Assembly: GCA_013360195.1 (NCBI GenBank)
Contig: JABWCQ010000007.1
Span: 62,001-126,000 of the forward strand
Length of the DNA stretch: 64,000 nt
Reading direction: 5' to 3'
Source: a bacterium
GTDB lineage: Bacteria; Electryoneota; RPQS01
Shown here: in pieces, positions 1-64,000 of the stretch
Layout of the letters: the number at the start of each line of letters is the position of its first letter
How positions within the stretch are numbered: the first letter of the stretch is position 1
Notes under the pieces: model-generated
Told to the model about the DNA's origin: nothing
The model's input: only the letters and a program-made list of their open reading frames with translations
Database searches by the model: none
Program-made: the position numbers and the translations under genes

Positions 1-806
1 TGCCCGAGATGATCGCCGAAGCGACCAAGCGCGGTATTTACACGATGGTTTCGACAAATGGTACGCTGCTGCACCGCCGGAACCTCATGACGCGACTGCT
101 GGACGCGGGTCTTTCCGAGCTAGTGTTCTCGATTGACGGGTTGACTCCGGAAAGCTACAAAATCTATCGCATCGGCGGCGAGCTTGAAGTCGTCGTCGAG
201 AATATGAAAGAGTTTCGGAAACTGCGCGATGCGCGCGGAAGCAAGTCTCCCAAGTTGATTATGCAGTGGCTTCCCATGAAGCACAACCAGCACGAGATAC
301 CCTATCTGCGCGCCAAAGCCAAAGAATGGGGTGCGGACACCGTTGAAATCAAAACCGCGCAAGTGTACACGGATTATCAGGCCGCACAGTATCTGCCGGA
401 CATGGAAGAGCTGCGCCGCTACGAGCGACAAGGTCAGCGCTGGGAAACCAAGCGGCGCTATCAATCCTGCAAGCGACTTTGGTTCTCGACGATGATTGAC
501 TGGAACGGCAACGTCGTGCCCTGTTGCTTTGATAAAGACGAGCAATTCCTCATGGGAAATGCCTTGTCACAGGATTTCAAAACCATCTGGCACGGAGAAA
601 AGTATAACTCGTTCCGCACGAAGTTGATTCGTCAAGGCCGCATCGAAGAGATGTGCCGCAACTGCACCGAAGGTTTAAAAAGCTACTACATCCCTCTGTC
701 CAAGCTGGAGGCCCTTGCCCCGCCGGATATTCCGCCAGTACCACCTGAAAACATTCCCCTGAAGCTTGACTATTCGGACTTGTTCGATCTGCCAGTCAAA
801 GAGTAA
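1..806 (+). CDS. Radical SAM/SPASM domain protein, 5' end cut by window
   Basis: The reading frame is open from the first bases, so the start and the CxxxCxxC radical SAM cluster lie outside the window. What remains begins with the strand carrying STNGTLL, typical of the radical SAM barrel, followed by a SIDG motif. The C-terminal third is a SPASM-type auxiliary cluster region: a cysteine before a GNVVPCC segment, then CRNC about 45 residues later. Such proteins modify peptides or small molecules using S-adenosylmethionine. The substrate cannot be told from this fragment, and no precursor peptide is seen downstream. The tail after residue 225 is proline-rich and has no recognisable domain. 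Confidence 0.85.
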   Translation, partial: PEMIAEATKRGIYTMVSTNGTLLHRRNLMTRLLDAGLSELVFSIDGLTPESYKIYRIGGELEVVVENMKEFRKLRDARGSKSPKLIMQWLPMKHNQHEIPYLRAKAKEWGADTVEIKTAQVYTDYQAAQYLPDMEELRRYERQGQRWETKRRYQSCKRLWFSTMIDWNGNVVPCCFDKDEQFLMGNALSQDFKTIWHGEKYNSFRTKLIRQGRIEEMCRNCTEGLKSYYIPLSKLEALAPPDIPPVPPENIPLKLDYSDLFDLPVKE

Positions 807-815
807 TCCTACAGT

Positions 816-858
816 CGCCGAGCGGGGATTAAGCGAAGCGGTTCCCTGCCGGAATCCG
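816..858. repeat. Dispersed repeat, copy A (short form)
   Basis: A 43-nt stretch beginning CGCCGAGCGGGGATT and ending GCCGGAATCCG reappears at 1920-1980, where an extra 18 nt is inserted in the middle. GCGGGGA near the left end can pair with TCCCTGC on the right, so the unit can fold as a hairpin like a REP element. It covers the stop codon and last codons of the DNA glycosylase gene on the minus strand. Confidence 0.7.
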
Positions 859-1422
859 GTGTGCCGATGCGTTCAAAGCTTTCGATCCGCTAACGCACAA
901 ACTACTCGGATCAAAAAATCTCCACGGCAACTCTTTGGCCTTTGATATCCCAATGCGAGTCGTGCAAGCTATCTGAGTTGCTTCACCGCGATAGACCTCA
1001 ATCTTGTCACCGATCATCGATTCGTTCAGTTCCAGGGTGACCCCCAGCGCACAGGTCAGGTTTCCCGGCCCACGGCAGAGCGCAGTGTCAGCAACCTGTC
1101 CTCGGCGCCTCCGCATCCGGCCGAGACCTTCAAGTGCTTCGGCCGAGCGAATCAACACCGCACCTGAGTTTTGTCTGTCCGTCGTGAAATTCATACAATA
1201 GTGCACACCGTAACTCCGATAGACATAGACATGCCCAAAGCTATCGTGCATGATGGCCGAGCGGGCGGATCGGCGGAATCCGTGCGATGCCTCGTCATTC
1301 GCATAGGCCTCAACCTCCACGATTCGAACGAGGCAGGAGCGGTAGCGCATGAGGCAGCCAACCAGCTCCGGGGCTACTTCCAGGGTCGGGCGGGCGAAAA
1401 ACTCGGGCGGGAGGGTCAGCAC
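829..1422 (-). CDS. mpg: 3-methyladenine DNA glycosylase (AAG/Mpg family)
   Basis: A 197-residue monofunctional base-excision glycosylase that removes alkylated purines such as 3-methyladenine. Family landmarks are present: LVGC near the N-terminus, IVEVEAY carrying the catalytic glutamate, SHGFRRSARSAIM, YVYRSYGVHYCMN, and RGPGNLTCALG. The start is GTG with no strong ribosome site. The normal fold ends near PWRFF; about 18 residues follow it, and the last nine (RIPAGNRFA) are encoded inside the dispersed repeat at 816-858, so the C-terminus has apparently been rewritten by the repeat. It is transcribed divergently from the tRNA-Thr promoter, whose -35 box lies just outside its start codon. 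Confidence 0.93.
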   Translation of the reverse strand: MLTLPPEFFARPTLEVAPELVGCLMRYRSCLVRIVEVEAYANDEASHGFRRSARSAIMHDSFGHVYVYRSYGVHYCMNFTTDRQNSGAVLIRSAEALEGLGRMRRRRGQVADTALCRGPGNLTCALGVTLELNESMIGDKIEVYRGEATQIACTTRIGISKAKELPWRFFDPSSLCVSGSKALNASAHRIPAGNRFA

Positions 1423-1428
1423 TGCCGC

Positions 1429-1457
1429 TTGACAAAAACCTTTGAATTTGGTATAGT
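1429..1457 (+). promoter_or_regulatory. Sigma70-type promoter of tRNA-Thr
   Basis: TTGACA at 1429-1434, a 17-bp spacer, and TATAGT at 1452-1457. Transcription would start near 1464, some 16 nt before the tRNA. The -35 box is a perfect match to the sigma70 consensus. Confidence 0.85.
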
Positions 1458-1479
1458 TGTGATTCCTCGAAACAGGCCC

Positions 1480-1552
1480 GCCGCTGTAGCTCAGTTGGTA
1501 GAGCAGCTGATTCGTAATCAGCAGGTCAACGGTTCAAGTCCGTTCAGCGGCT
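1480..1552 (+). tRNA. tRNA-Thr (CGT)
   Basis: A complete 73-nt cloverleaf: acceptor GCCGCTG paired with CAGCGGC, anticodon stem GCTGA/TCAGC with loop TTCGTAA giving anticodon CGT, and T arm AACGG-TTCAAGT-CCGTT. CCA is not encoded. It reads codon ACG. Confidence 0.96.
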
Positions 1553-1558
1553 CATTGT

Positions 1559-1584
1559 AAAAGCAGGATTTACGTCCTGCTTTT
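1559..1584 (+). terminator. Terminator after tRNA-Thr
   Basis: AAAAGCAGGA at 1559-1568 pairs perfectly with TCCTGCTTTT at 1575-1584 around a 6-nt loop. It lies 6 nt after the tRNA, so tRNA-Thr and tRNA-Arg may be separate transcripts or be processed from read-through. Confidence 0.7.
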
Positions 1585-1615
1585 CTGGTTCAATGGTCGG
1601 CCAGACGCCTGCCCC

Positions 1616-1689
<74 letters not shown>

Positions 1690-1821
1690 CAAGTCAATAT
1701 AGCCAAATTAGATAAGAGAGGAAAGCCGCCACCTTACCGTACGGTTCCTCACTTTCCAGCTTGGCGCTCCCGTCACCTGCCTTCTGTAGCGCCCAGCTTG
1801 CTGGGCAAAATCCCCCAACAC

Positions 1822-1856
1822 AAGAAGGTCGTGCTCCCAAGCACGACCTTCTTTTT
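1822..1856 (+). terminator. Strong terminator downstream of tRNA-Arg
   Basis: A perfect 14-bp stem (1822-1835 with 1840-1853) with a 4-nt CCCA loop, followed by a T-rich run. The arms also put A's on the other side, so it could work on both strands. The rest of the stretch from 1690 to 2030 holds no gene, only this hairpin and the repeat material that follows. Confidence 0.8.
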
Positions 1857-1875
1857 ATTTTCACCCTGTCGCCAT

Positions 1876-1901
1876 CCTGAAGGACGCTGCGGCCTGAAGG
1901 A
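1876..1901. repeat. Tandem CCTGAAGGA motif beside repeat copy B
   Basis: CCTGAAGGA occurs at 1876-1884 and again at 1893-1901, eight bases apart, just left of repeat copy B. It may be the left part of a longer dispersed element spanning about 1870-1985. Confidence 0.45.
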
Positions 1902-1919
1902 TCTCTCTGCTCACCACTA

Positions 1920-1980
1920 CGCCGAGCGGGGATTTAGCGAAGTGCTTGACAAGCACGTAGCGGTTCCCCGCCGGAATCCG
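1920..1980. repeat. Dispersed repeat, copy B (long form)
   Basis: The same unit as 816-858 but carrying an 18-nt insert whose core at 1942-1956 is a perfect inverted repeat (GTGCTTG-A-CAAGCAC). Outer arms GCGGGGA and TCCCCGC can also pair. It lies in noncoding DNA between the tRNA-Arg terminator and the end of the LamG gene. Confidence 0.7.
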
Positions 1981-2030
1981 AGGCGCCCCCCACACTAAGT
2001 CGAGCTTCCAGGCTCGACTCTGATCTCCCC

Positions 2031-3290
2031 CTATTTCAACAAAACCATCTTCTGTTGAACCGACCGCATCGGCGACTCAAGACGGTAGAAATAAATTCCC
2101 GACGCCAAGTCACTCGCATTCAAACTGACAACATGCCGACCAGCCGCGTGGACACCGTTCGCAAGCACAGCAACTTCCTGACCGGCAAGATTAAACAGTT
2201 TGAGCGAAACATTTGTGGCCTCGGGCAACGAATACTCAATCGTCGTCGAAGCGTTGAATGGATTCGGATAATTCTGTAATAGTGTCAACTCCATCGGCAA
2301 CGCGGCTTCATGTGGCGTGGCTTCAACGGTTCCATGCACAACACGCGAACCGTCAAGGTCAACCGACGTGAGCTTATAGTTATAGCTCCGCCCATTAGTC
2401 ACATCATCATCCAGCCAAGTGTAAGCGTGTCCGCTTGCTTGGTTCGTAGCTTCAACTCGCGCCAGCGAAGCACCGTCACGATCAATTTCAAAGTGACTTA
2501 CATTGCTTTCAGAACCCGTGCTCCAATTCAATGTAACACGATTGTCACTCGGTGTCGCGGTGAAGGAAAGAAGGTGTATAGGAAGCTGCGCATCTGAACA
2601 AATCCATTGCGGGTCGTCAATGAGAGTGCCATGATGGTTATTCCCCGATGCATCAGTTAACGTGTTCCCGGTTCCTTCATCAAAATGATAAAGAGCCTCA
2701 GTAAATTGATCATTAGCGAAAGGCTCGGTCGGGACGGAAAAATCTGCTACATATCTTGCCACAGACGAGAAACGCATTTCATCGACGGCTCCCTCAAAGT
2801 AATAAGAGTTGCCGCTTACAATTCCACCTCCAATTCGATTTGTGCCCACATCCGTTGCCCAACTCATCAGACCGTTCGTTGCTGAAGACGCGATCATTTG
2901 TCCATCGAGAAACAGTCTTAAAGTGCTGTTTTCCATGCTGGCAGCAAGATGGCGCCATTGACCGGTTTGCAGCGGAAAATGCTCGACATAAGCGTTGTTG
3001 TAGGCAAATTGATAAGCATAAAGGAACGAAAAGCTTCTGTCACAGCAATATGACAAGTATGCCTCTTGCCAAAATGCTGTCTTGTTCCAAATGAATGAAC
3101 CATACTGTTGGTTATCATTTGCCGTTTGGAACCAGCATTCAACAGTAAAAGAATTTGTCTCCTGACCATCAAAGAATGCGTCTGCAATTCTAACGTAATC
3201 GTTGACTCCATCGAACTGCAAAGCGTAGCCGCCTGGGCAATTGCCACAAACAATTCCAGCAAATAGCAGCAAAGCAATCACGAGTTTCAT
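2031..3290 (-). CDS. Secreted LamG-domain protein with T9SS C-terminal sorting domain
   Basis: 419 residues. An N-terminal signal peptide (hydrophobic run ending near residue 20) precedes a LamG/concanavalin-like jelly roll at about 22-230, recognisable from ALQFDGVNDYVRI, FTVECWFQ and the FEGAVDEMRF strand. A fibronectin type III-like segment follows (about 240-325, LSWSTGSES-like NWSTGSES). The last 85 residues are a type IX sorting domain starting QNYPNPFNASTTIEYSLPE and ending in KMVLLK. It should therefore cross the outer membrane by type IX secretion and be released or anchored at the surface, probably binding a glycan. The gene stands alone, with its own promoter containing a G8 tract in the spacer. 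Confidence 0.9.
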   Translation of the reverse strand: MKLVIALLLFAGIVCGNCPGGYALQFDGVNDYVRIADAFFDGQETNSFTVECWFQTANDNQQYGSFIWNKTAFWQEAYLSYCCDRSFSFLYAYQFAYNNAYVEHFPLQTGQWRHLAASMENSTLRLFLDGQMIASSATNGLMSWATDVGTNRIGGGIVSGNSYYFEGAVDEMRFSSVARYVADFSVPTEPFANDQFTEALYHFDEGTGNTLTDASGNNHHGTLIDDPQWICSDAQLPIHLLSFTATPSDNRVTLNWSTGSESNVSHFEIDRDGASLARVEATNQASGHAYTWLDDDVTNGRSYNYKLTSVDLDGSRVVHGTVEATPHEAALPMELTLLQNYPNPFNASTTIEYSLPEATNVSLKLFNLAGQEVAVLANGVHAAGRHVVSLNASDLASGIYFYRLESPMRSVQQKMVLLK

Positions 3291-3311
3291 TTCATTCCCC
3301 TATTCTTTTGA

Positions 3312-3323
3312 AGTTACGTAACT
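3312..3323. promoter_or_regulatory. 12-bp palindrome near the LamG gene start site
   Basis: AGTTACGTAACT is a perfect palindrome lying between the proposed -10 box and the start codon of the LamG gene, where a repressor or activator could bind. No regulator gene is adjacent. The assignment rests on symmetry and position only. Confidence 0.35.
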
Positions 3324-3327
3324 CCTT

Positions 3328-3355
3328 AATTTACGGGGGGGGTTAACAATGTCAA
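3328..3355 (-). promoter_or_regulatory. Promoter of LamG gene with C8/G8 tract in its spacer
   Basis: On the minus strand a perfect TTGACA (plus coordinates 3350-3355) is followed by a 16-bp spacer and TAAATT (3328-3333). Eight consecutive cytosines (G8 at 3335-3342 on the plus strand) fill half the spacer. Slippage by one base would give the optimal 17-bp spacing. Confidence 0.6.
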
Positions 3356-3468
3356 GCAGTACTATGAAGATTGTCGAAGTGACCCACCCCCGCCTCCCCA
3401 ACCCCCACTTTCTCCCTAACTCCAACCCCAGCAACAACTTCCTAAGTTCAATATTCAGAAAATTTCTC

Positions 3469-3497
3469 TTGACCATCCGTTCAAATTTTTGTATATT
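3469..3497 (+). promoter_or_regulatory. Strong-looking orphan promoter
   Basis: TTGACC at 3469-3474, 17-bp spacer, TATATT at 3492-3497. No gene of normal size lies downstream on this strand before smpB at 3922. The first ATG (3504) opens an 18-codon frame ending at 3560. The remainder of 3291-3721 shows no other coding signal. Confidence 0.5.
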
Positions 3498-3663
3498 AGG
3501 ACATGACAAAAATCAATGAGATAGGACTTTGTGAATATTGGTGCACCCCCAAAAGTTAACCCCCTGTTTATCAAATACTCCTGTTTGGTCAATTGTTAGC
3601 GTTTTTCACAGAAACAACCCCTTACAACCCCTCCTCGCCTCGCCAAAAACCACACCAAAAGAA

Positions 3664-3691
3664 ACGCGGCGACTCTTTCAAGCCGCCGCGT
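3664..3691 (-). terminator. Terminator of tRNA-Leu
   Basis: ACGCGGCG (3664-3671) pairs with CGCCGCGT (3684-3691); read on the minus strand the stem is followed by TTTCTTTT. It lies about 30 nt past the tRNA 3' end. A second small hairpin, CCCACTT/AAGTGGG at 3705-3721, sits between them. Confidence 0.7.
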
Positions 3692-3721
3692 CAGCGCATT
3701 GTCGCCCACTTTTCAAGTGGG

Positions 3722-3808
3722 TGGTGCAGGAGGCGGGACTTGAACCCGCACGTCCCGAAGGACACTAGTACCTGAAACTAGCGAGTCTGCCAATTCCACC
3801 ACTCCTGC
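3722..3808 (-). tRNA. tRNA-Leu (CAG), CCA encoded
   Basis: Read on the minus strand: acceptor GCAGGAG with CTCCTGC, a class II layout with a long variable arm (GTCC-TTCG-GGAC), anticodon stem CTAGT/ACTAG around loop TTCAGGT giving CAG, T arm GCGGG-TTCAAGT-CCCGC, and an encoded CCA at 3722-3724. The two other tRNAs here lack an encoded CCA. Confidence 0.96.
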
Positions 3809-3819
3809 AAGGAACCGAA

Positions 3820-3848
3820 ATGATACGGAATTCCCCCCGCTTTGTCAA
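3820..3848 (-). promoter_or_regulatory. Promoter of tRNA-Leu
   Basis: On the minus strand TTGACA (3843-3848), a 17-bp spacer containing a G6 run, and TATCAT (3820-3825), placing the start about 5 nt before the tRNA. Confidence 0.8.
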
Positions 3849-3866
3849 GTCAGGCCGTCCGCCGTC

Positions 3867-3895
3867 TTGCCTTTCCTCTGAATTATTGCTACTTT
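3867..3895 (+). promoter_or_regulatory. Candidate smpB promoter
   Basis: TTGCCT (3867-3872), 17-bp spacer, TACTTT (3890-3895). A start near 3902 would make an ATG at 3904 almost leaderless, which favours the ATG at 3922. Confidence 0.45.
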
Positions 3896-3921
3896 AGCTG
3901 GTCATGGAGGCTAAGGAAGGC

Positions 3922-4374
3922 ATGAAGATCGTCGCCCAAAACCGCAAAGCGCGGCACGACTATCACATCATCCAAACCTACGAAGCCGGTATTGCCCTGC
4001 TCGGCACCGAAGTCAAGTCCGTCCGGGAAGGCCATGTCAACCTCCGCGACGCCTTTGCCCGGGTTCAGGATGGCGAAGTCCTCCTTTACTCGATGGGGAT
4101 CAACCCCTACAAGAACCGCGGCTATACCGAGGTGGACGAACGACGGGTCCGCAAGCTTCTCCTGAACAGAACCGAGATCCGGAAGATTCAACGGCAGGTT
4201 CTGGAGAAAAGCTACACTCTTGTCCCGCTGTCCCTCTACTTCAAAGGCCAGTTCCTGAAAGTTGAACTCGCAGTCGTCCAAGGCAAACGCGAATACGATA
4301 AGCGCGATGCCAAAGAGGAACAGCGAATGAAGCGCGAGATTGACCGCGAAATCAAGAATCGTCGAAACCGCTAA
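3922..4374 (+). CDS. smpB: SsrA-binding protein SmpB
   Basis: About 150 residues, the family's usual size. It binds tmRNA and delivers it to stalled ribosomes for trans-translation. The N-terminus MKIVAQNRKARHDY matches the family start exactly, followed by GTEVKSVREGHVNLRDAF, the oligonucleotide-binding core, and a basic C-terminal tail (KREIDREIKNRRNR) that is disordered in solution and enters the decoding centre. The ATG at 3904 would add six residues; I prefer 3922 because it matches the family start and has purine-rich GGAGG and AAGGA upstream. The tmRNA gene is not in the window. It heads a plus-strand run continuing to 8921. Confidence 0.95.
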   Translation: MKIVAQNRKARHDYHIIQTYEAGIALLGTEVKSVREGHVNLRDAFARVQDGEVLLYSMGINPYKNRGYTEVDERRVRKLLLNRTEIRKIQRQVLEKSYTLVPLSLYFKGQFLKVELAVVQGKREYDKRDAKEEQRMKREIDREIKNRRNR

Positions 4375-4394
4375 TACCTTAGTGAGAACCAAAT

Positions 4395-5375
4395 ATGCGT
4401 TTTGCCGCATTGTGTTTACTCATCGCCGCAATCATGCTGTCCGGCTGCGGAGCTGGCGGCGAGAAATTCCCCAGTGAAACCCGGACCGTCTTCGGTCTGC
4501 CAGTTACCGTCACTGTGTTCATCTCCGATGCCAAACCCGACGAAGTGCAAGGAGCCTTTGACGCGGTCTTCAATACTCTGAAATGGTACGAAGGAGCTGC
4601 ATACACTTCCGGAAAAGACAATCAGCTTGAACGCATCGCTTCCGGTGCCGGCCGCGAGTCAGTGCCCGTGGACACGGCCGTGTACAATCTTATCATGCGC
4701 GGATTGCAACTGAATGACATGACCGGCGAAGCGTTTGACCTGCGCTATGGACCGCTGCTCGATGCCTGGCTGGCAACCGGAAAGCCTTCCAAACCTGCAC
4801 AAGCCGACTTGGACAGCGCGCTTGCGTTAATCAAAACCGGCGGTATGTTCGTGGCAGGCAAATCCATCCTGCTCTCGAAACCAGAAATGCGATTTGATGC
4901 CCGCGGACTGGTGGAAGCCTGGGCTATTGACCGAGCTGCGGAGCGACTGGTCGAAAAGGGATTGTCTGCATTCGAAATACGTACACCCTATGCCATCCGG
5001 GTAGTCGGCATGCCACAAAACTCACAGTTTCGCACGTTCAACATCGCGGATCCAGTTTCGGGCGACAGCACTTGGGCGACGCTCCAAATCGGACAAGGTG
5101 GACTTGCCTTCCTTCCGGCGGTCGGTCAAGGAGGCCGACTTGTCCTCGATCCTCGCACGGGCGAGGAGGCGAAAGGTGCTGCGATAGTCGCGGCGAAGGA
5201 TTGCGCCACAGCGTTCGGATTGGCATACGCTTTGAATGTGGACGGCGACCTGACAAAGTTGACGGATAAGGGCAAAGCGGAACTCATGGGACATATCCGC
5301 ATTAGTGGTTCCCGGCCAAGCTATTCTATAGCCGCCGAAGGCGTGCTCAAGGATAAACTCTCCACTCGCAACTAA
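4395..5375 (+). CDS. ApbE-family lipoprotein, apparently catalytically degenerate
   Basis: 326 residues. An N-terminal lipoprotein signal ends in LSGC (Cys18). The body is collinear with ApbE, the FAD:protein FMN transferase that flavinylates periplasmic proteins: GEAFDLRYGPLLDAW at 111-125 and LDPRTG at 251-256 are clear. Key positions are changed, however. The family's GG(I/L)AKGY-type loop reads DARGLVEAW at 168-176, and the C-terminal Mg-binding Asp and Thr of the D-x3-T motif are replaced by Phe274 and Tyr278. It probably no longer transfers FMN and may bind flavin or a partner protein. It lies 20 nt after smpB and 2 nt before a GT9 gene. Confidence 0.8.
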   Translation: MRFAALCLLIAAIMLSGCGAGGEKFPSETRTVFGLPVTVTVFISDAKPDEVQGAFDAVFNTLKWYEGAAYTSGKDNQLERIASGAGRESVPVDTAVYNLIMRGLQLNDMTGEAFDLRYGPLLDAWLATGKPSKPAQADLDSALALIKTGGMFVAGKSILLSKPEMRFDARGLVEAWAIDRAAERLVEKGLSAFEIRTPYAIRVVGMPQNSQFRTFNIADPVSGDSTWATLQIGQGGLAFLPAVGQGGRLVLDPRTGEEAKGAAIVAAKDCATAFGLAYALNVDGDLTKLTDKGKAELMGHIRISGSRPSYSIAAEGVLKDKLSTRN

Positions 5376-5377
5376 TC

Positions 5378-6361
5378 TTGTCCGAGCCGGGCAGCAGTAT
5401 CCTTGTCATCAGGCTGTCTTCATTGGGAGACGTTCTGTTGTGTGCCCCTGCGATACGTTCACTTCGAACAAGATTTCCCCAGGCGACCCTTGACTTTCTC
5501 GTGGCCTCCGAATTTGCCGACGCTGCGCGGCTGATTCCAGGAATTGACAACATTATCGAGTTCGACAAACGAGACGGATGGCGCGGCATACTTAAGCTGC
5601 GCCGTTTGTTTTTTCGCAAGTATGATTTGATCTGCGACTTTCAAAACAGTCCGCGCAGCGCATTTCTGCGAACATTCACCTTCCCCATGATGTGGACAAA
5701 AGCCAAGCGGTACCGACTTCGACGATGGCTGCTGATTCGCTTCAAACTGAATCTTTACCGTGCATCCGTACCTGTGCCGCTGCGCTATCTGAATTCGCTT
5801 GCCGTGCTTGGCGCTGTCGACGATCAAAGAGGACTCGGTCTGCGTGTGCCGGAAGCCCAGAAGAAGGATTCCACGACGAATACGATCATGTTGTGCCCGG
5901 GCTCAAAGCACGCGACCAAGCGCTGGCCGATTGAGCACTGGTCTGAACTCGCACGCGCCCTGCAATTCGCAGGTTTCGAAATCGTTGTCTGTGGCACACA
6001 GGACGAAGCCGAGTTGTGCAGGGCTGTCGCTCCAAGTGCTCGTCAGTTGATTAGCGCAGGGCTGTCGGAAATAGCACAGGAAATGCAGTCAGCCGCGGCA
6101 GTCGTCTGTAATGACTCTGGCTTGATGCACCTCGCGACAGGGGTTGGGGCCCGTGTCATCGCGTTGTTTGGGCCAACCGTGGAGCAATTCGGATTCTTTC
6201 CTTTTCGAGGACAAAGTGAAGTGATTCAAACTGACTTGAATTGCCGGCCCTGCTCGGCTTTCGGAGGCAGCAAGTGTCCGTTGGGACATCACAACTGCAT
6301 GAACCACATTACTCCCGAAGCGGTGAAGGCCGCAACCCTCGAATTCTCGCAAAGGCAATGA
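5378..6361 (+). CDS. GT9 glycosyltransferase (heptosyltransferase-like)
   Basis: 327 residues with the two-Rossmann GT-B layout of ADP-heptose:LPS heptosyltransferases. ILVIRLSSLGDVLL opens the N-terminal domain, and the C-terminal domain has PGSKHATKRWP (the sugar-nucleotide loop), CNDSGLMHLATGVG and ALFGPT. A cysteine cluster (CRPC, CPLGHHNC) near the end is common in this family. It probably adds a heptose or related sugar to the LPS inner core at the inner membrane. The start is TTG, 2 nt after the previous stop. It is directly followed by waaA, which makes the acceptor. Confidence 0.9.
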   Translation: MSEPGSSILVIRLSSLGDVLLCAPAIRSLRTRFPQATLDFLVASEFADAARLIPGIDNIIEFDKRDGWRGILKLRRLFFRKYDLICDFQNSPRSAFLRTFTFPMMWTKAKRYRLRRWLLIRFKLNLYRASVPVPLRYLNSLAVLGAVDDQRGLGLRVPEAQKKDSTTNTIMLCPGSKHATKRWPIEHWSELARALQFAGFEIVVCGTQDEAELCRAVAPSARQLISAGLSEIAQEMQSAAAVVCNDSGLMHLATGVGARVIALFGPTVEQFGFFPFRGQSEVIQTDLNCRPCSAFGGSKCPLGHHNCMNHITPEAVKAATLEFSQRQ

Positions 6362-6362
6362 C

Positions 6363-7628
6363 GTGTTAGCCAAGTTCACGGCAAAGTTGTTATACAATGT
6401 CATCGGTTATCCGTTGCTCTTTGCCGGTGCCCATGCGGCCGCCCTTTTCTCGCGCAAGTTGCGGATTGGAATTTCCGGAAGACGTCGGGTAGTCCGGCAT
6501 GCATTGCAATTCCGTCATTCACAACCAAACGCCCGATTGGTCTTGTTTCACTGTGCCTCGGCAGGCGAACTCGAAGGAGTCAAACCGTTGGCCGCCGCAT
6601 GTCGTCAACAAGGCTACTTACCGTGCGTAAGCTACTTTTCTCCTTCAGCCGAAACCAGCCTTAAGCCAGGGGAATTCGAATTTGCAGACTACAGCCCATT
6701 CGATTCCGCTCGCGCTGTCTCAAGATTCCTTGGTGCATTGAGGCCGGAAGTGATACTTATCAGCAAACACGACGTCTGGCCAAATCTGGTTTGGCAAGCA
6801 AAGAGATTGAAGATACCGATTTGGCTTATTAACGGGAATTTTCACGCCGCCTCAACAAAGTCCATTCCAGGTGTCATTCAGTTCCACAGGTGCGTTTACT
6901 CTGACCTGACGGGTATTTTGACTGTATCTGATGACGACGCCAAGCGGGCAAGACGCTTCGCCGGGGAACGCGAAACTGTTCTGGCCGTAGGTGACTCCCG
7001 CTTTGACCGGGTTTTGGCCAGAGCTAAGAACTCCAAGTCTCCATATCCGGAGTTTGAAAAGGAACTGCTTGCACGCACGTTCTTAGTCGCAGGAAGTACA
7101 CATGACGCGGATGTCGGACTCCTCGTTTCGGCTTTAGGCGGAATGCGTGACAAATGCCCTAATCTACAGCTAATCATTGTTCCGCATGATCCCTCTGACG
7201 ATGAGTTTCAAAGGATAAAGGGCCATGCAGAACGTTCGGGATTCGATTGCAAGGAAATCGGGACTGACTCGTTAGGTGCGGACATCATAGTGATGAATCG
7301 CTCAGGTATACTTGCGGACATCTACAGGTATGGCAAACTTGCGTTTGTCGGAGGCGGGTTTGACCGCGGCGTTCACAGCGTGCTTGAACCGATGGCTCAT
7401 GGTCTGCGGGTAATTACGGGGCCTCGAATTGAAGTGTCACGAGAAGCGAATGAAGCTTTGGAAGAAGGCATTTTAAGAGTTGTTTTCGACGCGGCGGGAC
7501 TGGAGCAAGCTTTTGCGGATTTTTACTCGACCCATGTTGACACCAACCCAAAGGAATTTGTCCGACAACGCTCAGGCGTCGTTGATCGGGTGATGAAGCT
7601 GGTCTTGCCGCAAAATGCCATTGCTTAG
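6363..7628 (+). CDS. waaA: 3-deoxy-D-manno-octulosonic acid (Kdo) transferase
   Basis: 421 residues, usual for WaaA/KdtA, which transfers Kdo from CMP-Kdo to lipid A on the inner-membrane cytosolic face. A hydrophobic N-terminal anchor (VIGYPLLFAGAHAAALF) precedes HCASAGELEG (catalytic glutamate), VILISKHDVWPN, INGNFHAAS, and the CMP-binding C-terminal half with AGSTHDAD, VPHDP and VGGGFDRGVHSVLEPMAHG. GTG start one base after the GT9 stop. Its end overlaps the next ATPase gene by 14 nt. Its presence shows the organism makes Kdo-lipid A. Confidence 0.95.
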   Translation: MLAKFTAKLLYNVIGYPLLFAGAHAAALFSRKLRIGISGRRRVVRHALQFRHSQPNARLVLFHCASAGELEGVKPLAAACRQQGYLPCVSYFSPSAETSLKPGEFEFADYSPFDSARAVSRFLGALRPEVILISKHDVWPNLVWQAKRLKIPIWLINGNFHAASTKSIPGVIQFHRCVYSDLTGILTVSDDDAKRARRFAGERETVLAVGDSRFDRVLARAKNSKSPYPEFEKELLARTFLVAGSTHDADVGLLVSALGGMRDKCPNLQLIIVPHDPSDDEFQRIKGHAERSGFDCKEIGTDSLGADIIVMNRSGILADIYRYGKLAFVGGGFDRGVHSVLEPMAHGLRVITGPRIEVSREANEALEEGILRVVFDAAGLEQAFADFYSTHVDTNPKEFVRQRSGVVDRVMKLVLPQNAIA

Positions 7629-8229
7629 TTTGAAAGATGTCTATGCCGGATACGCGGACGGACCGGATGTTCTAAAAGGTGTTTCACTTTCTCTTGAAAA
7701 CGGAGAATGTGTTGCAATAGTCGGTGTGAACGGAAGTGGGAAGTCAACGTTACTGCGTGTAATTGCCGGGCTGTGCAAGCCAAGAAAAGGAATCGTCACT
7801 TATACCGGGAAGTCAAATCCCGCCTTTCTTCTTCAGAATCCGAAGCAACAGATGTTGTGCGGAACGGTGCGTGAAGAAATTGAGTATTCAATGGTGATGA
7901 ATTATCCCGACGAGCCTGATTTGGACGGCAGAGTACACGCACAATTAATGCGATTTGGACTTCAAGATCGTGCGGATTTGCCGCCTGCATCACTTTCTGG
8001 CGGCCAACAGCAGAAGCTTGCACTTGCAGCTCTACTGTGCAGGGAACCTGAACTTCTTCTCCTGGATGAGCCAGACAGCTTTCTTGACGGCAGGTCACGA
8101 TCCGAGTTCAGGTCATTTCTATTCAGCAACTTTCGGGCTGGCATTGTTTGGATTGTATCACGCATAAATGAGCTGCCTCCAAATGCTCGTGGCCTGCGGC
8201 TGCAATCAGGAACACTTGTGGAGGTCTGA
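7615..8229 (+). CDS. ECF/cobalt-type ABC transporter ATPase, H-loop histidine missing
   Basis: 204 residues, short for an EcfA/CbiO ATPase. It has Walker A GVNGSGKST (about 37-45), a Q-loop LLQNPKQQM, signature LSGGQQQK, and Walker B LLLLDEP. After Walker B the strand that normally ends in the switch histidine reads GIVWIVSRI, so the histidine is absent and one of the two ATP sites may be inactive. The best family match by motif is the ATPase pair of energy-coupling factor transporters, but no EcfT or substrate-binding S protein is in the window. It overlaps waaA by 14 nt, so it is translationally coupled to lipid A-core genes. Confidence 0.85.
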   Translation: MPLLSLKDVYAGYADGPDVLKGVSLSLENGECVAIVGVNGSGKSTLLRVIAGLCKPRKGIVTYTGKSNPAFLLQNPKQQMLCGTVREEIEYSMVMNYPDEPDLDGRVHAQLMRFGLQDRADLPPASLSGGQQQKLALAALLCREPELLLLDEPDSFLDGRSRSEFRSFLFSNFRAGIVWIVSRINELPPNARGLRLQSGTLVEV

Positions 8230-8249
8230 GCTCCAACGGAGAAGACAGG

Positions 8250-8921
8250 ATGACAGAAGTCATTTCGTGTTGTGAATTGGTCTACACACACGGCGGGCGA
8301 TCCGGTGCAATTCAAGGTGTAAGTGCGCGCTTTTTCAGAGGCACGGTTAACTACATTGTCGGACCGTCAGGTGCTGGAAAGACGACTCTCGCTCTGCTCT
8401 TTGCGGGTGTATTTACACCCGAATCCGGCAATGTCAGGAGACCCCAATTCGAATTACCCGGCCTCGTACTTCAATTTCCTGAGGAACTCTTTCTAACCGA
8501 TTCCGTTGAAGAAGAGCTTGCGCTGATTCCAGACAGCGAAGCCGAAGGCGTTGTGCTTGAAGCGCTTAATGAACTTGGTCTCCCTTTTTCTGACATTTTC
8601 AATCAGCGGCTCAAAAGTCTGTCATTCGGTCAGAAACGGCTGTTCGCGGCCGCCTTGCAAACTGCGCTGTCGGCCTCGGTAATGATATTCGATGAGCCGA
8701 CGCTCGGTCTCGACGAAAGAAATCTTAGCGTGATTTCAAATTGGATAAAATCGCGATGTGACAATGACATGTGCGCAATTGTTGTTACACACGATCTTGA
8801 CTTGATGAAACAGCTTCCGGGAACTGTAATTGCATTAGATCGAGGGAAGATTGTCTGGAGCGGGGAGACACGAGAACTCCTCAGAAGCAAAGACATTCTG
8901 AATCTGACTAATCTTAACTAA
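8250..8921 (+). CDS. ECF/cobalt-type ABC transporter ATPase
   Basis: 223 residues and the second half of the ATPase pair. Walker A GPSGAGKTT, Q-loop LQFPEEL (the FPE after the Q is typical of ECF ATPases), signature LSFGQKR, Walker B VMIFDEPT and an intact H-loop VVTHDLDLM. With the previous gene it would form an asymmetric heterodimer with one good site. The missing membrane subunits must be encoded elsewhere, or the pair energises another process. A terminator follows immediately. Confidence 0.88.
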   Translation: MTEVISCCELVYTHGGRSGAIQGVSARFFRGTVNYIVGPSGAGKTTLALLFAGVFTPESGNVRRPQFELPGLVLQFPEELFLTDSVEEELALIPDSEAEGVVLEALNELGLPFSDIFNQRLKSLSFGQKRLFAAALQTALSASVMIFDEPTLGLDERNLSVISNWIKSRCDNDMCAIVVTHDLDLMKQLPGTVIALDRGKIVWSGETRELLRSKDILNLTNLN

Positions 8922-8922
8922 A

Positions 8923-8949
8923 CAGGCCCGAACTTACGGGCCTGATTTT
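8923..8949 (+). terminator. Terminator of the smpB-ATPase gene run
   Basis: CAGGCCCG (8923-8930) and CGGGCCTG (8937-8944) form an 8-bp stem with a 6-nt loop, followed by ATTTT. It begins within 2 nt of the ATPase stop and separates it from the convergent OPT gene. Confidence 0.8.
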
Positions 8950-8964
8950 CGTGGAACTTTGAAG

Positions 8965-10833
8965 CTATTTTGCTGATCGCCAGAGCATATACACCAATGT
9001 ACCGTACGCGAGTGCCGTAATCGGCAGTTCGGCCATCCCGAGTATTCCGGCAAATGCACTTATCGATATCCCGGCAGTTGCAACGAGCGCAAGGCCAATT
9101 CCTATCAATGCTTCTCCCGCAATCAAGCCGGAACTGAATAGCACACCGCCGTCTTCGGATTCCGAAACACCACTTGAACGGAAGTGCTTCACAAGGGCTC
9201 CAGCCATCACACCTACCGACAATCCGACGGGCAGATACAATCCAACCGCAAACGCGAGGGAATTCACTGCAAACAACTCAACAATTGCGGCGATGAACAT
9301 GCCAAAGAATATTAGGCTCCACTGAAGCTCCCCATGCATAACCCCCTCGATTAAAATGGCCATGAGATTGGCCTGAGGCGCTTGCAGAGGCTTGGGATGT
9401 GTCGCATCCGCCACAAATCCATAGGTAGAGCCGAGTAGATGCACGACCCAACCTACAACTACCAATCCGCCAAGCAAGCCGATAAATTCCGCAATCTGTT
9501 GTTTAGCCGGAGTCGCGCCCAAGAGAAAGCCGGTTTTCAAGTCCTGCGACATATCGCCCGCGCAGCAAATTGCAACACAGACAATCGCACCAACGAGCAG
9601 TGCGGCAGTCATGCCTTCTACCCCGCCGATTCCGAGAGCCGTAAAGAGAAGTGTAGTGCCGAGTAGAGTTGCAATTGTCATTCCGCTTACCGGATTAGAA
9701 GAGGAACCGACAATTCCCACAATACGCGACGCTACCATGACAAAAATGAAACCAAAGACCGCGACAAGAATAATGGCGATGGGTACATGCGGGACGAGCA
9801 GCCATGACGCAAGTGATACCAGCACGGTGCCTATCAGAACAGCTCGCGGCGGAAGGTCCCTATCTGTGCGTTTATTGCCTTCAATTGACCGTGAGTTGCC
9901 GCGTAATCTTGACAAAGATCTTACCAAAGACGGAGTTGCCTTCAGCAGACTCAGGATTCCACCCATCGTTACTGCGCCTGCACCGATATAACGGACATAA
10001 TCGGATCGTATGGACTCGCTATCCAGTGTCGAAATGAGCTCGGTTGCAGGGAAGATCGGTACGACAGAGCTTGAGCCAAAAAACGCAATTATTGGGACGA
10101 GCACCACTGAACTTAAGAGTCCTCCCGCGAGCATGATCGCAGATACGCGAAGCCCAATAATGTATCCAACACCGACCAAGGCAGGAATTGCATCAATGCC
10201 AATATATGATTTCTGCGGAGTCTTGAAGAAAACGCTTGCGGACTCGCGAAGAACAGCGGCTCCTGTCAACAATTTGTAGCCGGCCCCAACTATTAGTCCC
10301 CAGAATACCTTTTTTGCATGGTCCCCGCCTTTTTCACCGGCAATGAGGACTTCTGCACATGCAGTTCCTTCCGGGTACGGAAGAGTTTCATGCTCGTCTC
10401 GAATCAGCATTCGTCGAAGCGGGATCATCATAAGAATTCCAAGTGCACCACCAATCAGGGCAATATAGGCGATGGTCCATGCACTTGGTATCTCCACATT
10501 TCTACCGGTTTGATTCCAAATGAACAGCGCGGGAATCGTAAAAATGATTCCTGCTGCCATTGATTCTCCGGCGGAGGCAGTAGTTTGAACGATATTGTTT
10601 TCAAGAATAGTACCGTTTCGAAACATACGCCGCAGTATGAACATCGACATTACGGCCGCAGGAATGGAAGCACTTACTGTCATTCCAATATACAATCCCA
10701 GATACGCATTTGCTGCCGTAAATACGATGCCAAGCACGACACCGAGTACAAGCGCACGTATTGTAGACTCGGCCATATTGGTCCCCGAGCTTACATATGG
10801 ACGGAATTCCCTAATTGACATTTTATCATCCAT
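8965..10833 (-). CDS. OPT family oligopeptide/metal-chelate transporter
   Basis: 622 residues with about 15 hydrophobic segments. Family signatures are EFRPYVSSGTNMAE near the start, then ENNIVQTTASAGESMAAG, PYPEGTACAEVL and CAGDMSQDLKTGFLLGATP. OPT proteins are proton-coupled inner-membrane importers of oligopeptides or metal-siderophore complexes; the bacterial substrate is rarely known. It is the last gene of the minus-strand glycosyltransferase string, 12 nt after the GT2 gene, an unexpected partner for LPS genes. It converges on the ATPase pair across a terminator. Confidence 0.92.
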   Translation of the reverse strand: MDDKMSIREFRPYVSSGTNMAESTIRALVLGVVLGIVFTAANAYLGLYIGMTVSASIPAAVMSMFILRRMFRNGTILENNIVQTTASAGESMAAGIIFTIPALFIWNQTGRNVEIPSAWTIAYIALIGGALGILMMIPLRRMLIRDEHETLPYPEGTACAEVLIAGEKGGDHAKKVFWGLIVGAGYKLLTGAAVLRESASVFFKTPQKSYIGIDAIPALVGVGYIIGLRVSAIMLAGGLLSSVVLVPIIAFFGSSSVVPIFPATELISTLDSESIRSDYVRYIGAGAVTMGGILSLLKATPSLVRSLSRLRGNSRSIEGNKRTDRDLPPRAVLIGTVLVSLASWLLVPHVPIAIILVAVFGFIFVMVASRIVGIVGSSSNPVSGMTIATLLGTTLLFTALGIGGVEGMTAALLVGAIVCVAICCAGDMSQDLKTGFLLGATPAKQQIAEFIGLLGGLVVVGWVVHLLGSTYGFVADATHPKPLQAPQANLMAILIEGVMHGELQWSLIFFGMFIAAIVELFAVNSLAFAVGLYLPVGLSVGVMAGALVKHFRSSGVSESEDGGVLFSSGLIAGEALIGIGLALVATAGISISAFAGILGMAELPITALAYGTLVYMLWRSAK

Positions 10834-10845
10834 TTATTTGGGCTT

Positions 10846-11709
10846 TCATCCTCGTGAGCTTGAATATAAACAGGACGCGATTGCTCTTGTTCTGGCAAGA
10901 TCACCAACAACGATTGATTGCAAGAAATGCCAGGATACACCAATTGGCAACAGGATTCGGTGAATTCCACTTGCATGTCGCAAAGAGAATCTGATTCTGC
11001 TGCGCCATGTGTAATATCGAATCTGAGCCGATGAACTAGACGATTTTATTGCGCCATCTTGCCTATGCATCACCTTGCATGATTCGAGGTAGATAATCCG
11101 GTGTCCCGTGTTTGCCGCGCGAATCGAAAGATCGACATCTTCCCAATAAAACGGCGCAAAATATGCGTCGAATCCATTCAGTTGAGTGAAGATCTCGCGA
11201 TTGAAAACCGCATGCCCGCCAACGGCATACGCCGTCATCGCGACTCCAATTCCTGTCCAATTCTGGTCTGAAGGATTATGAAAGATTTTTGCTATTCCGA
11301 AGCGCCAGGAGAGCCTTTTTGCCCCTTCGCGAAATGCGCCATGCTCGTCAATTGATCGGAAAGCAACTGCAAACAACTTGTTGTCATCCAGCATTGGCAA
11401 CAAGTAGGTGCTAAAATCCTCGACAAGTTCTACATCATCGTTTAGGAGCAGTACCCACTTTGAAGCGCATTCTCGAACTGCGGTATTTGCTGCACATGCA
11501 AATCCGGTGTTTGATTGGTTTTCAATCCAATTTACTTGAGGATAACACGACGCAAGAACTGAGGCAACAGAACCGTCCCCGCTGTCGTCCACCACAGTTG
11601 TTGCTTCAAGGAGGCACTTGTTGACTCGTTCAATGGATTCCAAGCAGCGCTTCAGTCTTGTGACACTCTTGTAGGCGGGTATGGCAATTCCAATCTCCGG
11701 CTTCATCAT
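10846..11709 (-). CDS. Glycosyltransferase family 2
   Basis: 287 residues from the ATG that overlaps the preceding gene's stop as ATGA, which I choose over upstream in-frame starts. GT-A fold: IGIAIPAYKSV, VVDDSGDGS (nucleotide-binding aspartates), LLNDDVEL (the DxD-like motif with a metal ligand), and a rhamnosyl/N-glycan type centre AVNREIFTQLNGFDAYFAPFYWEDVDLSIRA. It probably adds a sugar to the LPS core or O-unit on the cytosolic face. The acceptor is unknown. Confidence 0.88.
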   Translation of the reverse strand: MMKPEIGIAIPAYKSVTRLKRCLESIERVNKCLLEATTVVDDSGDGSVASVLASCYPQVNWIENQSNTGFACAANTAVRECASKWVLLLNDDVELVEDFSTYLLPMLDDNKLFAVAFRSIDEHGAFREGAKRLSWRFGIAKIFHNPSDQNWTGIGVAMTAYAVGGHAVFNREIFTQLNGFDAYFAPFYWEDVDLSIRAANTGHRIIYLESCKVMHRQDGAIKSSSSSAQIRYYTWRSRIRFSLRHASGIHRILLPIGVSWHFLQSIVVGDLARTRAIASCLYSSSRG

Positions 11710-12677
11710 GCTCTTTTCAACGCTATGTTGACTTGACGAATCAGATCCAGATCCGCGGAAGCAGGTGTCACAGGGATGATTTTCAGTCCGTCGAATTGCG
11801 GCCGCCACTTCTTGATGTCATTCCTGAACTTCTCATCACCATTGAAGAAGGCAACTCCGTTCTTTCCGAGTGCGGCTGCAATATGCATGGGGCCGCTATT
11901 TGTGCCAATAAACAATGACGAGAAGTACATGACTGCCATCGTGCGTCGCAAAGGCAAATTACATGCAACCAAACTATTTGGCACCATAGATGCAAGAGAA
12001 GTCGCATCCCGTTGCTCGCTGTCACCTGATCCTATGAGCACAGAGTATCCATCATGATTAAGTTCTTTCAGGACCGATGCACGTGCACTGAGCGACAGAA
12101 ATGCAGCACCACTTGTAACTCCACCAAAGTGCGCAACTGAAAACTCGCGGACAATGCCTTGTTCATTCAGCCATTTTCTTGCTTCAGATAATTCAGTTTC
12201 CGTCAAGTGCAACTCAGATCGTACTTCACTGCATTCTGTGATACCGAGCAGGGAAAGCAGCTGTATGTTCTGAGTATATACATGCACGTCTTCACGATAT
12301 GGCAATGAATGAGTCAGGAAGGGAGCACTTCCATCTGTTCTGAATCCGCAGCGGAATCGTGCACCACTCAGCAATCCAATAATCCCGTTGCGCCTAAATC
12401 GCTTCAGTTGTACGATGCAATCCGGCCGCCACTTCCTTACTGAATGAATGATTGAGAAGTATGCGACCATTCCGGCTGAGCCGCCTTGCTTATCGTATAT
12501 GAAAGCGTCGTCGATGAAGGGGCAGTGTCTAAGAAGTTCGTATCCAAGCGTACTTACTACAATACCAATCCGTGAGGATGGGAAATGTGATCTCACGCAT
12601 CTGAGTGCTGGAATCGCTGCAATCGTATTTCCTATCGAACCGCTTCGAAGAAAAAGGATTCGCTTGAAGTCACGCAT
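11706..12677 (-). CDS. GT9 glycosyltransferase (heptosyltransferase-like)
   Basis: 323 residues from ATG CGT GAC, which overlaps the preceding gene's stop by 8 nt. RILFLRSGSIGNTIAAIPALR is the family's opening P-loop-like strand, and GTNSGPMHIAAALGKNGVAFF the C-terminal sugar-nucleotide site. The second domain is less conserved than in the GT9 protein at 5378, lacking a clear PGS loop. It probably transfers heptose or another sugar to LPS. It forms a tight run with the neighbouring GT9 and GT2 genes. Confidence 0.85.
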   Translation of the reverse strand: MRDFKRILFLRSGSIGNTIAAIPALRCVRSHFPSSRIGIVVSTLGYELLRHCPFIDDAFIYDKQGGSAGMVAYFSIIHSVRKWRPDCIVQLKRFRRNGIIGLLSGARFRCGFRTDGSAPFLTHSLPYREDVHVYTQNIQLLSLLGITECSEVRSELHLTETELSEARKWLNEQGIVREFSVAHFGGVTSGAAFLSLSARASVLKELNHDGYSVLIGSGDSEQRDATSLASMVPNSLVACNLPLRRTMAVMYFSSLFIGTNSGPMHIAAALGKNGVAFFNGDEKFRNDIKKWRPQFDGLKIIPVTPASADLDLIRQVNIALKRA

Positions 12678-13653
12678 TTGAGGACAATACGACGTGAATG
12701 GCATCCATTACGTCTGACACTTCCGGAGTGACACCCCTTCCTCCGACACCCAGATGACGGTTTGAATTCGGCGGAGTCCAATATTCCCAAGGGTCATTCT
12801 GAAAAATGCCAACAGTCGGCGTACCAACCGCCGTTGCCAAATGCTTGGGGCCTCCGTCGTTTCCGACAAACAAAATGCACTTTTGGAGAAAAGCGCCAAA
12901 TTCACCCAGGTCTGTGAACAACGTAATTGCGTTACGTTCAATACGTGCATAATCGCAGAATTGGGCAATGTCGTCGTATTCACTGACTGCTCCCACCAAA
13001 GCGATCCTATATCCACTACGAATCGTATGCACAACTTGTTTAAACTTTTCCATAGGCCACTTCTTGTAATCCCGCCGGCTTGTCACGTATATCGAAACAA
13101 TTCCTTCGTCTCGTGAAACCAATGATTTCATAATTCGTTCGGCATTTTCGATACTCTCTTCATCCAAACGAAAGTCAGGCATGCAGTCAACACTTCCCGC
13201 ACCAAGGGATTCCGCCAGGCGAAGTTTATGAATCGCAGAATATTCAGGCCTAACTATGTCTTGAACGCTTACAGCCCGTGTATAGGCAAATCTGCGCCAT
13301 GACTTCGCTATTCCCACGCGCACTGTTGCTCCGGAAATGAGTGAGGCAAGTGATGTTCGAGGGTCAGAGAGAAAGTCCACCGTGGCTACGGACGACCGGA
13401 CATTGCTTCGAATTGCCTGCACAAGCTCTTTGATACCCGGTGAACCAGAAACAACCGTTACATCGTCAACATAGTCAAGGTGCTCAAACACTCTGCTGAC
13501 ATGCCGTTCACAGATGACCTGAACAGTTGATTTTGGGAAACTTTGTTTCAGGCTTCGAAGCGCTGGAGTTGCAAGAAGACTGTCGCCAAGGCGTCGGAAG
13601 AGAAGTGCGGCTAATTTTCCGCCATCATCAAGTTGTTGTTCTCTTCTCGCCAT
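12670..13653 (-). CDS. GT9 glycosyltransferase (heptosyltransferase-like)
   Basis: 327 residues. LLFRRLGDSLLATPALRSL begins the N-terminal Rossmann domain; the C-terminal one shows VTSRRDYKKWP and VGNDGGPKHLATAVGTPTVGIF. The start overlaps the preceding GT2 gene by 26 nt, so an internal start is possible, but the next ATG-like codon would cut into the first strand region. One of three GT9 proteins in the window, suggesting several heptose-like residues in the core. Confidence 0.87.
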   Translation of the reverse strand: MARREQQLDDGGKLAALLFRRLGDSLLATPALRSLKQSFPKSTVQVICERHVSRVFEHLDYVDDVTVVSGSPGIKELVQAIRSNVRSSVATVDFLSDPRTSLASLISGATVRVGIAKSWRRFAYTRAVSVQDIVRPEYSAIHKLRLAESLGAGSVDCMPDFRLDEESIENAERIMKSLVSRDEGIVSIYVTSRRDYKKWPMEKFKQVVHTIRSGYRIALVGAVSEYDDIAQFCDYARIERNAITLFTDLGEFGAFLQKCILFVGNDGGPKHLATAVGTPTVGIFQNDPWEYWTPPNSNRHLGVGGRGVTPEVSDVMDAIHVVLSSNA

Positions 13654-14410
13654 TGCTCATCGTTCTACAACGCTCTTCAAGAAATGCGTATTTCAGAAAT
13701 GTATAATGAAACTGGCCGTTGGCAATAACTAGTCCTAGAAAGCCATCACGAAAACCCTGCTGAATGATAAAGCTTTTCACCCATGCCCACGCGGGCCGAA
13801 ACACAAGATCATACCAGCGGGGCCTTCGCCCGTTCTGGAACATAGCCACACTTGCCGCGCGTGCTGAAGATACGTTCTTACGAATGTGTTCGTCGATGGA
13901 CCGATACGTGAAATGGTAGAGATCCCCCTTTAATCTGCGCTTTACTCCACCTCTGAATTGTATAATCACATGAGGCTCTGCGCCAGCCCAAACGGCCTTG
14001 CCGTTCCGAAACAGAAATGTCCGCCACTGTGGATACCACCCGGAGAAGTTAATCTTCTGGCCCGAGTAGACGCCGTGTCTGTTGATATCAAATCCATCGC
14101 ACTCTGATTCACGTTCAAATGCTTCAATGATGCTACCACGCAGCTCCGGCGATACGACTTCATCAGCGTCAATGCAGAGTATCCAAGGCTCCGTCGCGTG
14201 TTCCATGGCGAAGTTCTTTTGCGGTCCGTATCCCTGCCAAGCACGCGTCAAGACAGTTGCACCAGCCTTTTCGGCGACGTGTATTGTTCCATCAGTGGAA
14301 CCCGAATCAACTACAACAATTTGAGAACAGAAGTCCGCTGCGTCAAGGCACCTTTTAAGATTCTCTTCCTCGTTAAACGTAACGATAACAAGTGAAATCG
14401 GAAGTTTCAT
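13628..14410 (-). CDS. GT2 glycosyltransferase, LPS core WaaE/KdtX type
   Basis: 260 residues. ISLVIVTFNEEENLKRCL, VVDSGSTDGT, QKNFAMEHATEPWILCIDADEVVSPEL, then GWYPQWRTFLFRNGKAVW and HVIIQFRGGVKRRLKGDLYHFTY match the lipopolysaccharide core beta-glucosyl/heptosyltransferase family (WaaE, KdtX). ADADE carries the metal-binding aspartates. A hydrophobic C-terminal stretch may sit on the membrane. It overlaps the upstream GT4 gene by 4 nt (ATGA) and the downstream GT9 gene by 26 nt. Confidence 0.9.
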   Translation of the reverse strand: MKLPISLVIVTFNEEENLKRCLDAADFCSQIVVVDSGSTDGTIHVAEKAGATVLTRAWQGYGPQKNFAMEHATEPWILCIDADEVVSPELRGSIIEAFERESECDGFDINRHGVYSGQKINFSGWYPQWRTFLFRNGKAVWAGAEPHVIIQFRGGVKRRLKGDLYHFTYRSIDEHIRKNVSSARAASVAMFQNGRRPRWYDLVFRPAWAWVKSFIIQQGFRDGFLGLVIANGQFHYTFLKYAFLEERCRTMSNGEKRTTT

Positions 14411-15531
14411 GCAGAGTTCCTGAGTGCAATAACACGTTTATAATGTTCAATCGTGTTTTCTACCATGCTTTCAAGCGTGAACTCCCGTTCTAGAAGGGCT
14501 CTGCCGGCGTCGCCCAATTTGCGACGCAAAACTGAATTCGCAATTGCCTCTCTTAACGCGTGAGCCATTCCCTCAATGTTATTCACAGGGACATTCCATC
14601 CATTCACACCGTCACGTACAACTTCACTGAGAATGTTCACGTCAGTAGAAATGATTGGTTTAGAATAGGCCATGTATTCCAGTGCCACCCGGCAAACAGC
14701 TTCGCTGCGAATCGATGTTATGATACCGACGTCAATCTCAGAGAGAAGCGGCCGAACATCTTCAAGCCGCGGTAAAAAGTGCAAGCACTCAATGGTGCCC
14801 TTTTGTATTGCAAGGTTTCGCAGATCGGCGGCAGTTCTCTCTTTGCTGTCATCACCAGTCAATAGGACTGCAATTTGACTTCGCTCATGTGGAGTCAGAC
14901 GTGCAAGTGCGGAGATAGCCAGCTCCTGACCCTTTTCCGGACTCATTCGCGCAATTATTGCGGCGAAAGTGCATTCACTGTTTATTCCCAATGCACTGCG
15001 ATAGCCGCCAGCGGCGACCGGCGGGAACATCTCAAGGTCAAGGCCGGGATGAATAACTTCTTGGAAAACTCCCGTGAGATCAAATGCCTTCAGGTATCTT
15101 GGCAGACTGGATGACGTCGAGTAGATGATCCCATGAGTTAGTTTTTCGTGTAACAGCTTGTTGGCAATATGCCGTTTTGGTGACCGGGGCTCGGCTACAG
15201 TTCTTACAATTGGTAAACGACCATGCGAGGCAATTGCAAGAAGTGCATGGCCGGGCGGGCAATGCGGGTTCAGAATATCGGGTCCAAACGATCGTATCGC
15301 AGAACTAAGCTTCGATATTGATCTGCATATCTCGACTGGATTTGGACTGTGAAAATCATGCTCGGACGATCCGGGAATATCGTGCTTTGCCGACCACTCA
15401 GCAAGTGGCGACCCTCGCTGTGACGACAGATACACTTCATGTCCCGCCTTTTTCAGCCCACGCGCCAGGTGAAGTGTATACCATGCCATTGCGCTGGCAA
15501 ATCGCACGTGGCAGGTCAAAAGTACACGCAT
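14407..15531 (-). CDS. Glycosyltransferase family 4
   Basis: 374 residues, first gene of the glycosyltransferase string. GT-B fold with an N-terminal domain that keeps LHLARGLKKAGHEVYLSS and LNPHCPPGHALLA, and a C-terminal GT4 domain with IIARMSPEKGQELAI, FLPRLEDVRPLLSEIDVGIITS and the retaining-enzyme EAVCRVALEYMAYSKP site. The sugar donor cannot be named. A GGAG ribosome site lies 5 nt before the ATG. I could not identify a convincing promoter in the 88-nt gap to the divergent nucleotidase gene. Confidence 0.88.
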   Translation of the reverse strand: MRVLLTCHVRFASAMAWYTLHLARGLKKAGHEVYLSSQRGSPLAEWSAKHDIPGSSEHDFHSPNPVEICRSISKLSSAIRSFGPDILNPHCPPGHALLAIASHGRLPIVRTVAEPRSPKRHIANKLLHEKLTHGIIYSTSSSLPRYLKAFDLTGVFQEVIHPGLDLEMFPPVAAGGYRSALGINSECTFAAIIARMSPEKGQELAISALARLTPHERSQIAVLLTGDDSKERTAADLRNLAIQKGTIECLHFLPRLEDVRPLLSEIDVGIITSIRSEAVCRVALEYMAYSKPIISTDVNILSEVVRDGVNGWNVPVNNIEGMAHALREAIANSVLRRKLGDAGRALLEREFTLESMVENTIEHYKRVIALRNSA

Positions 15532-15567
15532 ACTACTCCGTCAATCTTGAAGTCCACCCCGTGCATC

Positions 15568-15596
15568 TTGAAAATCTCACGCGACCTGCTTATATT
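15568..15596 (+). promoter_or_regulatory. Promoter of the 5'-nucleotidase gene
   Basis: TTGAAA (15568-15573), a 17-bp spacer, TATATT (15591-15596). A GGAG ribosome site follows shortly before the ATG at 15620. Confidence 0.75.
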
Positions 15597-15619
15597 GGCG
15601 CTGAACAATCGGAGCATCC

Positions 15620-17116
15620 ATGATGTACACATTGGCCCTTTTACTGCCTCTTTTCATAGGCTGTATGGCACAAAGCCGACAATTGACTATACTTCACACA
15701 AATGACATTCATGGACAATTTCTTCCTTCAAAGGCTATGTGGAGGGCTGACAGCGCTCTTGTTGGAGGATTTGCAGCACTCTCAGGTGCGCTTGATAGCG
15801 TCCGGTTAATCGATGAGTCCTGCATCTATCTGGACGCAGGTGACTTAATGACCGGTAATCCAATCTGCAATATTGTTGCGGATGGAGTTGAGGGTGGAGC
15901 ACTTCTTAAGCTCCTTCAATTGTGCGACTGCGACGCAGCCGCCGTTGGAAACCACGAGTTTGATTTGGGACCCGAACATGCCAAGAAATTCTTATCGAAC
16001 GGAGAACTGAAGTGGCTTTGCGGAAATGTTGTGGAGAAGAGCTCCGGCGCGTCGATCTGCGATCCTTACGTAATCCTTGAGGAGAACGGCCTCAAAGTCG
16101 GTGTAATTGGATTGTTACTGACAGATCTTAAGAGTGTCGTCGCAAGCCATGCCGTCGAACCATTTGAAGTTCAGCCAATTGAACAACGGGCGCAAGTGCT
16201 TATCGATGAGATTGATCCAATCACTGATGTCATAATACTACTCACTCACAACGGGTTTGAGCAAGACAAAGTTCTTGCAAGATCTGTTACTGGTGCAGAC
16301 ATTATCGTCGGTGGTCACAGTCACACCAGGCTTTCAAATCCCCAAGTAGAAAACGGCATTATAATCGTGCAGGCGGGATCACACTTGAAACACCTCGGAG
16401 TCTTGAAAATCCGTGTTGCCAAGGATGAAATCGTAGAGCATGAAGGTGATTTGATTGAACTGGAGTCAAACCGATATACACCGGATGCAAGTGTTTCTCT
16501 CTTGTGCAATGAGTATCGCCAAGAAATTGAACTTGTGTATGGTGAAATCATAGCGAACGCCAGCGAGACACTTACTCGAGCATACTCATCTACAAGTTCC
16601 CTGGGGAACTTGCTGTGTGACTTACTGAGAAAACACTATAACTGCGATTTCGCCGTCATTAATTCCGGTGGAATTCGAAAGGACCTTGCACGAGGTCCCA
16701 TACGAAAGCTTGACGTCGTTGAAATGTTACCGTTTTTCAATACGATCACGCTCTTTGAAGCAAGCGGCAAAGATTTGGCCACAATGATTAACAAACAGGC
16801 CGTAAGCTTTCTGGACAAAGACTCTGAGGTGCTCCAAGTGTCAGGTATTGCAGCCGAAGTTACCGGCGAATCATCTGAGAGCTTTAGTGTCAACTGCTTT
16901 GTCGATGGTTCGGAGCTTGATTCTTCGAGGACTTATCGCGGCGTTTCCATTGACTATGTCCTGGTTTCGCAGCCTGAAAAGTACCTGGGATTTACGCCGG
17001 ATAATCTGGAAAACACCGGACTCCTTTTCAGTGATTTTGTAACACAGGAACTTCAGAAGTCGACCGGGCCAATAGCACCTGATCATCAGCCAAGGATATA
17101 CCACGCAAACAAATGA
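15620..17116 (+). CDS. 5'-nucleotidase/UDP-sugar hydrolase family (UshA-like), secreted
   Basis: 498 residues with a signal sequence ending near GCMAQ, possibly a lipobox (FIGC). All metallophosphatase ligands are present: HTNDIHG, DAGDLMTGN, GNHEFD, LTHNG and GGHSHT. The C-terminal 5'-nucleotidase domain has NSGGIRKDLARGP and MLPFFNTITLF, which bind the nucleotide base. It should hydrolyse extracellular nucleotides in the periplasm. Contrast the degenerate relative at 33138. Its stop overlaps the start of arsC (ATGA), so the two are co-translated. Confidence 0.92.
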   Translation: MMYTLALLLPLFIGCMAQSRQLTILHTNDIHGQFLPSKAMWRADSALVGGFAALSGALDSVRLIDESCIYLDAGDLMTGNPICNIVADGVEGGALLKLLQLCDCDAAAVGNHEFDLGPEHAKKFLSNGELKWLCGNVVEKSSGASICDPYVILEENGLKVGVIGLLLTDLKSVVASHAVEPFEVQPIEQRAQVLIDEIDPITDVIILLTHNGFEQDKVLARSVTGADIIVGGHSHTRLSNPQVENGIIIVQAGSHLKHLGVLKIRVAKDEIVEHEGDLIELESNRYTPDASVSLLCNEYRQEIELVYGEIIANASETLTRAYSSTSSLGNLLCDLLRKHYNCDFAVINSGGIRKDLARGPIRKLDVVEMLPFFNTITLFEASGKDLATMINKQAVSFLDKDSEVLQVSGIAAEVTGESSESFSVNCFVDGSELDSSRTYRGVSIDYVLVSQPEKYLGFTPDNLENTGLLFSDFVTQELQKSTGPIAPDHQPRIYHANK

Positions 17117-17544
17117 AACAGAAACCAAAAGTACTTGTGATCTGCACCGGAAATTCCATGCGCAGCCAAATGGCCGAAGGTATTCTACGTCACCACCTTG
17201 GCGACAGAATAGACGTGTATTCTGCAGGAACACATCCGAGCTTTGTTCACTCGAGAACTCTTGAGGCGCTTACGAACGCTGGCATCGACACGACGGGATT
17301 GAGGTCAAAGAGCATCAATGAGTTCATTGGTGAAGAAATTGATCTCGTTATTACAGTGTGTGACAGCGCAAGGTCGAACTGCCCCACTCTTCCGGGTGCA
17401 ATCAAGGTCGTCCACAAACCGTACTGGGATCCGTATCACATGGCGCCGAGTGACGACCCTGTTGCCATTTTCGCCGAACTTCGGGACAAGATGACTGAAG
17501 AATTAGTGGAATTGGTTCGGCAGGAGTTTGGGTTTGTAGATTAA
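17113..17544 (+). CDS. arsC: Arsenate reductase, low-molecular-weight phosphatase (thioredoxin-coupled) type
   Basis: 143 residues. The LMW phosphatase P-loop CTGNSMRS gives the nucleophile Cys (CX5R), and the pair in VCDSARSNCP matches the second and third redox cysteines of S. aureus-type ArsC. HKPYWDP carries the general-acid aspartate. It would reduce arsenate to arsenite using thioredoxin; protein or phosphotyrosine phosphatase activity is the alternative, but the cysteine triad favours arsenate. No arsR or efflux pump is nearby. It overlaps the nucleotidase by 4 nt, and its stop codon overlaps that of the convergent dusB. Confidence 0.9.
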   Translation: MKQKPKVLVICTGNSMRSQMAEGILRHHLGDRIDVYSAGTHPSFVHSRTLEALTNAGIDTTGLRSKSINEFIGEEIDLVITVCDSARSNCPTLPGAIKVVHKPYWDPYHMAPSDDPVAIFAELRDKMTEELVELVRQEFGFVD

Positions 17545-18584
17545 CTCCAGGTCGGAGCGTCATCGAGGACGTTTTCCGGACGCGCAAAAGGCAAGTCAGG
17601 AATTCCGGCCACAAAGTCGCGCATCTCCTGTTTGACCAACTCCGGTGATTCGTGTTTCATCGCCCGCGTCTTAAATCGTGTGCTCCCGGGCAAACCTTTG
17701 AAGTATCTTAGTAGATGCTTTCTGAATTCAAGGGCTGCACGACGCGGATGTTCATAGAATTCAACCAGCCACTCAAGGTGCCGTTCGGCTGTTTCGAGCC
17801 TCTCGCTTGGAGTCGGAGGCGGACAAGCGGTCCCGTATTTATAGAAGTGCTCCACTTCGCGAAAGATAAACGGGTAACCCATCGCACTTCGGCCAATCAT
17901 TACAGCATCACATGAAGTAAGGTCAATAAGCCGTTGAACATCTTCCGCATTTCGCACATCCCCATTTCCGACCACGGGTATTTTCACGGATTGTTTCACT
18001 TCTCCAATCCATTCCCAGTGAGCCCGTCCTTGAAAAAACTCACTTCGCGTTCGCGCATGAACCGTCACCCATGCGGCTCCAACGTCTTCAACTGCCCGCG
18101 CTACTTCGACAGCATTGAGCGATCGATGGTCCCATCCTGAGCGCATTTTCACCGACACGGGAATGTCAACGGCTTTGACTGCTGCCTCAACTATTCGGGC
18201 GAGCAGACCCACGTCCTTCAGAAGCGCGGCGCCGCCTTGATTAAGAATGATCTTCTTAACGGGACAGCCAAAGTTTAAATCAAGACCGTCAGGATTCAAA
18301 TCGCGAAACAGTTTGGCCGCGTCCGCGGCTTGTTCCGGCGAAGTCGCGAAGTACTGAATGATGTATGGTCTTTCTTCCTCATGAAAACCCGCCATTTTGC
18401 GGGTTTTTACGTTTTTTCGGCGCGCACCTTCGCCGGACAGCATTTCGGAGAACACCATGCTGGCACCTTGTCTGCGCGAAATCCTGCGCATAGCCGTGTC
18501 TGTCCAGCCCGCCAAGGGCGCGAGGACCACTGGACTCTTCAGCGTGAATGGCCCTAAGCGGGTATTCGTTGCGGAGTGAATCAT
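17541..18584 (-). CDS. dusB: tRNA-dihydrouridine synthase
   Basis: 347 residues from the ATG of MIHSATNTRLG, which leaves a 16-nt gap to the methyltransferase instead of a 32-nt overlap. It is a flavoenzyme reducing uridines in the tRNA D-loop. Landmarks: SPVVLAPLAGWTD, NFGCPVKKI with the catalytic Cys, VSVKMRSGWD, TVHARTR, VVGNGDV and VMIGRSAMGYPFIF, then a C-terminal helical domain. The bacterial subtype is closest to DusB by motif. Inside the gene, 18384-18407 reads as a perfect 9-bp hairpin. Confidence 0.93.
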   Translation of the reverse strand: MIHSATNTRLGPFTLKSPVVLAPLAGWTDTAMRRISRRQGASMVFSEMLSGEGARRKNVKTRKMAGFHEEERPYIIQYFATSPEQAADAAKLFRDLNPDGLDLNFGCPVKKIILNQGGAALLKDVGLLARIVEAAVKAVDIPVSVKMRSGWDHRSLNAVEVARAVEDVGAAWVTVHARTRSEFFQGRAHWEWIGEVKQSVKIPVVGNGDVRNAEDVQRLIDLTSCDAVMIGRSAMGYPFIFREVEHFYKYGTACPPPTPSERLETAERHLEWLVEFYEHPRRAALEFRKHLLRYFKGLPGSTRFKTRAMKHESPELVKQEMRDFVAGIPDLPFARPENVLDDAPTWS

Positions 18585-18600
18585 GTCTTCTGTCAAGAGC

Positions 18601-19401
18601 CTAATTGGCTTTTGGTTTGATCGCACTCGCAATCAGTTCCATTGAGAACCATTGTATCGGCTGTGGCGGCAGGTACCAGGCACCATACGTTTCAACATTC
18701 GTAAAACCCGATTCCTGAAGTATACGGCGGATTTCCGGTACGGTGTAGCATCGAACGCCGTTCTGCTCCGGATTGTCTCCTTCGGTAATGATGGTCCCGT
18801 CAGGGCACGCAAGCTCCCATGATCCACCAAGCCGGCAAGTCTCTTCGTCAAACTCCGCTCGATGCACGAGAATGCCTTCATCGCATTCCAGCCATTCCGG
18901 GCCAAGGTGATTGGAGAGACCATACGGATGCTGTCCCGTCAACAGCACCTTTCCCCCCGGTTTCAACGCGCTGAAAATATGCTTAAGCGTCTGGATATTT
19001 TCGGAGTCAGAGCCGAAGCCGAAGCTCATGCCAAGAACGACAACATGATCAAAGAGCTGATTGACTTTGAAGGTCCGCATGTCAGCAACTTCAAAGGTGC
19101 CCTGAAGACCCCGTGCTTCAAAACTCTTTTCAGCATGTCGCACGAGCACAGGCGTGATATCAATCCCGTGTACTATCGCCCCTTTTTCAGCAAAGTACCT
19201 GGCTTGATAGCCCGCTCCGCAGGCAAGATCAAGCACGCGATGCCCTTTTCGAATTCCGAGGACTTTCCAGCAGAATTCGACGACCTGTTGGCTCTTGAAA
19301 TCGGCAGCGTCGTCATTTCCTACAAGTCGAATTCTCCAAAACTCCGCCCAGAATTCGTCCCACGTCTTCTCTACTCTTTTGAATTGCTTTCTATTCAACA
19401 A
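18601..19401 (-). CDS. Class I SAM-dependent methyltransferase
   Basis: 266 residues. RVLDLACGAGYQARYFAEKG is motif I and HGIDITP the acidic loop binding the ribose of SAM; ADMRTF and the VVLGMSFGFG and LKPGGKVLLTGQHP strands follow. The substrate is unknown; a small-molecule or lipid methyltransferase is most likely from the fold. No promoter was resolved. It lies 16 nt upstream of dusB, so the two are likely one transcript. Confidence 0.85.
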   Translation of the reverse strand: MLNRKQFKRVEKTWDEFWAEFWRIRLVGNDDAADFKSQQVVEFCWKVLGIRKGHRVLDLACGAGYQARYFAEKGAIVHGIDITPVLVRHAEKSFEARGLQGTFEVADMRTFKVNQLFDHVVVLGMSFGFGSDSENIQTLKHIFSALKPGGKVLLTGQHPYGLSNHLGPEWLECDEGILVHRAEFDEETCRLGGSWELACPDGTIITEGDNPEQNGVRCYTVPEIRRILQESGFTNVETYGAWYLPPQPIQWFSMELIASAIKPKAN

Positions 19402-19889
19402 TTATAACGCCTCATCATCACGTCAGTCATTTCGTCTAAGAATCTTTATTGAGTTTGTTCTTACCCACGGCAGTAGGGTTTCAAAAGGAAACTCCTTCGT
19501 AACTGTGTAATCTGTTTGTTGACCAAAAATCGAGCTACACTTGCTCTCAAGAACACTAGTAACTCATGCCGTTTCTCTTCTGTTTCTTGTTTTGGAATTA
19601 AGCAACCGCAAGAGTTGTGGGCAGCATTTCAACACAAGTCAATTCTGTACTGCCACACCTCAGAACCTGACCACGAGGTGTTCGGCCTTCGGCAGGCATA
19701 AGGTGAGCGGCGATTCGAGACTTGGAGAATTGTGATTCCAATAACAGTGCGACAAAAACGCACGTGGGGGTCGCTAATCAGAAAGATAAGTCTTTAGTAC
19801 AGTAGAATCAAGAGGAAAGATGTGGGATGAAAGACTTCCGGGTCATGCAACGAAAAAGAGGTTATGGCAGGCGAAAAAGAAACGCAGAA
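19402..19889. other. 488-nt stretch with no recognisable gene
   Basis: Short frames of about 60 codons exist on the plus strand (around 19516-19735), but their translations have no repeated pattern, domain or ribosome site. It separates two minus-strand genes. No hairpin with a T-run was found for the GH20-like gene that ends at 19890's upstream side. Confidence 0.6.
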
Positions 19890-22592
19890 CTATTTCTTAA
19901 ATCTTGCATAAACAATTAAATACTTGGGATCAAGTTGGTCGTACAACTGGGGGTCAAGGAAGAACTCAGTTTGGATTCCCGGGACGACGGAAACCAATGA
20001 CTGGCGCTTCTGGTCATAACCGGCGTCACGGCACCAGTGAATCTCGTAGCTGGAAGCATCTTTCACGTGGTCCCACTCTATCATAGAGCCAGAGACTCTT
20101 GGCAAAATACCGCCCGAATACTCCCTGTCTTCAAACTGATCATTTCCACCTGCCGGGGGCAGTGCAGCGCTGAAGACTCGCAGAGGCGCGTCCGGTGGGT
20201 GGAGACGCACCTGATTCCTGTGATCGGTAGCCCGGAAATAGTACTCAATGGAAGTCGCATTTGCGGGTGGAACAACCTGTAACCGGTAGCGATTCGAGCC
20301 AAGTGACGTTGGCGTCACCGTCGCCCAATTGCCCCCCGGAAGAAAGCGATAAGTTACAGACTTGGCCGTCAAGCTTGGGACTTGATTAATGCGGAATGAA
20401 TCCGCCCACGCTTCAAATACAAGACTTACTGTGTCTGGTCTGGCACTGTACTCGACCGGTGAGTGAATAAAGAATGGTCCGAAGTTCCAGCCGAGACAGG
20501 AGAAATCCAGCAGCTTATTGGTGACCGAAATATCCCAATCATAGAATTGAAAGCCTGTGCAGTTGGGAGCCTTCCTGGCAGATATTGCACCATTCACCGC
20601 TTCGGAGAAATTTTCACTTCCATAGTATGCCATTACCGCCGAGTGCCCGTTGGCATTGAAATAGGCGAAACTCGAGTCGAGATTCGTGCTGTAATCACTC
20701 ATGGCCATGATCTCGATTTCCGGCATGAGTTGCTGCAGCGCTCCAACCGTCCATGGTGAAGTCTCTACTGGATGACATCGATTGTCATCTACCCAGATAT
20801 CGAACGCATCACCGTATATGCGAATGGGAGCGTCCGGGCGGCGCGCGTTTATGATCTCTGCCAGCTCATTGCAATGCCACCCACACAACTGTCCCGGGGA
20901 CAAGCCGCGACTCAGGCACAGTGGATCGTAGCCGGCCAACGTAACTTCATTGATGTGAATCTTGAATCCGTCCGGCGCCAGCGCGGAATCCAGAACTGCT
21001 ATTTGTCGCTGGTAATACTCCAATGGCTCTAATTTACTAAAACACACTGTTTCCCGGCCATCCTGAAATATGATTGCCGTGTAGTAGTTCACAGTCACAC
21101 TGTTACCCTGCGTAAGCTGACCGCCGGCTATTCTCGATATTCTTGGCAGTACGATATAGTCATCTGTCGGCGGTGAATTCAGGTCCGCCACAGAATAGTC
21201 AACCCCTTCCCTCATCAGGATGTTACCCGGCTGTTTGTACACTTCCAGCGGCGTGTCATCCCGTCTTAGCATGTTTCTCAATCCCAATGGCTCGACCACA
21301 ATGTCATCAATCCAAAGGGTTCCTGAACTGTAGACATCAGGACCTATCCAAAGTGAGACTGTGTCCTCATTGAAGATCGAGAAGTCCATTTCGATTTGAG
21401 TCCAGTTAGCCGTTGGAGTCAATGAGATTCGGCGATTCTCAAAGTGATTGTTGACAGGTTCATCGCCAAGTACGAGTAATCTCAGCTTTCCGCTGAAATT
21501 CTGCGTTTTAACCCAGAGTTTAAGGTTGAACAGCCTGTGTCTTCCAAGGTACAGCCGTTGATGGACCGTTCGGTCAAGATCGTACCCCGGGTCCAGGTTT
21601 GCCCAACGCAACGATGAAGAGCCTGAGTGCCGTTGAGTGTTGTCCCTTGAAATTGTTGCGTAGCTCGAGGCTGGATACATTGTCCAGCTACTTGGAACGT
21701 TCGCGCTCCAGCTCTCAAAGCCGCCGTTCGCGACATTGATACCGTACGAATTCGTTGTCAGGTAGGTAGCACCGACAGTCATTGCCTCATTGCGGATCGG
21801 AACTCCTTCCTGCCAGCTTAGATCAAGCACCCGCAGGGCGGTGCGGTCCACGCCGAATGTCAAGAACTGTCCCCGTCGATCAATCTTGCTCCTGATCGCA
21901 CGCGCGCTGGCCATGGCAAAATCACTCCGAATCGGATGACCGCCATCGGGATCGTTCCATTCAATCTCATCCATCTTGTAATTGTACGCCATGTTGGTAA
22001 GTGAATCCACGTAGTCCAATTGCGACTGAATACGAACGGATGAGTTGATAGTGCACACTCGCTTTGCAAAGTCTGGCCAATCGCGAATGTATGCGCGGTC
22101 TATCGTAAACACACCATTTACCGGCGCTATCAGTTTCATGAGACTCATCAGACCCCATTGCAGACCAAGTTGGTCGGAACCGGCAAGATAAATTATGCTG
22201 TCGTCGACCAGAACCTGATACTCTTCTTCGTTTCCAATCTGACCTAACCCAGGAATCTGCGATGCCGCCAGGGAATCCATTAAATCGGGGAACCTGGTCG
22301 GAGTGCCTACCCACAAAGACACCTGGCCCTGCTGCCATTCAGAATAGGGCACGACGATTGGCGGAATCCCCATAAGTGCCGTCAACTGGGCCAAGCATTC
22401 ATCCCTGACAACTGCCTCGCTTGGCAATGGATTATCCGGAATCGTCAGTACTAAAGCGCCATCGATGACCAGCGGGGCAATAGAGAGAAGACCCATTTGC
22501 TGTGGTCGCGGCTTTATGTTGTGTAATCCGGCTTGCCCAAGTGCAACGCACATGAGGAGGGCCATTGCGATTCTTAGACTTCGATTCGGCAT
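19890..22592 (-). CDS. Secreted GH20-like (hexosaminidase-fold) protein with inserted carbohydrate-binding-like domain
   Basis: 900 residues with a signal peptide ending near ALGQA. Residues about 25-165 (IKPRPQQM, EEYQVLVDD, GLQWGLMSLMKLI) resemble the N-terminal alpha/beta domain that precedes GH20 and alpha-glucuronidase barrels. The barrel begins at about 170 (RAYIRDWPDFAKR). It is interrupted at about 285-440 by a jelly-roll-like segment (NGGFESWSANVPSSW, HSGSSSLRW, WIDDIVVEPLG), then resumes: FKIHINEV lies where GH20 enzymes have the catalytic D-E pair, so Asp appears replaced by Asn. A C-terminal Ig/FnIII-like part completes it. There is no YPNPFN-type tail. Activity is uncertain. Confidence 0.65.
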   Translation of the reverse strand: MPNRSLRIAMALLMCVALGQAGLHNIKPRPQQMGLLSIAPLVIDGALVLTIPDNPLPSEAVVRDECLAQLTALMGIPPIVVPYSEWQQGQVSLWVGTPTRFPDLMDSLAASQIPGLGQIGNEEEYQVLVDDSIIYLAGSDQLGLQWGLMSLMKLIAPVNGVFTIDRAYIRDWPDFAKRVCTINSSVRIQSQLDYVDSLTNMAYNYKMDEIEWNDPDGGHPIRSDFAMASARAIRSKIDRRGQFLTFGVDRTALRVLDLSWQEGVPIRNEAMTVGATYLTTNSYGINVANGGFESWSANVPSSWTMYPASSYATISRDNTQRHSGSSSLRWANLDPGYDLDRTVHQRLYLGRHRLFNLKLWVKTQNFSGKLRLLVLGDEPVNNHFENRRISLTPTANWTQIEMDFSIFNEDTVSLWIGPDVYSSGTLWIDDIVVEPLGLRNMLRRDDTPLEVYKQPGNILMREGVDYSVADLNSPPTDDYIVLPRISRIAGGQLTQGNSVTVNYYTAIIFQDGRETVCFSKLEPLEYYQRQIAVLDSALAPDGFKIHINEVTLAGYDPLCLSRGLSPGQLCGWHCNELAEIINARRPDAPIRIYGDAFDIWVDDNRCHPVETSPWTVGALQQLMPEIEIMAMSDYSTNLDSSFAYFNANGHSAVMAYYGSENFSEAVNGAISARKAPNCTGFQFYDWDISVTNKLLDFSCLGWNFGPFFIHSPVEYSARPDTVSLVFEAWADSFRINQVPSLTAKSVTYRFLPGGNWATVTPTSLGSNRYRLQVVPPANATSIEYYFRATDHRNQVRLHPPDAPLRVFSAALPPAGGNDQFEDREYSGGILPRVSGSMIEWDHVKDASSYEIHWCRDAGYDQKRQSLVSVVPGIQTEFFLDPQLYDQLDPKYLIVYARFKK

Positions 22593-22628
22593 GTTTGTCA
22601 GTAGAGAACCATTTCCTTGTTGTTGTTT

Positions 22629-22657
22629 ATCCTACGGATTTCCGTTCAATATGTCAA
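22629..22657 (-). promoter_or_regulatory. Promoter of the GH20-like gene
   Basis: On the minus strand TTGACA (22652-22657), 17-bp spacer, TAGGAT (22629-22634). The -35 box overlaps the stop codon of the upstream hybrid-kinase gene. Confidence 0.8.
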
Positions 22658-25407
22658 GCGGTGCGAACCGGATTTGAGATACTCTTTACTCTGCTTCGTG
22701 ACCGCGGATCGCAAAGCGAGTTAAGCACTTGCCGAATCTGATCGGGTGCAAAAGGTTTCGTTACAAACGCATCCATACCGGCTTGAAGGCATTCCTCGCG
22801 GTCGCTGGCCAAGGCATTTGCCGTCAATGCAATAATGGGTACATCCGAGTTCTCCGGTAAATTCCTGATCTCACGTGCAGCGCTTAGTCCGTCCTGGACT
22901 GGCATCTGGATATCCATCAGGATGGCGTCAAATCCGTGCAATACCTGCAAGTCTACGGCTTGTTTCCCATTATCTGCAACAGTAACCTCGCACCCCATTC
23001 TCTCGAGCACTTTAACGGCGAGTTTCTGATTAAACGGATTGTCTTCAGCAACTAGAAGTCGGAGACCAAGGTCCTCAGACTGGAGAGGCGAAGCTTCGCC
23101 TGCCAATTCGGTGTTTCCGGGTGTTGTCCGAAGCGCAGATTGCAGGACCGACGTCCTGTTCGGCACCTCCAACGTAAGTGCAAATAGAGGACTGTTGTCA
23201 TTCTGCAACATTTGCCGTTTTGATCTGTTAGCAAGCACGACGATCCGTGATTTTCGAGTATCAGGATGCCTTTGCAATGAATCAGAGAAAGCAATAACGT
23301 CAGATAAAGGCAACCCATCGCCGATAAGAACAGATCGTTGTCCATTGCATGTAACGACGTGCTCAAAGGCGGATCGCCAGTCGCCAATCAAAGTACAGCC
23401 ACTACCAACAAGTGAAATTAGTGAATCTGCAAAGAGTGAACGTGGCTCAACAATTACCCAGTCCGTCGGATTTAGGCCACCTTCTCTGTTCTCGTCACTG
23501 TGGCGGCCCTCTATGGGAATGTCCAAGGCGAAAATGCTTCCTTCATTCGGCACACTTGTGACTCGAATGCTGCCGCCCATAAGCTCCGCAAGACTCTTCG
23601 AAATCGACAGTCCCAATCCTGTTCCACCAAATCTTCTTGATGTCGAGGAATCGGCCTGCGTGAAGTTTTCGAAAATTACCTCGAGACGGTCATGTGAAAT
23701 GCCAATGCCAGTATCAATGACCTCGAAGGTAAGGTTGTGCATTACTTCATCCCGGGCAGAGCCAACGACTCTAACAAACACGTGTCCGCGACTCGTGAAT
23801 TTAAGCGCATTGCCTATGAGGTTTGAGAGTATTTGTCTTAGTCGGGTCGGGTCACCTTTCACAATATCAGGGACGCTTGCTGTTACGTCACAGCCAATGT
23901 CTATCTGTTTTGCGGAGGATTGAAGTGAGAACAACATCACGACACTTTCGACCAAGTCACGAATATCGAACTCGACACTCTCGAGAGTCATTTGCTTGGC
24001 TTCGATTTTAGACAAGTCAAGTATGTCATTTATCAGGTGCAGAAGCGAGTCCGCACAGTCCTGAACCGCCTTTGCATATTCTTGCTGCTCAACGGAAAGC
24101 GGACGATCCATCAGGAGCCTGGTGAATCCAACAATGCCGTTCATCGGAGTACGGATTTCATGTGACATGTTGGCGAGAAAACTGCTCTTGGCGACGTTGG
24201 CAGCTTCCGCCTCTTTTGCAAGTGTGTTCGCACGGACGATTGCGCTCTCGAGTTGCTTGTTCATTACCTCAAGCTCGTGATTGGTGCGAGTAATCTGCTC
24301 TTGCTGGTCACGACGCTCGGTAATATCCACAAATCCACATAACACCGCAGGATGGGCCTGCCAGAGGATTTCCTTGGTTGTGAGACTGCACCATTGATTT
24401 ACTTTTCCGCGCCTTCGAACAGGAATTTCCCAATTCTCAGTCGATCCTCCTGTTCGAATCTTTTTCTCAAGGAGAAATCTGTCACCAGGATCCGACAGGA
24501 GTTCCCAGACAGCAGCGCAGTTCGGATCATCTGTATCCGTTTCGAAGTACTCTTGAAAGTTTCTACTCGTGTAGAGAAGTTCACCTGTCCATTCGTCAAC
24601 AACACAAATTGCAATCGGAGCTGCTTCAATAATCGTGCGATTTCGGCCTTCGCTTTCCTCAAGTGCGCGGAGCATATAGTTTAGCGATCCCGAGAGTTCT
24701 CCAATCTCATCACTTGACTCAACTAATGAAATCGCCTTTTGATTGCCAGCGGCCCTCTGGTTCATGGCATACTGGACGCTTGAAATCGGCTTCAAAATGT
24801 GGTGGCTAATCATCGTGTAGGCAACAATAAGCAAAATTGCCATTGCGCCAGCCATGAAGAGTAGCATTCGTGCCGAATCTTCAAATACGGTACGGCGAAT
24901 ACTGTTCGAGTCAAGAATGACAAGTATCTTGCTTGAACTTGATTCTACGGAATCGACTTGTTCAATCGACTTCACAAATCCAAAGTACCTGCCGCCTAAA
25001 TACTCCAATTTGGACACTTCGCCTTCCAAACCGTTTGAAGCAGAGAAACCGCAATTCTGTAGCCGCTTCAGCGAAGTGACATTCTTTCCAATGTCTGAGT
25101 TCTTTGTTGAAGCGAGTACGGTGAACGACTTGTCCTTGAATACAAGAATATCGACAATGTCCCTCTCCACACCAAGCGACTTGACAGCCCGTGCCAAGTG
25201 TTCTTCGCTCGCTGTTTGTGAAGTCGCTCGAACTGCCGTGTATACCAGGTCCGCACGTGAATGCAGCTGACTGATTAGCTGTTTTTCGAAGAGCTTCTGA
25301 ATACCGAGCGTCATTGACGTCGCTACAATCACCCCCACAACAAAGAGAGGCGTACCGATCTTTAGCGTTACCGACGAATTGAATCGTCTCAAGAGCCCTT
25401 GGATCAT
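22654..25407 (-). CDS. Hybrid sensor histidine kinase (HAMP-PAS-HisKA-HATPase-REC)
   Basis: 917 residues. A transmembrane helix at about 17-37 and a second at about 182-204 flank a 145-residue periplasmic sensor. HAMP (about 205-258), PAS (about 262-368, ERRDQQEQ end), a short coiled coil, HisKA with [12 protein letters not shown] (phospho-His), then HATPase with [16 protein letters not shown] and FGGTGLGL follow. Residues about 650-760 look like a receiver fold that has lost its aspartates. The final receiver ([26 protein letters not shown]) is intact. It overlaps the upstream lipoprotein gene by 4 nt (ATGA), so the lipoprotein probably feeds its sensor domain. Confidence 0.93.
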
Positions 25408-26129
25408 CGCGCTTTTTCTCCAGTGGGCATAGCAAGCACTTCACGTTCGATTTCACGACTTTCCATAGGCACACCCGATGTTAAGTAGAGCCTGCCTTGC
25501 CATTTTGCGTTGAGCGCACAGAATGGCCCGTTTGATGAGAGCAATGAGTCCTGATGGACGATTCCATAGAATTCCCAATTCTTCAAATCGCTTGCGACTT
25601 CTTCTGCGGATCGTCTCTCAAATCCTGATATGACCAGTGCTTGAGCATTCATCTCGCCTTTCATGAGCATACGGGAGTGTTCGTATGCCTGCAACACCTT
25701 TTGCCACTCATGCCTGCGATGCATCAAGCCCGGCCGGTCACCGATAAGCATTTCCACTTCACGTGCTTGCCATCCTGATTCCTGAGAACTATCCGCACTA
25801 AGAACGGAATAACTCACTGGGGCGGAGATCAGCATGACAAGTCCCGCAAGAGCACCGTTAGCCTCCAACACTTCATACTCTGATTGCGGCAGAACTGCTG
25901 CGTCGACATTGCCTTCAAGGAATGCCAGTCTGCATTCATCTGCCGAATTCAGTTCTATGAGCTGGACTGCCACATCGTAGCGCTGAAAAAGCTCAGCTTC
26001 CTGTGCGCAATAGAAAATAGACGAACCGGGCGATGGCGAAATCGCGATTCGAAGTGCTTGCCGTTCCGGCATGTCACAGCCTGACAATGCGATAGCAAGT
26101 GCTATGGCGATATGGATTGCAATATTCAT
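25404..26129 (-). CDS. Periplasmic substrate-binding lipoprotein (SsuA/NMT1-like)
   Basis: 241 residues. Signal ending in LSGC (lipobox), then [35 protein letters not shown] and a region with [16 protein letters not shown], the pattern of nitrate/sulfonate/thiamine-precursor binding proteins. It is shorter than the usual 300-330 residues, lacking much of the second lobe. No ABC permease or ATPase is adjacent. Instead the gene overlaps the hybrid kinase by 4 nt, suggesting a sensory rather than transport role. Confidence 0.75.
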
Positions 26130-26181
26130 TTCCGCTGAATCATATGCAATTTCGATTCCATTTCAGCAGAACAAAAACAAG

Positions 26182-26207
26182 AACAGGCCACCTGTTGGTG
26201 ACCTGTT
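26182..26207 (-). terminator. Terminator of the acyl-CoA mutase gene
   Basis: An 11-bp stem with one G-U pair (26182-26192 with 26197-26207) and a 4-nt loop; read on the minus strand it is followed by CTTGTTTTTG. It lies 21 nt past the mutase stop. Confidence 0.8.
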
Positions 26208-26228
26208 AATGGTTGTATTTACAAGACT

Positions 26229-27893
26229 TTAGAAAGTAACTGGTTCTTCGTATTCAGTATAAACTTCCTTCAAAGTATCAACCATTTCACCCAATGTGCA
26301 ATAAGCGTGTGCACCACTAATCAAATGCGGCATCAAATTCTCACCCTTCTCAGCTGCCAGTTTGATATTGTCAAGGCATTCCTGGACGGCCTTCCCGTCC
26401 CTTCTCCGCCGCAACCGGTTCAACTTCTCGATTTGATGACGTCTACAATCATCTTCCGAAATGTCAAGAATAGGAATGTCGATTTGCTCGTCCGCATGCA
26501 CGTACTTATTCACCCCAACAATCACTCTCTCGCCTTTGTCAAACTCAGACTGATAGACCTGCGCAGCTCGTGCAAGTTCCCGCTGAAAGAAACCACTCTC
26601 GATGGCGGAAACGACGCCACCCATTGCTTCGATGCGATCAAAGTAGTGATTTGCCCCTTCTTCCATCTTATCCGTCATCCATTCTACGAAATAGCTTCCG
26701 CCCAGTGGATCGATCGGAGCACTTGCCAAAACTTCGTGCTTCAGTACTTGTTGAGTTCTCATCGCAAGAGTAACCGCTTTTTCACTGGGAAGTGCCAACG
26801 TCTCATCCATTGAGTTCGTGTGCAGACTCTGCGTCCCGCCAAGAACGGCAGCAAGCGCCTCTGTCGCGGTTCTAATCAAATTCACTTCGGGTTGCTGGGC
26901 CTGAAGACTACAGCCGGCAGTTTGCGTATGGAATCGGCACAAAAGAGATCGCTCACTTTTGGCACCATATTTCTCTTTCATTCTCGTTGCCCAAATGCGA
27001 CGCGCAGCGCGGAACTTTCCGATCTCCTCAAAGAAATCAAGATGAGAATTGAAGAAATGTGATAAGCGGGGAGCAAACTCGTCAACATCAAGTCCGCGTT
27101 CAACTGCTGCTTCCACATATGCAAACCCGTCAGCCAACGTGAATGCTAGCTCTTGAACAGCGGTTGATCCTGCCTCACGAATATGGTAGCCAGAAATTGA
27201 AACTGGATTGAATTTGGGCATTTCCCTCGTTGCGAATTCAATCGTATCAACTACCAATTTCAGTGACGGCTTTGGCGGATAGATAAACTCTTTTTGTGCA
27301 ATGTACTCTTTCAGAATGTCATTCTGAAGAGTCCCACCAAGATCAGATCGATTCCACCCTTGATTCTCAGCTGCTGCTATATAGAATGCCCAGATGATAG
27401 CTGCCGGAGAGTTGATGGTCATGGAGGTCGTGATCTTTCCCAACGGAATATCTTTGAACAGAATCTCAGCATCTTCCAGAGAGGCAACCGACACCCCACA
27501 CTTTCCGACTTCCCCTAAGGACCACTCGGAGTCTGGGTCACGACCCATCAGTGTAGGCAGATCAAAGGCAACAGACAGACCGTCACCGCCTTGTTCGAGT
27601 ATATAACGATACCTCTTGTTAGTCTCTTCTGGAGTCGCAAACCCACTAAATTGCCTCATCGTCCACCATTTTCCTCTGTACATCGAGGCGTGCACACCCC
27701 GAGTGTATGGAAATTGTCCCGGAAAACCGAGTTTTTCCATATAGTACTCAGCGTTTGACGGATCTTCTGTCCAGACTAATGGGGGGACTTCGACGCTCGA
27801 CGTGGTCTTGAACGTCTGGGCAGAAGAGGACTTGTTTCCGAACTCGGTTTCCCATCGGCGGCGAGCTGCGAGAAGTTTTTCAAGTGGTGTCAT
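26229..27893 (-). CDS. Acyl-CoA mutase large subunit (methylmalonyl-CoA mutase family; isobutyryl-CoA mutase-type active site)
   Basis: 554 residues: the TIM-barrel substrate domain only, without the B12-binding domain, which must be a separate small subunit not seen here. [44 protein letters not shown] (His237, equivalent to His244 of P. shermanii MutB) and [12 protein letters not shown] are family hallmarks. The two residues that separate methylmalonyl-CoA mutase (Tyr89, Arg207) from isobutyryl-CoA mutase (Phe, Gln) are Phe82 and Gln200 here, at exactly matching spacing from the histidine (155 and 37 residues). I therefore predict interconversion of isobutyryl- and n-butyryl-CoA, or a related branched acyl-CoA. 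General annotation would call it methylmalonyl-CoA mutase. Confidence 0.9.
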
Positions 27894-27921
27894 GGAATTC
27901 TCAATTGGTTAACAAGCTGAC

Positions 27922-27950
27922 AATTTACCGAATATCCTCGCTCTTGGCAA
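27922..27950 (-). promoter_or_regulatory. Promoter of the acyl-CoA mutase gene
   Basis: On the minus strand TTGCCA (27945-27950), 17-bp spacer, TAAATT (27922-27927), in the 58-nt gap after the small outer-membrane protein gene. Confidence 0.6.
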
Positions 27951-27951
27951 C

Positions 27952-28410
27952 TTACCAGATCCAGAAGGTAAGACCAATTCCTCCCTGAAATGCGAATTTT
28001 GTGTCTGGGGCAAGCTCGATTCCAGGAGCGACCTCTCCCCAAATATCCACAATTGAGTACGGGAAATGATACCTCAAGCCGAGAGGCACCCTGACACCAA
28101 GTGTGTTGTCCTCATGGTCATCGTTAGCCAAGGTCATGTAAACTCCACCCCCATAGAACCACTTCCATTCTCTCGGCATATCCATAAAAAAATCATACAT
28201 TTGGAAGTCCGCGGACAGAAGAATCCACTCGTCCCATGACCATGCGGCTCCAATGTCCACGGCAGATGACTTGTCCCAGTAAAATTGAGAATTTAAGCCC
28301 GTTGGTTCACCGACAAATGGCCCTATCCCGAAGCTACTCCTTTCCTTTGCCTCTGCCCCCGAAAGGCATGCAAACAAGGCTAACAAAGAAAAAGTAATTG
28401 TTCTTCGCAT
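27952..28410 (-). CDS. Small outer-membrane beta-barrel protein
   Basis: 152 residues with a signal peptide ending at SGAEA. The mature part alternates polar and aromatic residues, contains GIGPFVGEPTGLNSQFYWDKSSAVDIGAAWSW split over several strands, and ends with an aromatic residue (FWIW), as outer-membrane barrels do. The GEPTGL motif resembles small barrel proteins of the DUF3996 kind. About eight strands would fit. The function is unknown. Confidence 0.7.
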   Translation of the reverse strand: MRRTITFSLLALFACLSGAEAKERSSFGIGPFVGEPTGLNSQFYWDKSSAVDIGAAWSWDEWILLSADFQMYDFFMDMPREWKWFYGGGVYMTLANDDHEDNTLGVRVPLGLRYHFPYSIVDIWGEVAPGIELAPDTKFAFQGGIGLTFWIW

Positions 28411-28444
28411 GCAAATTGCTCCGCTTTAAACTCGTTTACCGACC

Positions 28445-28473
28445 TTGCGCACTTGAACATAACTGTTTATATT
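28445..28473 (+). promoter_or_regulatory. Candidate promoter of the ferredoxin operon
   Basis: TTGCGC (28445-28450), 17-bp spacer, TATATT (28468-28473), with an untranslated leader of roughly 85 nt. The -35 box is weak. The minus strand of the same AT-rich patch offers a TATAAT for the divergent barrel gene, without a clear -35. Confidence 0.4.
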
Positions 28474-28565
28474 ATAACGTCATAATGGCGTGCTGCGTTC
28501 CATCTATGTATTTCATGTTATCCGACCGGTTACATCTTCACGAATAGCGTAATTTCCGCAATTTG

Positions 28566-28910
28566 ATGTCACGATTCAAGTACCACGTATTCGTCTGCGA
28601 AAATCGACGTCCTCCCGATGATCCGAAAGGGTGTTGTTCTCTTAAGGGCAGCAACGACATCCTTGAACGACTCAGAGAACTTGTTAAAGTAAACGGTCTG
28701 AACTCAAAGATAAGAATAAATAGTTCTGGCTGCTTGTCAAACTGTGCGAGAGGGCCGGCACTAGTCGTTTACCCCGGAGCAATATGGTACAGTCACGTAA
28801 ACGTCGAAGACGCACAGGACATTTTTGAGAGTCATTTGCAGAACGATGTGCCTCTCGCGCGGCTGCTCGACCCAGTTTTTCATCCGGTCGCATCGAAGGG
28901 AGGAATGTGA
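28566..28910 (+). CDS. Thioredoxin-fold [2Fe-2S] ferredoxin
   Basis: 114 residues. The cysteine pattern FVCENRRP, then GCC about eleven residues later, and SSGCLSNCARGP, is that of stand-alone thioredoxin-like [2Fe-2S] ferredoxins related to the NuoE cluster domain. VVYPGAIWYSHV is the conserved strand after the last ligand. It carries electrons in the cytosol; the partner is unknown. A TTG codon sits directly before the ATG used here. Its stop overlaps the GTG start of the next gene. Confidence 0.9.
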   Translation: MSRFKYHVFVCENRRPPDDPKGCCSLKGSNDILERLRELVKVNGLNSKIRINSSGCLSNCARGPALVVYPGAIWYSHVNVEDAQDIFESHLQNDVPLARLLDPVFHPVASKGGM

Positions 28911-31753
28911 AATTCGCAATAGTGTTTCTGTTGGGCAACATCCTGTTGGTACTTTGTGAAGCGAATGCCATCGAAAAGCGCCCTTCTCGGCTTACAGAGT
29001 CTCCACCAGTAATACGACAGTTACCGGACGCACGACCTGCAATTGCAGTTGTCGAGTCGCGTGATCGCATTGAATTTCCAAGTGATCTTGGTCGCTTGGA
29101 CGAAGTTCCGTGTATACTTCAATACGGGAGTTATGGACCTTCCCATTCATTAAGTTGGGGTCTTGAAAGCGGAAATTCAATCTACCTAAAGCTTGAAAGC
29201 GGCGCTTGTGCGGGATGTACTCCGGAAGAACCAATGCGAGTTGATTCTATCAGTCTCCTGTTTGTTCGTCCGGATGGAAGCGCGGCTGACACAATTGATT
29301 TTGATATTCAAGCGGTTTGTCCCGCAGTGTTGCATGACTCCTGCGACGGTCCCGGACCTGTCAGGTCACTCAGGACAGCTTTTGTCGGGTTCGAAGAGGA
29401 CATTCCTGATGGGAATGAGCAGCTCTTGCAGAAAACAGTTTTGTTCCCAAGCATCCTTTTAGACTCGACAGGTGGATTCATCAAGATAACGAATCTTGGT
29501 TTTCGAGGCGAATCTTCAGATTTGTCGATCAGTATTGATGACAGTGACACTCTTGCTATTGAACCGTGCCAAATTCTGGTCGAAGCGGATGACTTGATAG
29601 ACTGGACTAGTGTTTGGCCTAATTCCGGCGGTCCCAGAATTTCGGCCTACTTTGCCTGTGGTCTCAACGACTCTATCGAGATTCCGCCGTGTGCTGAGTT
29701 CTGCACGTTCAGAAGATATACCGGTCCCCCGGCGTACTATGACCCGTTTGCAACTTCAGTGTATCAACTGTTTGATCCTTCCCAGGCTGAGTCACACGTT
29801 CGCCCTCAATCCCTTGGTCTCGACCTGTACTTTGAAAACGTCGGCAGTGCTGATGACATCATCTATCTTCGTGTCGTTTTGGCATGTCCGGGGTTCGGTG
29901 ACATTTGCTGCCCGCCCGGTGAAGCTCTTTGCCAGACACTCGCGAGTGTCAGGCGGGGTACACCGTTTCAAACCGTTCTTGAAGTAGAAGTTCCATTCGT
30001 TACTGAGGCCTGCTGTATTGACGAACGATTCTGGCTTGGTGTGATAATTGATTCTGTATCCGGCGGTAGCACGCTGCCGAGCTTCCTATTCTCTTCGATT
30101 GAAACCGAAGCCGATCCGCCGCTTGTCTGCGAACAGTGGACTGGATCAGAAGGAAACTTGTCGTCATTCCGCCAAGACAATTCAGCCTGGGCGAACTTGG
30201 AACTCTCTGCACTTTGCGGCAGTTGTGGTGAAGTGCCTACCTCGTCTTGTGATACTGAATCCGAGTTATTGGATTGCGAATCTGCCCTGACAGTATCTTG
30301 CTCGGAATCCGGAGTTGTGCTGCAAGACCTGTTAATTTTACCAGGCACGGGAAATGTGACAAGATACTGTTGTACGGATCTGCAATTCCCGGGGCGGGAG
30401 TTAGTTTGCACAATTCAAGTCCCAAACCAGGGAAATCTATCAGTTCGCGCGATTGAAGACTCTGCAAATCACTTTGCGTTATTCCTGCTCGAGTCATGCG
30501 TACCACAGAATTGTGTGGCCTTTGGTATCGACTCATTAGCAGTTTCAGCTCTGACCAATGGGGTGTATTTTGTCGTCGTTGAGAAGCTTGCCGATACGGA
30601 CAGTCTCGTGACGATTGAGCTTACCTGTATCGCCGACTGCAACGGCATAGTCTGTTTGGAAAATCTTCAGGGCCCGGGACAGATCGGCAACAGATATCTT
30701 GATGGTGAGGGAGACGGCGTTGGCAACGTATTCTACCAAAGCTATTATCCCGGCTCCGGTACAACCCAGACAATTTTACGATTCGACGGTCAGTCCTGTG
30801 ATACGCTATCACCTATCGTCTGGACTTCCGCGGAGAGCTCTCCCAATCGAATGCTTGCCTTCGATCCTCGAAATGGTGGTGAATTCTGGTGCGGAACCAC
30901 GATCGACTTTTTTAGTGGCATAGGCAAACTATACCGTATTTCCAGCGGTGGCGGAGTCGTACAGTCCTGGACCAGTATACCTGGCCTCCCGATAATGCGT
31001 TGGTCTGGAGCCGCCTTCGATCCTAGCCACAATCATATGTGGGTTCTTATCAGAGACTCTTCAAATACGGGATCCTCACGGGCATTTGAATTGGATTTAA
31101 GCAATCCGTTTCAGCCAGTAGTAATTCAGGGGCCGCACGCTCTACCGCACCAAAGCTCCAACTTTTCTCTGTCGTGCGCAGGTGCCGACTATGCACATCT
31201 TTCAAACAGCCTGCTTGTGGTGCACCAAGGTACTCCGGACGACTTTGTGCAGTGTTATACGGATGCGGACCCCGGCTATTTGGGGCCACGGCCGGGCCCA
31301 GGGTTGGTTCCAAGCGCTTGGTGCGCGCCGGACAGTAACAGTTTGCAAGGCTATGCGGTTTCCGCACTTGAGGACTCTAACGGTGGCTCGATGGCAATGA
31401 TGAACTTTACCGATATTGACTGGGCGCATCCCGTGGTAAAGTATCCGCCACCGTGCCGATTGATACCGCCGCGCTGTATTGCTCCGAACGATCTTACGCT
31501 GTTCGCAAATGGCTTCGTCACCACATTGACCTGGACTGCTCATTATCCCGGTACTTACCGAATATACTCATCTCAGGATCCATTAAGCGATGGTGATCCT
31601 GACAACGGACTTGACCCGCTGTATTTCCTCGAAGCAACGATTCCACTTCCGGCTGGCGATGCTGAATGGGTTGACTCCGCCCCGACAGTTGATTTCAAAG
31701 TCTATTCAATTGTGCTGAGCTGCTCTACTCTTGTTGAACAGCGCGGACAATGA
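28907..31753 (+). CDS. Large secreted protein of unknown function, cysteine-rich, two repeated domains
   Basis: 948 residues, GTG start within ATGTGA and an AAGGGAGG ribosome site just upstream. A signal peptide ends near CEANA. Two related blocks, at about 60-235 and 245-415, share a strand with the pattern VCP/ACPG, a Cys-rich loop and PG. About 430-580 resembles a pre-peptidase C-terminal (PPC) beta-sandwich. About 590-850 has blade-like repeats ([26 protein letters not shown]) suggesting a propeller, and the end looks like FnIII. There is no YPNPFN-type sorting tail. The many paired cysteines imply periplasmic disulfides. I do not recognise a family. Confidence 0.6.
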
Positions 31754-31785
31754 ATTCTGAACACTTACTTCAAGAAAGGCACGAT

Positions 31786-32835
31786 ATGGCAACGAAGATT
31801 GAAGAGCTGTTGGGACAAGATGCCCAGGCATTGCTCTCATACCAAGTAGAAGGAATCCCAAAGGAGTCGCTCCATCTTCCAGGTCCTGACTTCCTCGATC
31901 GAGTCTGGACACAAACGGATAGACCGATGGCGGTTATTAACAATCTGCAAAGGATGTTCAATACCGGTCGTCTTGCCGGAACAGGGTACCTGTCGTTGTT
32001 TCCTGTGGATCAGGGAATCGAACACAGTGGCGCAGCCTCTTTCGCACCAAATCCGCTGTTCTTTGATCCCGAGTATATTGTGAAGCTAGCCATTGACGGT
32101 GGGTGCAACGGAGTAGCGTCTACATTGGGTGTTCTTGGATCGATGAGCCGAAAGTACGCGCACAGGATTCCTTTCATTGTCAAGTTGAATCACAATGAGT
32201 TTCTGTCATATCCAAATAAATACGACCAGATCGAGTTCGGCACCGTGCAACAGGCCTACGACATGGGTGCCGCGGGTGTAGGTGCCACTATTTACTTTGG
32301 ATCCGAAGAGAGCGGTCGGCAGATTCAGGAAGTTAGAATGATGTTCGAAGAGGCGCACCAATTAGGCATGTTCACAGTCTTATGGTGCTACTTGCGAAAC
32401 CCTTCTTTCAAAATGGATGTTGATTATCATCTTGCCGCCGACCTGAGTGGCCAAGCGAATCATCTTGGTGTGACTCTCCAAGCAGATATCATTAAGCAAA
32501 AAATGGCCGAGAACAATGGTGGTTACAATGCCCTGAATTTCGGCAAAACACACAAGAAGGTATATGGAACACTTGTGAAGGATCATCCAATTGATTGGAC
32601 AAGATGGCAAGTTGTCAATTGTTATATGGGCAGGTGCGGCTTGATTAATTCAGGCGGCGCCGCAGGAAATAACGACCTTGCCGATGCTGTCAGAACTGCG
32701 ATAATCAACAAGAGGGCAGGCGGAATGGGATTGATCAGTGGTCGCAAGGCTTTTCAAAAGCCGTACAAGGATGGAGTTGAGCTTTTGAATGCCATTCAGG
32801 ATGTCTACCTCGACAAGAACATTACGGTAGCCTAA
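31786..32835 (+). CDS. fbaB: Fructose-bisphosphate aldolase class I (FbaB/DhnA type)
   Basis: 349 residues from the ATG at 31786, chosen because [17 protein letters not shown] matches the start of E. coli FbaB and AGAAAGG lies 6 nt upstream; an ATG at 31750 would add 12 residues. It cleaves or forms fructose-1,6-bisphosphate using a Schiff-base lysine. [55 protein letters not shown] and [11 protein letters not shown] are all family motifs. It is a cytosolic glycolysis/gluconeogenesis enzyme in an operon otherwise unrelated to sugar metabolism. Confidence 0.95.
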
Positions 32836-33053
32836 TGACGTTCCCGCAATTAGACGATATTTTCATCAGCATGATTGTATGCCCTGTTTCAAAGGCATCT
32901 GTGGTGCAGCACGAGAATCTTGTGGTATCAACCTGCGAGAGGACTCGACTTGCCTACACGATCAAGGCTGGAATCGTGGATTTTCTTGTCGTAAATGCAA
33001 CCGAATTGCCCGTTGTTGAATGGAAGGATATCATGAATCGCTGCAACAAGTAG
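32835..33053 (+). CDS. Trm112/YcaR-like small protein, zinc ribbon eroded
   Basis: 72 residues. MIVCPVSKAS, then TCERTRLAYTIKAGIVDFLV matches the Trm112p-like pattern (ICPVC...C..LAYPI.DGIP). Only Cys16 and Cys34 remain; the second Cys of the CPxC knuckle is Ser, so zinc binding is doubtful. Relatives activate methyltransferases or occur with LPS kinases. Its ATG overlaps the aldolase stop (TAATG), so it is translationally coupled. Confidence 0.7.
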   Translation: MTFPQLDDIFISMIVCPVSKASVVQHENLVVSTCERTRLAYTIKAGIVDFLVVNATELPVVEWKDIMNRCNK

Positions 33054-33077
33054 TAGCAGGACTTCAGAAATGACAAG

Positions 33078-33107
33078 AGCGGCAGAATAAAGAACTGCCG
33101 CTTTGTT
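33078..33107 (+). terminator. Terminator of the ferredoxin-aldolase operon
   Basis: AGCGGCAG (33078-33085) with CTGCCGCT (33095-33102), 9-nt loop, followed by TTGTTT. Confidence 0.8.
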
Positions 33108-33137
33108 TATTGGGTCCGAAACAGAATTTTCCGCCGA

Positions 33138-34088
33138 CTATTCAGATGTGCTCCTAATTCGCACGCCCTCTTGTGGATTGTCGACAAAACCGGGAATCTT
33201 CTCCCTGACCAAAGCTAGCATCCCTTCATCCGTTGGATCGGTTGTCTCCATGTTGATGCGCCGGGCTTGCACCTGGGCTAGCTGCCCTTCCTTGCCAAAC
33301 ACAAAGTCAAGCCGGCCAAGACTTCGACCGTCGCGTTGTGCTCGGACTATACGCGTTTCTCCGATTATCCAGGGCGAGTCCTCATTTGCACGGAAACTTC
33401 GGCCGCCAACAATAGCATCAACAAAAGGAAACTCTGCCGCGAGCAGACTGTCAACCCGGTCGCCGCATGTTGAAAGCACGATAATCAAGTCTGACTCTTT
33501 TCGCAATTCAGGGAGCACCCGCCTTGCCGCACTTATTGGATCATCCACACTTACCGCTGCAGGCAACTTAGTCGAATCAATGCGCATGATTTCCTTTGTG
33601 CCGCATAAACCTACCCAGGCAACGCGAGCCCCTTTAACTTTCTCAATCACATACTCATCGGCTATTAAACTACCCGACGCCCGAACATTAGCCGATACAA
33701 ATCTGAATTTTGCGGACTTAAGTGCAGCTCGAAAGTTGTCCATTCCAAGCGCAAGCTCACGCTCAGAGACATTTACCACATTTGTGCCTAAATAATTATG
33801 AACATCAATTGCCAATGCACCTTGGCTGTTGTCTACTTCAGGCGTACCGCTTAAAAAGTTTCCGGAGTCGCAGTAGAGAACGTCACTATCGGCCGATCGT
33901 GCCTCGATAACTTTCGCGGCGCGTTTCGTGATCCCCCCTCCATTCTTCTTGCAACCACATCCTTCTATCTTGCCCCTGGTTTCAGACGAATAGAGCAGGG
34001 TGATGATTGTGCCTTCTGCCACACGTGTTTCACAGCCTGAAAGCACTAATACAAGAAAAAGTGACATCAATATTTCAAGACGCTTCAT
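33138..34088 (-). CDS. UshA-like lipoprotein, metallophosphatase site degenerate, CGC motif
   Basis: 316 residues from the ATG of MKRLEILMS, which has a CCAGGAG ribosome site 6 nt upstream. Lipobox LSGC. The fold follows the N-terminal metallophosphatase domain of 5'-nucleotidases, without the C-terminal domain, but the ligands are gone: the DxH strand reads YSSETRG, and GNHE reads VSERE. In place of the first ligand loop it has EGCGCKKNGGGITKRAAKV, a short redox-like Cys-Gly-Cys. I recall a UshA-like protein family with a comparable motif but cannot verify it. It ends the minus-strand pyr gene string, 85 nt after pyrC. Confidence 0.7.
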   Translation of the reverse strand: MKRLEILMSLFLVLVLSGCETRVAEGTIITLLYSSETRGKIEGCGCKKNGGGITKRAAKVIEARSADSDVLYCDSGNFLSGTPEVDNSQGALAIDVHNYLGTNVVNVSERELALGMDNFRAALKSAKFRFVSANVRASGSLIADEYVIEKVKGARVAWVGLCGTKEIMRIDSTKLPAAVSVDDPISAARRVLPELRKESDLIIVLSTCGDRVDSLLAAEFPFVDAIVGGRSFRANEDSPWIIGETRIVRAQRDGRSLGRLDFVFGKEGQLAQVQARRINMETTDPTDEGMLALVREKIPGFVDNPQEGVRIRSTSE

Positions 34089-34173
34089 GCCAACTCCTGG
34101 ACAGATAAACTTTGCGCTTAACTCGAATGAGGTCAAAACTGAAACGCGAGACAGCTTGAATTGTTCCTGAACA

Positions 34174-35484
34174 TCAAAACGCCTGAATCAGTGCATAACC
34201 ACGGTTGATGACACCACGCGAACGACCGGTAAGCTCCCATCCTGCAAAGGGAGTGTTTCTCGATAGTGACTTGAATTCCTCGGGATTAACCGTCCATCTG
34301 TGATTAGGGTCAATAATAGTGAGATTTGCAGTTGCGCCTGAACGAATTGCGGGCAATTCTTGAGCGAGAATCTCTCTTGGTGAGTACACCGCGCGCTCCA
34401 GTAGCGTCGGGAGACTCATGCCCTTCGATAAGAAGTGTGTCAGCGCCAGACCCATGGATGTTTCAAGTCCGACGATACCGAATGGTGCAATGTCAAATTC
34501 TTGCGTCTTGTCTTCCCACGAATGCGGCGCATGGTCAGTACAATACACTTCAAGTGTCCCGTCCAGAAACGCGTCCCAGCATGCCCGTCTGTCCGCTTCA
34601 CTCCTCAGCGGCGGGTTCATCTTGAAGTTGGTGTCAAAAGACTTGCAGTGCTCATCGGTCAGAAGCAGGTGATGAGGACACACTTCGCCTGTAATTCGCA
34701 GTCCCTTTTTCTTTGCTTGTCTGATTAGATCGACAGACTCCCTGGCCGACACGTGACAAATGTGAATGGCACCACCTGTGTATTCCGCAATTAGAACGCA
34801 CCTTGCCACGTCAATTGCTTCGGAAATTGTCGGAATACCGCTTATGCCGAGGCGCGTTGACCATTCACTTTCGTTCATCGAACCGCCATCGGCCAGATAT
34901 GTGTCCTCAGCGTGTTCGAAAATTCTGGCTCCAAGCATGTTCGCATACTCGACAGCGTGAAGGAGCACTGATGTGCTTTTCACAGGGTTTCCATCATCAC
35001 TAAACGCACGCACACCGGCTTCCACGATCTCACTCATTTCCACCAATTCTTTGCCTTCACGACCGCGCGTAACGGCCGCGATGACGTTGACATCGATTGG
35101 AAAGGTCCTGCCCTGATCCCTGACCCAATTCACAATTGCTGCATCATCCAGCGCGGGCTGTGTATTGGGCATGCACGCTATTCCTGTGAACCCGCCATTC
35201 ATCGCGGCTTGGCAACCGCTTGCGATCGTTTCCGCAACCTCTTTGCCTGGTTCCCGCAAGTGAACATGCAGGTCAAACCACCCTGGCGTTATCCAGTGAC
35301 CTCGTAAGTCAATAATGTCTGCTTCGGGGGGTGCCTTGTCGGGCGTTCCCGAGATAACACCGTCGCGGATATGAAGATTCAAGATCTGGTCGATGCCAGT
35401 TCGGGGATCCACTACACGGCCACCGCTCAGAAAGAGGTTTGAAGCCAAGGCGGGCTTGTCGTATCGCGTATACTTGTTTGTCAT
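34174..35484 (-). CDS. pyrC: Dihydroorotase, class I
   Basis: 436 residues from the ATG of MTNKYTR; an in-frame TTG at 35505 would add seven. It closes carbamoyl aspartate to dihydroorotate in pyrimidine synthesis. DLHVHLREPG binds the metal pair, FSDDGNPV is the class I (D instead of carboxylated lysine region) motif, and HICHVSARES, EVCPHHLLLTDEH and CTDHAPHS carry the other ligands. There is no sign of inactivation. It lies 34 nt after pyrB in the same transcript. Confidence 0.95.
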   Translation of the reverse strand: MTNKYTRYDKPALASNLFLSGGRVVDPRTGIDQILNLHIRDGVISGTPDKAPPEADIIDLRGHWITPGWFDLHVHLREPGKEVAETIASGCQAAMNGGFTGIACMPNTQPALDDAAIVNWVRDQGRTFPIDVNVIAAVTRGREGKELVEMSEIVEAGVRAFSDDGNPVKSTSVLLHAVEYANMLGARIFEHAEDTYLADGGSMNESEWSTRLGISGIPTISEAIDVARCVLIAEYTGGAIHICHVSARESVDLIRQAKKKGLRITGEVCPHHLLLTDEHCKSFDTNFKMNPPLRSEADRRACWDAFLDGTLEVYCTDHAPHSWEDKTQEFDIAPFGIVGLETSMGLALTHFLSKGMSLPTLLERAVYSPREILAQELPAIRSGATANLTIIDPNHRWTVNPEEFKSLSRNTPFAGWELTGRSRGVINRGYALIQAF

Positions 35485-35518
35485 TTTTGGGATTCTTAAT
35501 GTCAACTTTTGACTTCAA

Positions 35519-36457
35519 CTATGCGCCTGGTTCAGCGCGGCCGCCTGCAAGCAGATAAAGCACTGCCATTCGAACTGCGACGCCATTCGTCACTTGTTGT
35601 AAAATGACGGAATGATCACTATCTGCAACGTCGGACGTAATTTCGACACCTCTGTTCATTGGACCTGGATGCAGTATGGTCAAAGGTGCGCTTGCCTTTT
35701 CAAGCCTCGCACGTGTAACTCCGAAGTACTTGTGATACTCGCGCAGTGACGGGAATAGACCCGCAGTCTGCCGCTCCAACTGAATTCGCAGAATGTTAAG
35801 AGCATCAGCGGAGGCAATGGCTTCGTCCAACGAGTGTGTGATACTCACGCCCAGACGCTCAATCCCTCGTGGTATAAGTGTAGCTGGACCACATACAATT
35901 ACCTCTGCACCCATCTTCTTAAGTCCAATAATATTGGACATTGCTACACGCGAATGAAGGATATCGCCTACTAACGCGACTTTCAGTCCTTTCAGTGCAC
36001 CATACTTGTCGCGCAATGTCATCATATCTAGCAATGCCTGCGTCGGGTGCTCATGCCGCCCGTCTCCTGCGTTTATAATGATTGACTCCAAGTGGCGAGC
36101 AAGGAAATGCGGACTTCCAGGAGACTTGTGCCGCATGACAACGACATCGACCTTCATCGCTTCTATATTAAGCGCTGTGTCAAGCATAGTCTCGCCTTTC
36201 GCCAGCGCGCTTCCCGAAGCCGAAAAATTCAAGGTGTCGGCCGAGAGTCTCTTCTCGGCCAATTCAAAGCTCGTTCTGGTTCGGGTTGAATTTTCAAGAA
36301 AGAGGTTGACTACCGTCACTCCGCGGAGCGTGGGAACCTTTTTGACTGGTCGATTCAGAATGTCACGCATCTGAAGCGATGTATCGAGAATCGTCTGAAT
36401 CTCCTCGCCGCTGTAGTCCGCAAGACCGAGCATATGCTTCTGGGACAATAGACTCAT
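35519..36457 (-). CDS. pyrB: Aspartate carbamoyltransferase catalytic subunit
   Basis: 312 residues. It condenses carbamoyl phosphate with aspartate. Carbamoyl-phosphate motif ENSTRTRTSFELA, then MRHKSPGSPHF, NAGDGRHEHPTQALLDMMT, and LHPGPMNRGVEI near the C-terminus for aspartate. No pyrI regulatory subunit follows, so it is probably the unregulated trimer or part of a complex with the adjacent dihydroorotase. Its start overlaps the pyrR stop by 4 nt. Confidence 0.96.
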   Translation of the reverse strand: MSLLSQKHMLGLADYSGEEIQTILDTSLQMRDILNRPVKKVPTLRGVTVVNLFLENSTRTRTSFELAEKRLSADTLNFSASGSALAKGETMLDTALNIEAMKVDVVVMRHKSPGSPHFLARHLESIIINAGDGRHEHPTQALLDMMTLRDKYGALKGLKVALVGDILHSRVAMSNIIGLKKMGAEVIVCGPATLIPRGIERLGVSITHSLDEAIASADALNILRIQLERQTAGLFPSLREYHKYFGVTRARLEKASAPLTILHPGPMNRGVEITSDVADSDHSVILQQVTNGVAVRMAVLYLLAGGRAEPGA

Positions 36458-37002
36458 TTCTCAACCTCCACCAGATAAATCGCGTCTTCCGAGTCGATTT
36501 CGGTCATATGCACCTGAACCTCTTCATTCATGCTTGTTGGAACATTCTTTCCAATGAAATCCGGTTTTATCGGCAATTCACGGTGTCCTCGGTCTACCAT
36601 CACGGCAAGCTGCACACGCTTCGGTCGACCGTTGTCCATAATTGCTTCCAGAGCTGCCCTAACCGTCCTGCCGGTATAGAGTACATCGTCTACCAAAACA
36701 ACATTCATGTCATACAAATCAAATGGAATGTCTGTTTGCTGGACGGAAGGTTGTCTGAGTGAAGTCCGATAATCATCGCGATAAAGAGTTGCGTCAAGTA
36801 TTCCAACAGGTACGTCAATGCTTTCGATTTCGCGAATCTTTGCGGCAACACGTTTAGCGATGTAGGCACCCCGAGTTTGCATTCCAACGAGACCAAGTCT
36901 CTCTGTACCTCTGTTCCTCTCAATAATTTCATGAGCGATTCGCGTGATGGTGCGTGAGAAACCTGCCGCATCGACCAGTTTTGCTTTTACTTTAGTGTTC
37001 AT
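36454..37002 (-). CDS. pyrR: Bifunctional pyr operon regulator / uracil phosphoribosyltransferase
   Basis: 182 residues from the ATG of MNTKVKAKLV. PyrR senses UMP/UTP, binds pyr leader RNA to promote termination, and has uracil phosphoribosyltransferase activity. The PRPP loop VVLVDDVLYTGRTVRAAL and LVGMQTRGAYIAKR are typical. It is first of pyrR-pyrB-pyrC, the same order as in Gram-positive bacteria, and lies behind a leader with a terminator and a PyrR-site-like loop. No clear ribosome site precedes the ATG. Confidence 0.95.
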   Translation of the reverse strand: MNTKVKAKLVDAAGFSRTITRIAHEIIERNRGTERLGLVGMQTRGAYIAKRVAAKIREIESIDVPVGILDATLYRDDYRTSLRQPSVQQTDIPFDLYDMNVVLVDDVLYTGRTVRAALEAIMDNGRPKRVQLAVMVDRGHRELPIKPDFIGKNVPTSMNEEVQVHMTEIDSEDAIYLVEVEK

Positions 37003-37027
37003 GCTATTTATTGACAATTTATACAAA

Positions 37028-37053
37028 AATCCATCGACTTGGGCCGATGGATT
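37028..37053 (-). terminator. Terminator/attenuator in the pyrR leader
   Basis: On the minus strand AATCCATCG and CGATGGATT form a 9-bp stem with an 8-nt loop, followed by TTTGTAT. It ends 25 nt before the pyrR ATG, so it either terminates the DUF59 gene transcript or acts as the pyr attenuator. Confidence 0.7.
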
Positions 37054-37086
37054 CGAATTTCTGAACCCTTCCGGCCTCTCTGTGCC
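37042..37086 (-). promoter_or_regulatory. Candidate PyrR-binding leader with alternative pairing
   Basis: On the minus strand, 37086-37073 reads GGCACAGAGAGGCC: GGC/GCC can close a CAGAGA hexaloop like the CNGNGA loop of Gram-positive PyrR sites. Its 3' arm GGCCGG (37076-37071) can instead pair with UCGGCC (37047-37042), which is part of the terminator hairpin. That arrangement gives mutually exclusive structures, as in PyrR attenuation. Confidence 0.5.
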
Positions 37087-37123
37087 TGCTTAAAGGTGTG
37101 CGTAGGTTCCTCGTACAGAACTT

Positions 37124-37423
37124 TCACCACATTCCGAGTCGCATTCGAGCCTCGTCGCTCATCATGTCGACTGACCACGGAGGATCCCAAACAATCTCGA
37201 CATTCACTTCATTGACTCCCTCTACGCGGAAAATCGCGTCACGTGCAAGGTCTATGATTGTCCCTGCAAGAGGGCAGCCCATGGACGTCAGCGTAATCTT
37301 TGTATCGACCTTTCCACCGTCAATCTCGATTGCATACACCAATCCTAAATCCGTAATTGGAAGGTGGAGTTCGGGGTCATAGACTGTTGAAAGCGCGTCG
37401 AATACTTTTTCTTCAGTTGGCAT
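37124..37423 (-). CDS. DUF59/MIP18-family metal-sulfur cluster assembly protein
   Basis: 99 residues. VYDPELHLPITDLGLVY and LTSMGCPLAGTI carry the invariant D-P-E and the reactive cysteine of the family (SufT, PaaD, CIA2); the C-terminal DPPWSVDMMSDEAR is also conserved. It assists Fe-S cluster assembly or delivery. It lies 53 nt after mrp, whose N-terminus contains the same domain, which supports a joint role. Confidence 0.9.
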   Translation of the reverse strand: MPTEEKVFDALSTVYDPELHLPITDLGLVYAIEIDGGKVDTKITLTSMGCPLAGTIIDLARDAIFRVEGVNEVNVEIVWDPPWSVDMMSDEARMRLGMW

Positions 37424-37476
37424 GTTGCAGACCTCGTGCGTGTTCCCTGTATTTAACGGACTCTACCCAGTCCACT

Positions 37477-38541
37477 CTAATCACGTGCGACCAATTCTAC
37501 TTGGCGGACGATTGAGTCTGTCATGGACCGAAACGCGGATCTTAGATCCTCATTTGATTCAATTGCAAGCAACGGCTCTCCTGCGTCCGCGGCCGCAACT
37601 AGTTGTGGGACCAAAGGCAGTCTTGCCAGGAGTGGGCAACCAAGGCGCTCCGCTTCATCACCTGCACCGCCGTGGCCGAAAATATGTGTCTCTCCACCGC
37701 AGTGCGGACATCGGAAACTCGCCATGTTCTCCACAATACCCAGAATCGGAACATTAAGTTTCTGAAACATCGCGACACCCTTGCGCGCGTCTATCAAAGC
37801 AAGATCCTGTGGAGTGGATACTATCACAGCACCGTCAAGTTTAATTCGCTGGCTCAATGTCATTTGCGCATCACCAGTACCAGGTGGAAGGTCCACGACA
37901 AGTATGTCCAACCTCCCCCATGCAACGTCACGCAGAAACTGATCCGCCGCCTGGTGCACCATTGGACCTCGCCAAATCATGGGAGTTTCTGGTTCGACCA
38001 AGAATCCCATGGACATCAGTTTCAAACCTGAGCGTTCCAATGGCAAAATCATGTTGTCTACGACCCGTGGGCGATCATGTATTCCAAACAACGTTGGGAC
38101 GGATGGTCCGTAGATGTCAAAGTCCGCCAATCCAACTGTGAAACCGTACTGCTGAAGTGTCAAAGCTAGTCCGGCGGCTACAGTACTTTTGCCTACCCCC
38201 CCTTTTCCGGACGCAACTGCAATCTTCACTTTGACGTCTTCAAGTACCGGTCCATCCGGTGCTGGTCGGGAATGTGGTTGCTGGGGCGCGGAAGCGGGCT
38301 GTGCCCACTTCATGTGAACTTGCACTTCCGTCACTCCGGGCAACTGCCTCAGTACAGTTGCGACTTCTTCTTCAATCTTGCCCGGTGTCTCAGGGTCCTT
38401 TGCGGAAACGGAAACGTGAACGTGGATGTTTCCACCTTCAATTCTGACGTCCTTTATTAGACCAAATGAAACGATGTCCCTTGTAAGACCGGGAAATCTT
38501 ACTTTCTTAAGCGATTCAATTATCAGTTCTTGGGAAATCAC
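37477..38541 (-). CDS. mrp: Iron-sulfur cluster carrier ATPase Mrp/ApbC with N-terminal DUF59
   Basis: 354 residues, GTG start. Residues about 1-85 are a DUF59 domain; the rest is a deviant P-loop ATPase with VASGKGGVGKST, DFDIYGPSVPTLFG, WRGPMVHQA, VDLPPGTGDAQ and the Cys pair FRCPHCGG that holds a bridging [4Fe-4S] cluster between two subunits. It carries clusters to apoproteins in the cytosol. A promoter lies just upstream. Confidence 0.94.
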   Translation of the reverse strand: MISQELIIESLKKVRFPGLTRDIVSFGLIKDVRIEGGNIHVHVSVSAKDPETPGKIEEEVATVLRQLPGVTEVQVHMKWAQPASAPQQPHSRPAPDGPVLEDVKVKIAVASGKGGVGKSTVAAGLALTLQQYGFTVGLADFDIYGPSVPTLFGIHDRPRVVDNMILPLERSGLKLMSMGFLVEPETPMIWRGPMVHQAADQFLRDVAWGRLDILVVDLPPGTGDAQMTLSQRIKLDGAVIVSTPQDLALIDARKGVAMFQKLNVPILGIVENMASFRCPHCGGETHIFGHGGAGDEAERLGCPLLARLPLVPQLVAAADAGEPLLAIESNEDLRSAFRSMTDSIVRQVELVARD

Positions 38542-38569
38542 TCGCTCGCCATCTCAAATTTTTGCTTCA

Positions 38570-38598
38570 AAATTACGAAATCTAAGCCACCTATTCAA
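38570..38598 (-). promoter_or_regulatory. Promoter of mrp
   Basis: On the minus strand TTGAAT (38593-38598), 17-bp spacer, TAATTT (38570-38575), between rlmH and mrp. Confidence 0.55.
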
Positions 38599-38620
38599 GC
38601 GGCTTTTGTAAAGCATTGTT

Positions 38621-39094
38621 TTACTTATGATAAGGCAATCCTCTCCAGATAGTCAGTGCACGGTAAATCTGTTCGAGAAGGACAAGCCTTGCCAACTCGT
38701 GCGGGAAAGTCATTGAAGAGAGGCTGAGCCGCAGATTAGCAGTTTCAAGCAACTGCGGTGAGAGCCCCCATGCCCCGCCGATAGCAAAGACGAGGTGTTG
38801 TGTGCTTGCGGACATTTCGGCCTGAAGAAGTTGCGACACTTGTTCCGAAGTGAACCGCTCGCCGCGGACATCCATGGCGATCAGCTTTGAACTTTTTGGA
38901 ACCTGGCGCAGTATGGATTCGCCCTCAACACGCAGCGCGCCGTGCCCCGAGCCATTTCCAATGTCTCCCGTCGCAGAAGGAACCTCGAGTTCCTCAAGCG
39001 GGAGATAGTGCCGAATCCTACTTGCGTACTCATCGCAAGCCGCTTTGAAATAAGCCTCTCTTAAACGGCCAACAGAGATGACGTGAAGTTTCAC
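38621..39094 (-). CDS. rlmH: 23S rRNA pseudouridine-1915 N3-methyltransferase
   Basis: 157 residues, the usual size of this SPOUT methyltransferase. LIAMDVRGERFTSEQVS, FAIGGAWGLSPQLL (knotted SAM-binding region) and TFPHELARLVLLEQIYRALTIWRGLPYHK identify it. It methylates the pseudouridine in helix 69 of 70S ribosomes. Its start shares one base with the upstream M1 peptidase stop. Confidence 0.96.
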   Translation of the reverse strand: MKLHVISVGRLREAYFKAACDEYASRIRHYLPLEELEVPSATGDIGNGSGHGALRVEGESILRQVPKSSKLIAMDVRGERFTSEQVSQLLQAEMSASTQHLVFAIGGAWGLSPQLLETANLRLSLSSMTFPHELARLVLLEQIYRALTIWRGLPYHK

Positions 39095-41028
39095 TATTTG
39101 AGCAGGAGAAGTTTGTGAGTTTTTGAGGATCGCTCGGTTGAGGCATTCACAAAGTACACACCGGAAGCCAGACCAACGGGCGCTTTGAAAGAAATCAAAC
39201 GCTTGCCGGCTTCAACACGACCCGAATACACTGTTGCTGCCATGCGGCCATTTAGATCAAGCAGTTTTATCTCCAATTGTGCCGGGTATTCGAATTGAAA
39301 CTCAAAATTAACGTTTGCATTAAACGGGTTCGGATATGGCGGACTAAACTCAAACTGTATGGGTAATGCTGGAGGATCTTCGGAATTTGCCGTGTTATCT
39401 TGAAACAGCGAAATTTGTTCACTCGCAAGACGATAGAAAGAAGGAGTGCCTGTCAAGTCACGGGTTGAAGATGGCTGAGCATCAAACCATAACGTGTCGG
39501 TTTCCGTGAAACCTTCAGTGCCTTGTTCCAAAACAAGTGGGAATCGAAAATAGGGCGTCGTTTGTTCAACGGTTAATCGCACCAAGCCTCCTTCTTCCCG
39601 GAATGATGTTCGAATAATCGGGAAACGAAGTCCATAAACCCATTGTTCGAAAAACCAGTCTAGATCCTCCTGGCCATAATGATCATTCACGACGTCAATA
39701 AAGTCCTGCGTATCGACATTTCCTCCTGCAAACCTGGAAACATAATCTCGCAGAGCAGCAAAGTACACAGAATCCCCAAGAAGTTGTGTCTTCAGCATAT
39801 GCAATACCCATGCGCCTTTAAAGTACACATTTGCGCCAAACAAGCGGTCCTCTGGCGGGTCATAAACGGGATAACTCGGAAAACTCTGCTCTTCTTGAAA
39901 ACAGAATGACGCGGCATTCCTCATGTCACTTCTGAAAGCGTCATCACCATATGCAAACTTTGTCCAAAGTGCGTTTCCATATGTTGCGAAACCTTCATTC
40001 AGCCACATATTTCTGAAGTCTACGGGGCTAAGGTGGTCACCAAACCATTGGTGCGCAAGTTCGTGGGCAACAATTCCTTCAAATGTCCTTAGACTGTCAA
40101 CGAGATGGAACCCATAAGTTGTAAAAGTCTGGTGCTCCATTGCACCCCACCCTCCGAACAGATCGGCCATAACCATCCCGTACTCGTCAAATGGGAAATC
40201 CCCAAACAACTCGGAAAAGTACTCAACCATTTCTGGAGTTCTTGCCCAATCATACTCAGCTTGGGCAGAATCGCTCCTGGGCCACGCGAAATACCGGTAC
40301 TGAATTCCGTCCAAATTGAATTCACGGCGAGAGAAATTGCCGGCTGCAATGTTTACAAGATATGGTGATATAGGGTGATTGTGGTAGTATGTTTGGAACT
40401 TACGGCCTGGATCAGTTCCCCCTTCTTCAATCATCAGACCGTTCGATGCTAAAGACCAGTGAGCCGGGATGTCAGCCCTTATCCGAACTTGAATGAACTT
40501 GTCATACGGTTGGTCCCAACAGGGAAACCATTTCCTGGCCCCGTACGGCTCGCTAAAAGTGTAAACATGTTCCCAAGCATTGTGGTACCCGGTCGCAAAT
40601 GGATCCGTTGCAGGCAGCGCCGTGTATCTGACTTCCACCACGACCGTGTCGTTTCTGCTAATTGGTGCGAACACTCTTAAAGTATCATTGGCATACGAAT
40701 ACTGAGCGATCTGACTGTCTATCAGCACAGAATCAAGCGTCAGATCCATCGCGTTTAGAGGAATTTCTGACAAGTCTTCACGCGCGATTACCGTAAGGAT
40801 CGCACATGCCTCCAAGGGCGTGTTCCAGTCGGCAATGGTCACACTTAAGTCAAGCGAAACTTGGTCATAGCTATGAAGGCTCTCGGCATCCAGAGAATTG
40901 AACCAGTACGGTCTGTCTGCTCTTGCGCAGCAATCGGAGTTGCCACTCTTCCCTCCGGGCCACCCCGGCTGGCCGAAAACTAGTAGAGGGCAGAATAGCA
41001 GGAATACCGCAAGCATCATGGGAAGCAT
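39094..41028 (-). CDS. M1-family zinc metallopeptidase with T9SS sorting domain
   Basis: 644 residues with a signal peptide (LAVFLLFCPLLVFG). The aminopeptidase N-like beta domain comes first, then the thermolysin-like domain with the substrate motif GAMEHQTF and HELAHQWFGD plus NEGFATY (two His and Glu zinc ligands, near residues 322 and 345). There is no ERAP-type helical C-terminal domain. Instead the end is a YPNPFNANVNFEF sorting domain finishing in KLLLLK. It is therefore a surface or secreted peptidase exported by type IX secretion, probably feeding on peptides. Confidence 0.94.
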   Translation of the reverse strand: MLPMMLAVFLLFCPLLVFGQPGWPGGKSGNSDCCARADRPYWFNSLDAESLHSYDQVSLDLSVTIADWNTPLEACAILTVIAREDLSEIPLNAMDLTLDSVLIDSQIAQYSYANDTLRVFAPISRNDTVVVEVRYTALPATDPFATGYHNAWEHVYTFSEPYGARKWFPCWDQPYDKFIQVRIRADIPAHWSLASNGLMIEEGGTDPGRKFQTYYHNHPISPYLVNIAAGNFSRREFNLDGIQYRYFAWPRSDSAQAEYDWARTPEMVEYFSELFGDFPFDEYGMVMADLFGGWGAMEHQTFTTYGFHLVDSLRTFEGIVAHELAHQWFGDHLSPVDFRNMWLNEGFATYGNALWTKFAYGDDAFRSDMRNAASFCFQEEQSFPSYPVYDPPEDRLFGANVYFKGAWVLHMLKTQLLGDSVYFAALRDYVSRFAGGNVDTQDFIDVVNDHYGQEDLDWFFEQWVYGLRFPIIRTSFREEGGLVRLTVEQTTPYFRFPLVLEQGTEGFTETDTLWFDAQPSSTRDLTGTPSFYRLASEQISLFQDNTANSEDPPALPIQFEFSPPYPNPFNANVNFEFQFEYPAQLEIKLLDLNGRMAATVYSGRVEAGKRLISFKAPVGLASGVYFVNASTERSSKTHKLLLLK

Positions 41029-41055
41029 GTTTTTCTCACCGATGAATACACCGTG

Positions 41056-41084
41056 TTGCTACTTGGCGAAATATCTGTTATTAT
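41056..41084 (+). promoter_or_regulatory. Promoter of the EnvC-like operon
   Basis: TTGCTA (41056-41061), 17-bp spacer, TATTAT (41079-41084). Its -10 box is superimposed on that of the divergent M1 peptidase promoter. Confidence 0.6.
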
Positions 41085-41109
41085 ATGGTTTGTGCTTAAC
41101 TATTGTAAA
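41080..41109 (-). promoter_or_regulatory. Promoter of the M1 peptidase gene
   Basis: On the minus strand TTTACA (41104-41109), 18-bp spacer, TATAAT (41080-41085). The -10 shares five bases with the opposing promoter, so the two cannot both be occupied. Confidence 0.6.
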
Positions 41110-41114
41110 CTCTC

Positions 41115-42272
41115 TTGCTAAGAATATTATTTACAATAATTTATATCGTAGTTATTACCATGGTTGGCTCTTCAAAGGCTGACACGGGAAGGTCTCGGTT
41201 ACCAGCGATTCTCGATGAAATGGACAGTGTCTATGCCGTTCTGAGCGAGCTGGATGGGCAAATCAGAGCGCTTCAAGCAACAAGGAATGCACTTCTTGAC
41301 AGCCTGCAAATCGTTGAACAGGCGCTTTCAAACCAGAACAGGGTGGTTGCTCGCCTCGATAGCCAATATCGTATAATCGAACGAGAACGGCAACCCCTTC
41401 TCCGACTGCTGACTCAATCAGTGCTTGCACATTCCAGATGCGGCAAATGGGCATTAATCGATGCTCTACTCGGAAGCCATGATTTGTCTGATTTCCTAAA
41501 CAAGAGATCTGCATTGTCCAGACTGCGAACTGCCATTCAGCATCGATCCGCGGGATCAATTGTTAGACTAAGAGAGATTCAGGACCTGGAAGACGCAAGC
41601 CTTGATGAAGCGAAGCGGCTAAACACGCTTCACGCTCTTGTTGCACAGCAAATATTTGAAATCGCGGGACAAGAGAATAGAATCGAACTTGCGCGACATG
41701 AGGCAAACCACAGACGAAAAGTGCTGATGGAACAGCAGACTTTTCTGGAGAAATCCGATGACTTGCTCAAGAAGCAAGTAGAACAACGTGCTAGCGCCGC
41801 CTCAAGGGTAGCCGATATTATTGAAAGCCAAGGCTTGGGTTTGGTTGCGGACACTGTTTTTGCCAATATGCGTGGATCACTGCCGTGGCCGGTCGAAGGT
41901 TCCCTCTTAAGTGGCTTTGGCAAACGGAGGCATAAGAAACTTGAGACTGTGACCGAAAACCCTGGCATTGACGTGAAGACGGAAGCATCAATTCCGGTAA
42001 GATCGGTTGCAAGTGGCACAGTCAACTCCGTCAGCTGGCTTCGTGGATTTGGGAATGTTTGTATTGTCCGGCACGAAGGGGAGCACTTCTCTGTTTACGC
42101 AAGACTTGGGGAAGTTGTTGTGCGCCAAGGTGATTTCATCCGAGCGGGTGATGTCGTTGGTTTTCCAGGTTTCGATTCGGAACATGCCAACTATATTGTA
42201 CATTTCGAGATTTGGGCCGGTAAAGACAAACAAGATCCGATAGCATGGCTCGCCCCGGTAAAGAACAAGTAA
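41115..42272 (+). CDS. EnvC-like murein hydrolase activator (coiled coil plus degenerate LytM)
   Basis: 385 residues from TTG; the alternative ATG at 41160 would remove the signal peptide (ILFTIIYIVVITMVGSSKA). Residues about 30-230 form a long coiled coil typical of EnvC. The C-terminal LytM/M23 domain has lost catalytic ligands: HxGID reads NPGID and HLHFE reads IVHFE, as in the non-enzymatic amidase activators EnvC and NlpD. It should open peptidoglycan at division by activating an AmiC-type amidase in the periplasm. It overlaps holB by 28 nt. Confidence 0.88.
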   Translation: MLRILFTIIYIVVITMVGSSKADTGRSRLPAILDEMDSVYAVLSELDGQIRALQATRNALLDSLQIVEQALSNQNRVVARLDSQYRIIERERQPLLRLLTQSVLAHSRCGKWALIDALLGSHDLSDFLNKRSALSRLRTAIQHRSAGSIVRLREIQDLEDASLDEAKRLNTLHALVAQQIFEIAGQENRIELARHEANHRRKVLMEQQTFLEKSDDLLKKQVEQRASAASRVADIIESQGLGLVADTVFANMRGSLPWPVEGSLLSGFGKRRHKKLETVTENPGIDVKTEASIPVRSVASGTVNSVSWLRGFGNVCIVRHEGEHFSVYARLGEVVVRQGDFIRAGDVVGFPGFDSEHANYIVHFEIWAGKDKQDPIAWLAPVKNK

Positions 42273-43414
42273 ATGTCAAGTGGGTTGGACATGAAGAAGC
42301 AAGATTACGACTTGCGAGTGCTGTGCTTGGCCGTCGCACTGCGCACGCATACTTGATCAGCGGTCCTGAAGGGATCGGCAAGAGTGCCGTGGCCGTCGAA
42401 TTCGCGTGTTTGCTTCTTTGCGATAATCCACAATCAGAACCATGCGGCACTTGTTCGCAATGTATTTCATTACGAACTCTACATCATCCTGATTTGCATA
42501 TCATCGCGCCTTCCGGATCGCCCAAGGACAGCGATTCTCCCGGGAGTGAGGCATTCAGCAAGGAACTCGCGGTTCTTCGCAAAAACTTGACTGTCAACCC
42601 GTATTCTACGTCGGATCTGGCCGAGTTAAGTTCAAGCGAGAGCAAGTCGGCAAGAAAGAAGTCAGCCACGGGCTCAAAGACTCGGGTCGCTGATTCAAGA
42701 GAGCTTCTCCATAATGCCCATTTGCTACCTTTTCAAGCGTCACGTTCCGTTTACCTCATTTTGAATGCCGACGCAATGCTTCGCGAAGCCCAAAATAGAC
42801 TGCTTAAACTGCTGGAAGAACCCCCCGCAACGGCAGTGTTTGTACTTACGACTTCGAACTTGCTTGCCGTCCTTCCGACTGTTCGTTCTAGATGTCAACA
42901 AGTGAAACTCTTAGCTTACACGAGAACAGAGATTCTGAACGCGCTTGTTCGAAGCGGAGTCGAACCGCGCGCTGCGGAGCTCGCGGCCGCACTTTGCGGC
43001 GGAAACATGCGTAGGGCAATCAGCTTTGCTGCAATGAAGCCGGAAGTGCTCGAACAGACTGCCGTGGATTTTCTTGCCGCTTCCGCTGTGCTTGCGCCGG
43101 AGAAAGTTCAAGAGCAAGTCGACAAACTGCTTGAAGACGGTACTTTCATCGACGAAGCATTTTTCGAACTTCTTACACTTTTTTTGTCGGATGCCGCTAC
43201 ATCACGGACGAGCAGCCAGATTCCCCACTTTCCGTCTCAACGCGAACGCATCGCAAAGTTGACGGCTACGTATCCCAATGCAGATTTTGCCAAAGCGGTG
43301 GAGGCAATCGACCGAGCGGCTATGTCACGAGCGTCGGGTTACACGCCCGCACTTGTTCTTACAGCTTTGGCAATTGAATTGAATCGCGCACTTGGCACGA
43401 GAATTCGTGCCTAA
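42245..43414 (+). CDS. holB: DNA polymerase III delta' subunit
   Basis: 389 residues. AAA+ clamp-loader subunit: HAYLISGPEGIGKSAVA (P-loop), a zinc knuckle of four cysteines in CDNPQSEPCGTCSQC, NADAMLREAQNRLLKLLEEPP, and TVRSRCQQVKL. Between about 95 and 160 it carries an extra polar segment rich in Ser and Lys compared with typical delta' proteins. DnaX gamma/tau is similar, but the length and lack of an extended C-terminus favour HolB. It overlaps the EnvC-like gene and lies just before the RicT-like gene, a conserved neighbour of holB in many bacteria. Confidence 0.9.
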   Translation: MARPGKEQVNVKWVGHEEARLRLASAVLGRRTAHAYLISGPEGIGKSAVAVEFACLLLCDNPQSEPCGTCSQCISLRTLHHPDLHIIAPSGSPKDSDSPGSEAFSKELAVLRKNLTVNPYSTSDLAELSSSESKSARKKSATGSKTRVADSRELLHNAHLLPFQASRSVYLILNADAMLREAQNRLLKLLEEPPATAVFVLTTSNLLAVLPTVRSRCQQVKLLAYTRTEILNALVRSGVEPRAAELAAALCGGNMRRAISFAAMKPEVLEQTAVDFLAASAVLAPEKVQEQVDKLLEDGTFIDEAFFELLTLFLSDAATSRTSSQIPHFPSQRERIAKLTATYPNADFAKAVEAIDRAAMSRASGYTPALVLTALAIELNRALGTRIRA

Positions 43415-43426
43415 CTATTGCATCAT

Positions 43427-44761
43427 ATGAACGACTTTCTCGAATTAGAGTTCAAGGGGAGGCGAACAGAATACGCTGTGAATCCCCAACAGTACCCCTT
43501 CACAAGAGGAGATCTGGCTATTGTCGTCACCGATCGCGGTCACGATCTTGGCAAGGTCTCTCACGTTGGAATTCGCACTGGCGATTCACCTGGAGAAAAG
43601 ATCGCGTTGACCGTTCTGCGACGAGCACGATCCACGGACATTGAGAAGCTGGGGGTCATCCGTGAGCGTGAAGCAGAAGCGAAGAGATTAGCTCGTGAAG
43701 AAATCATCAGGCATCAGCTTGAAATGAAACTTGTGGATGTAGAGTTGCAGTGGGATGGCCGAAAAATGACCTTCTACTTCACGGCCGAAGGCCGTGTCGA
43801 TTTCAGGGACTTGGTACGGGAACTTGCAACTAAGTTCAGAACAAGAATTGATCTGCGTCAGATCGGCGCACGGGACGAAACTAAGAAAATTTCAGGCTAC
43901 GGGGTTTGCGGTCGTCCTCTTTGTTGCGCGACGTTTCTCACAGAGTTCAAACCGATCACGACGCAGATGCCGCGAGACCAGTTTCTTCCTCTCAATCCCT
44001 CAAAGCTCTCTGGTGTCTGTGGCCGCTTGAAGTGCTGCCTAAGATATGAGCTGGACACATATAAAGAGTTTCAACGGGATTGTCCAAAAGTCGGACACCC
44101 AATCAAGGACGAAGACAAGGGACTTGGTGAGGTTGAAAAAATCGATGTCGTCAGGGAGCAGATTCAGATCCGCTACGGGGGCGGTGCAACAGAACGGTAC
44201 ACCAAGGCGCAGTTTGTCGAATTGACCAATTGGCGGCCGCAGATGCCGAAGAATGAATGTATTTGCACCTGCGGTAAGAAAGCAGGTACTTCAGAGGCAG
44301 CCTCAAAGGCATCAACTGATCTTCCAGTTGAAGCACAGTCAAGCGTCAGCGAGGCAAATCGGGGTGATCGTATCACCCTTCGTGCCGAAGGCGGGTTCAG
44401 AGTTGACTTTGAAGATGATGATGAGGAGTCAATGGATGTAACCACTGATGTAAATGTGGCCATGGATTCCCCAGCAAAGCGCAAGCGCAAGAAGAGAAGG
44501 AAAAAGGCTGGGGAACGTAACGAGGTAGGGACAGCATCTGGTTCGGCTCCAATCACTGGGAACAGGGCACAACAGAGGGAAGAGGCGAGTGCTTCTTCGG
44601 ACGCCCAGAGCAATGAAGTTTCGCGAACACAACCAGAACAACAAGGTGCAAGCGTTAGGCACCGAAAGAACCGCAAACGCGGTGGCAGAAGACGTCATGG
44701 CAGCGCCAGTGGAGGTGATACTGCTTCAGGCTCCAGCGCGCAAGAGGAAACCGGAGATTAA
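43427..44761 (+). CDS. PSP1-domain protein (RicT/YaaT-like) with long disordered tail
   Basis: 444 residues from the ATG at 43427 (a TTG three codons upstream is possible). The first 265 residues are the RicT/YaaT family: YPFTRGDLAIV, TAEGRVDFRDLVRELA, GYGVCGRPLCCATFL and GVCGRLKCCLRYE, whose cysteines may bind an Fe-S cluster. In Bacillus the RicAFT complex affects RNA processing by RNase Y. The last 180 residues are disordered, with an acidic patch (DFEDDDEES) followed by basic runs KRKRKKRRKK and HRKNRKRGGRRRH, suggesting RNA binding. Confidence 0.88.
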   Translation: MNDFLELEFKGRRTEYAVNPQQYPFTRGDLAIVVTDRGHDLGKVSHVGIRTGDSPGEKIALTVLRRARSTDIEKLGVIREREAEAKRLAREEIIRHQLEMKLVDVELQWDGRKMTFYFTAEGRVDFRDLVRELATKFRTRIDLRQIGARDETKKISGYGVCGRPLCCATFLTEFKPITTQMPRDQFLPLNPSKLSGVCGRLKCCLRYELDTYKEFQRDCPKVGHPIKDEDKGLGEVEKIDVVREQIQIRYGGGATERYTKAQFVELTNWRPQMPKNECICTCGKKAGTSEAASKASTDLPVEAQSSVSEANRGDRITLRAEGGFRVDFEDDDEESMDVTTDVNVAMDSPAKRKRKKRRKKAGERNEVGTASGSAPITGNRAQQREEASASSDAQSNEVSRTQPEQQGASVRHRKNRKRGGRRRHGSASGGDTASGSSAQEETGD

Positions 44762-44767
44762 GATTCA

Positions 44768-46696
44768 ATGACCAAGTCGTATTATGTAACGACTCCAATT
44801 TATTATGTAAATTCGGCCCCACACATCGGGACAGCCTATACGACAATACTTGCTGACTCGCTGGCACGATACAAACGCTTCCTTGGTAAAGATGCTTTCT
44901 TCTTGACAGGAACCGACGAACACGGCGACAAGATTGCAAGGGCTGCAAGCGAAAAGGGCCTGGCTCCGAAAGCCTTTGTGGATGAGATAAGTACAAAGTT
45001 CCGCGTGCTGTGGCCGCAGTTGTACGTGATGCCCGATCATTTCATACGTACAACTGATCCTGAACATATGAGAACAGTGCAGGGTGTGTTGCAGACCCTT
45101 CATGACCAAGGTGATACATACTTTGGCGAGTATGAAGGACTATATTGCACAGGCTGTGAGCGGTTCCGCACGGAAAAGGAACTGATTGACGGAAAATGCC
45201 CCGATCACGGCACGGTACCGGAGGTAGTAAAGGAGTCCAATTACTTCTTCCGCATGAGCAAGTATCAAGAGTGGTGGCTTAAGTACCTTGAGGATAATCC
45301 GGACACAATTCGACCTGAACGCTATCGGAATGAGGTGCTTGGGTATCTGCGTGAACCGCTGGAAGACTTGTGTATCTCGCGACCTAAATCACGGCTGTCC
45401 TGGGGCATTGAGCTGCCGTTCGATAAGAACTATGTAACCTACGTTTGGTTTGATGCACTGGTAAACTACCTCACAGGAATTGACTATCTCGTGGATCCAA
45501 CGTGGGAGGGAAAATGGAGCAACGCTGAGCATCTCATCGGAAAGGACATCGTCAAACCGCACGGAATCTATTGGCCCATAATGCTTCATGCTGCGGGTAT
45601 CCCAATCTTCAGGCACTTGACTGTCCACGGCTACTGGAATTTTCGCGACGCAAAGATTTCGAAATCAAGCGGCAAACCTGTCGCCGTTGAACCGCTCTGC
45701 AAGGTCTTTGGACCGGATGCCGTACGTTATTTTCTCTTGCGGGAAATGGTGGTTGGACTTGACGCCTCTTTCTCCGTGGAAGCGCTAATGAAGCGAGTTA
45801 ACAGCGACCTTGCAAATGATTTCGGCAATCTTTTCTCGCGTGTGGCAAAATTAGTCAGTGACTATTTTGATGGCCGAATTCCCGATGCCGTGCTCGGGGC
45901 ACCGGAACTGGAATCTCAGGCCGAGGCCCTGTGCAGCTCCGTCGAGGAATGGGTGAATGAATTGAAGTGGCATGTATTGATCGAGGAAACTCTTCAACTT
46001 GTAAGAGCAACGAATCGGTATTTTGAATCGTCCGCTCCGTGGTCGCTTGTGAAGACTGATAAGGCGTCCGCCGCGTCCGTGTTGCGAAACTGCGTGGAAG
46101 CGCTTCGAATTTCGGCCTTACTTCTCTACCCCGTGATGCCCGGCAAGATGACGGATTTGCTAACGAGAATAGGCGAACCTGTACAAGTGTTTACACTCTC
46201 GCAACATGCCCGTTGGGGACAGGTAAGATCTCAGGCTAGAATGAAGAAGGGTGATTCGCTTTTTCCAAGACTGGATGAGACGGAGGTAGCGGCAGCGTTT
46301 TCAGACCTAATGAACTCGCGTGCCGTTAAGAGCATGGCACTCACCGAAAATCAAAATAGTGAGCAGGACCAAACTCACATAACAATTGATGAATTCAAGA
46401 AGATTAGCCTTCGCACAGCAAGAATACTTGAGGCCGAAAAACTTACTGGTGCTGACAAACTGCTTAAGTTGAAAGTGGATGTCGGTGGCGAGATTCGGCA
46501 GATTATTGCGGGCATTGCAGCCTATTACTCACCAGGAGATCTAATAGGAAAAAGTGCAGTAATAGTCGCTAATCTAAAACCGGCAAATCTGCGCGGTGAA
46601 CTTTCGGAGGGAATGTTGCTCGCGGTAAAGTGGGAAGATAAACTTGAGATTCTTACGGCACCAGACTCGGCGCCATGCGGATCACCGATTAGTTAA
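44768..46696 (+). CDS. metG: Methionyl-tRNA synthetase
   Basis: 642 residues. Class I synthetase: APHIGTAYT (HIGH-like), the zinc-knob CTGCERFRTEKE...CPDHG with one Cys pair (the second pair reduced to C and H), TYVWFDALVNY, and KISKSSGK as the KMSKS loop. An anticodon-binding helical domain follows, then a C-terminal tRNA-binding EMAP-like domain from about 535 (EFKKISLRTARILEAEKL) that aids dimerisation. It ends the EnvC-holB-RicT-metG operon. Confidence 0.96.
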   Translation: MTKSYYVTTPIYYVNSAPHIGTAYTTILADSLARYKRFLGKDAFFLTGTDEHGDKIARAASEKGLAPKAFVDEISTKFRVLWPQLYVMPDHFIRTTDPEHMRTVQGVLQTLHDQGDTYFGEYEGLYCTGCERFRTEKELIDGKCPDHGTVPEVVKESNYFFRMSKYQEWWLKYLEDNPDTIRPERYRNEVLGYLREPLEDLCISRPKSRLSWGIELPFDKNYVTYVWFDALVNYLTGIDYLVDPTWEGKWSNAEHLIGKDIVKPHGIYWPIMLHAAGIPIFRHLTVHGYWNFRDAKISKSSGKPVAVEPLCKVFGPDAVRYFLLREMVVGLDASFSVEALMKRVNSDLANDFGNLFSRVAKLVSDYFDGRIPDAVLGAPELESQAEALCSSVEEWVNELKWHVLIEETLQLVRATNRYFESSAPWSLVKTDKASAASVLRNCVEALRISALLLYPVMPGKMTDLLTRIGEPVQVFTLSQHARWGQVRSQARMKKGDSLFPRLDETEVAAAFSDLMNSRAVKSMALTENQNSEQDQTHITIDEFKKISLRTARILEAEKLTGADKLLKLKVDVGGEIRQIIAGIAAYYSPGDLIGKSAVIVANLKPANLRGELSEGMLLAVKWEDKLEILTAPDSAPCGSPIS

Positions 46697-46717
46697 GACA
46701 TCATGGCGGCTAAAACG

Positions 46718-46749
46718 ATTAGCGGCGTATCTTCTGGTGCGCCGCTAAT
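46718..46749. terminator. Bidirectional terminator between metG and the PAS kinase gene
   Basis: A 10-bp stem ATTAGCGGCG (46718-46727) with CGCCGCTAAT (46740-46749), 12-nt loop. It overlaps the stop codon of the minus-strand kinase gene; on that strand the stem is followed by CGTTTTAG. Confidence 0.65.
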
Positions 46750-48733
46750 TGTTTGCAATCGGAAGAGTGATAGTGAACACCGCACCTCTGCCCGGTGGAG
46801 ATTCAACTTCAATGCTGCCACCGTGTTGGCGGATAATGTTCTGAGACATATACAATCCCATACCTAGCCCGCCCCCTTGCTCGCGAAACGACATGAACGG
46901 TTGAAACAAGGATTCCAAAACGTCAGGTGGAATACCCTTTCCTGTGTCTGCAACCTTTACAATGACATTCTTGTCGTCGCTAACTGTGGTAATCGTCAAG
47001 TTTCCGCCTGAAGGCATTGCGTCAATTGCATTAAGAATCAGGTTTATGAGAACTTGGCTGATTTCACCTGCGTTCACTCTGCACTTTGGTAAATCTGGCT
47101 CAGCCTCAACGCGTACCTCAATATTGCAATTGCGGAGCTGAGGACCCATCAGGGCAATACTTTTTTCCACTACCGTATTCATACTTTCAATTGAACGGGC
47201 CAAAGATTCCGATCGTTGCAGGTCCATCATACTTCTGGTCAACAATCTGATTCGCTCAACTGAATCTGAAACTATGTCCATACTCGTTGCAGCACTGCTG
47301 TCGCTGTTTATGCTGCCGGCTATACCTGCCAAGTGGGACGAGATTGCCTGAAGCGGGTTGTTTATCTCATGAGCAACGCCGGTAGCCAGTTTGCCCGCAA
47401 TTTCGAATCGCTCGGAGCGTGCAAGTCTATTTCGAAGTTCGTTTGGTTCCGTCACATCTCGCATCAATCCCTGACCGGCTACTATGTCGCCACCTTGTCG
47501 AATCCAATGATGAGTTATCCTGAACGACCTCCGATACCCCGATTTCGTAAATATCTCGATTTCCTGGGTGAAACGGTCCTTACTGTGTGATTCGAGCGTT
47601 TCAACAAGCTGTTTGCTCTGCTCATTCTCGTTTGACAACTCGCTGATAATTTTGTGTATACTCTGGCCAATGAAATTCTCTCGGACATATCCAAGAGACT
47701 GCGAAAAGGAGTCGTTGAGATAAGTTATTCGACCATAAGCGTCAGTCATATAGATGATGTCTTCAGTCAAGCTAACGAGTCTGCTGAAGCGCTCTTGTGC
47801 CATTCGAAGTTCAGTATTACGCTCGATTAACGCGGACTCACTGTCCATATTACGATTCCGATAATCTGCTCGAAGTCTTTGAGTTTCGATTAGAAAGGAC
47901 ACCAGTTTAAGGAGCTTTGCAATTGGCCAGCTCAATGACTCTATGTCTGCTTTCTCATTTATGGGATCCTCGAGAGTCACAAATCCGTAAACGACCCCAC
48001 CATCCCTCTCAATTGGAATTACGATAGCCTGCATCTGACCTTCAGCTTGCGGTCGCGCACTACTGAAGCTAAGTCCTGCACCGATAGGCAGAACATCAGT
48101 TTGAGTGACATACGGATAAAGCGGCTGCCCAATCACTCTTTCCCTTAGAGTGTGCACAGTTTCGTGCTGCGAATAGAAAGAGATATTCTGAATGCGATTC
48201 TTCTCATTGCCAAGGACAATGGTCGCTTTCCTAAATCCAGTATTCGCCGCAATCTCACGACATGCAATATCTAAAAGTACGCTTAAGGACCCTGCCGATT
48301 GAAGTGATTCTATCGAGTTGAATAGTGAACGCGATGCTCTGCCGGCCGGCGTTTCTTGAGCTTCCAGGGCGACTGCGTGATCGAAAGCACGTTGTAAGGC
48401 AAGTCCAATCTGAAAATCTGTGCTTGCGTTGACATTAAGCACACAGAATAGTCCGTGTGCGTCAAATGTAAACTCATGCAACTCTGATTCATTTTTTAAG
48501 AGAGCAACAACCTGTGTCGTTGCCCGCAGGTGCATTGAAATTTCACTGAAAGCGCCGCTCTTAAGTTCATCTGGCGCGGCCACTACCACAAAAGGCTTGA
48601 CTTCTTGCAAGACTTGTTTTGTCTCAGTTGCACTCCGACAACATATGCAGACAATTCCATGCCCTTGCAAAAGGCCTTCTATCCTTTCGCGCACTTTCTT
48701 GTCTGAATGTATGATGAGTACGGAGTCTTGCAT
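46745..48733 (-). CDS. Cytosolic PAS/GAF sensor histidine kinase with pseudo-receiver N-terminus
   Basis: 662 residues, no membrane segment. Residues 1-120 have a receiver fold (VLIIHSDKKVRERIEGLL), but the phospho-acceptor position reads VVVAAPD, so it is likely not phosphorylated. A GAF-like domain (about 140-290), a coiled coil, a PAS domain (about 315-440), then HisKA with GVAHEINNPLQAISSH (the NtrB/ZraS type) and HATPase (NLILNAIDAM, DTGKGIP, GGGLGMGL) follow. The response regulator is not nearby. It is a monocistronic gene with its own promoter. Confidence 0.92.
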   Translation of the reverse strand: MQDSVLIIHSDKKVRERIEGLLQGHGIVCICCRSATETKQVLQEVKPFVVVAAPDELKSGAFSEISMHLRATTQVVALLKNESELHEFTFDAHGLFCVLNVNASTDFQIGLALQRAFDHAVALEAQETPAGRASRSLFNSIESLQSAGSLSVLLDIACREIAANTGFRKATIVLGNEKNRIQNISFYSQHETVHTLRERVIGQPLYPYVTQTDVLPIGAGLSFSSARPQAEGQMQAIVIPIERDGGVVYGFVTLEDPINEKADIESLSWPIAKLLKLVSFLIETQRLRADYRNRNMDSESALIERNTELRMAQERFSRLVSLTEDIIYMTDAYGRITYLNDSFSQSLGYVRENFIGQSIHKIISELSNENEQSKQLVETLESHSKDRFTQEIEIFTKSGYRRSFRITHHWIRQGGDIVAGQGLMRDVTEPNELRNRLARSERFEIAGKLATGVAHEINNPLQAISSHLAGIAGSINSDSSAATSMDIVSDSVERIRLLTRSMMDLQRSESLARSIESMNTVVEKSIALMGPQLRNCNIEVRVEAEPDLPKCRVNAGEISQVLINLILNAIDAMPSGGNLTITTVSDDKNVIVKVADTGKGIPPDVLESLFQPFMSFREQGGGLGMGLYMSQNIIRQHGGSIEVESPPGRGAVFTITLPIANN

Positions 48734-48765
48734 TTCTTGAAATCACGGGAGATCTGAGTAACAGT

Positions 48766-48793
48766 AATATAGCAATTGCCAAGCCTCTTTCAA
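48766..48793 (-). promoter_or_regulatory. Promoter of the PAS kinase gene
   Basis: On the minus strand TTGAAA (48788-48793), 16-bp spacer, TATATT (48766-48771). Confidence 0.6.
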
Positions 48794-48823
48794 GAGGCAA
48801 TACTTACATGTTTTGCTTTCAAA

Positions 48824-48858
48824 ACAAGAGACCCGTTTCGCAGAAACGGGTCTCTTGT
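48824..48858 (-). terminator. Terminator of mdh-elbB
   Basis: A perfect 16-bp stem (48824-48839 with 48843-48858) and 3-nt loop; on the minus strand TTTTG follows. It is 104 nt past the elbB stop. The stretch between holds another imperfect hairpin with arms GGGTC/GACCC and no frame. Confidence 0.85.
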
Positions 48859-48962
48859 AGAGAATTGAATTCTAGTGCTTTGTAGATTGAAGCTGAGGGT
48901 CTACTTAACTATTGACAGTAGCTGACCCTTTCATCGACACAACGAACTCGGGCAACTGTGAA

Positions 48963-49628
48963 CTATTTTCCTAACAGCCTGGAAAACTCTTCAATCATTT
49001 TGTCGATGCCCTGTTCAACTTCACTGATTCTAGCATTGTACATAAATGCCGGTGTAGAAACGATGTTATACGACTTATCCACAATGCAATCAGTAACTGC
49101 GCAGTTTGTGTGTACAGAGCCAAAGTTATCCACAGCTCTGGATGCCGCTGAATTTCCACCTACCGTCAGCCGAGGTGACATGTTCGTGCCCTTAAGAGCA
49201 CGCGCCAACACCACCGGTGAAATGCATATCACACCTAGTGGTTTCTTCGCAGTAACAACCTTCCGCAGAAACGACTCCAGGATAGGATTGATGCTGCACT
49301 CCTCTCCTTTTACTGCAAAGTCGCAGTAGTTCTTTGCCGCTCCGAATCCGCCAGGCAAAATGAACCCTTCGAGTCTTTCAATCCAAGAATCCGATAGCGG
49401 CTCAATCTTTCCTCGCGCTATTCTCGCCGCCTCTGATAGAACATTGCGACTCTCGGTACTTACCTCACCAGTGCGATGATTCACGACGTGCATTTGTTGA
49501 ATATCTGGCGCAAGACACTGATATTCGATCCCCCGCCGATCTAATGAAAGCATAGTCAACGTTGATTCATAGATTTCCGCGCCATCCATGAATCCGCAGC
49601 CGGCCAAAACAACTCCAACTCGTGGCAT
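48963..49628 (-). CDS. elbB: ElbB-like DJ-1/PfpI superfamily protein
   Basis: 221 residues from the ATG of MPRVGVVLAG, with GGAGG 8 nt upstream. GCGFMDGAEIYES, FILPGGFGAAKN and GVICISPVVLARAL (nucleophile Cys) match the isoprenoid-biosynthesis/glyoxalase ElbB family of class I glutamine-amidotransferase-like proteins. Its true substrate is not settled in the literature known to me; glyoxalase activity is reported for relatives. It is 21 nt downstream of mdh. Confidence 0.92.
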   Translation of the reverse strand: MPRVGVVLAGCGFMDGAEIYESTLTMLSLDRRGIEYQCLAPDIQQMHVVNHRTGEVSTESRNVLSEAARIARGKIEPLSDSWIERLEGFILPGGFGAAKNYCDFAVKGEECSINPILESFLRKVVTAKKPLGVICISPVVLARALKGTNMSPRLTVGGNSAASRAVDNFGSVHTNCAVTDCIVDKSYNIVSTPAFMYNARISEVEQGIDKMIEEFSRLLGK

Positions 49629-49649
49629 GGCCGAATCCTCCACTGATGA

Positions 49650-50573
49650 TTAGAGTTTGGTTGCCACAATTACTGACCGTACGGCCTCCGCCGAATGATC
49701 GAACATCTTCTGCTCTTCGGGAGTGAATTTAATCTCAAGGATACGTTCCACACCAGATCGACCGATGACTACTGGAACACCCATGTAGATTTCCTTGCAG
49801 CCGTATTCACCGTTCAGCCAAACTGCGCAAGGCAAAACGCGCTTCTGATCCACGATAATCGACTCGACCATTTCCACAGCCGCAGCAGCCGGAGCATAAT
49901 ACGCCGACCCTGTCTTCAAATACTTCACGATTTCCGCACCGCCGTCGCGTGTACGTTGAACAATCGCCTCAACTCTCTCTTTTGAAACCAATTCAGTAAG
50001 TGGCACTCCACCCACCGTTGTTAGTCTTGGCAATGGGACCATCGTATCCCCGTGACCACCCAATACGACGGCTGATATGTCTTTGACTGATACACCCAGT
50101 TCCATTGCAATAAACGTACGATATCGAGCTGTGTCCAAAATACCGGCCATTCCGAACACGCGATGTGGTGGGAATCCGGTCAGTTTCAAAGCTGTGTAGC
50201 ACATCGCGTCCAGCGGATTTGATACGACGATAATGATCGCATTGGGAGACGCCTTTGCCGCTTCACCGATGGCCGAGCGCATGATCTCAATATTAGCAGC
50301 CAGCAGATCGTCTCTTGACATCCCGGGAGTCCTGGGCTTGCCGGCAGTCATTACTATAATGTCTGAATTGGCTGTGTCCGCATAACTGTTTGTCCCGACA
50401 ATTGACGTGCTTGAACTGCCTATCGGCGCGGCTTCCCACATGTCCAGTGCTTTGCCTTGCGGAATTCCGTCTGCGATGTCAAGTAAGACTATTTCCTTGC
50501 ATATGTTTTTGTCGGAAAGGATGTAGGCACATGTGGCTCCGACGTTACCAGCGCCAATTACGGTTACTTTCAT
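49650..50573 (-). CDS. mdh: Malate dehydrogenase (LDH-like type)
   Basis: 307 residues. NAD-binding VTVIGAGNVGATCA, VLLDIADG (Asp favours NAD), GKPRTPGMSRDDLL in which the Arg next to the loop selects malate/oxaloacetate over lactate, NPLDAMCYTAL, and catalytic GGHGDTMVPLPRL with His. It is a TCA-cycle enzyme of the tetrameric type common in FCB bacteria. Confidence 0.95.
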   Translation of the reverse strand: MKVTVIGAGNVGATCAYILSDKNICKEIVLLDIADGIPQGKALDMWEAAPIGSSSTSIVGTNSYADTANSDIIVMTAGKPRTPGMSRDDLLAANIEIMRSAIGEAAKASPNAIIIVVSNPLDAMCYTALKLTGFPPHRVFGMAGILDTARYRTFIAMELGVSVKDISAVVLGGHGDTMVPLPRLTTVGGVPLTELVSKERVEAIVQRTRDGGAEIVKYLKTGSAYYAPAAAAVEMVESIIVDQKRVLPCAVWLNGEYGCKEIYMGVPVVIGRSGVERILEIKFTPEEQKMFDHSAEAVRSVIVATKL

Positions 50574-50622
50574 GGAACTCTTGATGATTGGTTTTTATTA
50601 TGGTGAGGCCTTCAAAAACAGA

Positions 50623-50648
50623 GTGCGGCTTCAAAACTGAAGCCGCAC
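50623..50648 (-). terminator. Terminator of rng-rplU-rpmA
   Basis: GTGCGGCTTC (50623-50632) with GAAGCCGCAC (50639-50648), loop of 6, followed on the minus strand by CTCTGTTTTTG. It separates rpmA from mdh. Confidence 0.85.
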
Positions 50649-50691
50649 CGATACTTGCGAATTTCCCGAGACTACGCCGTGCGGCTGGCGA

Positions 50692-50955
50692 TCACGCAGA
50701 CGCAGGAATAATGTGCACAAACTTGCGGTTAGAACGACCGCCATCCGTGAACTTGACAACGCCATTTGCTTTCGCAAACAACGTGTGGTCACGTCCCATG
50801 CCAACTAATTCACCCGGGTGAATCCTCGTCCCGCGTTGGCGGACGAGTATCTCGCCCGCGTGTACGTGTTGGCCTGCATACCGCTTGACACCCAGCATCT
50901 TGGGTTGACTATCCCGGCCGTTACGGGTTGAACCTTGTCCTTTTTTATGTGCCAT
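50692..50955 (-). CDS. rpmA: 50S ribosomal protein L27
   Basis: 87 residues. [19 protein letters not shown] is the standard L27 N-terminus reaching the peptidyl-transferase centre; no extra N-terminal cleavage leader of the Firmicutes type is present. [12 protein letters not shown] and [16 protein letters not shown] complete the match. It is the last gene of rng-rplU-rpmA. Confidence 0.97.
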
Positions 50956-50973
50956 GACGTGTTAACGGTTTGC

Positions 50974-51288
50974 TTAGTTTGCTTCTATCTTCTCAATGTG
51001 AAGAAGCGTGAACCATTGCTTGTGGCCCTTATGCTTCTTGTATTCAGTTCTCTTCTTCTTGCGGAATACGATCACCTTCGGATCGCGGCCGTGTTCAACA
51101 ACCTTTGCATGCACCTTGGCCGAAACAGTAGGTTTACCGATCTTCAGTTCTTTTCCGTTGTGAAGCAGCAAAATATCGTCTAAGACGATAATGTCACCCG
51201 GCTTGGTGTCGCCGCGGTATTGCACTTTTATGGTCTCGTCTGGTCTGACTTTGACCTGGTGCCCTTTGAGATTGCAGATTGCGTACAT
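50974..51288 (-). CDS. rplU: 50S ribosomal protein L21
   Basis: 104 residues. MYAICNLKGHQVKVRPDET, KIGKPTVSAKVHAKVVEHGRDP and the lysine-rich KKKRTEYKKHKGHKQWFT segment that contacts 23S rRNA are characteristic. It is 18 nt upstream of rpmA. Confidence 0.97.
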   Translation of the reverse strand: MYAICNLKGHQVKVRPDETIKVQYRGDTKPGDIIVLDDILLLHNGKELKIGKPTVSAKVHAKVVEHGRDPKVIVFRKKKRTEYKKHKGHKQWFTLLHIEKIEAN

Positions 51289-51341
51289 CTTTGCCTGTAA
51301 GATTTATCAGACCCTAAATATATGAATCCTTGCGTTTAGTG

Positions 51342-52904
51342 TCAAGTGCTTGATTTGTCAGGCACCTTCGATTGAAACTCCGATGTTACTTCTCGTCGCT
51401 GCTTCCAACTGTAACCCTTGAATTCATCTATATTTAAGCTCGAGTCTGGTTCGAGCTTTATGTAGAGAAGTGCATCCCACATTATTCGACGAAGGTGAGA
51501 TCGAAGGCCCTGTGTTATATAATCAACGATTACCGGATGTGCACGAATTGTCAATCCCATTTCTCCTGTTTGAGCCCGGAATCTCCGTACCCAGGATTGC
51601 AAACGCGTCACTACAGTTTCCTTCGACTCAATTAATCCCGACCCATGGCAAGTCGGACACGGTTCATTAAACGCGTGAACCAGTGACGATTTGGTTCTCT
51701 GCCTAGTCATCTCCATGATGCCGAATTGACTGATCGGCGCGATGTCCCATTTTGCCCTGTCACCTGACAAAGCTTGGTGCATTGCGTCAAAGACTTTCTT
51801 TCGGTTCCCTTCATGATACATATCTATGAAGTCAATAATTATAATCCCGCCGAGATCACGAAGTCGGATCTGGTGTGCGATCTCACGGCAGGCCTTTAGA
51901 TTAACTCGCAGATTATTCTCATCCTGGTCTTCCTTGCCGACAAAACGCCCGGAGTTCACGTCAATCGTGACAACCGCTTCCGTTTGCTCAATGATCAAGT
52001 AGCTTCCACCACCAAACCAGACTTTTCGCGACAGACCTTTTTCGATTTCCTGTTCGATATTATACAAATCGAAAACGGGGCCGGGGCCTTCATGATAGGT
52101 GATTCTATCGAGAAACGGACGTGCTACTGCGCGAACGTACGCACGAATTTCTCTGTAAAGGCGTTTATCATCAATCACTACTCGAGCAATGTCCGGCCCA
52201 AACAAATCGCGTATTATGCTGGATGTAAGCGGCGCCTCCTTGTGAATCCGGCTCGGTGAAGGAGCCGTTTCAATTTTCGACTCGATCATTCTCCAAAGTC
52301 GTAACAGCATGCTTAGGTCGTGTCGAACTTCAGCGTCTGTTTTGCCTTCGCCAATTGTTCTGCAAATCAGTCCAAATCCTTCCGGCTTAATCTGCTTCAA
52401 TATTGACTTCAGACGTTTCCGCTCTTTCACATCTGGAATACGCTTTGAGACGCCAACAAGATTATCCCCCGGAACAAGCACAAGGAAACGCCCTGGCAAA
52501 GAGATTTGCGATGTAAGGCGGGGCCCCTTCGTTCCAAGAGGTTCCTTAATGATTTGTACAAGAATCTCCTGACCCTGTTTCAGTTCGGCTCGTGGCTTCC
52601 ATGCCCGTTTACGGCCTTCACGCTTCTCTGGAAGAGTCACCTCTTCCATGTCCGTGCCTTCTGCCATATCGACTGCACTTTGATACAAGTCGGAAAAATG
52701 AATGAATCCGTCGATTTCCCAACCAATATCAAGAAATGCCGCCTGCATTCCGGGAAGTACTTTTCGTACAGTCGCCTTGTAAATGTCCCCGACATTTCGC
52801 TCAGCATCCGGGAATTCAACAAACAAATTGGCTAACGACCCATCCTCAACAAGCGCAATGCGAGTTTCGGTAGTGGTCGAATTAATTACTAGTTCTTTCT
52901 TCAA
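51342..52904 (-). CDS. rng: Ribonuclease E/G
   Basis: 520 residues, the size of RNase G without the RNase E scaffold tail. KELVINSTTTETRIALVEDG opens an S1 RNA-binding domain that includes a charged insertion (PEKREGRKRAWKPRAEL). The catalytic part shows TIDVNSGRFVG, NLKACREIAHQIRLRDLGGIIIIDFIDM (metal-binding Asp) and the zinc link CPTCHG. It processes 16S rRNA and decays mRNA. It is upstream of rplU by 53 nt, a common arrangement. Confidence 0.95.
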   Translation of the reverse strand: MKKELVINSTTTETRIALVEDGSLANLFVEFPDAERNVGDIYKATVRKVLPGMQAAFLDIGWEIDGFIHFSDLYQSAVDMAEGTDMEEVTLPEKREGRKRAWKPRAELKQGQEILVQIIKEPLGTKGPRLTSQISLPGRFLVLVPGDNLVGVSKRIPDVKERKRLKSILKQIKPEGFGLICRTIGEGKTDAEVRHDLSMLLRLWRMIESKIETAPSPSRIHKEAPLTSSIIRDLFGPDIARVVIDDKRLYREIRAYVRAVARPFLDRITYHEGPGPVFDLYNIEQEIEKGLSRKVWFGGGSYLIIEQTEAVVTIDVNSGRFVGKEDQDENNLRVNLKACREIAHQIRLRDLGGIIIIDFIDMYHEGNRKKVFDAMHQALSGDRAKWDIAPISQFGIMEMTRQRTKSSLVHAFNEPCPTCHGSGLIESKETVVTRLQSWVRRFRAQTGEMGLTIRAHPVIVDYITQGLRSHLRRIMWDALLYIKLEPDSSLNIDEFKGYSWKQRREVTSEFQSKVPDKSST

Positions 52905-52963
52905 GCAGATGTCACACGACTTTTATCGTGCGTTCCCAAAAGTGTCTTAGCCATTTTAATGGC

Positions 52964-54655
52964 TTAAAATAAACTCAAAAGTGAGACGTGCAGTTGCCCG
53001 TTCAAGGGAGAACTGCCGTCTGCTATACCGTAATCTATCCCCCATACGCCTATTGCCGTTTCCAATCGGACCCCGATTCCGTAAGCGCCCCGAATTAGAT
53101 TGCGTGGCGTACCGGCGGCTGCAGCAGGGGAGTCGTTTATTGCTGCCCAATCCGTGAAGAAATGGACTCTTGACGACAATCCGAGCCAATATCGAGCTTC
53201 AACTGACGTCCACGCAATTCTGGAACCTAGGAATTGCTCTTCACGATACCCCCTCAGCGAGTTCGCTCCTCCCAGCCGAAACCTGTCAGATGACTGAATG
53301 CGCGGCTCATCCGATTCGATCAACCTGGCATGCCCGCTGAGATGGACAATCCAATACCTGGCAACCTCATGATTGAATTCCAGATCAAGAACCGCACGGC
53401 GCAATTCAAAGCTACGTCTGTTTGACCCTTGCGGTCGACTATCAGTCAAACGTTGACCCCGTGAACCGCTTGTCTCAAATCTATAACCGCTCCGGGGATT
53501 TCTGAAGTGGTCTCGCGTGTCGACAAGAATGCCAAGCTCAAGAAAGACGGTATTGTGCGGCGAAATACTAAGCAATGATGCTACTGCGGAATCCGCCAAC
53601 AATTCCGACCGCGTGACGCCGCCAAAGATGTCAGTATTGGACGCAATCGGCACACCAAGCCGCGCGCCATAATCACGAGTCACATACAAGGTGTCCTCGA
53701 CTCGTTGAGCAAATGAACCTTCCAGGTAAAGTGGCAAGCGTGCGAGCCATGTCTCTCTCCATGCAAATAAAAGTTCCTGAATTCCTTTTGCTGGTTTTGT
53801 CCACTTTACCTTGCCACGCCTGCCAGTTCCAAACAAGTTTAGAAATTGCAGGTCCACATATGCGGTAAATGTCTGCTCGCCGATGTCATTTCTCGGACTC
53901 AAGCCTGCAACCAAATCAAGCCTGGAAAGCTTATTCTCCTCAACTTCAAACACAATGCCGGTCCTACCTGCTTCACCAACTACTATTCTTGGTTCGCGCA
54001 CGCTGCGAATGAATTCAAGCTGAGACAGTCGACGATGTGCTGATTGAACTCGTAGTTGGTTAAAACTCATTCCGTTCTTAAGCCGGCTCTCTTTGGCAAG
54101 CATCCATGACTGTGAAATGTCATTTCCTTCAAATCCAATAAAGTCTATGCTCACCAAAGGACCAGCCAGTACTCTCACATAAGGTGTAACAAAATGAGAA
54201 TCGGCGTTCACTGAAAACGAATCTAATTCTACACGTGCGTATGGGTAGCCATTTGATTCGCACCATGACAGAATTTCGTTCGCAGATTCGGTTATTCTGG
54301 CGAGATCAAACTCACCGCTGCGCGACCACGGGAGAGTCTCATTGGACACCTTCCAAAGTACTGCAGAGTCTCCGGAGACATTGGCACTCCGGAAATGATA
54401 CTGTTTGCCCGTGTTTACGAATATCGTATCACCATGCTGGTAAACGTTGCACTCCAAATATCCGAGGCAAATGAGAGAATCACCGACTATCGCTGCTGGG
54501 TCAATGTCCTCTTCGCCGCCGACAAGACTTAACCACGTCTGTACGACCGGTTCACTGAATCCCCTTACATGGAGGCTCTCGATTCCCTTGCCAAATGCGC
54601 TGCCAAGCGTGCAAATTATGCCGAGGCACATTATGGATATTCGAAAAGCGAGCAT
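52964..54655 (-). CDS. Omp85/TamA-like outer-membrane assembly protein
   Basis: 563 residues with a signal peptide ending near SAFG. About residues 20-245 hold POTRA-like repeats (LHVRGFSEPV, VSIDFIGFEGNDI), the rest a 16-strand bacterial surface antigen barrel with the conserved RFRLGGANSLRGYREEQFLGSR region split around LRGY, and a terminal Phe. Size and layout fit TamA better than BamA (about 800 residues). Its gene is directly coupled to the 1137-residue barrel gene (TAATG), suggesting it serves or accompanies that protein. An AGCCATT/AATGGCT hairpin follows the stop. Confidence 0.88.
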   Translation of the reverse strand: MLAFRISIMCLGIICTLGSAFGKGIESLHVRGFSEPVVQTWLSLVGGEEDIDPAAIVGDSLICLGYLECNVYQHGDTIFVNTGKQYHFRSANVSGDSAVLWKVSNETLPWSRSGEFDLARITESANEILSWCESNGYPYARVELDSFSVNADSHFVTPYVRVLAGPLVSIDFIGFEGNDISQSWMLAKESRLKNGMSFNQLRVQSAHRRLSQLEFIRSVREPRIVVGEAGRTGIVFEVEENKLSRLDLVAGLSPRNDIGEQTFTAYVDLQFLNLFGTGRRGKVKWTKPAKGIQELLFAWRETWLARLPLYLEGSFAQRVEDTLYVTRDYGARLGVPIASNTDIFGGVTRSELLADSAVASLLSISPHNTVFLELGILVDTRDHFRNPRSGYRFETSGSRGQRLTDSRPQGSNRRSFELRRAVLDLEFNHEVARYWIVHLSGHARLIESDEPRIQSSDRFRLGGANSLRGYREEQFLGSRIAWTSVEARYWLGLSSRVHFFTDWAAINDSPAAAAGTPRNLIRGAYGIGVRLETAIGVWGIDYGIADGSSPLNGQLHVSLLSLF

Positions 54656-57600
54656 TAGAAATTAGCCCTTGCCTCTACGCGGCCAACATTAATAATGTCC
54701 TCGCCCGCGTCACGCCGACCCGAATATTCAATTGAACCAGAAAAGTTTGCCGAGAATGAATAAGTCACTCTAAACGACCAGCGAAAATTCTCGCCGCGAT
54801 TCGATCCTTCACCGATTGACTGGGATAACCTGCTTCGATTTGATCCGACATGTGTCCATTGGAATTCTCCGTCCGCTCTGCCCCTTTGATATTTTGTGTA
54901 CGATATCCTTGGAGCTAATGTTCGTATGGACGCCTGTGTTCTTGATTTCTCGTCAGCACTCTCAACACCCACTATCTTCAGGCCTGCTTCCCAAGGGGAA
55001 GCAGAAGACCAAACTACATCCTCTTGGACTCTGAATCTTCGAATATCGGAACTCTCAGCCGCCAATCCTTGATAGATCTGACGTTCAAGATCACATGATA
55101 TCTCCGTTTCCCCGCGAAATGCACTTGATATCACGTACCTCACGCGCAATGTGCCCGTATTTCCTGTTGTCAACTGCGAACCGTTCGTGTATCTTGAAAC
55201 TTGCGAACCGGAGTTCTGAACTCTTAGTCGAAGAGACCACTTCCTTGATAGCCTATTATAATGAACGTCTTGTCTTAATGAGAATCGTCCGTCAATCGTC
55301 GATGGGGTTCGAAGTTTGCGACGGTCAAGTAACAAAAGCCCGATTGTAATGGCGTCGCGCGTTTGCTCTTCTACGGTCGCTTCGGTCTCGAAGGAAAGGC
55401 GGCTCCAGATTGGGTTTCCTTCCCCTTTAGTCTCGTCTGGCCGGATCCAGATTTGGCTTGATGCGCGAATTTCCGACGAAGGACTAAAGTCACCCGTATT
55501 GCGACTGACAAGAATAAAGTCTCCTTGGTCATCGGGTACATACGTACCGTTGACAAGACTATAGGAACCGCTGCCAGGAGTAACGGGGACGAAAAGCTGC
55601 AATTGCTGCTCTGTCCGAGACTTCAAGGCATCATAGGTTGCATTAAATTCAAGTACTCTGTTACGGGGCGACACAAATAGTTCAAATCTTCCAGCATCTG
55701 ACGAAACTGACATGGAATCTGGATTCTCGTAATTTCTGTCCCGATGACTCCATCTAACACTGCCACGTCCGGTTTCATTAGGCATCCAGCGTACCTCGCC
55801 AGCCCACCCGACTGACTCCGATACCTTACTGAAGATGCTTCCGCTTGATCGTGTGTCATCTTGTCGAAATCCGGCTTCAGCTTCAATCTCAATATCCGAA
55901 GGAAGTTTGTACGCACTGCCAAACGAAATGTCGTTAAACCTGAAGCCGCTCTCAGCAGAACGTGAATCTCGCAATTGCCGTTCACGATTCAAAGTTGCTC
56001 GTGGCAGGAAACCCCTCCAAGCTGTCCTGCCCTCCATGCGCTGCCGAACCCAATCCGTGTGTCGCTCATCAGTGCTGTCATCGCTAATAATGCTTAAGTG
56101 TTCTGCATACAACGAGGTTGATCTCATCGGCTGAAATGTCGCGTTCGTGCTAATCCGGGTGCTATTGAATGCCTCGCCTCTGGCAAGCGCACCGACACTT
56201 CCGCCGATGTTGAATGAGCGTATCGGTGAAACACCAACACTTAGTTGAGCATTCTGCTCATCCTCTTGTCTGGCCAACGATCCTGCCCACATCCTGTCAA
56301 ACTCAACCTCATCGCTTCTACTCAAGTCACTGTATGACTTGTCCCGAATATTACCCTCCAAGTTTGCGACAAAGTTTCTGAGTTTGAACTTGTATAGATC
56401 CAGTTCAGGGGCATTGTAGCCCAACTGGACGGTTGCCGCTGCGCCATTATTGTCTGAATCATTTAGACCGGAAAAAGAATTTCGATCATGATTACTCAAT
56501 GCGATTTCCGCACTTCCGTTGAAACCTACATCCCGTCCATGTGCAACTCGAATCGCCGCCAAATCCTTGGATGAAGGTAAAGGTAATCTGCGAGCAGCCT
56601 TGTAACGACCAACCCCAATGCCGACAAATCGGTAGTATGTCCTCCCAAGGGAGTCTGCTTCCGCAACATACTCGCCACCACCGTTGCCAAAGTCATCAAA
56701 GAACACTTGCCAATCACCTTGCGGGACGCCCTGGGGGGACGGAAAGACATACACAAAGTACGAGTACTCCTGACTCTCAATAAGTGTATCCCGCCGAACG
56801 TAATCTCCCAGGTTCGGACCCACAGAATCGGCCGACTCTGTAATTGCTAATCCCGCAGAGTCGCCAGCAAATGCGAGTGCCTTTCGATCAAGGCTGTCGA
56901 GTGCGAATCCAAGCGGCCTGTTTCTGTCGTCTCGTTCAGTGATGAATGTTGCGAAAACATTAGAATTCAGTTTCCGCGAATGTGCCGTTGCACGCGACGC
57001 CCAGAACTGCCTCTCATAATCTTCATTGGCGTATTCAAACTCGACGAATATTCGCGAATCGGACGTAATTAATCTACGAGACGTGAAGGTAATCTGACCT
57101 GCAGAATAGTCAATAATATAGTCGTTATCGCTCCCCCTGCGCAACTGAAGTCCGTCAAGCCAGACAGTTTCGGTGCCTGCAAGAATGACGATATGAGACT
57201 CGCCGTTTCGTCCTGTCAAACTGTAAGGGCCCTGCACGCTCTCCTCGCCTGAGAAGCGATTTGAAGCGTATTCACCTCGCCCCACCGCCGCAGAGACTTG
57301 AGCTGATGCAGATTCGTGGATCGCACCAAGTGTCAAACCAGTGAGCTTTCTGGAATAGGCGTCATAGCGGCCGCCCGCCAGTTCCAGTTCATAATCGCCA
57401 ATAGTCGCCTTGAAATGCTCCGACTTGGCAGTTACAAAAACTTTGTCCAGTTCGCGAATTGATTCCGTCGTTCCTTCCGGCTGTATCGGCAAATTTTGGT
57501 CGCTCAGGGCCGCCACAATTTCGACGTTTGACCCCACTTTTCCTTCAACTTGCAACGAAAGAGCAGACTCAAAAGACAAGTCTTGATTTGTACCAATCTG

Positions 57601-58068
57601 AATACTTCGAATCAACGAACCAGCTCGTCTCAGACTCGTCCAGTTCTGCTCGACAGCATCGGAACGTGATGAATCCAGATTACTTCTGCCTCTGTCTGAA
57701 AGTGGTACCCATGGCTTCAAATCCGCAAGGGAACGGCGCGAATAGGATCTAAGCAGCGAAAACGGCGCATACACATAATCTACAAGAATTGTGTCTCCTT
57801 CTGCTAAAGGCGCCAGGAGTCGAATCGAATTCCCCTGCAGATCGACTCTGTAATCCTTCAAAGGTTCAAGATAAAACTCATTCTTCTGTACCGTTATGGA
57901 CTCGGTGCTTATCCACGTGTGTCGTAGTGTGACAATCAACTCTCCACCGCTTGCCACATATTCAGTCTGCCCCTTCCTCCAATAGCTTCCGCCTTCGCAG
58001 TAACCCAAATGGCTTAAGCAAGAAAGCAGAATTAGAGTTACTATTGTGGAAGTGAATAGTGTTCGCAC
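54655..58068 (-). CDS. Giant outer-membrane barrel-like protein, possibly SprA-related
   Basis: 1137 residues with a signal peptide ending near GYCEG. Residues about 40-115 and 290-345 are Ig-like; the second holds IIDYSAGQITFTSRRLITSDSRIF in pieces, a pattern seen in the SprA/Sov family of T9SS translocons. From about 500 to the end the protein alternates short hydrophobic strands with polar loops rich in Arg, Asp and Ser and ends VEARANF, a barrel-type C-terminus. I infer an outer-membrane barrel of more than 30 strands. The function is unknown; SprA itself is about twice as long. It lies 19 nt after the NHL gene. Confidence 0.65.
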   Translation of the reverse strand: MRTLFTSTIVTLILLSCLSHLGYCEGGSYWRKGQTEYVASGGELIVTLRHTWISTESITVQKNEFYLEPLKDYRVDLQGNSIRLLAPLAEGDTILVDYVYAPFSLLRSYSRRSLADLKPWVPLSDRGRSNLDSSRSDAVEQNWTSLRRAGSLIRSIQIGTNQDLSFESALSLQVEGKVGSNVEIVAALSDQNLPIQPEGTTESIRELDKVFVTAKSEHFKATIGDYELELAGGRYDAYSRKLTGLTLGAIHESASAQVSAAVGRGEYASNRFSGEESVQGPYSLTGRNGESHIVILAGTETVWLDGLQLRRGSDNDYIIDYSAGQITFTSRRLITSDSRIFVEFEYANEDYERQFWASRATAHSRKLNSNVFATFITERDDRNRPLGFALDSLDRKALAFAGDSAGLAITESADSVGPNLGDYVRRDTLIESQEYSYFVYVFPSPQGVPQGDWQVFFDDFGNGGGEYVAEADSLGRTYYRFVGIGVGRYKAARRLPLPSSKDLAAIRVAHGRDVGFNGSAEIALSNHDRNSFSGLNDSDNNGAAATVQLGYNAPELDLYKFKLRNFVANLEGNIRDKSYSDLSRSDEVEFDRMWAGSLARQEDEQNAQLSVGVSPIRSFNIGGSVGALARGEAFNSTRISTNATFQPMRSTSLYAEHLSIISDDSTDERHTDWVRQRMEGRTAWRGFLPRATLNRERQLRDSRSAESGFRFNDISFGSAYKLPSDIEIEAEAGFRQDDTRSSGSIFSKVSESVGWAGEVRWMPNETGRGSVRWSHRDRNYENPDSMSVSSDAGRFELFVSPRNRVLEFNATYDALKSRTEQQLQLFVPVTPGSGSYSLVNGTYVPDDQGDFILVSRNTGDFSPSSEIRASSQIWIRPDETKGEGNPIWSRLSFETEATVEEQTRDAITIGLLLLDRRKLRTPSTIDGRFSLRQDVHYNRLSRKWSLRLRVQNSGSQVSRYTNGSQLTTGNTGTLRVRYVISSAFRGETEISCDLERQIYQGLAAESSDIRRFRVQEDVVWSSASPWEAGLKIVGVESADEKSRTQASIRTLAPRISYTKYQRGRADGEFQWTHVGSNRSRLSQSIGEGSNRGENFRWSFRVTYSFSANFSGSIEYSGRRDAGEDIINVGRVEARANF

Positions 58069-58087
58069 AGTATTGTGCTTTTCATGA

Positions 58088-58942
58088 CTATGGCCAATGT
58101 AACAGGAGAATGCGCCCGCTGCGAGAATCTAGAATATATAGATCATTGGAGGATCGTGCTTCCAAGCGTAAGTCTTTCGCGAATTGCGACGCGATGTCAA
58201 TCACTTCCAAGGCAACAACTGAGAAGTTTCCCTGGTCTGTACGCACAATCCCCTGATCTGACACAGCAAACCACGTCTGACCTACTCCGGTCAATTGATA
58301 TAAATCGGTCGATGGGAAGCCTGCTTGCCAGAGTCTTGCATTACTTAAATTATTGTCACAAGTGTATGCCTTCTGGGTGGCATCATCTATCCAATACAAG
58401 TCGTCAGATATGCAATCTAATGACACCGGTGCCGTCAAGATTCCGCCAACTTGACCGCCAATTCTACCGACAGCCGTGAAAAAACGGTCGTACTTGATGA
58501 TTTGATTGTTGCTATTCTCATATATGAACAAATCACCTTCGATATTAGATGCAATCATTCTCGGTTCAAGTACTTCACCGGCTGCATCTCTGATTACAAA
58601 TTCTCCGCGCCACTCAAGCAGTCTTGAATACTCCACAATTCGCTTGTTGCCTGCATCCACGACATAAACGCCGCCACTTCCACTAATTGCAACGTCTACT
58701 GGCCACCGAAGTTCCCCGTCCGAGCCCCCCTGACTGCTTTCATAGAGCACATTCCCGGATTCATTGAGGGCTATTACCTTACTGTTTCCGGCATCAACGA
58801 CATAAATTGAGTTGTCAAATCCAATCGCTAGTGATGTCGCTCTCCTAAACAACTTGTTGCGACCGACAATTTCCTTGACTACAGGGTCCTCCTGAGCGTA
58901 ACTGCTTACCACGAGAATCAATGACAAGCACAACACAATCAT
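58088..58942 (-). CDS. Secreted NHL-repeat beta-propeller protein
   Basis: 284 residues from the ATG overlapping the glgA stop (ATGA); this start begins the signal peptide MIVLCLSLILVVSSYA. Repeats such as NSIYVVDAGNSKVIAL, GVYVVDAGNKRIVEY and NDLYILDSRSGRIL are NHL blades, about six in all. It is probably periplasmic or lipid-free surface-exposed and binds protein. Its position right before the giant barrel gene suggests a shared complex. Confidence 0.85.
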   Translation of the reverse strand: MIVLCLSLILVVSSYAQEDPVVKEIVGRNKLFRRATSLAIGFDNSIYVVDAGNSKVIALNESGNVLYESSQGGSDGELRWPVDVAISGSGGVYVVDAGNKRIVEYSRLLEWRGEFVIRDAAGEVLEPRMIASNIEGDLFIYENSNNQIIKYDRFFTAVGRIGGQVGGILTAPVSLDCISDDLYWIDDATQKAYTCDNNLSNARLWQAGFPSTDLYQLTGVGQTWFAVSDQGIVRTDQGNFSVVALEVIDIASQFAKDLRLEARSSNDLYILDSRSGRILLLHWP

Positions 58943-60423
58943 CGATATGATCTTTCTGAAGAAAGAACCCGTCGATACATCTCTTCGTATACTCGCGCCG
59001 AACGGCGCCAACTAAAGTCTTCCTTCATTCCGTTTCGCTGAATCCTCCGCCATTTCTCAGTGTTACGAAAAGCGCTAAACGCTTTCTTTAATGTCAGGGA
59101 AAGCGCATGAGAACTGTACTCTCGAAAAAGAAATCCGGTACCACCTCTGGGATTATGATGAAAATCGGATATAGTATCGGCGAGTCCACCCGTCTCCCTT
59201 GCAACGGGTGGTGCTCCATATCGAAGGGCCATCATCTGACTCAAACCACAGGGTTCGAAGAGGGACGGCATTAGGAAGATATCGCATCCCCCATAAATCA
59301 GATGAGATAGGGGTTCGTTGTACTCTGTAATCAAACGAATACGATTCGGGTAAGCTCGCTCCAATACTCGCAGTTTTGACTCATAATCTGGATCACCGCT
59401 GCCAAGAATGACAACTTGTGCCGGGGCGCTAATAATCTCCCCGATAATTGGCAGCAGGATCCCGAAACCCTTTTGTTCTGAGATGCGTGTCACCATACCT
59501 ACAAGTGGTGTCGACTGCTTGTAGTCAAATGAACAATGCTCGCAAAGCGCTCTCTTGTTTCGGTTTCGTGCTACAAGCGTTGTTGAATTGTATGTGACTG
59601 CAAGTGCCGCATCTGTTTCGGGATTCCATACCGTCGTATCTAATCCGTTCAGGATGCCCGAAAAGTGTGCATGTCGATTATGCAGCAATGAACTCAAGCC
59701 GAATCCCATATGTTCAACGGTTCGCAGTTCATGTGCATACGTAGGACTGACAGTATTGATTGCATCAGCCATTTCAATAGCCAGCTTAAGTAGATTGAAC
59801 ATACCGTGAAATTCTGCAGGCCCGCCAAGTTCCGCATAATCCTCAGCATGATCATACCAAGCCCTCGACCCGCCGTGCAGCCGGCCCTGAAATGCCATAT
59901 TGTGGATGGTGAAAACAAACCTGGATAAATCAAAGAAACCGTTGAAACGAGGAGATCGAATGAACAAAGGCAACCCGCCTGATTGCCAGTCATGTCCATG
60001 AACAATGTCGGGTCTCCAATCGTTGCTCTGGCACCAAGTCAACGCTGCGCAGGCAAGAAGCGCAAAACGCACATCATTGTCTTCATAGTCACGGTTCGTT
60101 ATGGGATCATTGTAATATCCCGACCGGTCAAACAGTTCATCGCATTTGACAAAAACATATTTGAGTCTCTCGGTGTCATGCTTGTGCTCTGCAAAAACTA
60201 CTGGAAAAGTCCGTGAGTTAATCTGTATCTTAGCCGCATTCCAGTAGCCGTTTGATTCGAATAACCTGATGTTGCCATAGAACGGTGATACAACCACAAC
60301 CTCATGTCCATGTTCAGCCAAAGCTTTCGGCAACGACGCGGCAACATCAGCAAGCCCTCCGCTCTTGCTGAATGGTGCAACCTCAGAGGAAACATGAATT
60401 ACTTTGAGTTTGTCTTTATTCAT
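58939..60423 (-). CDS. glgA: Glycogen/starch synthase (ADP-glucose type)
   Basis: 494 residues. VSSEVAPFSKSGGLADVAASLP with the KxGG ADP-glucose site, HGHDWQSGG, FTIHNMAFQG, TVSPTYAHE, and in the C-terminal GT5 domain GMVTRISEQKG and LMPSLFEPCGLSQM. It elongates alpha-1,4-glucan from ADP-glucose. No glgB or glgC is nearby. It overlaps the diguanylate cyclase gene by 4 nt and the NHL gene by 4 nt. Confidence 0.95.
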   Translation of the reverse strand: MNKDKLKVIHVSSEVAPFSKSGGLADVAASLPKALAEHGHEVVVVSPFYGNIRLFESNGYWNAAKIQINSRTFPVVFAEHKHDTERLKYVFVKCDELFDRSGYYNDPITNRDYEDNDVRFALLACAALTWCQSNDWRPDIVHGHDWQSGGLPLFIRSPRFNGFFDLSRFVFTIHNMAFQGRLHGGSRAWYDHAEDYAELGGPAEFHGMFNLLKLAIEMADAINTVSPTYAHELRTVEHMGFGLSSLLHNRHAHFSGILNGLDTTVWNPETDAALAVTYNSTTLVARNRNKRALCEHCSFDYKQSTPLVGMVTRISEQKGFGILLPIIGEIISAPAQVVILGSGDPDYESKLRVLERAYPNRIRLITEYNEPLSHLIYGGCDIFLMPSLFEPCGLSQMMALRYGAPPVARETGGLADTISDFHHNPRGGTGFLFREYSSHALSLTLKKAFSAFRNTEKWRRIQRNGMKEDFSWRRSARVYEEMYRRVLSSERSYR

Positions 60424-61802
60424 TCAAGAGTTGCAAGTCTCACCAAGTTCCGGCCATTTCGCTTCACCCAATATAGGGCACGATCGGCGCGGTCAATCAT
60501 GTCCTCAGGACTCTTGCAGCCCGCACTGTCCGTTACGCCGCAAGAAATCGTGATCGGCGCCAATTTTTCGCCTGTATCCGCAACGATCTCTCCGGATGAA
60601 ATCACCTTGCGGATTTTCTCGGCAACAATTAGCCCTTGCTCGGCGCGAACTTCAGGGAGAATAAGTGCAAACTCTTCTCCGCCGTACCGTGCAACAACAT
60701 CAATGTCACGTACCGTACGGCGAATCATGCTGGCTACCCACGTCAATACACGGTTCCCGGCTTGGTGGCCATAAGTATCATTGTAATTCTTGAACCCGTC
60801 TACATCTATCATAAGAAGGCTGATAACACCGCCATACCGCAAGGACCGCTGATACTCCGTTCTTAACTGCGTCAGGAAGAACCGATGATTGAACAGATTT
60901 GTCAGTCCGTCCACCATTGCCATGCGTTGTGTTCTAAAGTGCAAGGCGCTACGGTCAAATACTAGCGATAGTCCATGCTGAACTGTTGGAAGTGAAGACT
61001 CCTCGGAAGTTGATATCAGTGGACGGCGGACAAAGAGTAGCTTAATTATCCCATGCCGTTGCCCGCGGTGGACGAGAGGCACGAATAGCCCGGATGTGAG
61101 TCCGCTTGCCTGATTCGCTGCAAACAACGGCATCTCGCGCTCACTTAACTCGGCGACAAACTCCGTGCTTCCTTTCCGAAACAAGCCTTCTTCGTAGTTT
61201 TGAGATAGCGGCGATGGCCATTGAAACTCGGAACGAGACGCGAAAATCCACGACCACCCTTCAGGTCGGTCTGGCCAGTATGTGCTCGAATTTGCAGGTG
61301 CTATCTCCAGATAATCAGGAGCAAACAAACTGCGAAGTCGTTGCTCAATTGCATCGAAAAAGTCCGCGCCCTCTCTATCAAATCTATGCTCAGCCTGAAT
61401 ACACTCAAGCGCTCTGCAGCGGCATCGCTGCTCCCACAGCTTCCAGAGGTTCTCAATAACATTTCGTATGCCGTTTCCTTCAGTACTTCGCTTCGGCTGG
61501 TCGAGCCGTACTCCGAACGCAACAAGTTCTGATTGCACTTTATCCAAGTCTGCCAAACCAATAGTAAATCTCTCGCCGTGCACGTGGAATAATGCGGGGC
61601 ACAAGGGCTCCGGCTCAACGACAACTAAGATGTTCTCGTCCGCAAAGATGTCTATGGTCGTGCTGCCGTACTCTGACTCCATTCTATCCGCATGGCCAAC
61701 GAGAAAGTCGTCCACCGCCCGAAGTTCTTCGCCTGAAGCGCGCAAAAGTCTCCAATTCACCAATTTGTCTGACGCATGCAGTCTAGCGATAAGAGAAGTC
61801 AT
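60420..61802 (-). CDS. Diguanylate cyclase (GAF-GGDEF)
   Basis: 460 residues, no membrane segments. The region at about 140-285 looks like a GAF domain; the GGDEF domain runs from about 295, with MIDVDGFKNYNDTYGHQAGN, active site RYGGEEFALILPE and an upstream RDID that fits the RxxD product-inhibition site. It makes c-di-GMP. Its coupling to glgA and surface-protein genes suggests envelope or attachment control, but the output is unknown. Confidence 0.92.
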   Translation of the reverse strand: MTSLIARLHASDKLVNWRLLRASGEELRAVDDFLVGHADRMESEYGSTTIDIFADENILVVVEPEPLCPALFHVHGERFTIGLADLDKVQSELVAFGVRLDQPKRSTEGNGIRNVIENLWKLWEQRCRCRALECIQAEHRFDREGADFFDAIEQRLRSLFAPDYLEIAPANSSTYWPDRPEGWSWIFASRSEFQWPSPLSQNYEEGLFRKGSTEFVAELSEREMPLFAANQASGLTSGLFVPLVHRGQRHGIIKLLFVRRPLISTSEESSLPTVQHGLSLVFDRSALHFRTQRMAMVDGLTNLFNHRFFLTQLRTEYQRSLRYGGVISLLMIDVDGFKNYNDTYGHQAGNRVLTWVASMIRRTVRDIDVVARYGGEEFALILPEVRAEQGLIVAEKIRKVISSGEIVADTGEKLAPITISCGVTDSAGCKSPEDMIDRADRALYWVKRNGRNLVRLATLE

Positions 61803-61815
61803 TGTTGGGGAAGTT

Positions 61816-63075
61816 TCAATAGCGCTTGACTGTTGATGTAAACTCGTACACCTGCTCCCCTGCGATCCAGACTTCGTCGGCGTGGCATGCTCCCATAAAA
61901 TAAGGTAGGGACTCCGGTGAAGGTAAGTTCCACAAGCTGAAATCCGCTTGCCTGCCGGGTTCTATCGATCCCGCCAAATCTTGAATTCCAAGTGCCCGCG
62001 CTGAATCCAGAGTCACAGACCAAAGCAGCTCGTTCATGGTGAGTTTGCCGTATATTGCCGCGGTAGTCATGCAAAACGGTATTGATTCCGTCATTGACGT
62101 CCCCGGATTCATGTCCGTTGCAACAGCTAATCTTATTCCCGAATCCAGCATTTTCCGCATCGGGGGATATGGTATTGAGTTCATGCAATAGACGCACGCG
62201 GGAAGAGCAACGCATACGACACCTGCGTTATGCAAACGCGTAATTTCATCGTCATTCAAATACTCAAGATGATCTGCGCTGCGTGCACCGAGCTCAGCGG
62301 CAAGGAGAGCACCGCCCGAATGTCCAAATTGATTGGCATGTATCGTTATGTCCATTCCAAGTGCTTTTGCGGCACTCAGAATAGTTCTTGAGTCTTCCAC
62401 CGAAAATGCGCCGCGCTCGCAAAATACGTCCACCCTCCCAGCCAGTCCGCGCTCTCGAGTTTCAGGTATGATCTGATCTGTCACTTCTTGAACAAAAGTG
62501 TCGCGCTTGCTCGCTAGTTCCAAAGGAACGGCATGTATCAACAAGGTCTTGACCATTCTCTGTGGCACAATCTTCTCTATTTCGCGCATAGCGACGAGCA
62601 GTCTCTCTTCACCGGCCCAGGTCAACCCATATCCGCTCTTGCATTCGATCGTTGTCACTCCGCCGGCTAAAGACATCTCGAATCTCGGGAGTGATTCACG
62701 AACGATCTGCTCGACCGAGGCAGCAGCAATTCTGCGAGCAGTTGCGTGAATTCCTCCTCCCTTCTCGGATATTTCTTGATACGACGCTCCGCGGTTACGC
62801 AAGTAGAACTCTCCCGCACGGTTGCCAACAAATATCGGATGTGCATGGCAATCGACAAAACCGGGAAGCATTAGCTTGTGCAGAGCATTGTATCGAGGAA
62901 CGCTCGTTGGAACCCGATTTAGCAAGTCAAACGACCTGCCTATTTCCTTGAAATGACCGTTCTCAATCCATACGGCAGCGTTATGAAGTTCCTGTACTGG
63001 CCGCCGCAGATCGTCAGCGTCCTTCAGCTGCGGTGTCGCTAAAGTCCCGATATCAAAAATCAGAGCTGAATTCAA
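61816..63075 (-). CDS. hutI: Imidazolonepropionase
   Basis: 419 residues. It hydrolyses imidazolone propionate to formiminoglutamate in histidine breakdown. LMLPGFVDCHAHPIFVGNRAGEF, GGGIHATARRIAAA, GVTTIECKSGYGL, DITIHANQFGHSGG, SADHLEYLNDDE and VATDMNPGTSMTES carry the metal and substrate residues of the family. No hutU, hutH or hutG is seen in the window, so the rest of the pathway is elsewhere or further upstream of 64000. Confidence 0.95.
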   Translation of the reverse strand: MNSALIFDIGTLATPQLKDADDLRRPVQELHNAAVWIENGHFKEIGRSFDLLNRVPTSVPRYNALHKLMLPGFVDCHAHPIFVGNRAGEFYLRNRGASYQEISEKGGGIHATARRIAAASVEQIVRESLPRFEMSLAGGVTTIECKSGYGLTWAGEERLLVAMREIEKIVPQRMVKTLLIHAVPLELASKRDTFVQEVTDQIIPETRERGLAGRVDVFCERGAFSVEDSRTILSAAKALGMDITIHANQFGHSGGALLAAELGARSADHLEYLNDDEITRLHNAGVVCVALPACVYCMNSIPYPPMRKMLDSGIRLAVATDMNPGTSMTESIPFCMTTAAIYGKLTMNELLWSVTLDSARALGIQDLAGSIEPGRQADFSLWNLPSPESLPYFMGACHADEVWIAGEQVYEFTSTVKRY

Positions 63076-63077
63076 CC

Positions 63078-63860
63078 TTATTCCCCGGAAAATGCTGCTT
63101 CACGTTTTTCGAGAAAGGCGGTGGTGCCTTCCAGCTTGTCTTTTGTGCCGCAGCAAAGGGCGAACAACTCTTCCTCAATTCTTAGTGCATCGGTAAGAGG
63201 CTTTCCTGCGCCGCGATAGACGGCTTCTAGGATCGCTTTGCGTGCAAGCGGCGCGAGCTGCGCAAGTTGTGTTGCAAGTTCAATTGCTCTGGTCTGAATT
63301 GTTTCCGGTGCAGCAACTTCATTGACAAGACCCCATTGCAATGCCGTATTCGCATCTATCATTCGCGCCGTAAGTAACAGGTCTAGTGCTCTGCCACCGC
63401 CAATTAACCGCGCAAGTCTTTGGGTGCCGCCGTATCCAGGAATAATGCCCAACTTTATCTCAGGTTGGCCGAATTTCGCCTTCTCTGACGCAATTCGAAG
63501 ATGGCACGACATTGCCAATTCGCATCCTCCACCAAGCGCGAAACCATTTACGGCGGCGATGACTGGTATCGGCAAAGACTCTATCCGCGAAAACAACCGA
63601 TTGCCGCGCTCGGTAAATAGTTTGCCTGTCTTAGAATCCAATTCCCGAATCTCAATTATGTCCGCGCCTGCGACAAAACTCTTCTCGCCTGAACCTGTAA
63701 TCACGAGTGCCCGGATTTCCGGCGTGATTTCTTTATCCAGACAGTGCTCAAGTTCAGTAAGTGTCGCCCCGTTCAAGGCGTTCAGCGCCTTCGGTCGGTT
63801 TATCGTAATCTGCCCGACCGGACCCGAAGTACTCCAGATTATGTTCTCGTAGTTCATCAT
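63078..63860 (-). CDS. Enoyl-CoA hydratase/isomerase family protein (crotonase)
   Basis: 260 residues. SFVAGADIIEI, AAVNGFALGGGCELAMSC and FGQPEIKLGIIPGYGGTQRL show the oxyanion hole and both catalytic glutamates of short-chain enoyl-CoA hydratase. It acts in beta-oxidation or butyryl-CoA metabolism, which would fit the acyl-CoA mutase at 26229. Two ATGs in a row begin it, overlapping the upstream stop (TAATG). It is 2 nt from hutI. Confidence 0.93.
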   Translation of the reverse strand: MMNYENIIWSTSGPVGQITINRPKALNALNGATLTELEHCLDKEITPEIRALVITGSGEKSFVAGADIIEIRELDSKTGKLFTERGNRLFSRIESLPIPVIAAVNGFALGGGCELAMSCHLRIASEKAKFGQPEIKLGIIPGYGGTQRLARLIGGGRALDLLLTARMIDANTALQWGLVNEVAAPETIQTRAIELATQLAQLAPLARKAILEAVYRGAGKPLTDALRIEEELFALCCGTKDKLEGTTAFLEKREAAFSGE

Positions 63861-64000
63861 TAGTAGTTTAGTCCCGGTATCCTGACGTTTTTCGTAATTG
63901 CGGTTTCTGTCGCCAATTCGTACCCGGCATCATGATGACGAAATATGCCCATTGCCGGATCGTTTGTCAATACTCGCTCAATTCGCCTGGCTGCATCATT
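63860..64000 (-). CDS. C-terminal fragment of an unidentified gene
   Basis: The minus strand is open from the window edge to a TAA at 63860-63862, giving 46 residues that end NVRIPGLNY. The stop overlaps the ATG of the enoyl-CoA hydratase gene, the same coupling seen along this string, so I believe it is real. Nothing recognisable is contained in the visible part. Confidence 0.6.

Follow-up and report, generated by a model that had tools for sequence, protein, structure and literature searches.

The window, the whole stretch of 64,000 nucleotides that was analyzed, ends in a tight run of minus-strand genes between positions 52964 and 64000. The initial annotation had described this run as an operon of eight genes, the truncated one included, and every gene, gap and small overlap was confirmed. 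The features are as follows.

52964-54655, minus strand: Omp85 protein of a separate subfamily, with a POTRA region (last POTRA at residues 170-240), an Omp85 barrel (273-544) and the invariant motif GG..RGY
54655-58068, minus strand: giant outer membrane barrel of 1137 aa, with about 38 long strands predicted, a signal peptide and a C-terminal F
57031-57201, minus strand: SprA-like beta module of the barrel (residues ~290-346, 'GTExVWLDG..LxRGxxNDYxIDYxxGxITFT'), inside its most conserved stretch
58088-58942, minus strand: secreted NHL beta-propeller without a lipobox (likely ATG start at 58942; listed frame 58088-59011)
58939-60423, minus strand: glgA, glycogen synthase, a phylum-specific neighbor
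60420-61802, minus strand: diguanylate cyclase of the GGDEF family (motif GGEEF), a phylum-specific neighbor
61816-63075, minus strand: hutI, imidazolonepropionase, a neighbor
63078-63860, minus strand: enoyl-CoA hydratase, a neighbor
63861-64000, minus strand: truncated frame, corresponding to the end of a hutU-like gene of 550 aa in a sister genome

The Omp85 and barrel genes overlap by 1 nt, and a 19-nt gap separates the barrel gene from NHL. glgA and the GGDEF gene overlap by 4 nt, 13 nt lie between the GGDEF gene and hutI, and 2 nt between hutI and the enoyl-CoA hydratase gene. The listed NHL frame begins with TTG 73 nt inside glgA. An alternative ATG at 58942 overlaps the glgA stop by 4 nt (ATGA) and lies directly ahead of the signal peptide; judged from these sequence features, it is more likely to be the true start than the listed TTG. 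Operon products were assigned to the Omp85 (with POTRA), NHL, glycogen synthase, GGDEF and imidazolonepropionase families, and the 1137-aa barrel protein has no family in Pfam or NCBIfam. The order hutI-GGDEF-glgA-NHL-barrel-Omp85 is maintained among genomes with 25–50% protein identity. Conservation of the operon is far above chance.

Gene neighborhood across phyla

Within the window's phylum, NHL lies directly upstream of the barrel gene in 31/33 loci and Omp85 directly downstream in 25/35. Outside the phylum, 12 cases of upstream NHL and 12 of downstream Omp85 were found, mostly in KSB1, Calditrichota and Zixibacteria, and NHL also precedes the barrel at locus L224. In Ignavibacteria NHL is not linked to the barrel, so it may be optional. 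The flanking genes vary. In KSB1 and Calditrichota the trio comes after rpsB-tsf-pyrH-frr (genes named by the starts of their sequences), and in Ignavibacteria TolC-MacA-MacB-permeases stand before the barrel with NUDIX-PfkB-IF-2B-like genes after it. glgA, GGDEF and hut genes accompany the trio only inside the window's phylum. The conserved unit is the trio, or the barrel with its Omp85, and glgA, GGDEF and hutI are local passengers. The row of three envelope genes singled out by the initial annotation is thus kept both within and outside the phylum, and its suggestion that the glucan and histidine enzymes are simply carried along is the better reading, since glgA and hutI stay with the trio only within the phylum.

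The initial annotation had also proposed regulation by c-di-GMP and export of a polymer. This proposal fared poorly because GGDEF and glgA stand with the trio only in the window's phylum and other genes flank it elsewhere. A c-di-GMP-regulated system that exports glucan or another polymer through the barrel as its exit pore is extremely improbable. GGDEF and glgA do adjoin the trio through most of the phylum, but the link is absent outside it, glgA is a cytosolic glycogen enzyme that probably lies outside the barrel machine, and no polymerase or export gene is found nearby. Furthermore, in genome G019 (locus L187) GGDEF-glgA remains with Omp85 and NHL-barrel is on another contig, the operon being split between glgA and NHL.

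Two other arrangements were seen. Four Ignavibacteria loci (L075, L082, L129 and L096, ~1-10000) carry a TolC-MacA-MacB-ATPase set before the barrel with 2–4 tandem MacB/FtsX-type permeases of ~410 aa, a tandem expansion that is itself unusual. In Calditrichia (L083:8698-9771 and L086) an extra propeller-type, lipoprotein-like gene is inserted between NHL and the barrel, with LVIVD repeats in L083.

The giant barrel family and SprA

A search with the single barrel protein gave matches in 39/41 relatives, both exceptions being outside the window's phylum. With the family profile, the barrel was found in all 34 genomes of the phylum that are at least 85% complete, always as a single copy; most of them give an additional weak match, which is a motif within SprA. 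At least 528 coding stretches came from a GTDB genome scan with the barrel profile, and the 80 best of them belong to records named KSB1, Calditrichaeota, LCP-89, Zixibacteria, Latescibacterota, Ignavibacteria, Melioribacter and Chloroherpetonaceae, among others. The family also occurs in Bacteroidota-type genomes. A literature search found no description of it. Complete copies in the window's phylum are ~1,110–1,290 aa long, the last residue is F or L in all 31 phylum members, and conservation peaks at residues 151-210 and 271-345. Two barrel genes are broken: that of the complete Ignavibacteriota genome G043 (IGN3; contig 1:1522786-1526234) has a frameshift or in-frame stop, and that of G003 (L015, ~11029) a TGA. 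Sequencing error or recent decay are possible causes.

The structure of the barrel was predicted with AlphaFold2. With 31 homologues the model reached a pLDDT of 80.5 and a pTM of 0.64, and with 91 homologues 88.3 and 0.78. Counting only strands of 8 residues or longer, the latter model has 38, spread over residues 145-1136 and interrupted by two inserted regions (~274-350 and ~386-499); a small N-terminal beta domain (31-100) precedes them. SprA chains ranked first in Foldseek searches of the PDB with either model, ahead of TonB-type receptors and LptD; TM-scores to SprA were low (0.24–0.30 of the query). A sequence search of the PDB with the barrel profile gave no match. The prediction supports an outer membrane barrel with a strand number like that of SprA, described in the available text of PMC12611786 as a 36-stranded, FCB-specific channel and giant barrel of that group. 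A very large barrel of more than 30 strands had been anticipated from the sequence, and about 38 were predicted. The alternative label of "half-SprA" suits the length of the protein and does not suit its strand number (~38 predicted vs 36).

Similarity to SprA was also examined at the sequence level. Matches of the barrel to SprA (TIGR04189) and to phage-tail models are only local, around residues 295-353. The window's barrel scores 24.2 bits against TIGR04189 over one 52-residue stretch, compared with a cut-off of 200, and a local match to this model occurs in 27/31 barrel members. hhalign aligned barrel residues 45-371 with SprA 374-689 at a probability of 95.6%, the alignment being convincing only at its ends, in the 'DYxIDYxxGxITF' module (290-346) and a similar module at 45-100. 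The SprA-like motifs noted in the initial annotation are supported by the local TIGR04189 match and hhalign. Both proteins occur in FCB-group bacteria and share the 'DYxIDYxxG' module and perhaps the second one in the same order; SprA is a giant single-chain outer membrane barrel, and the window's protein is predicted to be one. Unlike SprA, the window's barrel is half as long, has an Omp85 of its own and lacks SprA_N (PF14349), which found no match in 31 barrel members. The shared modules suggest that the barrel is at most a distant relative of SprA.

The barrel is not the T9SS translocon: the true SprA of the window's genome (2,098 aa, 753.5 bits) is encoded at a separate locus, which also holds the genome's sole PF14349 match.

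The Omp85 subfamily and its co-occurrence with the barrel

The Omp85 encoded beside the barrel was compared with known assembly factors. PF01103 was matched by 19/20 members of its family and the PF07244 POTRA by 20/20, and GG..RGY is invariant. The window's Omp85 shares POTRA domains, the Omp85 barrel and the RGY motif with BamA, but it is shorter (563 aa vs ~770) and scores 110 bits against TIGR03303 (BamA), below the cut-off of 297. In an IQ-TREE analysis of 66 rows, a 99/99 branch separates barrel-linked and unlinked Omp85s alike from BamA, TamA and other paralogues. The unlinked copies (f5 genomes, G019 and G037) are nested among linked ones, which suggests that linkage broke several times with both genes kept. 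An ancient barrel-Omp85 linkage with repeated breaks is the simplest reading of this tree.

The genome encodes BamA elsewhere, with neighbors resembling Skp, LpxD and LpxC (judged by sequence starts), and TamA lies with a 1,243-aa TamB-like gene on another contig. The "TamA-like" label of the initial annotation was abandoned because the Omp85 falls in a clade separate from TamA and a TamA-TamB-like pair exists elsewhere. Like TamA and TamL, the window's Omp85 is of similar length, has POTRA domains and would be a second assembly factor beside BamA. It differs in having no TamB adjoining and no consistent lipobox; a loose lipobox match was found in 2/20 family members and none in the window's Omp85, whereas TamL, an Omp85-lipoprotein subfamily, is described with an N-terminal lipobox in PMC4104836. 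The available text of that source lists Omp85 subfamilies and notes their expansion in Bacteroidetes/Chlorobi and Ignavibacteria; this barrel pairing does not appear in that text. An LptD analogue, another large outer membrane barrel, was likewise rejected, as PF19838 and PF04453 (LptD) gave no match in barrel members and LptD_2 is present at another locus. The LptD, BamA and TamA roles are already filled by other genes in the window's genome.

A profile search detected a high-scoring Omp85 homologue in 13/13 genomes tested, in 12 of which it is not beside the barrel. Co-occurrence was counted irrespective of linkage in 90 Bacteroidota-type genomes, drawn from the phylum of one Ignavibacteriota genome. 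The barrel was present in 62 of the 90. By a strict count at E≤1e-45, a threshold that could hide a very divergent Omp85 in a few barrel-negative genomes, the subfamily occurs in 54/62 barrel-positive and 0/28 barrel-negative genomes (Fisher 2e-16). For six of the eight remaining barrel-positive genomes, FastTree places an Omp85 of 536–572 aa as sister to the subfamily clade, for a total of 60/62 vs 0/28. The other two, G063 and G118, which have short, divergent barrels, yielded no Omp85 of this kind. In eight barrel-negative genomes examined, the best Omp85 matches group with BamA. The separate clade and these counts support the earlier suggestion that the Omp85 belongs specifically to this barrel.

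The Fisher values serve as a rough guide only, since the sampled genomes are not independent of each other; the repeated co-absences carry the argument. When mapped on an RpoB tree built for 29 genomes, the barrel absences require 6 changes, or 5 without row G081, which has a misread frame. SprA is retained in at least one member of four of the five absence groups. A shared ancestry of barrel and Omp85, with joint loss during general envelope simplification and no direct functional tie, is very improbable. A small-genome clade beside G050 that is without SprA, barrel and Omp85 alike would suit it, but several separate co-absences occur in SprA-keeping genomes with barrel-positive sisters or neighbors, and barrel and Omp85 are adjacent in several phyla with differing flanks.

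SprA itself is present in 62/62 barrel-positive and 9 barrel-negative genomes. Among these SprA-positive genomes, Omp85 was found in 60/62 with the barrel and 0/9 without it, so Omp85 follows the barrel and not SprA. A role for the barrel as accessory translocon, serving either the type IX secretion system or the gliding machinery and assembled by its Omp85, is in our view distinctly unlikely. Such a role would agree with the module that barrel and SprA have in common, with SprA in every barrel-positive genome of the sample and with the absence of the barrel from 19/19 SprA-negative ones. However, nine SprA-positive genomes do without the barrel, four genomes of the window's phylum (one 98% complete) have the barrel with no SprA_N match, and the barrel loci examined show no linkage to T9SS genes. 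Common ancestry and lifestyle could account for the nesting of the barrel within SprA-positive genomes.

A putative gated outer membrane conduit

On balance, we lean towards a reading in which the barrel, a dedicated Omp85 assembler and possibly an NHL cap make up a large gated outer membrane conduit distinct from SprA. The barrel would be a single chain of ~38 strands from a family separate from SprA. The adjoining Omp85 would fold and insert this one client, whose size or unusual build may be beyond the general BamA. The inserted regions at ~274-350 and ~386-499 could close the barrel lumen, and the secreted propeller could cap its periplasmic side, so that together they would form a gated passage for a substrate. 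Single-copy conservation, predicted strand content, the Omp85 clade, co-occurrence with co-absence and the NHL-barrel-Omp85 linkage are observed; that this Omp85 performs the insertion, and that the barrel is gated, capped and active in transport, is inferred.

Co-occurrence alone does not demonstrate assembly, and the Omp85 could instead be a working subunit, a TpsB-type translocase that moves a protein or lipid jointly with the giant barrel. We regard this as rather unlikely. Obligate pairing suits a subunit and an assembler equally well, barrel and Omp85 are kept or absent jointly even when unlinked, and 8/20 Omp85 family members also match ShlB/FhaC weakly. Conversely, the nearest full-length models are BamA-type, the POTRA of PF07244 is found in 20/20 members and the ShlB-type POTRA in 2/20, and no secreted partner gene recurs beside Omp85.

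In its broadest form, the assembler reading describes an ancient FCB-group machine, with a second family of giant channels (at least 36 strands), client-specific Omp85 insertases and a propeller cap in many lineages. We hold this only tentatively, at somewhat less than even confidence. If true, it would show that BamA homologues can specialize for a single barrel. That a giant barrel is nearly always accompanied by an Omp85 of its own points to dedicated assemblers for some barrels. Among single-chain barrels, the literature consulted names only SprA as being of this size. The family predicted here is a second giant one, conserved across FCB phyla as a single-copy gene, and the matching Omp85 subfamily is kept and absent with it, which bears on how cells fold such barrels. 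The specificity of an Omp85 for one client and the role of a conserved giant pore beside the T9SS become testable questions.

In the T9SS-type locus of the window's genome (C5:4900-19000, L135), genes for a signal-peptide protein, a GppA/Ppx-like product and PorV-like proteins come after the true SprA. The sister genome repeats this arrangement (L136), and the lineage carrying this locus is LCP-89/Zixibacteria-like.
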